In this document: positions 1-24,009 of the stretch, piece by piece | How the letters are laid out: each line of letters opens with the position of its first letter | How positions within the stretch are numbered: position 1 is the first letter of the stretch | Source of the DNA: a virus | Length of the DNA: 24,009 nt | Direction: 5' to 3' (one strand) | IMG/VR virus record: IMGVR_UViG_3300029259_000536 | Span: 1-24,009 of that record | Made by a program: the position numbers and the translations under genes | The notes under the pieces: generated by a model | What the model saw: the letters and a program-made list of their open reading frames with translations, nothing else | Told to the model about the DNA's origin: nothing | The model's database searches: none

Positions 1-536
1 ACATCTTGAACAGGTAGTGATGAAAAGGTGTATATTCCATCGTTAGGATCTTGTAAAGCAGTTCTATATACTATGTTAGAACTAGCTACTTCCCAGTTAT
101 AGTAAAGTGTACCTAATATATTAGTAACTTCAGTATAAGATAATACGGAATATATTTTGTATGACCTATGAGCGTTAGTATCATACCACCAACTATTAGC
201 AAAAAGTTGTGAGTTAAAATCCCTATTCATATTTTGGGATCCAAAGTAGTTAGATGAAGCATATATTTCATCGTTAGCCCCATGTGGTATATTTTCACCC
301 TCAGGAGTTACAAATATCCCACCGTTTATGATAGGATCTAATACTGATTTTATACGTGTTGTTCTACTAGTAGTAGATTCAGTTAAAGTAAGTATTTTAG
401 GTTCAAATAGGTTTTCAGTCCCTGTAGCTATAATCTCACCCTCTCTATAATAATACGTTAAGATATTATTACCTGAGAGGACGTTAACATTTGTGAACGA
501 TAAAAATACGTTATCTGGTTGTATATCTCTTGCCAT
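1..536 (-). CDS. Phage structural protein, partial (C-terminus off window)
   Basis: Reading the minus strand from the ATG at 534-536 gives an uninterrupted frame to the window edge (178 codons) that begins MARDIQPDNVFLSFTNVNVL. The 3' end is missing. It is the last visible gene of the long tail/baseplate operon and starts 11 nt after the stop of the 678-residue gene, behind AT-rich DNA with no Shine-Dalgarno. I do not recognise a family. The Asn/Ser/Thr/Tyr-rich, beta-prone composition resembles its upstream neighbours, so a tail or baseplate structural role is inferred from context only. Confidence 0.75.
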   Translation of the reverse strand, partial: MARDIQPDNVFLSFTNVNVLSGNNILTYYYREGEIIATGTENLFEPKILTLTESTTSRTTRIKSVLDPIINGGIFVTPEGENIPHGANDEIYASSNYFGSQNMNRDFNSQLFANSWWYDTNAHRSYKIYSVLSYTEVTNILGTLYYNWEVASSNIVYRTALQDPNDGIYTFSSLPVQD

Positions 537-547
537 TTATTTAATAT

Positions 548-2584
548 TTAGAAACAATATCCTATTGATTTAATACCCTGTTGTCCGTTTATATCTCCAA
601 TCCTTACAATAATATTATCTTCGTTTTGAGAAGAGAACTTATTCACCCCATAAATACCACTAGGTAAGTTAGTTGGTGTAGCAGCTGGTGTTGTTATTGA
701 TGAAGATGTCCAATCTACTCCTGATGTTGCTGGGTTTTGAAGTACAATATCTTTAACTGTAGCGAATCCGTTTATACCCTCTTTAAGTACTAACTTATTA
801 AATGCGTTAGGAACAAAAAACGCTTCGTTACCTTGATAACTTATAGCTATAGTTTGACCACTTTGGTTATTATTTAAAGTAGAGCAGTTAGTAGTAATAG
901 GGGTTAATATTATAGCTGTAACTACTATAGTTCTAGGTATAACATCTGGGTTTTGATCTACTATTAAAGCAGCTGGGTATTGTACCATCTGTTGGGGTGC
1001 ATTTACAAACCAAGGCATTTCAGGTGTTGCTGCTACCCTATTATATATATCAGGTTGAGAATCGGATGATGTAAATGCTGTGTTTACTTCCTTAGTACCC
1101 ACATCAAAGTTACCTATATCATCTATAATAATCCCTGTTCCACCATAATATTCGTCTGGGCCTATTAAGTAATCAGCACCATCCCATCCTCTAAAAAACT
1201 GCTCTTGAGGGAAAGATGGTGTTAGTGGGAAATATCCTTGTGGGATTGACTCATATATTCCATCTAATCTAAGTGGGTTAGCAGGTGTACCTGATGATGT
1301 AGCTAACCATCTAAAGTCTCCAGTTGATTCAAACTCTATATCAAATACGTTAGCGTCTTCTGACGTTAGGATAGTTGGGGAGTCAGCTACAGCAACTTCA
1401 AAGTATACATAATCATCAAAAATCTCACGATTAGACACTTGCCAAGTATAGAATCCAGTTTTTAACTTAGGTAAACTAGGTGGGATTGGGTTTTCAGATG
1501 GGTTGTTTAAAAGTATGGGAACAGCGGTCGCTTGAGATAGTTCTCTCGCTATACTAAGACCATTTCTAGATATACTAGCTACTTTAATATGTAATACGTT
1601 AGTACCATCATGCCATAACCAAACGATACCTCTATTGGGTATTACATCTTGAGATAAAAACTCATCTTCTGTAAAGTTAGTAGCTGATAAGAATACTGGT
1701 ATTATTTGAGTATCCTCAAAAGTTGGATTAGTGAAAGCAGAACAATCTACTCCACCATTTCCTATTATTACGTTAATAGCTTGAGCAGCAGTTGAAGTTG
1801 GATTCCCATATTCACCATTATAAAACGAAGATTCATCCGTAGTAGTTAGTTTAGCTGGGCCTTTTAGGGTTTGAACTATTTCTGACCATGATTGTGTTAG
1901 GTTAAAAACAGGAGCTAGATTCGAACTTCCAGTGTATTGGTATCTATTTACTTGACCACCTGCTCCACCTGAGAAGTTTTCTACTTTACCTATAGAACCT
2001 GTTAGTGTTTCATTATCAGTTGATACTAAAACTCGTCTAAGTTTATTTCTTTCTAAAATATGTTGTTTTACTACAACACCTGCTGATAGTGATACGTTAG
2101 ATGGTGTAAAATCCTTAACCATTTTAAATAATGAGTTATCAAAGAACTTTATTAGTCTAACAAAATCTTGTAAATCATATGACTTAGTATATTTTAAGAA
2201 ATATGCGTCTCTTAAAACATTAAAGTCGTAATAACTATTAGTGTTGGTTGACATAGATTTTAAATCACCTAAATAATCACCTAGGTTAAAATATCCTACT
2301 TGACCTACAATATCTTGGTTGGTTTGGGTTGTGGGTGAAAACGCTACTTCAACATATCCTGAGTCTACATCTCTTAGATTATTATAATCTTTTTGTTGTA
2401 TACTTCTCATAGGTGATAACGTTGTAGATGCTGTTGGGATTTTATCTACAATAATTTTATTGTTTACTTGAGACGCTATACCAGATGGTATTTGGTTTTG
2501 AGCAGTTTTTTCCCTATTTACCCTAAATGAAGGGTTATTAATAGTAAAAACACTACTAGTAGTAAACGAATTTATACCTCCCAT
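548..2584 (-). CDS. Large tail/baseplate structural protein (678 aa)
   Basis: This is a 678-residue protein without signal peptide or membrane segment, rich in Ser, Thr, Asn and Pro like other virion proteins here. Residues of roughly 125-185 carry a conserved-looking block (DFVRLIKFFDNSLFKMVKDF, then KQHILERNKL) that I associate, from memory and without a search, with structural proteins of marine myoviruses; the rest looks beta-rich. Its start overlaps the end of the 854-residue gene by 13 nt, so the two are probably translationally coupled. It lies downstream of gp6- and gp25-like genes, where T4 keeps its gp7-gp8 wedge genes, but I see no direct homology to those. Virion structural role is likely; the exact part is unknown. 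Confidence 0.8.
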   Translation of the reverse strand: MGGINSFTTSSVFTINNPSFRVNREKTAQNQIPSGIASQVNNKIIVDKIPTASTTLSPMRSIQQKDYNNLRDVDSGYVEVAFSPTTQTNQDIVGQVGYFNLGDYLGDLKSMSTNTNSYYDFNVLRDAYFLKYTKSYDLQDFVRLIKFFDNSLFKMVKDFTPSNVSLSAGVVVKQHILERNKLRRVLVSTDNETLTGSIGKVENFSGGAGGQVNRYQYTGSSNLAPVFNLTQSWSEIVQTLKGPAKLTTTDESSFYNGEYGNPTSTAAQAINVIIGNGGVDCSAFTNPTFEDTQIIPVFLSATNFTEDEFLSQDVIPNRGIVWLWHDGTNVLHIKVASISRNGLSIARELSQATAVPILLNNPSENPIPPSLPKLKTGFYTWQVSNREIFDDYVYFEVAVADSPTILTSEDANVFDIEFESTGDFRWLATSSGTPANPLRLDGIYESIPQGYFPLTPSFPQEQFFRGWDGADYLIGPDEYYGGTGIIIDDIGNFDVGTKEVNTAFTSSDSQPDIYNRVAATPEMPWFVNAPQQMVQYPAALIVDQNPDVIPRTIVVTAIILTPITTNCSTLNNNQSGQTIAISYQGNEAFFVPNAFNKLVLKEGINGFATVKDIVLQNPATSGVDWTSSSITTPAATPTNLPSGIYGVNKFSSQNEDNIIVRIGDINGQQGIKSIGYCF

Positions 2585-5136
2585 GGACCTGTTATTTTAG
2601 GGTGAACACTTATTGAACTTGTATATAACTCACTCCCTAAAGTTGCTCTAAAAGCTAACTGATCAGGTGCTAAATTTACTCCTGTACCAACGTATGATTG
2701 TGGATTTAGAGTGTAGTATGAAAACGTATCATCTTCTATTTGAGATGTGTAATATCTTATTTCTTGTAAACCACCTGAAAAAAATGTTGCTGGTGCTACT
2801 GCTGTTCCAAAGTCGACAGCTGATGCTGATACCCAAGTATTTGATCCTGTTAAAGATATAGTATTAATCTTACTATATTGAACAGCTGATGTGGATACAT
2901 ATTCGCTATTTTTATTTTTAGCAGTTAAAGTATACCCTGATGCTGATACATAGTTAACCATAACATTCCACCAATCACCATTAAAGAATGGTAAATATAC
3001 TGACGCTGAGGGTTGTGTTGCTCCTTGCCCTTCAGGAAATAGTTTTAGGTTAGCAAACTGATATTCTGGATCTACTGTTGAGCCACTATATGAACTTGTA
3101 ATACCAGATGAACCTGTGTATTCTAATGTCATAGTAACTCCAGTATCTAAAGAAAATACTTTTTGAATATTATTTGTAGGACCTAAAGATGAGGAGTGAA
3201 GATATTCTGGTTTAATCCTAAACATCACTGTTGATGGTCTATTATCAGAACCACTCCAGTACGTATTTAACTCAAAGTTAGTTTGTACTGATTGGGAACC
3301 TGTCATATCTAAATAATAGTTAAAGATATTTTCTTGGGTATCAAATACTCCTGTTTTTTTTCTTGAACCACCATATTCGTGTACATCTAATATAGTATTA
3401 GATACACCAAAAGTTGATAATAAAGCACGTAAACCTGCTTTAGTACCTTTAGTTTTTAATAGGTAGGGTATATTATGGTATATTCGCTTGTAAACACGTT
3501 TTAATACGTCGTTTTGAGCTATAATGTCGTTTGATGCACTTATGGCATTTGTTACTAGATTAATACCTTCTGCAGGCGAACTACCAGTAATATTTGCTAT
3601 AGGGAAAGTTGAACCATCTGATGTAATACCTAAAAACGCTTGGTATAAATCATCTGAATCGTAGTTATTTGAATATAGTTTTATACCAAACTCTTTAATG
3701 GCGTCTGATACTAAATCTTTAGATATACCATATTCTAACCTATTATCTGAGTCGAATCTATTAGTTACATCCTTAGTATAAGTCCAAACGTTATCAAAAT
3801 GTTGACCTATCATTTCTATAAACAACGAATATTGTTCGTTAGCTGGGTCTTCTATTAAATAAGAAGGGATTGTATTTATTAAAGCATCTTGATTATTTTC
3901 ATCATATAGGGATGCTGTAGTTATTTGACCACCATAATAAAGTGAACCTTCAGCTGTTGAACCAAACCATTCAGCTACTTGAGTTGAACCTGTTGGGTAT
4001 AGAGTATAGGGTAATATTGAAGATGTTTTAGGCCATGATGATGTAGATCCACTATTAAAATATAAAAAATATTCATACCCATCAAAGTTATCTATTGTAG
4101 TACTAACAATAGATTCTAAAGTCGCTTTGGATGATGAAAACGCCATTGAACTAGTTACTGAACCAGTTATAGGGTATATGTTTTTACTTAGTTGATTTTG
4201 TGTAGCTTCTAATAGTGATGCTTTATAGTAGAAGTTTTTTAAACGTTCTTCCGAAGATGAAAACTTAATAAACTCCTTATATTTAGTATAGTCAATATTA
4301 ATATTAATACTCTTTTCAGCTAAAAGTGATTTTAGTTGTTGGAGTGATGATGTAAGTGGGGTTTGAAGTATTGAATCATATGTAAACCTTTCTGATGCTA
4401 CACCTACTTCGTTATTTACGTTTAGGTTAAAGTTAGGTCCTTGAATAAACTCAAAATCGTCATCGATTTGAACTTCTTCAACTCCAAACTCTACTTTATA
4501 AGCTTGAGGTGTTGATATTTCTTCAACAATCCATAACGTATCCTTAACTGAAAATGTAGTAGGTAAAGGTTCGTATAGTTTTATTAATACTGTTGTTTGT
4601 TGATCTATTGTTGTAGGGGTAACATCAATATTATTAGCAATAACTTGTTGGTTATTACCAAAGTTTAGTTGAAAATCTACAAAATATGGTCTTCTTTCTC
4701 TGTATTCTTGAAAGTTAACAAACGTATTAAATACATCCTGATCTGATAGTTGGTTAGTCTTTAACCTAACTTCAGTTCTTGAAGGTGAAATCTCATCAAT
4801 ATAGTATCTAATATCAATCGAAGATCCTAATCTACGTCTATATGTGTTGTAAACTGTAAAATAGTTACCTTCAGTAAATCCTAAGGATTGGATATTTTCT
4901 GATGGGTTTAATACAATATCTCCTTCTCTAACCTTATATTGTTTTAACTCATATGTTTCTGTTGGTGAAACTATCTGTTGATTATCATTGTAAACATAAA
5001 GTTCAATATAATCAGTTGATTGGGTAAAGTTAGTATCAAAAGAAGATGATGGTATTAACTGCTCATCAGCAGTTGTATACTCTTGATATTCAAAAGTAGT
5101 TGGGTTAACCGGTATTAATATAGTATTTTTCTCCAT
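2572..5136 (-). CDS. Large baseplate/tail protein with C-terminal LamG-like region (854 aa)
   Basis: This 854-residue protein has three visible parts. The N-terminal half (about 1-430) is beta-rich. A helical block at about 430-600 contains LFIEMIGQHFDNVWTYTKDV and the block NIPYLLKTKGTKAGLRALLS followed by EYGG. That second block recalls the gpI/tail-protein-I type modules of large marine myovirus baseplate proteins. The C-terminal part (about 610-850) looks like a LamG/concanavalin-type beta sandwich (runs such as PFFNGDWWNVMVNY). The ATG shares one base with the stop of the preceding 119-residue gene (TAATG). Its place after gp6 in the operon suggests a wedge or tail-fibre-connector role comparable to T4 gp7. 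That assignment is by position and module type, not by a search. Confidence 0.8.
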   Translation of the reverse strand: MEKNTILIPVNPTTFEYQEYTTADEQLIPSSSFDTNFTQSTDYIELYVYNDNQQIVSPTETYELKQYKVREGDIVLNPSENIQSLGFTEGNYFTVYNTYRRRLGSSIDIRYYIDEISPSRTEVRLKTNQLSDQDVFNTFVNFQEYRERRPYFVDFQLNFGNNQQVIANNIDVTPTTIDQQTTVLIKLYEPLPTTFSVKDTLWIVEEISTPQAYKVEFGVEEVQIDDDFEFIQGPNFNLNVNNEVGVASERFTYDSILQTPLTSSLQQLKSLLAEKSININIDYTKYKEFIKFSSSEERLKNFYYKASLLEATQNQLSKNIYPITGSVTSSMAFSSSKATLESIVSTTIDNFDGYEYFLYFNSGSTSSWPKTSSILPYTLYPTGSTQVAEWFGSTAEGSLYYGGQITTASLYDENNQDALINTIPSYLIEDPANEQYSLFIEMIGQHFDNVWTYTKDVTNRFDSDNRLEYGISKDLVSDAIKEFGIKLYSNNYDSDDLYQAFLGITSDGSTFPIANITGSSPAEGINLVTNAISASNDIIAQNDVLKRVYKRIYHNIPYLLKTKGTKAGLRALLSTFGVSNTILDVHEYGGSRKKTGVFDTQENIFNYYLDMTGSQSVQTNFELNTYWSGSDNRPSTVMFRIKPEYLHSSSLGPTNNIQKVFSLDTGVTMTLEYTGSSGITSSYSGSTVDPEYQFANLKLFPEGQGATQPSASVYLPFFNGDWWNVMVNYVSASGYTLTAKNKNSEYVSTSAVQYSKINTISLTGSNTWVSASAVDFGTAVAPATFFSGGLQEIRYYTSQIEDDTFSYYTLNPQSYVGTGVNLAPDQLAFRATLGSELYTSSISVHPKITGPWEV

Positions 5137-5495
5137 TATAAGGTTGTAGGATTGGGATTAGATAATGTAAATATTTCTTTTTCCAACTCCAAGTTTTCTT
5201 CACGAAGTGCAGTAATCTCATTTCTTAATGCCTCAATCTCAGCATCTGTTTCATCAAACGCAATATACTCACCTGATGTTCTTACTAAATAAGCGTGAGA
5301 GTTACTCTCACCTTCAGCAGGAATATCATAAAATAAATCATTATATAGGTTAAAAAAGTCTTCAACTGTCACCTGCGCATCTAAGTCATCGTTGACTGTA
5401 GGTACACTTAGTTCAGAAAATTCTACATTAATAGTCCTTGGATAATCAAGTTTATTAAATACCTCTTTTTGAAGATCTACACGTGTTTCTGACAT
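5136..5495 (-). CDS. Small coiled-coil protein of the baseplate operon (119 aa)
   Basis: The protein is 119 residues and acidic, with a predicted coiled coil in the C-terminal third (heptad-like IEALRNEITALREENLELEK, about residues 85-105). No signal peptide or TM segment is seen. It is embedded in the structural operon, 2 nt after the stop of the 416-residue gene and overlapping the start of the 854-residue gene by one base. I do not recognise the family; an assembly factor or small structural subunit is the reasonable guess. Confidence 0.75.
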   Translation of the reverse strand: MSETRVDLQKEVFNKLDYPRTINVEFSELSVPTVNDDLDAQVTVEDFFNLYNDLFYDIPAEGESNSHAYLVRTSGEYIAFDETDAEIEALRNEITALREENLELEKEIFTLSNPNPTTL

Positions 5496-5497
5496 AA

Positions 5498-6748
5498 CTA
5501 TCCATTTAGAACTTTAAAATTAAAATTATTATCTTTGTATACTATTATTTCATTATTAACAAACGTTTTAACTAATATTTGATAATAACGTTCTGGTTCT
5601 AAACCATTCATATAGACTGTAAAGTATGATGATTTAGGATCCGCTGATATTTTAGTATAGGTTTCATCGAAATCTACAACAAACTCATTAGTATCTAAAT
5701 CTTGAATAGCGTAGTATGAACTAGATGGTAGTAAGAAGTTTTTAGTATATGATGATGCGGTTTGATATGTACGAGGTGGGTATTTAGGTCTACAGTTAAC
5801 TCTAAAACGGTTAATACTGTCTTCATAAAACACACCTGGGTTTTCGTCTAACGACATAAAGATATCTGTGTCATCAATAACCGTTAGTGAACCAGTAGTA
5901 AAATCGGAATCGTCCCATTTAATCTCTAGTTCAGGTGGGTAAATAGTATATGTATCTGATGAGTAAAACTTAATCTGAGGTACTAGTGAAGCTGATGGGT
6001 TCCATTCTAAACTTCCAGTCCATTTAACTATAAATCCGTTGTTGTCTATAGTTGTATAAGGATTAATACCTTTAGATTGTGAATACCAAACATCAACTAT
6101 ATCGGTTACCTTAATATCTAAATCTTTTTTAGTTCTAACGTTATAGATTTGATTTGATGATGATAAGTTTAGATTTGGGTTTGATGATCCTGTATACCAA
6201 ACTCCTCCACCTGGTTCAGCATCTATAGCTTCGTATTTTTGGAAGCTAGGTAATGAACTTGTAGGCCATAAGTTATTTGTTTGATTGTTGTTACGTTGTT
6301 TCCAAGTAACTCCATCTTGTATTTGAGGTTTATCTTGATAATGACCTGTACCATTAGTCCAACTATAAGCTACGGGAAATACTTCTATTTTGGATTGTTG
6401 AGCTATACTTTGAGCAGTAGCTACAAACGATTTTAAATAAGCATCATATGGACTTTGTTTAACTATGTTATCAAAAACATAATCAATATCGATTTGGTCA
6501 AACTTTATTAAGAAACGAGATACTGCTGCTGTAGTAGTATTTGGTCCTATGTTCCAAATGATTTGGTTATCATTCCAAGTGTTACCTATAGTATTCCATA
6601 TATTAGTGGTACCTATAGTGTGAACTACCCCTACATCTGGGTTTTGAAAGTTACGAACCTCATTCATAGCATCTAACCCTGTATTCATTAGAGGGTATTC
6701 ACTATACATTGTGGCGTCGTTTATTGCAAAGATTTTATATATTGACAT
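5498..6748 (-). CDS. Putative structural protein, DNRLRE-like N-terminus (416 aa)
   Basis: The N-terminus (KIFAINDATMYSEYPLMNTG, then SRFLIKFD at about residue 80) resembles the start of DNRLRE-type beta-sandwich domains found in surface and virion proteins, where a strand pattern of metal- or sugar-binding sandwich folds is usual. The remainder is also Ser/Thr/Asn/Tyr-rich and beta-prone. No signal peptide is present. It sits between the gp6-like gene (1-nt gap) and a coiled-coil protein, inside the baseplate operon. A baseplate or fibre-attachment protein is inferred; the domain similarity is from pattern memory and is weak. Confidence 0.75.
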   Translation of the reverse strand: MSIYKIFAINDATMYSEYPLMNTGLDAMNEVRNFQNPDVGVVHTIGTTNIWNTIGNTWNDNQIIWNIGPNTTTAAVSRFLIKFDQIDIDYVFDNIVKQSPYDAYLKSFVATAQSIAQQSKIEVFPVAYSWTNGTGHYQDKPQIQDGVTWKQRNNNQTNNLWPTSSLPSFQKYEAIDAEPGGGVWYTGSSNPNLNLSSSNQIYNVRTKKDLDIKVTDIVDVWYSQSKGINPYTTIDNNGFIVKWTGSLEWNPSASLVPQIKFYSSDTYTIYPPELEIKWDDSDFTTGSLTVIDDTDIFMSLDENPGVFYEDSINRFRVNCRPKYPPRTYQTASSYTKNFLLPSSSYYAIQDLDTNEFVVDFDETYTKISADPKSSYFTVYMNGLEPERYYQILVKTFVNNEIIVYKDNNFNFKVLNG

Positions 6749-6749
6749 A

Positions 6750-8591
6750 TTAGAATGTTACTACTCTACCACTAATATCTTTATTAGGATATTTTACTTC
6801 AAATATAGATGGATCGATTGAGGGGTATATTACACCACTTTGTGTAGCTCCTTCAACGTCATAGCCATATTGAGAATATCCTTCAGATATACCAGCTTTG
6901 TTGGTTATTGTTACTTGTTTTACGGTCTGTACACCTGTTATCTGATCTAATAAAACGTTTATATTTCTTAGAATAATAGGTTGATTAATCTGCCATTTAG
7001 TAATATCAAAAAGTTCTATTAATGCTGTAAGACATTTGCGTATTACTTCGTTATTATTATAGTCAGGTAGTGTTATTATTTCAAAATCAATAGCTATATT
7101 TACTATGTAAGCGTTTTTGATAGTGACGGAGTCACCTATCATTTTGTATTGATTTAAATATGTTGTTAGGTTTTCTTTTAAAGCTATTGAGGGTGTTCTT
7201 AGATTTCTATTAATATCATAAGATAGTGTATAGATATCTAACGTTGTATTTGAGTTAGTATCATTTGGTTTTTGAACGTGTGCTTTAGCTATTGAACCAA
7301 AGTTCGAAGGCATAGATAAAGTACGTACCAAATAATCATCTGCAGTTACGTTTCGTAGTTGGGTACCATAGCTAGATATTGTGTTTTGTCTTAGTTCTTC
7401 AGTTGAATCCCCATCAAACCCCCCAGTTGCTGCTTCTGCATTATTTACAGCTACAGAATCGAAAACATACTGAGCTAACGATGCGTTTAGTGTTGGTTGT
7501 ATAAACGTCGTATTCGTTGTGTCAACGTTGGTTAACGTATTTGCAGCAACGTTAGACGCAACACCACCACCGGTTATGTATCGAACTGTTAACGTAATAT
7601 TAGATGGAGCTATACCATAGGTATTTGTAAAAACAAAGTTTGTAGGTGAATAAGCTGTCGTAAGTTTATCTTGAGTATAAGGTAAACCTAAACCTACGTT
7701 ATGTGGGTTAGGTATTATCTCCTCATCGTTTGATTCAGCGTTACCTGATCCAAACTGGATTTGAAGGTTTGTTTCATCTATAAAACGAGTAGCAAAACGT
7801 CTTTGTACTTGTTTTAGTTGTAAAATATATGGTGTATCTTCGGAACCGTTAGAGTTATTGGGATCGTTTACGTTTGTGTTTTTGATTTTATCATAAACAG
7901 CGTCTTGCCCTAATGAGCTAACTTGGTACCATTCGTTACCATCAGAATCAAATATATCTACTATTCTAGCTATATTGGCTCCTTGTAATGTAACGGTTGG
8001 GAACTCTTGATGTTCGCCAAACGAAAAGGTAGTAGTTTGAACACTACCAGCTGATGCATTACGTTTTTTATTTAATAGATAGTAAGTCGGTGTTGATCCA
8101 TTTATTTGGGCTACAGTTATTAGTGTAGGATCTTCAGAAGATGAAACTGAAAAATCAATATTATCTTGTATAGTAAAGGTTTGGCCATCTCCTGTAACTT
8201 CTGTGTTTTCTGGAAACTCCAAAGCGAAACTAAAATCTGGTAGTGATCCTGTACCCACGGTTTTAGCTGGTACTATTTGGAATACATCCATTGATACTGT
8301 TGCCAATGATGTTACTTTAGGGGTATAACCAAACATATAAGCTAAATCAAACAAGTTATCTGTTTGTCTAGCATACTGTATAAAGGTTTCTTGTATTTGA
8401 TTATCTAAATAAAAACTTAAAACATCTCCTACATAAGATGCTTGCTCCATAAACATCATACCAGGCGATGCTGGTGAAAAGTCTGTGTAGGTTGTTGGGA
8501 AATAGGTTTGAGAGAAGTTTATTAACTGACTTCTAAAATCACTAAAATCCTTATTTAAATACGATATGTCTCTTTTTACTTTTTTTGCCAT
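6750..8591 (-). CDS. 6: Baseplate wedge protein gp6 (baseplate J-like)
   Basis: This 613-residue protein is recognisable as the T4 gp6 type of wedge protein. Residues about 10-95 contain the hallmark series DFSDFRSQLINFSQTYFPTT, then SPGMMFMEQASYVGDVLSFY and a LAYMFGYTP block. The C-terminal half has the baseplate-J-like features (GFDGDSTEELRQN, DYLVRTLSMP). In T4, gp6 forms the dimeric core of each wedge and ties the six wedges together around the hub. The length is close to T4 gp6 (660). The gene follows gp25 directly, as in T4, and its start overlaps the gp25 stop by one base (TAATG). Confidence 0.93.
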   Translation of the reverse strand: MAKKVKRDISYLNKDFSDFRSQLINFSQTYFPTTYTDFSPASPGMMFMEQASYVGDVLSFYLDNQIQETFIQYARQTDNLFDLAYMFGYTPKVTSLATVSMDVFQIVPAKTVGTGSLPDFSFALEFPENTEVTGDGQTFTIQDNIDFSVSSSEDPTLITVAQINGSTPTYYLLNKKRNASAGSVQTTTFSFGEHQEFPTVTLQGANIARIVDIFDSDGNEWYQVSSLGQDAVYDKIKNTNVNDPNNSNGSEDTPYILQLKQVQRRFATRFIDETNLQIQFGSGNAESNDEEIIPNPHNVGLGLPYTQDKLTTAYSPTNFVFTNTYGIAPSNITLTVRYITGGGVASNVAANTLTNVDTTNTTFIQPTLNASLAQYVFDSVAVNNAEAATGGFDGDSTEELRQNTISSYGTQLRNVTADDYLVRTLSMPSNFGSIAKAHVQKPNDTNSNTTLDIYTLSYDINRNLRTPSIALKENLTTYLNQYKMIGDSVTIKNAYIVNIAIDFEIITLPDYNNNEVIRKCLTALIELFDITKWQINQPIILRNINVLLDQITGVQTVKQVTITNKAGISEGYSQYGYDVEGATQSGVIYPSIDPSIFEVKYPNKDISGRVVTF

Positions 8592-8998
8592 TATTGAAAT
8601 GTTAACTCAACGTTATCTGTTATTCCCGTTTGAGCAATACTATACTCTAGTGAAACTGTTACAGTATATTGATCAGGATTCGCTGTTACTTCTAAGTTGT
8701 CTATAATAACGTTAGGTATGTTTTGATCTATACCCATTTGTATAGTTTCTTCTAAACCTTCTAAGTTATCGTTTTCTATTTGTTCAAATATGAAGTTTCT
8801 TAAACCGGCACCAAAAGTTGGGTTAGCTATTCGTTCTCCTGTATTTGTTAATAAATAGTTAACTAAGTTATATTTTATAGCATCCTTAGTTTGGTATGTT
8901 TGGTCAAAGACAGCCGGAGCACTAAAGGGTAAAGCTACACCAATAGCGACTCTGGGTCGTAAATCGTTAGGAAATATTTGTCTTTCTCCGAATGCCAT
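8591..8998 (-). CDS. 25: Baseplate wedge protein gp25 (GPW/gp25 family)
   Basis: The 135-residue size and the central motif NTGERIANPTFGAGLRNFIF (about residues 51-70) identify the GPW_gp25 family. The motif Gly-Glu-Arg ... Asn-Pro-x-Phe-Gly is the family signature. In T4 this small subunit is a structural part of the wedge next to gp6 and contacts the sheath; homologs occur in P2, T6SS and other contractile machines. It lies directly before gp6, the conserved order in T4-like genomes. Both junctions are one-base TAATG-type overlaps, implying translational coupling. Confidence 0.93.
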   Translation of the reverse strand: MAFGERQIFPNDLRPRVAIGVALPFSAPAVFDQTYQTKDAIKYNLVNYLLTNTGERIANPTFGAGLRNFIFEQIENDNLEGLEETIQMGIDQNIPNVIIDNLEVTANPDQYTVTVSLEYSIAQTGITDNVELTFQ

Positions 8999-9348
8999 TA
9001 TTTATTCATTATACCCATTATTTGGTCCATCGATACTTCACCTTCTGGTAGTTTACCACCTTCTGATATAGTGTCAACTGGGCCACTGATTTGTAAACCT
9101 TGTGTTGGAGCTACATCCCCAGATGTAAATGATTTTTTCATATCACCTAAAACATTCATGTAACTTTCTCGTACATTTTGTTTAGCCTCAGGTGGGGCTT
9201 GGTTCTGTGTAGGGGGAGAATAGGATTGTTGTTCGTATATTGGTTGCTTGTTTGATTTAACTGCTTCCAATAAAATATCCTTTAGTTCCTCTTGGATTAC
9301 TTCTCTTACTACTTCTCGTAGTGTGTTTTTAAGTTCTGCTAGTTTCAT
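8998..9348 (-). CDS. Small helical protein before gp25 (116 aa)
   Basis: The 116-residue product starts with an amphipathic, coiled-coil-like helix (KNTLREVVREVIQEELKDIL, residues 7-26), followed by a Gln/Pro-rich linker at about 38-60 and a Gly/Ser/Pro-rich tail. No TM or signal is seen. Such small proteins with an RE-E-L-rich N-terminus occur in T4-like structural operons, but I cannot name a function. The start is preceded by a TATTTATAA motif only four bases upstream, the possible promoter of the gp25-gp6 group. The stop overlaps the start of gp25. Confidence 0.75.
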   Translation of the reverse strand: MKLAELKNTLREVVREVIQEELKDILLEAVKSNKQPIYEQQSYSPPTQNQAPPEAKQNVRESYMNVLGDMKKSFTSGDVAPTQGLQISGPVDTISEGGKLPEGEVSMDQIMGIMNK

Positions 9349-9352
9349 ATGA

Positions 9353-9361
9353 TTATAAATA
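9353..9361 (-). promoter_or_regulatory. TATTTATAA motif, candidate late promoter
   Basis: The minus strand reads TATTTATAA four bases upstream of the 116-residue gene's ATG. The first eight bases match the T4 late consensus TATAAATA at six positions. No TTG-type -35 lies 17 bp upstream, which fits a gp55-type sigma that needs none. If it is a promoter, the mRNA would begin at about the start codon. A translation-related role is equally possible. Confidence 0.4.
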
Positions 9362-9366
9362 TAACG

Positions 9367-11058
9367 TTAGTTTGGTTTTAAATCGTTTTGGTCAATAGTA
9401 AATATAAGTTCGTTTATTAGTATTTGATCTGATGAAGCGAACGATGGTTCTCCCTTAACTATGGTGACACCTTGACTATCCTTACCAACAGCAAAACGAC
9501 GTTTTATGTCTAAGTTGGTTTCGGTTTCTTGTGTTTCAACAGCTAGTTTAAATCCATTATATTCGGTTACTATAGGTGAACCTTCTTCTGCGGTTTCAGC
9601 GTTGATTTTTGTAAGTTCTTCGTCTAGTTGTACTTGTAAAAATGTACCTGATAATAAATCTGCTATGTTTAGGTTTGCGTTAGGGGAAAGACCTAATATG
9701 TTTCGTATCCTTGATTCATCTATACTTTGAAAATCAATATCTCCTATAGTTAGTTGACCTGGTTGTGTATTAACACCATTAGGTAATCCACTATTAACAC
9801 CACCACTTCCACCATTTAAAATAGAATCATCTTCCCCAAAACCATCTCTACCATCACCTATAATAGGATTAGAATCTACTAAACTATCTTCGAGGGTTTG
9901 TCTATTGATTTCATCTACAACGGATTGTCTAGCTTCATCTAAACACTCACCTATTAAAATATCAGTTGTGCTTAATAAGTTTAATACTTTGGCTAATGAT
10001 GCAACTAAGGGTATTGTTGAAGGTTTTAATATCGAAACGACGTTACCAAATTTATCTATTAGTTTAGATATTTTTTGTTTTTTATCTTCTATCACCGATA
10101 TTATACCTTGAGGTATTGAGAAAAGAACACCTATAGGACCTGGACCCCCAATCGTTGTTGGTATTGGATTTGCTCTTATTATTTTTACTACTATTTTAGC
10201 TGCTATTACTAATGCACCTAATATAGTAGCAATAGTTGATACTTTGCTAGTTATTTTTAGTATATTATTTAACTGTCTTGTTAGTTTGTTTTTTCTAGTT
10301 ATTAAACCTGGTATTTGGTTTAGTGGTGGGCATGTTTTTTTAGATGTTTGAGCTAGTGAAGTTATACCAAACTCAGCTAATAACTTTAAAGCAAATGGTA
10401 ATAAACGTTCATTTATTTTGTTTACCTCTTTATTAACAGTTTCGGTTACAACTGCTTCTGGTGTTTTCTTTTGGGTAGCATTAAGCTTACTAATATCAGA
10501 CTCTTCCATCACTAAGGAACTAGCCGTTTCTTTTTCTAGTGATTTTTCAAGTGTGTCTAACTTAACGACTTCAATACTATTTTTATATGTATTATCTAAC
10601 TTTAAACAATTAACGTCTTTAGGTTCATATTTAGGGAATTTAAAACTAATAATAGCAATAGGTGGTTCATCATCTATTAATACCTCTAAGGAATATTTAC
10701 CACTTCGTTTAGTAGAAGTTTTAACCTTACCTAAACTAACAGCAACACCCTTTAAACCTTTATTATTTTTAGAATTAACTACCCTACCTTTTATTTTTTG
10801 TAGTACGGGTTTAGGTGCTTTTTCCTCTCTAACTATGATTGGTACATTTACCCAACTAGAAGGATCTATTTCCCTACCTGCAATAATATATCTATTTATT
10901 ACTATATTAACTAAGTCTACTACTGATAAGTCTTCAGAGGGGATCCCTTGACTTACCTCAGATCCAGCAGGATTAAATAGTATAGCAAGTTTTGCAGATC
11001 CTTGTTTTTGGATTTCTACATAGTAATCATTCGATAAAATATACTTATCATTTGCCAT
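9367..11058 (-). CDS. Structural protein with carboxypeptidase-regulatory-like domain (563 aa)
   Basis: Residues about 85-170 look like a CarboxypepD_reg-type beta sandwich (KIKGRVVNSKNNKGLKGVAV ... SGKYSLEV). A strongly hydrophobic stretch follows at about 273-295 (IATILGALVIAAKIVVKII), then a helical region, a Gly/Asn-rich linker (about 395-435) and a C-terminal domain with IKRRFAVGKDSQGV and GEPSFASSDQ. That C-terminal block resembles a segment of structural proteins in T4-like cyanophages, as far as I remember. It lies between the gp5-like hub gene and gp25, so a hub, tail or baseplate role is inferred. The hydrophobic stretch could be a membrane-interacting segment used during DNA entry, or a buried helix. 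Its start overlaps the stop of the gp5-like gene by one base. Confidence 0.8.
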   Translation of the reverse strand: MANDKYILSNDYYVEIQKQGSAKLAILFNPAGSEVSQGIPSEDLSVVDLVNIVINRYIIAGREIDPSSWVNVPIIVREEKAPKPVLQKIKGRVVNSKNNKGLKGVAVSLGKVKTSTKRSGKYSLEVLIDDEPPIAIISFKFPKYEPKDVNCLKLDNTYKNSIEVVKLDTLEKSLEKETASSLVMEESDISKLNATQKKTPEAVVTETVNKEVNKINERLLPFALKLLAEFGITSLAQTSKKTCPPLNQIPGLITRKNKLTRQLNNILKITSKVSTIATILGALVIAAKIVVKIIRANPIPTTIGGPGPIGVLFSIPQGIISVIEDKKQKISKLIDKFGNVVSILKPSTIPLVASLAKVLNLLSTTDILIGECLDEARQSVVDEINRQTLEDSLVDSNPIIGDGRDGFGEDDSILNGGSGGVNSGLPNGVNTQPGQLTIGDIDFQSIDESRIRNILGLSPNANLNIADLLSGTFLQVQLDEELTKINAETAEEGSPIVTEYNGFKLAVETQETETNLDIKRRFAVGKDSQGVTIVKGEPSFASSDQILINELIFTIDQNDLKPN

Positions 11059-12326
11059 TATATAGTTCTACTAACTTTAGATATTAGTTTATCATTTTTG
11101 ACTAAGTTAATAATCGATTGAGCTACTACTTTAGTATTAGCGGCTGCTGCGTTTACTGGGATATTAGGTACTGCTGCACCTCCAGGCCAGTTTTGAGATT
11201 TTTCTAAGGCTGAACAAACGTTTTTAACACCCTTTAATAATGCTTCAAACTGCTGCATAAAATCATTCCCTAATATTAAGGATTGATCTGCGTCTTTGGA
11301 ACCTAAGTTTACTTCAGATGATGCTAAGTTTATACTTTCATCAGAAGACATACCTATAGTACCTATAGATGTTATTGCTATTTGTTTATTAGAAGATATT
11401 AGTACTGAGTCTGTTTTAGAGTTAAGTACTAATCTACCACTATTTAATATTATTTGATTCTCTAAATATTCTGGTGTTGATATAGGTGACTCATCAAACG
11501 CTTCATATAACTCGTTATCTAACTCTAAAGGTATTTGTTGAGTTGAAGTTAGGTAAATAGAAGATAAATCTTTATTTATATTTTCGGTTATTGGTAACCA
11601 TCCTAACTCAGATGAGTCTGCAGGTTGACCGTTTCTAATAATAGAGATAGGTGAACCATCTTTACCACTATTAGACCAATCGTTAGCATATTCGGAGTCT
11701 GTTTTAGATGTATTACCTAATCGTATACTATTACCAAATCTACCTTCAACTATAGTATCCCCAGCAAAGGGTAAAATAGGATGTATGTTAGTTTCTTCTA
11801 CAAAAGTACCACCTGATTCACCGTTTAAATCTATTTCAGTTGAACCATCCTTAACTCGTCTAACGTTACCACCTTGAGTTTGAGTGTAGTCTTGAGTTTG
11901 TTCGTTTGATTGTGGTTTTAGTGGGTTTGGGTATGCATTATGATGTGGGTGATTCCAAAGTGAAATAGTATTTAGATAATAGAACTTTTCTGAACCAGTA
12001 CGAGTACCTAAACCTGTATCTGGTAGTTTAAATATTAATACTAACTCGTTTACTAGTGGGTATTTTTTACTATTAGCTAATAGTGGTGTTGCTGTGGTTT
12101 TACTTCCTTCTCGGGGGGATTGGAAGTTTACTAATTCAAACTCTATAGTACCAATACCATTCCAACTACCATAACTACCAAAGTTATCAGAGTTTTCGTC
12201 TAATATAACATTCAACACTCTACCAGTCTGGAAGGTGTTATTTAAGCTATCAGTCCTAACCGCTAAGCTAGATACATCAACTTGGTTTAGATTGTCATTT
12301 AATGCAGCGAATCCTAATGTAGCCAT
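11058..12326 (-). CDS. 5: gp5-like baseplate hub/spike protein lacking a lysozyme domain
   Basis: The N-terminal third (about 30-110) has an OB-fold-like pattern (GRVLNVILD ... YPLVNELVLIFKLPD). Near residues 180-205 is HPILPFAGDTIVEGRFGNSI, the marker I associate with gp5-type proteins of marine T4-like phages. The C-terminal part (about 305-350) carries short repeating strands (SIGTIGMSSDESINLASSEV) like the beginning of a gp5 beta-helix. T4 gp5 has a T4-lysozyme domain between these parts; here at 422 residues I see none of its Glu/Asp/Thr motif. The protein would form the trimeric central spike that pierces the outer membrane. The symbol is assigned by this resemblance and is less certain than gp6 and gp25. 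Confidence 0.7.
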   Translation of the reverse strand: MATLGFAALNDNLNQVDVSSLAVRTDSLNNTFQTGRVLNVILDENSDNFGSYGSWNGIGTIEFELVNFQSPREGSKTTATPLLANSKKYPLVNELVLIFKLPDTGLGTRTGSEKFYYLNTISLWNHPHHNAYPNPLKPQSNEQTQDYTQTQGGNVRRVKDGSTEIDLNGESGGTFVEETNIHPILPFAGDTIVEGRFGNSIRLGNTSKTDSEYANDWSNSGKDGSPISIIRNGQPADSSELGWLPITENINKDLSSIYLTSTQQIPLELDNELYEAFDESPISTPEYLENQIILNSGRLVLNSKTDSVLISSNKQIAITSIGTIGMSSDESINLASSEVNLGSKDADQSLILGNDFMQQFEALLKGVKNVCSALEKSQNWPGGAAVPNIPVNAAAANTKVVAQSIINLVKNDKLISKVSRTI

Positions 12327-12664
12327 TATTTAGTGTCTGGTAGTCTTTTGATTTCTCCTAAGAGTTGTGTTTTTTCTTCTTCAGTTAAAAGTGTTACTTC
12401 AGCATCGGTGCCTTTAGTTTGTGTTGCTCGTTGAACAATGGTAGCCATTTTAACTAGTACCTCATCGTTTTTAATACCTAACTCCATATACTCTTTGATT
12501 AATGGTACTATTAAAGTAGCATCACCAATATCCTCGATTAATGGTTTAAGTTCTGATATTAACCCAATAATTTGGGCACCTCTAGTATTTTGATTTTCGT
12601 GGATTTCTTGAAGTATGTCTGAGAATTTCTTCTTACCGAATACTTTATCGTCAAATTTACTCAT
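12326..12664 (-). CDS. Conserved-looking helical protein upstream of gp5 (112 aa)
   Basis: The 112-residue product is almost entirely helical (KFSDILQEIHENQ, LISELKPLIEDIGDATLIVP, LIKEYMELG), soluble and without signal or TM. I do not know its function. It is the first gene after the sigma factor and overlaps the gp5-like start by one base (TAATG), so it belongs with the structural genes and may be an assembly chaperone or hub component. A TATTTATAA motif lies nine bases before the ATG. Confidence 0.75.
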   Translation of the reverse strand: MSKFDDKVFGKKKFSDILQEIHENQNTRGAQIIGLISELKPLIEDIGDATLIVPLIKEYMELGIKNDEVLVKMATIVQRATQTKGTDAEVTLLTEEEKTQLLGEIKRLPDTK

Positions 12665-12673
12665 AGTATTTTA

Positions 12674-12682
12674 TTATAAATA
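12674..12682 (-). promoter_or_regulatory. TATTTATAA motif, candidate late promoter of structural operon
   Basis: The minus strand reads TATTTATAA in the 25-bp gap between the sigma-factor gene and the 112-residue gene. It is the same nonamer as at 9353, 15301, 17570 and 23812. No -35 of TTG type lies 17 bp upstream. Its position at the head of the baseplate operon suits a late promoter read by the gp55-like sigma encoded next door. Confidence 0.45.
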
Positions 12683-12689
12683 TGAGGTA

Positions 12690-13394
12690 TTAAAATCTAG
12701 CGTAGCCATTATCTAAATAAAATAGATATTCTGATTTAAATATGGTGTGTAGTTGTTGCGCTATGCGAGTAATCTTAGGTGTTTTAACATCTACCATTTC
12801 TCTGATGTAAATATATAGTGCTTTTTTATTAAATATCTCTAAGTTTTCTCGTTTACGAAATAACTCTAAAATAGCGTCTGCTATTTGAGCATCGTTACCC
12901 TTGGGGAATAAGGTAAATATATTTTCTGAGGCATAGCTTGTAAATAGATCCATATAATTATCTAAATCACTTTTAACATGCTCTTCACCTGGGTTGTATC
13001 TAAAGTCATCGTTTCTATCTAACTCAGAAGCATCAACTTTTAATACTCGTTTCTTATAGTTTTTGGTATTATATAAGATTAACCAACGTTTCACAATAGT
13101 TCCAAAGTAAGAATATGCCTTAGCACCTCTGGTTGGATCAAATAAGTGTATTTTAGAAAGTAAATATGTTATAATTTCATGCTGAAGGTGTTCGATTTGG
13201 TCTACCTCAGTGTAATAAAATTTAAACGTATGTATAATATTCTGGGTAAGTTTGAAATAAGCATAGTGTATTTCCTCACCATAAATTTTAGAACGTTCTT
13301 CAAAATCAGTGGATGCATTATATCTTACAATAGCATCTTCAGTTTCGTCCGTAAAGTAGTATCTTGAACTACCTGGTTTAGCTTTTCTTGGCAT
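12690..13394 (-). CDS. 55: gp55-like late-transcription sigma factor
   Basis: This 234-residue protein resembles T4 gp55, the minimal sigma factor that directs host RNA polymerase to late promoters. Residues about 40-118 correspond to sigma region 2: EHLQHEIITYLLSKI, then FDPTRGAKAYSYFGTIVKRW and the basic YNTKNYKKR. The segment with Ala-Tyr-Ser-Tyr-Phe and Trp is the typical core-binding/-10-binding helix pair. No region 4 helix-turn-helix is visible, as expected for the gp55 class. It is longer than T4 gp55 (185). It follows a small membrane protein by 9 nt and precedes the late structural operon. Confidence 0.82.
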   Translation of the reverse strand: MPRKAKPGSSRYYFTDETEDAIVRYNASTDFEERSKIYGEEIHYAYFKLTQNIIHTFKFYYTEVDQIEHLQHEIITYLLSKIHLFDPTRGAKAYSYFGTIVKRWLILYNTKNYKKRVLKVDASELDRNDDFRYNPGEEHVKSDLDNYMDLFTSYASENIFTLFPKGNDAQIADAILELFRKRENLEIFNKKALYIYIREMVDVKTPKITRIAQQLHTIFKSEYLFYLDNGYARF

Positions 13395-13403
13395 GTGGTT
13401 TGT

Positions 13404-13685
13404 TTATTCTTCGACTCTGAAGTTGGTTAGTGAATCTTGGATTTTCTTTAACTCGTTGAAAAAATAACCTACCTCATCGTCTGAACTAAACGTTCCTTTA
13501 GAATCTATTTCTTGGATTCGTTTATCTGATTCCTTAACTTGTTGTTGGAATCTGAGAATGAACACCCTATAACCTTCTACTAAGTCCTCATATTTTTCGT
13601 TTTTACGTAATAAATTAAACGTTGTATATAAAAATACAATGATTAATATTAATAAAAATATTATGATGTGGTGTTCTGAAGTCAT
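13404..13685 (-). CDS. Small membrane-anchored coiled-coil protein (93 aa)
   Basis: A single N-terminal TM helix (about residues 5-25, IIIFLLILIIVFLYTTFNLL) is followed by a charged, coiled-coil-like region to the end (KNEKYEDLVEGYRVFILRFQ and onward). The topology is probably N-out or N-in with a cytoplasmic or periplasmic helix; the sequence does not settle it. It starts 1 nt after the HD-protein stop and precedes the sigma gene. No family is recognised; spanin-like or membrane-tethering roles are only possibilities. Confidence 0.7.
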   Translation of the reverse strand: MTSEHHIIIFLLILIIVFLYTTFNLLRKNEKYEDLVEGYRVFILRFQQQVKESDKRIQEIDSKGTFSSDDEVGYFFNELKKIQDSLTNFRVEE

Positions 13686-13686
13686 A

Positions 13687-14451
13687 TTATAGATTGTCTA
13701 GCATATTTTTTAAACCTGCTGATTTAACAGATGATAATGCTTTTGATTTGTTATTTGAGTTGAAGCTACGATTAACTTTTGGCTTAGCCAAGTTACCTTT
13801 CCCTATAGTAGGTAGGTATTGTTGCTCCCACTCTATTCTGGCAGCTCTCATATCTGCTTCATGTATGATTAATGGTAAAGGTGTTCTAAACCTATTCTCT
13901 GGAATGAATGATTTAAAATATGGTGTATTTGCTTCATCATAAAGACCATCATGTGTTTTAATAGTAATATATTCATCTTGACTAACGAATATTCCAGCCT
14001 CTTGTAATAAAAATAATGAACGATCGGGTACAGACATATAAGCTAAATTAGTATTAAACTTATACAATTCACCTAAATTCTCACGTCGCCATTTATCTTG
14101 TGAAGGATAAACAGCATCTTCATCCTTAGATCCCATCTTACCTAGATCGTGATTTAATGCGCAAAATACAACGTTATCCAACGTAATATCAACTAAATTA
14201 CTACCTGCTCGACGCCAAGTGTCAAATGATACTAACGCGTTTTTAATCACATTATTAACATGAAATACATAACCACCCGCAAAGGCAGAATGATATGCTG
14301 CTTTATGAGCCGCAGGCAATAGGATTAACCTATCCTCATGTTGTTTATAAAATGTAACTAATTGTTCTTTACGTGGTGATTCAATATATTTTTCAATATA
14401 CGAAATCAACTCATCATAATTCGATTGTAATTGTTCTGCTTGTAACTCCAT
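13687..14451 (-). CDS. HD-domain metal-dependent phosphohydrolase
   Basis: The 254-residue protein carries the HD metal-site pattern: His54 and His64 in AYHSAFAGGYVFHVNNV, His101-Asp102 in NHDLGKMG, His167-Asp168 in THDGLYDE and His197/Asp200 in IIHEADMRAARIE. The spacing H-x9-H before HDxGK, and the IHxAD block, recall HD domains of the YhaM exoribonuclease type and not dGTPases. The substrate cannot be read from the sequence; phosphohydrolase or 3'-5' nuclease activity on nucleotides or RNA is possible. The C-terminal 25 residues are basic and Ser/Asn-rich. It starts behind an A-rich leader and is followed 1 nt later by the membrane protein gene. Confidence 0.82.
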   Translation of the reverse strand: MELQAEQLQSNYDELISYIEKYIESPRKEQLVTFYKQHEDRLILLPAAHKAAYHSAFAGGYVFHVNNVIKNALVSFDTWRRAGSNLVDITLDNVVFCALNHDLGKMGSKDEDAVYPSQDKWRRENLGELYKFNTNLAYMSVPDRSLFLLQEAGIFVSQDEYITIKTHDGLYDEANTPYFKSFIPENRFRTPLPLIIHEADMRAARIEWEQQYLPTIGKGNLAKPKVNRSFNSNNKSKALSSVKSAGLKNMLDNL

Positions 14452-14469
14452 AACTTTTATTTTTTTTTA

Positions 14470-14679
14470 TTATCGTCTATTAGCCGATGAATTCATTTCA
14501 TGACCACTCATAGGCTCTCTTTGAATTGCATCGTCTATTCTTTCTCTTAACTCTTCGATTTCATCTAATAATTGAATAAATTCGCTTACCGGATATTGTT
14601 GATCAACGGCTCTTTTAGCCATTTGAATCTTAGCTCGCATACCTTCTAAGTTGCGATCATACAAATCTCTGTTTTTCAT
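14470..14679 (-). CDS. Small helical protein (69 aa)
   Basis: The 69-residue charged product (MKNRDLYDRNLEGMRAKIQM at the start) is predicted all-helical, with a coiled-coil-like run FIQLLDEIEELRERIDDAI at about 36-54. No TM or signal is seen and no family is recognised. It is the first gene of the unit leading to the HD protein and the sigma factor, with a 165-bp AT-rich leader upstream holding two promoter candidates. Confidence 0.7.
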   Translation of the reverse strand: MKNRDLYDRNLEGMRAKIQMAKRAVDQQYPVSEFIQLLDEIEELRERIDDAIQREPMSGHEMNSSANRR

Positions 14680-14785
14680 AGGGTTATTGTTTAGTGTATT
14701 ATATTTTTACTATTGTATTTTTATACTTTGGTTTTTCTATATTTATTATTATTTATTTTTAATAATTTATATATTTTTTAAACGT

Positions 14786-14793
14786 TATTTATA
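14786..14793 (-). promoter_or_regulatory. Exact T4-type late promoter octamer TATAAATA
   Basis: The minus strand reads TATAAATA, identical to the T4 late promoter core, in the 165-bp intergenic region 14680-14844. It is about 107 bp before the 69-residue gene's ATG. The surrounding DNA is so AT-rich that a chance match is quite possible. The rest of this intergenic stretch shows only A/T runs and no clear gene or hairpin. Confidence 0.35.
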
Positions 14794-14814
14794 TTGGGGT
14801 TTTAATATGTTGAT

Positions 14815-14843
14815 AAGGTAATAAACTTTCCTTGGGTATCCAA
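14815..14843 (-). promoter_or_regulatory. Candidate promoter, TTGGAT-17-TACCTT
   Basis: On the minus strand a TTGGATACC box like the -35 of the recurring phage promoter is followed after exactly 17 bp by TACCTT, a poorer -10 than the TATATT of the other copies. It lies just past the stop of the 150-residue gene and would drive the 69-residue, HD and sigma genes. The -35 is also part of an inverted repeat (14831-14844). Confidence 0.4.
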
Positions 14844-14844
14844 G

Positions 14845-15297
14845 TTATTTTAACCAATTCTCTAAAAACTTCTGAATAGCTAATAAATGGGCGCATTTTT
14901 CATACTCCTCAATACTTTCAAAGTTTCTAATAGCTAGTTGAATCACATAAGCTAAATCATAAGGATTAAATAAAGTTAAATCTAAAACATCTTCTTTATT
15001 ATTCAAATCGAAATCTTTAATATAATACCAAGCGCGATTATAGACTACAAAAGATGCTGCTCTTTTTGTTTCTTCATGGTCATACCCTTGAGCATCTGCT
15101 TCTTTCATTCCTCGTTTAAAATGCTCAAAAAATAGTTGGTGATTCTCAATCAGCTTCTTAAACTTACCAACCTTAAAATGAGTAGAGGATGCTACCTCAA
15201 TTTCAATTTCATTTTCAGATATGCCGTTTATGATATCATCATTTCCATCCTCATCGGGTTGGGGGAATAAATTAAATAGGTTGTTCTTGTCAATCAT
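14845..15297 (-). CDS. Unknown acidic helical protein (150 aa)
   Basis: The 150-residue soluble protein is acidic at the N-terminus (residues 14-36) and helical after that, with aromatic-rich segments (NRAWYYIKDFDLNN at about 90-103; YDLAYVIQLAIRNF at about 112-125). I do not recognise a family. A promoter with TTGGAG-17-TATATT ends nine bases before the ATG, so the message may be leaderless or nearly so. It is probably the only gene of its unit, or it reads on into the 69-residue gene. Confidence 0.75.
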   Translation of the reverse strand: MIDKNNLFNLFPQPDEDGNDDIINGISENEIEIEVASSTHFKVGKFKKLIENHQLFFEHFKRGMKEADAQGYDHEETKRAASFVVYNRAWYYIKDFDLNNKEDVLDLTLFNPYDLAYVIQLAIRNFESIEEYEKCAHLLAIQKFLENWLK

Positions 15298-15305
15298 ATG
15301 TTATA

Positions 15306-15334
15306 AATATACGAAGAATATATCGCTCCTCCAA
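15306..15334 (-). promoter_or_regulatory. Recurring phage promoter, TTGGAG-17-TATATT
   Basis: The minus strand carries TTGGAG (15329-15334), 17 bp, and TATATT (15306-15311) preceded by TCG as in the other copies at 16037, 18233 and 20777. The predicted start of transcription (about 15299) is two bases from the ATG of the 150-residue gene. The -35 sits directly after the terminator of the preceding unit. The -10 overlaps a TATTTATAA motif (15301-15309). Confidence 0.65.
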
Positions 15335-15336
15335 AT

Positions 15337-15360
15337 AAAAAAGGGGCACTTTCGTGCCCC
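15337..15360 (-). terminator. Strong intrinsic terminator
   Basis: On the minus strand GGGGCAC, a GAAA tetraloop and GTGCCCC form a perfect 7-bp GC-rich stem, followed by six T and then ATTT. It lies 28 bp after the stop of the histone-like gene and just before the next promoter. It is the only GC-rich hairpin with a T run that I see in the window. Confidence 0.92.
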
Positions 15361-15387
15361 CTTATATATCAATATTTTATAAGTAGT

Positions 15388-15558
15388 TTACTTATCACCA
15401 GCTACAGATGCCTTACGGTATTCTGTTACTAGGTTTTTGATAGCTCCAATTGCTTTACGAGCACGTTGGTGAGCTGCTTTAGATTTTGAATCATGTTCAG
15501 TTGAGAATGTTTCGTATAACGAATCTAATTGTTCTTTTACTTCTTGTGATGTTGCCAT
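15388..15558 (-). CDS. Histone H1/Hc1-like DNA-binding protein (56 aa)
   Basis: This short frame runs from an ATG one base after the previous stop to TAA and encodes 56 residues. The C-terminal half (KSKAAHQRARKAIGAIKNLV, then TEYRKASV) closely follows the pattern of the small flavobacterial histone H1/Hc1-type proteins (KAAGxRARKA...L..L.KE.RK.S). Those are basic helical proteins that bind DNA and affect nucleoid packing. The N-terminal half is acidic and helical. It is the second gene of a two-gene unit ended by a strong terminator. A role in host nucleoid remodelling or phage DNA organisation is inference. The homology is by recognition of the pattern. Confidence 0.82.
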   Translation of the reverse strand: MATSQEVKEQLDSLYETFSTEHDSKSKAAHQRARKAIGAIKNLVTEYRKASVAGDK

Positions 15559-15559
15559 T

Positions 15560-16006
15560 TTAGTCTTCTATTTTAGTTAATAACTGTTTTAACACTTTAT
15601 TGTGTTTATTCGCTGATAAATACGCGGTAAACTCTGTAAACGTGAAAAGCTCAACAACTTTACCACCAGTATAACGATCACCCACACTAATATCCCACAC
15701 TGATGGGCTATCATAAAATTTATCATTACTGGATTTAAGGTATTGTCTATTATAATAGTTGTCCTTATTTTCCTCGAATACCAAACAAAACTCTAACCCT
15801 TGTTCGAAAAATATATCGTTCTCAGCAACGTAATCTTCCTCGACCATAAAGACTCTACCCTCACCTGCGTTGTTGTTACCGTTTTTGTAGTAAAAGTTTT
15901 GAGCTGGCTTAATAACTCTACCCTTTTCATCTAATACGGGTTCAGTAAACCAAGATGGGTGTTCAAAATACGGTGTTTTTGCTAAATACTCTTTAACGTT
16001 TTTCAT
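15560..16006 (-). CDS. Unknown protein, first gene of unit with the histone-like gene (148 aa)
   Basis: The 148-residue soluble protein is rich in Phe, Tyr, Asn and Glu (for example PYFEHPSWFTEPVLDEKGRV at 12-31), with mixed alpha/beta character and no TM or signal. I do not recognise the family. It stands 30 bp behind a recurring TTGG-type promoter and one base before the histone-like gene, so the two are co-transcribed and end at the 15337-15360 terminator. Early or middle expression is a guess from the promoter type. Confidence 0.75.
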   Translation of the reverse strand: MKNVKEYLAKTPYFEHPSWFTEPVLDEKGRVIKPAQNFYYKNGNNNAGEGRVFMVEEDYVAENDIFFEQGLEFCLVFEENKDNYYNRQYLKSSNDKFYDSPSVWDISVGDRYTGGKVVELFTFTEFTAYLSANKHNKVLKQLLTKIED

Positions 16007-16036
16007 ATGTTATTTTTATTTGTTTATGTTGCCATC

Positions 16037-16065
16037 AATATACGACCTATTACTACGGTAGCCAA
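16037..16065 (-). promoter_or_regulatory. Recurring phage promoter, TTGGCT-17-TATATT
   Basis: The minus strand has TTGGCTACCGTA, then TCGTATATTGATG; the -35 TTGGCT and -10 TATATT are separated by exactly 17 bp. The predicted start is at about 16030, giving a leader of about 24 nt to the 148-residue gene. The same arrangement occurs at 15306, 18233 and 20777. Confidence 0.75.
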
Positions 16066-16139
16066 ATATTTTATTATAAGATAAGGTGGAGTGGTTAAGT
16101 GGGGGTTGTATTTTATGTATACACACTAAAAAACTAACT

Positions 16140-16529
16140 ATGGAACTAGCGATTTACTTTATATCTGGCATTCAACTTACACTATTAGCGATACTTTTAT
16201 ATCAATATGGTTCGATATTAAAAAACTATAAACTAATACAATCCAATCATAAAGCAACTACTAAAAGTTATGAACAGTGGATTAAGTTAACTACAGAACA
16301 ACTAGATACTATTAAAGAACATATATCCACGTCTGATTTTGCTGATGCCGCCACGTTAAACCGCGATTTAAACGCATTTTCAGCGCGTTTAAACGCATCT
16401 GAAACAGCAGTCAACACACTCGCCCAAAAGGAAGCTACTGACGTTAAAACGCTGCAAGATAGTATTAAAAGTATTAAGATATACTTACAAAGTGTAATAC
16501 AGGATGCGACAAGTAATAAGGGTTATTAA
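16140..16529 (+). CDS. Inner-membrane coiled-coil protein, only plus-strand gene (129 aa)
   Basis: From the ATG at 16140 the product is 129 residues: one N-terminal TM helix (about 3-26, LAIYFISGIQLTLLAILLYQ) followed by a long helical, coiled-coil-like region (about 27-122). A GTG at 16086 would add 18 residues that do not look like protein, so I chose the ATG behind an A-rich leader. TM plus periplasmic coiled coil is the layout of an i-spanin (Rz type), but the same layout fits many anchored proteins. It is divergent from the 148-residue gene and converges with the 253-residue gene, overlapping it by four bases. The middle is a little GC-richer than its neighbours. Confidence 0.7.
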   Translation: MELAIYFISGIQLTLLAILLYQYGSILKNYKLIQSNHKATTKSYEQWIKLTTEQLDTIKEHISTSDFADAATLNRDLNAFSARLNASETAVNTLAQKEATDVKTLQDSIKSIKIYLQSVIQDATSNKGY

Positions 16530-17287
16530 GAATAAAGGGAAACGTCGATACTACTATCAACTCTAAAATCCCTACCAGCTTCTTTAGCATCTTCTTTTTC
16601 AATCCAATATATTACTTTACTAAAACCATCATCGTTTGGTTTAGTAATTGTAAAATAACGTAGATTTCTTTCTCTTAGTTTAGAAGATGTGTTAGGACCA
16701 TCTATAGGTAATAGACCTAATTCTTTAGCTTGATCGAATGTAATAGAACCTGACATATCCATTTCGTCACCCTCACTAATCAAAGCTTCATTTATATTAT
16801 GTGGATCAACTCCACTCTTTCTTACAGTAACATCATCATCTTCAAATCCTTCAAAATCAGTATCACCTATGTGATCATAATCATCAACATTTGAATCTAC
16901 CATTTCGATATCATCACCATGGTCAAAATCATCAGGATTAAAACCATTATCATCTAAGTTAGACAACCCACCTGACATAATAACTGAAGCTAATACAGAT
17001 AATACAGCTGAAGATACTACACCTTCTTCTAAGTTAGACTCAGAAACCCTAAAAGCTTCTATATGGTCGTCAATTGTATATTTACTAACTAAATCAGCGT
17101 TATTTGTAATATTTTTAATATACGATATTACTTTAGCTTCGTTATTTTCAACACCCATTAAAGTGTTATAGAAATTCTTAGCTATTCCCATAGCATCATC
17201 TCCATTTACATTTTCACCTTCACCAACTAACTTCATTACTTTAGCCATGTTGATAAAATCTTTAAACTTACTTTCGTATAATTGCAT
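16526..17287 (-). CDS. Acidic protein of unknown function (253 aa)
   Basis: The N-terminal 90 residues are helical. A short hydrophobic stretch (about 91-108, VVSSAVLSVLASVIMSGG) is followed by a very acidic Asp-rich region (about 113-150) and a C-terminal domain with mixed strands (LRERNLRYFTITKPNDDG at about 205-222). I do not recognise it. Acidic, low-complexity middle regions occur in phage DNA mimics and prohead core proteins, but nothing here proves either. It begins 1 nt after the 91-residue gene and its stop overlaps the convergent plus-strand gene. Confidence 0.75.
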   Translation of the reverse strand: MQLYESKFKDFINMAKVMKLVGEGENVNGDDAMGIAKNFYNTLMGVENNEAKVISYIKNITNNADLVSKYTIDDHIEAFRVSESNLEEGVVSSAVLSVLASVIMSGGLSNLDDNGFNPDDFDHGDDIEMVDSNVDDYDHIGDTDFEGFEDDDVTVRKSGVDPHNINEALISEGDEMDMSGSITFDQAKELGLLPIDGPNTSSKLRERNLRYFTITKPNDDGFSKVIYWIEKEDAKEAGRDFRVDSSIDVSLYS

Positions 17288-17288
17288 A

Positions 17289-17564
17289 TTATTTCATTTC
17301 GGGATGATACATTAACTTAATATTCTTAGCGTCTGTAGATACAGAAACACCATCGATTATTACTTCTATGGGGTATGGTTTAAACTCACCAGCCCAATAA
17401 GCGATATCATAACTTTTATCTTTATTATTAGTTACTAACAAACCTCTATCGTAATCTTCGTCTTCAGCTTGTAATATCACTTGTTGGTCCATAGGTAGAA
17501 CCATATCAACGTTTAATGAATCTTCTTCATTTTCACTTAATAATATATCTTTTAGTTTTATCAT
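17289..17564 (-). CDS. Unknown small protein (91 aa)
   Basis: The 91-residue acidic soluble protein starts MIKLKDILLSENEEDSL, an opening I have the impression is common among small proteins of marine T4-like phages, and continues with beta-prone sequence (YDRGLLVTNNKDKSYDIAYW at 38-57). No function is recognised. It is the first of two genes (with the 253-residue gene). Its ATG lies five bases after a TATTTATAA motif, with a TTGTGT 17 bp further up. Confidence 0.72.
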   Translation of the reverse strand: MIKLKDILLSENEEDSLNVDMVLPMDQQVILQAEDEDYDRGLLVTNNKDKSYDIAYWAGEFKPYPIEVIIDGVSVSTDAKNIKLMYHPEMK

Positions 17565-17569
17565 ATCAG

Positions 17570-17601
17570 TTATAAATATGACTACTTAACAATAGACACA
17601 A
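17570..17601 (-). promoter_or_regulatory. Candidate promoter, TTGTGT-17-TATTTA with TATTTATAA
   Basis: The minus strand has TTGTGT (17596-17601), exactly 17 bp, and TATTTATAA (17570-17578). The predicted mRNA start falls about two bases before the ATG of the 91-residue gene. The -35 part lies within the end of the 36-residue ORF. It differs in sequence from the TTGGnTACC promoters. Confidence 0.4.
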
Positions 17602-17692
17602 TCTCCCTTACTTTTTCTCCTAAATCCATATTATTGGGGGTTGTTTTAACTAAATCTAAAATTGACTTTAATAGTATTAAATTTTCCATCAT
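17582..17692 (-). CDS. Very small ORF (36 aa)
   Basis: An ATG ATG start at 17687-17692 opens a 36-residue frame (MMENLILLKSILDLVKTTPN, then NMDLGEKVREIV) that ends at TAG 17582. The amphipathic helix and the NN-MDLGEKVR ending look protein-like, and it fills an otherwise empty gap between the 85- and 91-residue genes. The start follows an A-rich leader like the other genes. No function is known. It could be chance in AT-rich DNA. Confidence 0.5.
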   Translation of the reverse strand: MMENLILLKSILDLVKTTPNNMDLGEKVREIVSIVK

Positions 17693-17707
17693 AATTGTTT
17701 TTTATTA

Positions 17708-17965
17708 TTAACTACTATATGTTGAATTGGATTCCCACTCTTCCTCATCGATTGCTATATAATCTGTGGGGGATGGCATATTTGAATAATTACACCAATT
17801 TAAATCTTCTTTATCATCTTTTAATTTTTGTTCAAAATCCTTTATTAACTCTTTTAACCCTTGGAGGTTTTCGTTTATCCCATCTTGTTCGTATTCATCT
17901 AACTTAGAATATTTTACACCCAAAGTTGATTTTGATAGTTCATTTTGAAGTTGTCTTTTTGTCAT
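17708..17965 (-). CDS. Unknown acidic helical protein (85 aa)
   Basis: The 85-residue product is charged and helical at first (residues 5-55, with LKELIKDFEQKLKDDKEDLN), then short and acidic (IDEEEWESN). No TM or signal is present and no family is recognised. The ATG follows the leader ATAAAAATAAAAGTT, almost the same as that of the HD gene. It lies 18 nt after the 73-residue gene, with which it is probably co-transcribed. Confidence 0.7.
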   Translation of the reverse strand: MTKRQLQNELSKSTLGVKYSKLDEYEQDGINENLQGLKELIKDFEQKLKDDKEDLNWCNYSNMPSPTDYIAIDEEEWESNSTYSS

Positions 17966-17983
17966 AACTTTTATTTTTATTTA

Positions 17984-18205
17984 TTAAATATAATCGTATT
18001 GTGATGCTTCTAAATCATAACCAAACTCAGATATTTCACTACCTTGACATACTTCAAAGAAATCAACATCATCTTGGTTATTATCTACTACAACAGTATA
18101 TTCGTTAGTAACTAAATCTAACATATCACCTAACTCTCTATCGGTAATTAAATCATCTACGTAACCACTAAATAACTTTTCAACTAACTCATTTACATTT
18201 TTCAT
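17984..18205 (-). CDS. Unknown acidic protein (73 aa)
   Basis: The 73-residue, strongly acidic product (Asp/Glu throughout; VDFFEVCQGSEISEFGYDLE at 47-66) has no TM or signal and no recognised family. Very acidic small phage proteins sometimes act as DNA mimics or inhibitors of host enzymes; that is only a possibility. It is the first gene behind the recurring promoter at 18233-18261, followed by the 85- and 36-residue genes. Confidence 0.7.
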   Translation of the reverse strand: MKNVNELVEKLFSGYVDDLITDRELGDMLDLVTNEYTVVVDNNQDDVDFFEVCQGSEISEFGYDLEASQYDYI

Positions 18206-18232
18206 ATGACCTTTATTTTTTTATTATACGTA

Positions 18233-18261
18233 AATATACGAATAGTATCTACGGTAACCAA
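18233..18261 (-). promoter_or_regulatory. Recurring phage promoter, TTGGTT-17-TATATT
   Basis: The minus strand has TTGGTTACCGTA and, further on, TCGTATATT; TTGGTT (18256-18261) and TATATT (18233-18238) are 17 bp apart. The predicted start at about 18226 gives a 20-nt leader to the 73-residue gene. It lies just after the stop of the two-TM protein gene. Confidence 0.75.
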
Positions 18262-18273
18262 GCATATTACGTA

Positions 18274-18693
18274 TTATTTTAGTTGTTTAGAGTTTTTAAA
18301 ATCTGTGATTTCTTGTATTTTCATATCGTTAATCTCAAATATATTACCAGCGATAGATAATTTCTCTACAATCATTTGTTGTAAGTTAATATGCATAGCT
18401 TCTAACTCATCCTTTTGTTTGATTAGATGCTCATTCTTTTTGGATAATGAGGCGTTACTAGCTTCTAATTTAGAAACTTCTTCAGGATTTTTACCTATAA
18501 AGGTATAAATAACCACTGATAGACTACCAACTAGCATACCTACAATCACCTTAAAAATATCATTGTTAGCTTCAGGGATTTCAAAAAAAGCAAGAAATAC
18601 CAATAATCCTATGATTAATAAAAACACCACAGCGCTTCCTAAATAACCCCTTAATTCTTTATCTTTAAACATTCTATATAATTTATTCCACAT
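18274..18693 (-). CDS. Two-TM membrane protein with coiled coil (holin-like layout)
   Basis: From the ATG at 18691-18693 the product is 139 residues (a GTG three codons earlier is also in frame). Two TM helices are evident at about 17-38 (SAVVFLLIIGLLVFLAFF) and 46-65 (IVGMLVGSLSVVIYTFIG). They are joined by a short acidic loop and followed by a cytoplasmic coiled coil at about 75-125. Two TM helices and a charged C-terminus fit a class II-type holin layout, but the long coiled coil is unusual for one. It follows the 307-residue protein by 77 bp. A membrane or lysis role is inferred from topology and neighbourhood only. Confidence 0.72.
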   Translation of the reverse strand: MWNKLYRMFKDKELRGYLGSAVVFLLIIGLLVFLAFFEIPEANNDIFKVIVGMLVGSLSVVIYTFIGKNPEEVSKLEASNASLSKKNEHLIKQKDELEAMHINLQQMIVEKLSIAGNIFEINDMKIQEITDFKNSKQLK

Positions 18694-18770
18694 ATTATCC
18701 ACTAACCATATTATTTTTTGATAACTTTTTTGTTATATATTATACCAATAAATATGTAATAGATAATACT

Positions 18771-19694
18771 TTATAACCAAGTTTTGGGGATAAATTGCCA
18801 CTCATAAATCATAGCTTGTTGGATATTATAATCTACCCCTACTTGATTTAAGAATTTAAAAAACTCATCTTTATCCCATACCCCAAAAGCATCTACTAAA
18901 CCACAAGGGTGTTTAGCATACTGAGCTTCGGGCATCGCTACACAATCTAAGTTAGAAGCGCTTTCAACTGAAAACATAGGCCAAATATTAGGTTGGTTTA
19001 AAGTTGGTGATTTTAGATATTTCCCAATAGAGGTATTTAATATACCTGTTGGATTATTTTTATTAACACAATATGGGGTATTAGGGCATTGACATTGTTT
19101 ACCCTTAACTTTAGCTACAGGACCAGTACAACCACAATCTTTTAACTCATCAACCCAATATACTTCTCTATACTTATTAAGTTGATTCGCATGCGAAGAC
19201 TGACCAGCAAAACCCCAATCAAATCCACTAACGTTGATATATTTAGAAACTAATTGATTTATCCAACTAATCCCCCTAGTACTATAATACCCATGTTCCC
19301 ACTTTCCACCTACATCTTCACTATCAAAACCTACACATGAGATCTTATGATTATTACTATCATTATTAATATCACTAATATATTGGAAAGCTATATCCAT
19401 ACTATCACCAGCTGTAAATATAGGACTATTTGACCACGATGAAGTAGGTTCGGTGTCTAAAACAAAACCAGCCTCACAGTTAGTAGGTAGTTGGTTTAAC
19501 CAATATTTAACAACCCATTTTTGTTTAGCGTAGTGTCCATAGGGTTCATTGGGGTTTTTTAAAATAAAAAATGCTCTTTGGATGTTGTTATCCTTTATAA
19601 ACTTAACATATTGTGAGGCATACGTAGCAAACGTTTTTTCATCGGTTTGAACTCCTTTACCTACTATTCCTTGATGCCAACATCCTATTTTCAT
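18771..19694 (-). CDS. Unrecognised 307-aa protein, possible TIM-barrel hydrolase
   Basis: The protein starts MKIGCWHQGIVGKG and has alternating strand/helix units (RAFFILKN, GFVLDTEP, CVGFDSEDVGG, GFDWGFAG, QQAMIYEWQFIPKTW) that suggest a TIM-barrel-like glycosidase fold. The acidic pairs in LDTEP and FDSED would be natural catalytic candidates. A Cys-rich insert at about 188-208 (CGCTGPVAKVKGKQCQCP ... YC) has CxC pairs and could bind a metal or form disulfides. No signal peptide is present. No family is recognised, so the glycosidase idea is weak inference. It ends an operon with a lipoprotein and three tiny genes and stands before a two-TM protein. An endolysin-like or surface-glycan role would fit but is not shown. 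Confidence 0.72.
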   Translation of the reverse strand: MKIGCWHQGIVGKGVQTDEKTFATYASQYVKFIKDNNIQRAFFILKNPNEPYGHYAKQKWVVKYWLNQLPTNCEAGFVLDTEPTSSWSNSPIFTAGDSMDIAFQYISDINNDSNNHKISCVGFDSEDVGGKWEHGYYSTRGISWINQLVSKYINVSGFDWGFAGQSSHANQLNKYREVYWVDELKDCGCTGPVAKVKGKQCQCPNTPYCVNKNNPTGILNTSIGKYLKSPTLNQPNIWPMFSVESASNLDCVAMPEAQYAKHPCGLVDAFGVWDKDEFFKFLNQVGVDYNIQQAMIYEWQFIPKTWL

Positions 19695-19710
19695 ATCTTT
19701 TATATTTTAC

Positions 19711-19869
19711 CTATACCCAACACACTATACCGTCGATACCCACCGTTATTTCCGCTTTATACGCTTTATTTACGTGTAGCATATATGTTTTGGATGTGTG
19801 TTCGCAACCAACATAACGCCGTTTTGTAGGCGCTGTTTCTTTTATTGTCTTTCTTTTACCTCTTTTCAT
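19711..19869 (-). CDS. Small basic protein (52 aa)
   Basis: The 52-residue frame starts with a strongly basic stretch (MKRGKRKTIKETAPTKRRYV) and continues with two Cys (22 and 50), a His and beta-prone sequence ending GIDGIVCWV. Its ATG overlaps the TGA of the 54-residue gene (ATGA), which supports real, coupled translation. It is GC-richer than its neighbours. No function is recognised; nucleic-acid binding is possible from the basic N-terminus. The next gene (307 residues) starts 16 bp after the stop. Confidence 0.72.
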   Translation of the reverse strand: MKRGKRKTIKETAPTKRRYVGCEHTSKTYMLHVNKAYKAEITVGIDGIVCWV

Positions 19870-20030
19870 AACTTAATCCATCTAAAAATTATATTTGCAA
19901 CAATAAAAAAATTACAAATAACAGCTTGTAATATCAATATTGTTCTAATAAAAGCAATCTTATCTGCTTCTTTATTATGTCCTACTTTTTCACCTAAAGC
20001 CTTAGCCCATAACCTCCAATAGGGTTTCAT
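19866..20030 (-). CDS. Small membrane protein (54 aa)
   Basis: The 54-residue product starts MKPYWRLWAKALGEKVGHN and has one TM helix at about 26-50 (IAFIRTILILQAVICNFFIV). The Trp-containing WRLWAKALGEK start seems to me like a family of small proteins in marine T4-like phages, remembered and not searched. Both ends overlap neighbours by ATGA: its ATG with the 51-residue gene stop, its TGA with the 52-residue gene start. A single TM with a basic N-terminus predicts an inner-membrane protein of unknown role. Confidence 0.75.
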   Translation of the reverse strand: MKPYWRLWAKALGEKVGHNKEADKIAFIRTILILQAVICNFFIVANIIFRWIKL

Positions 20031-20182
20031 ACTTTAAACTTATGATACTGGCCTATTATTTGATCTTTATCGTTAAACATATCAACTTTATCACTATCAC
20101 CTAACTTTTCAACATCTGATATCTTAGATGGGTTAGTTTGAATAATATAATCAATAGTATCTTGCATATATATAACTTTCAT
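20027..20182 (-). CDS. Small soluble protein (51 aa)
   Basis: The ATG immediately follows the lipoprotein stop (20183), and the TGA overlaps the next ATG (ATGA). The 51-residue product (MKVIYMQDTIDYIIQTNPSK ... DQIIGQYHKFKV) is charged, without TM or signal. It ends in a beta-prone segment that could be a small barrel-like domain. No function is recognised. The tight coupling on both sides is the main evidence that it is real. Confidence 0.72.
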   Translation of the reverse strand: MKVIYMQDTIDYIIQTNPSKISDVEKLGDSDKVDMFNDKDQIIGQYHKFKV

Positions 20183-20683
20183 CTATTGTTTTTTTGCTGG
20201 TTTAACATTGATTCTATTATTTCTATTCCTTGGTACTACTCTCCTTGTAGGTGGGTTATTAGTTGGTCTTAACCTTGGGATTGGGTTTGTACGTGGAGGT
20301 GTTGTGTTTCTTCTTGTTTTAGGTCTTGTTCTCTGTTTAACTTTCGGTCTATTAGGCGTGCTATACACAGGAGGAGAAACATTATAATACCTATTCCCAT
20401 TTGTAAAACTGTTTGAGTAATATCTAGGGTAGTTATTAAAGTATCTAAACCTGTTATAAGAGTACTCCCAGCTGTTTCCGTATGGGTAATTGTATTGATA
20501 TCTTGTATTAAATCTATCATAATTATTATTTTGAAATTTATTTATGGGTACGGCTATGGTATCACCCTCAGCTGTAATCGTTAATACTTTAACTATGTTT
20601 ACTCGTGGGGTATTAGTATTGATTATTTCAAACGTCCCACATGATTGGAACACTACCATTATTAATAAAATAATTTTTTTCAT
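20183..20683 (-). CDS. Phage-encoded lipoprotein, Tyr/Asn then Pro/Arg-rich (166 aa)
   Basis: The N-terminus MKKIILLIMVVFQSCGTFE is a lipoprotein signal peptide with cleavage before Cys15 and the Ser-Cys-Gly pattern of Bacteroidota. After a short beta-like part (about 25-50) the chain is Tyr/Asn/Arg-rich (about 52-100) and then Pro/Arg/Thr-rich and very basic (about 105-166). No catalytic motif is visible. It could be an outer-membrane lipoprotein acting in lysis (o-spanin) or in superinfection exclusion; o-spanins are also Pro-rich lipoproteins but are much shorter. It heads the operon 20183-18771 behind the recurring promoter at 20777. A second frame inside it encodes a TM-containing ORF (20269-20520). 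Confidence 0.82.
   Translation of the reverse strand: MKKIILLIMVVFQSCGTFEIINTNTPRVNIVKVLTITAEGDTIAVPINKFQNNNYDRFNTRYQYNYPYGNSWEYSYNRFRYFNNYPRYYSNSFTNGNRYYNVSPPVYSTPNRPKVKQRTRPKTRRNTTPPRTNPIPRLRPTNNPPTRRVVPRNRNNRINVKPAKKQ
20269..20520 (-). CDS. Possible embedded TM ORF inside the lipoprotein gene (83 aa)
   Basis: A second minus-strand frame within the lipoprotein gene encodes 83 residues with a hydrophobic helix (MGIGIIMFLLLCIARLIDRK at about 41-60) followed by a charged tail (NREQDLKQEETQ). A start at Met41 would give a 43-residue TM protein. Nested spanin genes are known in phages, so it is worth noting. There is no ribosome-binding site and no other sign that it is expressed; chance is a serious alternative. 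Confidence 0.25.
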   Translation of the reverse strand: MIDLIQDINTITHTETAGSTLITGLDTLITTLDITQTVLQMGIGIIMFLLLCIARLIDRKLNREQDLKQEETQHLHVQTQSQG

Positions 20684-20695
20684 AATTTATGATTG

Positions 20696-20755
20696 TTATT
20701 TAATTAACATCCCTAAAAGGCATGTTAATATGATTATAAATAAGACGTATGGCAT
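20696..20755 (-). CDS. Possible 19-aa hydrophobic peptide ORF
   Basis: Between the promoter at 20777 and the lipoprotein gene the minus strand has ATG 20753-20755 to TAA 20696-20698, encoding MPYVLFIIILTCLLGMLIK. It would be a single short TM peptide, the first reading frame of the operon transcript. Its size makes chance likely, but tiny membrane peptides in lysis or leader roles exist. Confidence 0.25.
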   Translation of the reverse strand: MPYVLFIIILTCLLGMLIK

Positions 20756-20776
20756 AACTTTAATTAATATGACATC

Positions 20777-20805
20777 AATATACGAAAAAAGAATATGGTA
20801 ACCAA
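20777..20805 (-). promoter_or_regulatory. Recurring phage promoter, TTGGTT-17-TATATT
   Basis: The minus strand has TTTGGTTACCATA and TCGTATATTGATG; TTGGTT (20800-20805) and TATATT (20777-20782) are exactly 17 bp apart. The sequence around the -10 is nearly the same as at 16037. It lies 8 bp after the stop of the 611-residue gene and would transcribe the lipoprotein operon with a leader of about 85 nt. Confidence 0.75.
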
Positions 20806-20813
20806 ATATTTCA

Positions 20814-22649
20814 CTACACTTGTCCACCATCAATTACAGTCCATGGTGTATTAACAATAGATGTTCTAGCAGTTACAGATGAAATGGTGAAGGTTAAATC
20901 GTTAGTAAATCTTGCATTTACCAAACGTGCACTACCTACCCACCCTTGAAGTAAACTATTATAGTTAGTTGTTGTCATAGCAGTAGCGATAAACATATTA
21001 TTAGCTGTTATTAAACTTCCAACATCCCAATTTCCTATATCTTGACTAAAGGCTGTAGCTCCATTAAACATATTATCCATATTAGTTACATTACCTGTAT
21101 CCCAAATACTTAAATCTTGGTTAAATAACGTAGCATTTTGAAACATACTATCCATAATACCTACATTATCTACAGTCCAGTTGGTTAAAGGTAGATTAAA
21201 AGCAGATGCATCTTTAAACATATTACCCATAGTAGTAATATTTGAAGTATCCCAAGCCCCAATAGGTTGATTGAATGCTGATGCACCTTGAAACATATTA
21301 TCTACATCTAGAAGTGCTGTAGTAGGCCAAGTACTTATATTTTGATTAAATGATGTAGCAAACCTAAACATAGAATCCATTATAGTTACACTAATTACAT
21401 TCCAACTTGAAATATCTACATCAAAAGCTGCAGCTCGATCAAACATACCAAACATATCAGTAACTAAGCCAGTTTGCCAACTACTTATATTTCCATTAAA
21501 AGAATATGCTCCATTAAACATACTTTGCATATTAGTAACTTTACTAACATCCCAAGTATTTAAACTCTGGTTGAAATTCACCGCATCCCTAAACACTATA
21601 AACATGTTAATTACGTTACTTACATCCCAACCACTTAAGGGTTGATTAAAAGTAGTAGCATTATCAAACAATCCTGCTACATCAACTAAACTTGTAGTAA
21701 CCCAGGTGTTAATACTAGCGCTACCTCCATTATTAAATGCAAAGGCCTTTTGGAACATAAAAGCCATATTATTCACAGAAGAAACATTCCAACCTCCAAT
21801 ATTTTGGTTAAAAACACTACACGTATTAAACATGCCACTCATACGAATCACATTACCAACATTCCAATTAGATATATCCCCATTAAATGCACTATTTCCA
21901 AAAAACATACTACCCATGTTGGTTACATTAGATGTATCCCAACTATTTAGAGGTTGATTGAAAACCAAGTTAAAGAAGAACATCCCTTCCATATTAGTCA
22001 CATTAGAAACATCCCAATTATTTAGGGGTGAGTTAAACTTTGAGGCACCAGCAAACATAAAATACATTTCAGTAACTAAACTTAAATCAGGAGCCTCAGC
22101 ATCGGAAAATCCAGTTAAATTACTACACCCATTAAACATATTTTCCATACTAACCCATTGAGTAGTACCCCAATTTATCACCCGAGTAATAGTTTGGCTT
22201 TGAGCAGCAGTAACACCATTTACGCCTTGTTCTAACTTATCCCAATCACCAAAGATACTAATATCATAATCCCCAGCAGTAACATATGTGTGAGTGGGTA
22301 TACCTGTTCCACTTTCTATGGTAGTATCCCCCCAATTAATAGTAAAGGTTGCAGCAGCATCATTTTTAGTAATACCAACTTTCATTACAAAGTTATTAGT
22401 AGGTATAGTAACACGGATAGTAAAGTCATCAGTTACATCTCTCGCTTTAGAGGTTTTATCCCTATCACTACCACCTGCTGCTTTTTGAGCAATCATCATT
22501 TGATGTAGTTGGATATTACTTACATAGTTTTCAAATAGAAATTGTTCATCTCTAAATTTTTCCTTTAACTCTAATAAGGGTAGGTTTACGTTATCATTCC
22601 TTTTAATAAAGTGTAACCAGTTTCCTGGGTCAGTTGGTTCTATTAACAT
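20814..22649 (-). CDS. BspA/DUF285 repeat protein with PKD-like domain (611 aa), fibre or adhesin
   Basis: Layout: a 47-residue N-terminal module shared with the neighbouring 374-residue protein; a PKD-like domain at about 75-155 (TINWGDTT ... HTYVTAGDYDI); about 15 DUF285 repeats of 25 residues at about 168-545 (type MFxxAxxFNQxLxxWDVSNVTNM); and a C-terminal cap at about 555-611 (NYNSLLQGW ... NTPWTVIDGGQV). DUF285 repeats form BspA-type leucine-rich-like solenoids and occur in surface adhesins of Bacteroidota and Mycoplasma. There is no signal peptide, so in a phage it is more likely a virion fibre or spike than a secreted adhesin. Host recognition is inferred. It is the middle member of a tandem family. 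Confidence 0.85.
   Translation of the reverse strand: MLIEPTDPGNWLHFIKRNDNVNLPLLELKEKFRDEQFLFENYVSNIQLHQMMIAQKAAGGSDRDKTSKARDVTDDFTIRVTIPTNNFVMKVGITKNDAAATFTINWGDTTIESGTGIPTHTYVTAGDYDISIFGDWDKLEQGVNGVTAAQSQTITRVINWGTTQWVSMENMFNGCSNLTGFSDAEAPDLSLVTEMYFMFAGASKFNSPLNNWDVSNVTNMEGMFFFNLVFNQPLNSWDTSNVTNMGSMFFGNSAFNGDISNWNVGNVIRMSGMFNTCSVFNQNIGGWNVSSVNNMAFMFQKAFAFNNGGSASINTWVTTSLVDVAGLFDNATTFNQPLSGWDVSNVINMFIVFRDAVNFNQSLNTWDVSKVTNMQSMFNGAYSFNGNISSWQTGLVTDMFGMFDRAAAFDVDISSWNVISVTIMDSMFRFATSFNQNISTWPTTALLDVDNMFQGASAFNQPIGAWDTSNITTMGNMFKDASAFNLPLTNWTVDNVGIMDSMFQNATLFNQDLSIWDTGNVTNMDNMFNGATAFSQDIGNWDVGSLITANNMFIATAMTTTNYNSLLQGWVGSARLVNARFTNDLTFTISSVTARTSIVNTPWTVIDGGQV
21015..22148 (-). repeat. Tandem 75-bp DUF285 coding repeats (about 15 units)
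   Basis: This is the repeat region of the 611-residue gene. Each unit of about 25 codons keeps Met-x-x-Met-Phe, Phe-Asn and Trp-x-x-(Ser/Thr)-x-Val at fixed spacing; units differ at most other positions. The period is occasionally longer (a 29-residue unit with FAFNNGG). Such arrays can change length by recombination. Confidence 0.85.
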
Positions 22650-22669
22650 ATTATTTTTATTTTTTATTA

Positions 22670-23794
22670 TTATGGTGTGCAGTTAGTAAAATTTGGTTTG
22701 GGTAATACCCAAGAATCGGTTCCATCAAATACCTGCCCACATAGTGAAACACCACCTACACTCCAACTACTTAAATCTTGATTAAAATCACTGTTATTAA
22801 TAAACATCCCAAACATTTGGTTAACATTATTTACATCCCAACTACTAATATCTTGATTAAAATACACACCACCAAAAACAGCATTGTAACCAAACATAAA
22901 ATCCATATTAGTTACACTTGTTAATCTATTTGCCCAAGAAACAATAGAATTATTATTAAATGATGACATAAAAAACAACGATCTCATTGTAGTAACAGCA
23001 GAAACATCCCATCCCCCAATATCAGCGTTAAATACTTGTGCATTAGAAAACATACCATCCATATTAGTCACTAACGAAGTACTAGTTCCTGCTGACCATG
23101 AGAGAGGTAATTCACCATTGTTAAATGCAAATGCATTATTAAACATAGCTTGCATATTAGTCACAGAAGAAACATTCCAATCACCAATATTTTGATTAAA
23201 TACTAAAGCACCTTTAAACATAGCAACCATATTAGTCACAGAAGAAACATCCCAAGCGCTAATATCCTGATTAAATGCTCTTGCAAAATTAAACGTATTA
23301 TTCGTCAAAGTAACACTGCTAGTATCCCAATTCCCAATAGGTTGATTAAATGAATTTGCTCTAAAAAACATAAATGACATATCTGTTACGTTAGACATAT
23401 CCCACCTATTAATATTATCGTTAAATGTAGAAAGGCCACTAAATAGTCCCTGCATATCTGTAATAGCACTTACAATCCAATAATTTATTTCACCATATTG
23501 TGCTATAGCTGCAGCTCTATTAGTTACCCATAAAGCAATAGCAGCGTCTAATTGAGCCCTCGATATAAAAGTAAACACAACCCCCTCATAAACATAAGGT
23601 TTCTTTCTCTCTCCACCACCCCAATTATCAGAAACTATTAGTTTACTAAGTTGTTGGAAGTTAGTTATATAGTTTTCAAATAAGATTTGTTCGTCTCTAT
23701 ATTTTTCTTTTAACTCTAATATAGGTAAACCTTTATTATCCTCCCGTTCTATGAAGTGTAACCAGTTACCAGGATCTGTTTGTGATATTAACAT
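22670..23794 (-). CDS. BspA/DUF285 repeat protein (374 aa), fibre or adhesin
   Basis: The first 47 residues match the N-terminal module of the 611-residue protein at 35 of 47 positions ([25 protein letters not shown]). A linker with [20 protein letters not shown] (about 82-101) leads into about nine DUF285 repeats at about 112-350 (for example [20 protein letters not shown]). It lacks the PKD-like domain and the NTPWTVIDGGQV cap of its sister and ends with a different Cys-containing tail (CGQVFDG ... NFTNCTP). No signal peptide. It is probably the same kind of virion surface protein, with the shared N-terminus serving as attachment module and the repeats as the variable part. Confidence 0.85.
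22745..23461 (-). repeat. Tandem DUF285 coding repeats (about 9 units)
   Basis: Repeats of about 25-31 codons in the 374-residue gene, with Met-x-x-Met-Phe, Phe-Asn and Trp at fixed spacing. One unit (FAFNNG with a longer loop) corresponds to the elongated unit in the 611-residue gene, indicating common descent of the two arrays. Confidence 0.8.
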
Positions 23795-23811
23795 ATTACT
23801 TTATTCGTTTA

Positions 23812-23820
23812 TTATAAATA
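23812..23820 (-). promoter_or_regulatory. TATTTATAA motif upstream of the 374-aa fibre-like gene
   Basis: The minus strand reads TATTTATAA in the 48-bp gap between two DUF285 genes, 17 bases before the ATG. No well-spaced -35 is present. It is the same nonamer as at 9353 and 12674, which also precede virion genes. Confidence 0.4.
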
Positions 23821-23842
23821 TTAACCAATATTATTGTTTTTT

Positions 23843-24009
23843 TTATACTTGACCACCATCAGTTACAGTCCATGGTGTATTAACTATAATTGTTCTAGCA
23901 TTATCTGATGCTGCAGTGTATGTTAAATCGTTACTAAACGTTGCATTTACTTTACGTGGACTATTAACCCACCCTTGAAGTAAACTATTATAGTTAGTTG
24001 TTGTCATAC
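23843..24009 (-). CDS. Third BspA/DUF285 protein, C-terminal fragment only
   Basis: The minus-strand frame entering from the window edge encodes MTTTNYNSLLQGWV, then a NDLTYTAAS segment and the end NTPWTVTDGGQV before a TAA at 23843-23845. This is the same C-terminal cap as in the 611-residue protein (NYNSLLQGWV ... NTPWTVIDGGQV). The start and the repeats lie beyond the window. It shows that at least three paralogs stand in tandem. Confidence 0.85.
   Translation of the reverse strand, partial: MTTTNYNSLLQGWVNSPRKVNATFSNDLTYTAASDNARTIIVNTPWTVTDGGQV

Follow-up and report, generated by a model that had tools for sequence, protein, structure and literature searches.

A probable early-class promoter motif with fixed spacing in T4-like phages related to Flavobacterium phage immuto

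The window and its promoter sites

The window, which is the whole stretch of DNA analysed here, is a virus record of 24,009 bases with 32% G+C, whose large ORFs lie almost exclusively on the minus strand. Two of its proteins (6750-8591 and 8591-8998) matched baseplate wedge families. By the former, the closest named phages are Flavobacterium phage immuto, which is grown in the laboratory on Flavobacterium sp. LMO8, with 44.8% identity over 99%, and Microcystis phage Mel-JY01 with 41.1%. Judging from these similarities, the window represents part of a T4-related phage genome close to that of immuto, and the phage's host probably belongs to the Bacteroidota. The features discussed below are compiled in Table 1.

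Table 1. Promoter-like motifs and associated features of the window
Feature	Position	Strand	Remarks
Putative early-class promoter, full consensus TTGGTTACCATA-N8-TCGTATATT	20777..20805	-	0 mismatches; matrix score 30.6; outside ORFs
Putative early-class promoter, full consensus	18233..18261	-	0 mismatches; matrix score 40.9; 27 nt upstream of the ATG of 17984-18205
Putative early-class promoter, full consensus	16037..16065	-	0 mismatches; matrix score 36.9; 30 nt upstream of the ATG of 15560-16006
Hybrid site, TTGG-N17-TCGTATATT plus late-type TATATTTATAA	15306..15334	-	matrix score 23.5; TATATTTATAA 3 nt from the ATG of 14845-15297
Weak candidate early-class site (TTGGATACC, TACCTT in place of TATATT)	14815..14843	-	matrix score 23.0; 2 mismatches; 135 nt to next ORF
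Predicted intrinsic terminator hairpin GGGGCAC-GAAA-GTGCCCC-TTTTTT	15337..15362	-	adjoins the hybrid site, before it; 75-nt segment folds at -21.8 kcal/mol
gp55-like sigma factor, 234 aa, putative late sigma	12690..13394	-	family profile matches and predicted fold
Late-type motif TATTTATA	12675..12682	-	before 12326-12664, directly after the sigma gene
Late-type motif TATTTATA	9354..9361	-	before 8998-9348
Late-type motif TATTTATA	17571..17578	-	before 17289-17564
Late-type motif TATTTATA	23813..23820	-	before repeat protein 22670-23794

Three minus-strand sites match TTGGNTACCNNA-N11-TATATT without a mismatch, and TCG precedes TATATT in all three, i.e. they conform exactly to TTGGNTACCNNA-N8-TCGTATATT. 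About 2e-6 exact 18-base matches would be expected by chance in the window (both strands, independent bases). Within three mismatches of TTGGNTACCNNA-N11-TATATT, nine places occur in the window versus 3.25 +- 1.75 expected in shuffles. A preliminary description of this DNA had proposed that these sites share one pattern and lie in gaps ahead of genes, and both statements hold: the three are situated outside ORFs, and the nearest downstream ORF of >=50 aa begins 27, 30, and 93 nt away. The 93-nt gap that follows the site at 20777-20805 contains an ORF of 19 codons (20696-20755).

Two further members had been proposed. The first of these, the hybrid site at 15306-15334, does retain the letters TTGG, the 17-bp spacing, and TCGTATATT, but its assignment as a plain early member is unsupported because it overlaps a late-type motif, and only 8 nt separate its TATATT from the ATG. 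The TATATTTATAACATATG within it corresponds to this phage group's late motif, and read as TCGTATATTTATAACATATG the site fits the late-type motif found upstream of 12326-12664, 8998-9348, and 17289-17564. By these letters it may be a member of another promoter class. The other, at 14815-14843, with its altered -10 box, is plausible as an early-class promoter but is retained as a candidate only.

Spread, spacing, and position of the motif

The exact pattern recurs in at least 120 IMG/VR stretches (pattern scan), whereas a 257-Gb collection of bacterial and archaeal genomes contained it in just 13 stretches; on this basis the reading as a host promoter was rejected. Inspected by eye, four of these 13 resemble phage promoters in marine MAGs (L123, L128, L132, L133), four are copies of one Chryseobacterium potabilaquae repeat (L122, L124, L126, L131), and four appear unrelated (L121, L125, L127, L130). 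The remaining stretch (L129) belongs to a coding family with the translation L-D-T-P-E-I-S-R-I-L. This family explains part of the exact pattern matches, and 24 of 381 sites (IMG/VR loci plus window) look of that kind. Such sites were removed before the starting matrix was built (98 of 118 sites kept), although later matrix rounds may have regained some, and also before the hairpin tests (in one test, for the loci set only).

In the 120 IMG/VR loci listed, which were selected with this spacing, TTGGNTACC-N14-TATATT occurs at 133 distinct sites, whereas the remaining spacings between 8 and 23 together account for 2. Because of that selection, 14 sites outside the picking pattern and the genome of immuto, chosen by protein similarity and not for the motif, provide fairer tests. 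In immuto, the coding strand carries 33 matrix sites and the opposite strand one, and the reversed control has none. Across five large genomes (G001, G015, immuto, G028, and G029), four of which were chosen for holding the motif, TTG-N20-TATATT has 169 coding-strand occurrences, versus 11-28 for any of the other spacings between 14 and 26. The fixed 17-bp spacing first noticed in the window is thus confirmed well outside it. An iterated matrix found 350 distinct sites scoring >13 in the loci versus none in the reversed control. A chance origin of the motif is ruled out by the exact matches, the shuffles, the spacing peak, and the reversed-matrix control. A matrix scan for intergenic enrichment, named beforehand as a check, placed 269 of the 381 sites mostly outside ORFs, versus an ORF coverage of 85.6% of the DNA; equal numbers inside genes and between them, which would have spoken against the proposal, were thus not observed. 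Where a same-strand ORF lies downstream (348 sites), it is at most 50 nt away in 232 cases.

The consensus of the early motif is TTGGHTACCbNA-N7-TTCGTATATTyA. Given a start 7 nt past TATATT, TTG would occupy positions -35 to -33 and TATATT positions -12 to -7. TTG, TCG, TATATT, and the N20 spacing are the constant parts. The ACC extension had been described as conserved too, and TACC is indeed present after TTGG in most sites, but it is not invariant: CTCCC, CTTCC, and AGAAG also occur at this place, other members have TTGGCTCCC or TTGGAGAAG, and immuto has TTGCCT and favours TTGC. One genome (G015) carries both TTGGATACC and TTGGAGAAG sites.

Target genes, the late-type motif, and a gp55-like sigma factor

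Genes were labelled by their best homologues in immuto, where 78.9-103.4 kb and 114-160.4 kb were taken as late (structural); the labels early and late therefore denote homology to immuto gene blocks, not time courses. The five genomes contain 186 early-matrix sites, including 83 whose targets have no labelled homologue and 36 without an ORF within 120 nt. The labelled targets comprise 64 non-late and 3 late genes (Fisher p 4e-11 against other labelled genes), with non-late/late counts of 9/0 in G001, 8/1 in G015, 27/2 in immuto, 14/0 in G028, and 6/0 in G029. DnaG primase, a single-strand binding protein, and a DNA polymerase gene are among them. As in an early class of the T4 type, the genes downstream are thus early or novel and, with three exceptions among the labelled ones, not structural. 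Together with the spread of the motif in IMG/VR versus the genome collection, this target class bears out the earlier suggestion of a phage-specific early or middle class. The sites probably serve as promoters of an early class (early/middle rather than late) in a large group of immuto-related T4-like Bacteroidota phages, working by the mechanism proposed below.

The structural genes of immuto have a different motif, (C/G)TATTTATAA or ATATTTATAA, shortly upstream of the ATG. Late-motif targets in the five genomes were 76 late and 64 non-late genes (p 3e-6), as found with an AT-rich matrix that has a high background and noisy controls. Structural genes would thus tend to carry ATATTTATAA. A search for a third promoter class in 127 upstream segments without early or late matches yielded just A-rich words and more TCGTATA.

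The gene at 12690-13394 lies where an early zone meets a late one, and its predicted product resembles the T4 late sigma factor gp55. The protein is 49% identical to gp118 of immuto, annotated as hypothetical; in the named relatives this gp55-like sigma carries merely that annotation. SigI-type NCBIfam models were matched by 30 of 39 family members (best E 1.7e-5), Sigma70_r2 by 19 (best 0.0072, with the window protein under that family's cut-off), and phrog_234 (late sigma factor) by 15 (best E 0.018). The predicted model (mean pLDDT 74.6) has chain 7d7c_F of T4 gp55 as its top fold match (Z 10.5, rmsd 3.6, 115 residues aligned). Nearly all fold matches with Z >=8 are sigma factors, pointing to a sigma domain 2 fold, with the caveat that helical models can attain such Z by chance in this tool. 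Foldseek against the PDB gave no match for the model below E 0.16. A PDB sequence search gave none for the single protein and one weak, unrelated match for the family profile, and a search started from the Mel-JY01 homologue found no relatives.

The surroundings of the gene are consistent with a boundary. An early site follows it in none of 160 loci, and its 3' end carries the late motif in 138 of 155 loci versus 12 on the opposite strand. An early match lies upstream in 95 of 107 loci, which is an upper bound because the sites of about 50 loci, 386-434 nt upstream of the sigma gene, are coding DNA and by eye look coincidental. The gene is present in all five records of at least 142 kb and absent from five of ten smaller ones, and its product was the sole sigma-like protein found in the five genomes. 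We infer that this boundary-gene product may be the late sigma: the early zone would supply it, and the genes beyond would be its targets.

Recognition of the early motif and comparison with known systems

The TTG element of sigma-A promoters in Bacteroidota bears the name -33, and the peak of TTG-N20-TATATT places a host-type TTG near this position, assuming a start 7 nt after TATATT. At -5 the early motif departs from its hosts: flavobacterial sigma-A sites read TAnnTTTG at -12 to -5 (PMC9723704), whereas the phage sites have A in 122 of 169 cases and G in 13. Upstream DNA of the five genomes showed no sense-strand enrichment of TAnnTTTG (sense/antisense 4/9 in G001, 7/12 in G015, 1/8 in immuto, 9/13 in G028, and 5/13 in G029), whereas 240 kb of Chryseobacterium, used as a control, showed enrichment (49/26). 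The same 240 kb contained no matrix match and no sense TTG-N20-TATATT-N-A. Several of the few phage matches to TAnnTTTG are, by eye, the TTTGG of the early promoter itself. None of the five genomes gave a match to the polymerase beta-subunit domain PF00562; the search for T7-type polymerases (PF00940) was uninformative, as it gave no match anywhere, controls included. Because neither of these two family searches, one of them uninformative, revealed a phage polymerase, the enzyme most likely is host core RNA polymerase.

According to the mechanism we propose, the early motif would precede short units made up of replication genes, metabolic genes, and small uncharacterised genes. One early zone would end with the gp55-like sigma gene, and the product of this gene would read the separate late motif ATATTTATAA upstream of the particle genes. 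At the early motif, host core RNA polymerase would start transcription, with a phage-supplied factor contacting TACC at -30 to -27 and substituting for the missing G at -5. Such a factor is attractive because TACC, with a start 7 nt after TATATT, takes the position of the T4 Mot box; an activator at TTGGnTACC, as suggested in the preliminary description, is plausible from the letters. Of the readers considered, a phage-supplied factor that alters the specificity of host sigma-A appears likeliest, at about even chances, ahead of host sigma-A by itself and well ahead of the phage sigma. The motif with its spacing, strand, position, target class, and departure from host promoters is observed, whereas activity, timing, and the factors involved are inferred. 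Falling somewhat short of that balance, a wider proposal is that these Bacteroidota phages make little or no use of host-type promoters. Their early programme would then be one class of its own specificity, with TTG at the host position, A for G at -5, TACC where the Mot box would lie, and an exact 20-nt spacer. It would be read by host polymerase and a putative phage factor, which might be virion-borne, and a subset of its sites would be fused with an intrinsic terminator within the same 30 nt.

Alternatively, unmodified host sigma-A may read the sites as ordinary strong early promoters, much as E. coli sigma-70 reads those of T4, the extra conservation just adding strength. The sites share TAnnTT and the TTG at -33 with host promoters, T4 early promoters likewise have an extended, phage-typical -35 region (PMC1524935), and in the five genomes neither a phage polymerase beta-subunit domain nor enriched host-type promoters that could act first were found. 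However, the A at -5 does not agree with the flavobacterial TAnnTTTG (PMC9723704), and the Chryseobacterium control has neither the spaced boxes nor a matrix match, so that this reading is possible but less likely than not. Reading of TTGG...TATATT by the phage's own gp55-like sigma would be favoured by the fact that no second sigma-like protein was found in the five genomes, but its gene sits where the early zone ends and the late zone begins, and Mel-JY01, where a homologue is present, has a single matrix match in the 50 kb examined. T4 gp55, its best fold match, is not known to need a -35 box. The T4 protein reads a short late box (PMC1524935), and a role of the gp55-like sigma at the early motif is improbable.

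The TACC extension might also be conserved for a cause outside promoter recognition, if the promoter spacer were fused with an intrinsic terminator whose loop and 3' arm it provides. Hairpins of -8 kcal/mol or below over the -35 region (-14 to +19) do occur in 88 of 480 distinct sites, versus 12.8 (maximum 18) after column shuffling. Yet only 13 of 145 TTGGNTACC sites have such a hairpin (5.3 expected, maximum 10), fixed-register pairing is near expectation, covariation in a fixed register was not found, none of the three full window sites has a stable hairpin, and genome G029 has no hairpin excess. As a general cause of TACC the terminator hairpin is highly improbable and was rejected; it is real in a subset of sites, where an upstream gene's intrinsic terminator looks to have merged into the next promoter. 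Several hairpin sites have T runs before TCG, though the mean T run of 1.8 in hairpin sites differs little from the 1.5 of other sites.

Phages with this sigma-like protein are common in IMG/VR among the matches listed, and the open-licence literature, judged by titles and the starts of abstracts, offered no recognisable description of their promoter motif. As the early motif differs both from host start signals and from the motif of the particle genes, it would show how these little-studied phages time their genes. A motif this sharp could allow genomes to be split into early and late parts from sequence alone, uncharacterised genes to be dated, and gene starts called at the -35 TTG to be corrected. 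It could also guide the search for a protein that redirects the RNA polymerase of Bacteroidota, itself unusual in promoter recognition, and provide strong phage-specific promoters for Bacteroidota genetics.

Among known systems, T4 early promoters have the consensus GTTTAC and the E. coli sigma-70 -10 box (PMC1524935). The early motif resembles them in its many copies before early or novel genes, its -35 and -10 boxes, the extended -35 conservation, and the probable use of host polymerase, but has TTGGHTACC, TATATTyA, and N20 between TTG and TATATT. With the MotA-dependent middle promoters of T4, where the Mot box GCTT lies at -30 to -27 (PMC1524935), it would share a four-base block, here TACC, at the same position if transcription starts 7 nt after TATATT; unlike these promoters, it keeps the -35 TTG and alters the host-type end of the -10 region. 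Bacteroidota sigma-A promoters likewise have TTG near -33 and TAnnTT, but they differ in the G at -5 (PMC9723704), where the phage motif has A, and the phage spacer is strictly fixed. The late side recalls T4 late promoters and gp55, in that structural genes are preceded by a short AT-rich box without a visible second box and that the genome encodes a gp55-like sigma. The late box, however, is ATATTTATAA here and TATAAATA in T4 (PMC1524935), and the phage protein, unlike T4 gp55, is 234 aa long and continues C-terminally past the aligned domain. The early/late promoter scheme of these phages would be T4-like, in a new form.

Genes and reading frames near the window promoters

Both repeat proteins at the end of the window, that is, the DUF285 protein and its upstream neighbor, match the same phage families. 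A 19-codon open reading frame that starts with AAAGTTATG lies between the promoter at 20777-20805 and the next long reading frame. The small Hc1-like gene belongs to the unit behind the promoter at 16037, and the plus-strand reading frame listed below lies upstream of this promoter. A PHROG match was not found for the 147-aa product of the latter.

Features of the window near early promoters and at the window end
Feature	Position	Strand	Remarks
56-aa protein	15388-15558	minus	histone H1-like Hc1 family match, Pfam E 3.6e-9
147-aa ORF	16086-16529	plus	in gap of minus-strand genes
19-codon ORF	20696-20755	minus	
DUF285 repeat protein	20814-22649	minus	Pfam E 3.9e-121
Repeat protein	22670-23794	minus	

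Early promoters and their leaders in other sequences

In the early-promoter leaders of the IMG/VR loci, AATAAAGGTTATG is a recurring start context found at many downstream genes. A subset of the early promoters (loci L148, L152, and others) carries terminator-like hairpins, which overlap the -35 box and the spacer and whose arms vary in step (GGGAGC/GCTCCC and GGTAGC/GCTACC). Among the exact-pattern stretches from the bacterial and archaeal genome collection, those of Chryseobacterium potabilaquae (L122, L124, L126, and L131) contain TTGGATACCTCAATAGGATTTCGTATATT in repeated copies that adjoin CGTCTCACAACTGAGGCGG and are located close to contig ends.

Early sites in Flavobacterium phage immuto

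In the related Flavobacterium phage immuto (NC_055915.1), the annotated starts of gp156 and gp148, at 64499 and 66953, respectively, fall exactly where an early promoter has its -35 TTG. Thus, both starts probably were miscalled. One early-type site of the same genome, at 67555 on the minus strand, is oriented opposite to the genes and perhaps is directed to an unannotated RNA.

What the first reader, a model, noticed from the sequence alone, without database searches (positions are those of the whole stretch)
20814..24009. Tandem array of three BspA/DUF285 repeat proteins with a shared N-terminal module in a T4-like phage
Two complete and one partial DUF285 genes stand head to tail. The whole ones share 35 of the first 47 residues but differ in the middle (PKD-like domain or not), in repeat number (about 15 and 9) and in the C-terminal end. 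The cap missing from the 374-residue protein is kept in the partial third copy. A conserved N-terminus with a variable repeat body, and no signal peptide, is the layout of exchangeable tail fibres. DUF285 solenoids are known from bacterial surface adhesins, so the phage seems to use an adhesin scaffold for host binding, perhaps captured from its host. Fibre function is inference.
Basis: partly seen in the sequence, partly recalled or inferred. Interest (0 to 1): 0.72.

Follow-up and report, generated by a model that had tools for sequence, protein, structure and literature searches.

The report
Phage adhesin genes with leucine-rich-like repeats
A marine phage, probably of Flavobacterium-type bacteria, carries a row of at least three genes for coiled repeat proteins of a kind bacteria put on their surfaces, and comparison with other phages indicates that phages use this repeat body as the sticking end of their fibres, although for these particular genes that has not been shown.

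Summary
The array is real: p611 (20814-22649, -), p374 (22670-23794, -) and the last 54 codons of a third gene cut by the contig edge. p611 and p374 share 35 of 47 N-terminal residues, and both are strong DUF285/PARCEL (TIGR02167) proteins. Two corrections: p374's cap is not missing but is a different type (..LPKPNF..), and the third copy's N-terminus is not in the window. The N-module occurs only in phage contigs of the window's own clade, at the same locus, with one copy each; it was not found in 84,980 bacterial and archaeal genomes or in cultured phages. In a wider survey, cellular DUF285 proteins start with signal-peptide-like sequences (66/77) and phage ones do not (4/64). Phage DUF285 bodies also sit on true fibre N-termini. 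Best case: contig G006, collinear with the window's phage (gp6-like protein 61% identical), encodes at the normal fibre locus a 1281-aa fibre (fibre N-terminus, collagen stalk, DUF285 tip 43% identical to p611). A virion-displayed adhesin is therefore the best reading. But the array lies away from the canonical fibre block, among secreted and lipoprotein genes, and virion attachment is not shown. DUF285 in phages is already annotated; its use as a fibre tip seems little described.

The parts
20814..22649 (-). p611: N-module + PKD-like domain + DUF285/PARCEL repeats + NYxxLLxGW..WTVIDGGQV cap
   Evidence: PF03382 3.9e-121, TIGR02167 164 bits, model mean pLDDT 75.6
22470..22649 (-). N-module of p611 (residues 1-60), proposed anchor; pLDDT low, one helix at 37-57
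   Evidence: alignment A1, model
22170..22430 (-). PKD-like beta-sandwich of p611 (about residues 74-160)
   Evidence: model block pLDDT mostly 85-96; the same layout in L036 passes the PF00801 cut-off
20955..22157 (-). repeat solenoid of p611, 25-residue period, 14 strict units plus degenerate edges
20817..20987 (-). C-terminal cap of p611 (about residues 555-611, low model confidence), also present in sister phages, other phages and cellular proteins
22670..23794 (-). p374: N-module + short N-cap + about 9 DUF285 units + LPKPNF-type C-cap
   Evidence: PF03382 2.9e-67
23651..23794 (-). N-module of p374 (residues 1-48)
   Evidence: 35 of 47 residues identical to p611
23477..23587 (-). alternative N-cap of p374 ([25 protein letters not shown]..), similar to the one before the DUF285 tip of the G006 fibre (LNTGISLWISDQASAITTYGQINTW)
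   Evidence: alignment text
22673..22732 (-). alternative C-cap of p374 (..[13 protein letters not shown])
23843..24009 (-). partial third copy: last 54 codons only, same cap as p611 (83.4% DNA identity), runs off the contig
20183..20683 (-). lipoprotein-like gene directly downstream (MKKIILLIMVVFQSCG..), conserved next to the DUF285 gene in all relatives that reach the locus

Best explanation
p611, p374 and the partial third copy are paralogous phage adhesins meant for display on the virion. The roughly 60-residue N-module would anchor each chain to the particle or to a fibre, followed by a PKD-like spacer (p611) or none (p374), a DUF285/PARCEL beta-solenoid that presents a variable surface to the host envelope, and a terminal cap. 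Shown: the domain layout, lack of signal peptide, restriction of the N-module to this phage clade, and use of a homologous DUF285 body as the tip of the collagen-type fibre in a collinear relative. Inferred: that the N-module binds the virion, that the solenoid binds a receptor, and that duplication plus repeat and cap exchange changes binding range.
For: Contig G006 is collinear with the window's phage from the phosphohydrolase through sigma-like, baseplate and downstream structural genes (gp6-like 61%, 221-aa gene 76% identical to G002). At the fibre slot it has a 1281-aa protein with a fibre N-terminus (E 1.5e-9 to the 1506-aa protein in the same slot of G002), a collagen stalk (PF01391 2e-83) and a DUF285 tip 43% identical to p611 over 319 columns, with the same cap. 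L194 fuses PF23140 (podophage GP4 fiber I, 9.8e-45) to DUF285 (7e-55). In the 462-kb phage LR756500 a PKD-DUF285 protein directly follows five genes, several with the same MPRIKNKQI-like start typical of fibres; in Synechococcus ACG-2014f the DUF285 gene follows tail-collar and baseplate genes. Neighbours of phage DUF285 genes match portal, terminase, tail-fibre and minor-tail families. Signal-like starts: 66/77 cellular, 4/64 viral, Fisher 2.7e-23. N-module conserved while bodies vary between 4 and 14 strict units.
Against: The array is separate from the canonical fibre block of relative G002. The 1506-aa G002 protein and its neighbours have no Pfam match, so that block is named fibre by its layout and by homology to the G006 fibre, not by family. 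The locus in relatives holds secreted or lipoprotein genes: a 195-aa Endonuclease_NS protein in L009, the lipoprotein, a type IX secretion tail in L073, a MAM protein in L066. The N-module matches no known anchor and is poorly modelled. No virion proteomics was found for this phage.
Confidence: 0.6

Rival explanations
1. Accessory proteins that stay in or on the infected cell (for example in a superinfection-exclusion, lysis or host-modification module) and are not part of the virion.
For: The conserved downstream neighbour is a lipoprotein-like gene; L009 has a nuclease of the Endonuclease_NS family with a signal-like start between the two; the wider clade carries secreted proteins, including a type IX secretion tail, at or near the locus.
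Against: p611 and p374 have no signal peptide, unlike nearly all cellular DUF285 proteins; DUF285 sits on a true fibre in the same clade.
Confidence: 0.2
2. Capsid or neck decoration (Hoc-like) carrying adhesion domains, rather than a tail fibre.
For: Two phage DUF285 N-termini match a Hoc-like head-decoration family (phrog_2973, 3e-14); several phage DUF285 genes lie next to portal or terminase genes; PKD and Ig-like domains are common in decoration proteins (general knowledge).
Against: The window's own N-module has no Hoc-like match; the closest functional analogue in the clade is a fibre.
Confidence: 0.15
3. Assembly artefact or decaying duplication: the array is an error of repeat assembly, or the extra copies are relics.
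For: All relatives have one copy; the near-twin contig breaks exactly here; no second contig with p374.
Against: Both complete ORFs are intact with distinct caps and domains; p374's N-module is nearer to those of sister phages (82-85% DNA) than to p611 (80.6%), which argues for old, maintained paralogues.
Confidence: 0.05

Closest known systems
DUF285 / TIGR02167 PARCEL repeat proteins (BspA-family surface proteins; PMC2996958)
   Same: 25-residue repeat, DUF285 and TIGR02167 scores far over the cut-offs, the same NYxxLLxGW / WTIxDGG cap as many cellular members
   Different: Cellular members surveyed here mostly have signal peptides; these have a phage-specific N-module instead and no signal peptide
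DUF285 proteins of other phages (OBP_145, Aeromonas D3, Synechococcus ACG-2014f, Sphingomonas PAU gp103, Vibrio pir03)
   Same: Same repeat family, no signal peptide in most phage members surveyed, often near structural genes; the two cap types recur
   Different: Those shown have other N-termini; the window's N-module has no match among 50,697 phage records
G006 collagen-type tail fibre with DUF285 tip (IMG/VR 3300017746_000099)
   Same: Same phage clade; DUF285 tip 43% identical to p611, same C-cap, N-cap of the p374 type
   Different: A single long fibre at the canonical fibre locus, with fibre N-terminus and collagen stalk; the window's proteins are short, stand-alone and at another locus
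Immutovirus (Flavobacterium phage immuto)
   Same: Collinear baseplate and neighbouring genes, gp6-like 44.8% identical
   Different: Not among the DUF285 matches listed; its annotated fibres and spikes lie downstream of the baseplate genes

Membership tests
DUF285 (PF03382) / TIGR02167 PARCEL repeat family | Profile score over the curated cut-off | tested here: met
   398 and 224 bits against 25; 164 and 65 bits against 30
DUF285 (PF03382) / TIGR02167 PARCEL repeat family | Tandem 25-residue repeats | tested here: met
   Spacing 25 in most units
DUF285 (PF03382) / TIGR02167 PARCEL repeat family | Palindromic DNA in the repeat-coding sequence | not tested
   Described in PMC2996958; no dyad-symmetry test was run
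Bacterial BspA-type secreted surface adhesin | Signal peptide for export | tested here: not met
   No hydrophobic N-terminal stretch in p611, p374 or sister proteins
Phage tail fibre / receptor-binding protein | Conserved virion-type N-terminus with variable distal body | tested here: inconclusive
   N-module conserved and body variable, but the N-module is not shown to be a virion anchor
Phage tail fibre / receptor-binding protein | Encoded in or beside the tail-fibre block | tested here: not met
   Fibre-type genes lie beyond the baseplate genes in G002 and G006; the array is on the other side
Phage tail fibre / receptor-binding protein | Homologous body used as tip of a true fibre in the same clade | tested here: met
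   G006 1281-aa fibre
Phage tail fibre / receptor-binding protein | Presence in the virion; trimeric assembly; host binding | not testable with these tools
   No proteomics, complex prediction or binding assay available

The most novel reading that the evidence does not exclude
The DUF285 proteins are separately encoded, exchangeable tip adhesins: in the window's clade the long fibre has no DUF285 tip, and the stand-alone N-module proteins dock on the virion or fibre as interchangeable heads (comparable in role to separate tip adhesins such as T-even gp38), with the tandem array giving several specificities in one phage.
Probability: 0.15. Interest if true: 0.7.

Novelty: new variant of a known kind. 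Interest (0 to 1): 0.5.

Why it matters
DUF285/PARCEL is a large protein family of unknown function, with no sequence relative in the PDB found from this alignment and no confident fold match, spread over bacteria, algae-infecting giant viruses and phages. The signal-peptide divide and the fibre fusions indicate that in phages it works as a fibre tip, so phage receptor assays could give this family a tested function. It also gives a candidate set of host-binding proteins for uncultured marine phages of Bacteroidota.

Tried and rejected
N-module search in genome contigs: 591 pattern matches, none a relative; the method needs exact short peptides, so distant forms could be missed. L017 hit of the N-module: hmmsearch E 0.016, an unrelated-looking phage, treated as chance. 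L073 269-aa protein in a similar slot has a vaguely similar N-terminus (hhalign P 4.7e-4, probability 32%, Neff near 1): suggestive only, and a search with it found just two contigs and no cultured phage. TATAAATA late-promoter scan: 9 found, 9.0 expected. Promoter and terminator scan near the shuffled background. Foldseek against the PDB: nothing at E below 0.001; against viral models: BspA-family proteins of phages and giant viruses. Literature: phage DUF285 appears as annotation (PMC7765460) and two DUF285 proteins are in the virion of a giant virus of algae (PMC7507832); no paper on DUF285 as a phage fibre tip was found in the held library.

Full report
What is there. The window is the whole of a 24,009-base IMG/VR record. 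On the - strand it holds, in order of transcription, the last 54 codons of one DUF285 gene (23843-24009), p374 (22670-23794) and p611 (20814-22649), then a lipoprotein-like gene (20183-20683) and, further on, small genes and a T4-type baseplate cluster including gp25-like and gp6-like genes. PF03382 scores are 398 bits (p611) and 224 bits (p374) against a cut-off of 25; TIGR02167 (PARCEL repeat) is also well over its cut-off in both. The two complete proteins share 35 of 47 N-terminal residues.

Corrections to the observation. p374 does not lack a cap: it ends in ..[13 protein letters not shown], as phages OBP and Aeromonas D3 end in ..LPRPNFV and ..KPRPNFA, while p611, the partial copy, the sister phages and PAU gp103 use the NYxxLL..DGG cap. 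The third copy's N-terminus is outside the record. The array rests on one assembly: the near-identical contig L013 breaks 25 bp upstream of p611, and p374 was found in no other contig.

Which phage. The closest cultured relative by baseplate genes is Flavobacterium phage immuto (gp6-like 44.8% over 99%), with collinear neighbours. A Bacteroidota host is therefore likely but not shown.

The locus in relatives. Six IMG/VR contigs carry the N-module or the repeat body at the same place (L009, L010, L011, L012, L013, L035), one DUF285 gene each, followed by the lipoprotein-like gene (in L009 with one nuclease gene between), as the window's array also is. A seventh contig, L030, starts inside a preceding gene and still shows the lipoprotein gene. 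The N-module is 62-63% identical to p611's; body length varies from 4 to 14 strict units. In a more distant branch (L036, L038) the same neighbourhood has a PKD + DUF285 protein with a different N-terminus (MSTFNYSF..), a domain that in other contigs stands alone or carries another body. So N-terminus and body appear to be exchanged independently at this site.

The N-module. It has no match in 50,697 cultured phage records and none in genome contigs. In viral contigs it is confined to the window's clade. AlphaFold gives it low confidence, with one helix. It is proposed as a virion anchor only by its position and by analogy.

DUF285 in phages versus cells. With the C-terminal repeat-cap segment as query, 79 genome and 80 viral loci were collected. 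A simple hydrophobicity rule calls a signal-like start in 66 of 77 cellular and 4 of 64 viral complete ORFs after removal of duplicates (Fisher p = 2.7e-23). The rule is crude, samples are related, and both sets were chosen by similarity to this clade, so the p-value overstates the evidence, but the contrast is large and several cellular misses are late-start artefacts.

DUF285 as fibre tip. Contig G006 is collinear with the window from phosphohydrolase (52%) through sigma-like (66%), gp25-like (53%), gp6-like (61%) to structural genes that match G002 (221-aa gene 76%). In the slot where G002 has a 1506-aa protein, G006 encodes a 1281-aa protein: its first 45 residues match the G002 protein (E 1.5e-9), a long collagen stalk follows, and the last part aligns with p611 at 43% over 319 columns, including the cap. 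Its N-cap (LNTGISLWISDQASAITTYGQINTW) resembles that of p374. Independently, L194 joins the GP4 fiber I domain PF23140 to DUF285, and phage DUF285 genes often neighbour portal, terminase, fibre and minor-tail genes. This is the main evidence that the family serves phages as an adhesive tip.

Limits. In G002 the fibre-type genes lie on the far side of the baseplate cluster, away from the DUF285 gene. Nearby genes in relatives encode proteins with export signals: a nuclease of the Endonuclease_NS family in L009 and, in the wider clade, a type IX secretion tail and a MAM-domain protein. A non-virion role is thus still possible, and head decoration cannot be excluded.

Origin. Cellular proteins with the same cap are spread over many phyla, with many Flavobacteriia, at 33-44% identity over the full query and up to 59% over 54 residues; sister phages reach 55-60%. 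This fits old exchange between phages and cells rather than recent capture.

Verdict. A real, multi-copy DUF285 array with a clade-specific N-module; most likely virion-displayed adhesins (0.6). New variant of a known kind; interest 0.5.

Noticed in passing
L009:3074-3658: A 195-aa protein with a signal-like start and an Endonuclease_NS domain (PF01223, 2.5e-25) lies between the DUF285 gene and the lipoprotein gene of a sister phage.
   Followed up: partly
L073:3-410 and L066:4420-7224: Phage contigs of the wider clade encode a protein with a type IX secretion sorting domain (PF18962, 6.6e-10) and a 935-aa protein with a signal-like start and a MAM domain, upstream of the baseplate cluster.
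   Followed up: partly
window:18771-19694 (-): A 307-aa protein (MKIGCWHQGIVGKGVQTDEK..) without any Pfam, NCBIfam or PHROG match, found among the loci held only in the window and its near-twin L013; it sits in the same stretch as the DUF285 array.
   Followed up: partly
L025:5228-7833: Two genes in the fibre block of G002 (401 and 311 aa) share an N-terminus (MGNFSTYFPIPSSGGGGG / MSNFSTYFPIPSSGGGGG), a second candidate anchor sequence.
   Followed up: no
L221, L220, L222, L223 (993-aa ORF): DUF285 protein with a hydrophobic glycine-rich start; part of its N-terminal region matches a 762-aa ORF of L253 (E 7e-13) that resembles a tail-tip protein, perhaps a DUF285 insertion in a tail-tip protein.
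   Followed up: no
p611 model m51025ebc8846: DUF285 has no PDB sequence match from this alignment and no confident fold match, so the solenoid appears to be structurally unsolved.
   Followed up: partly
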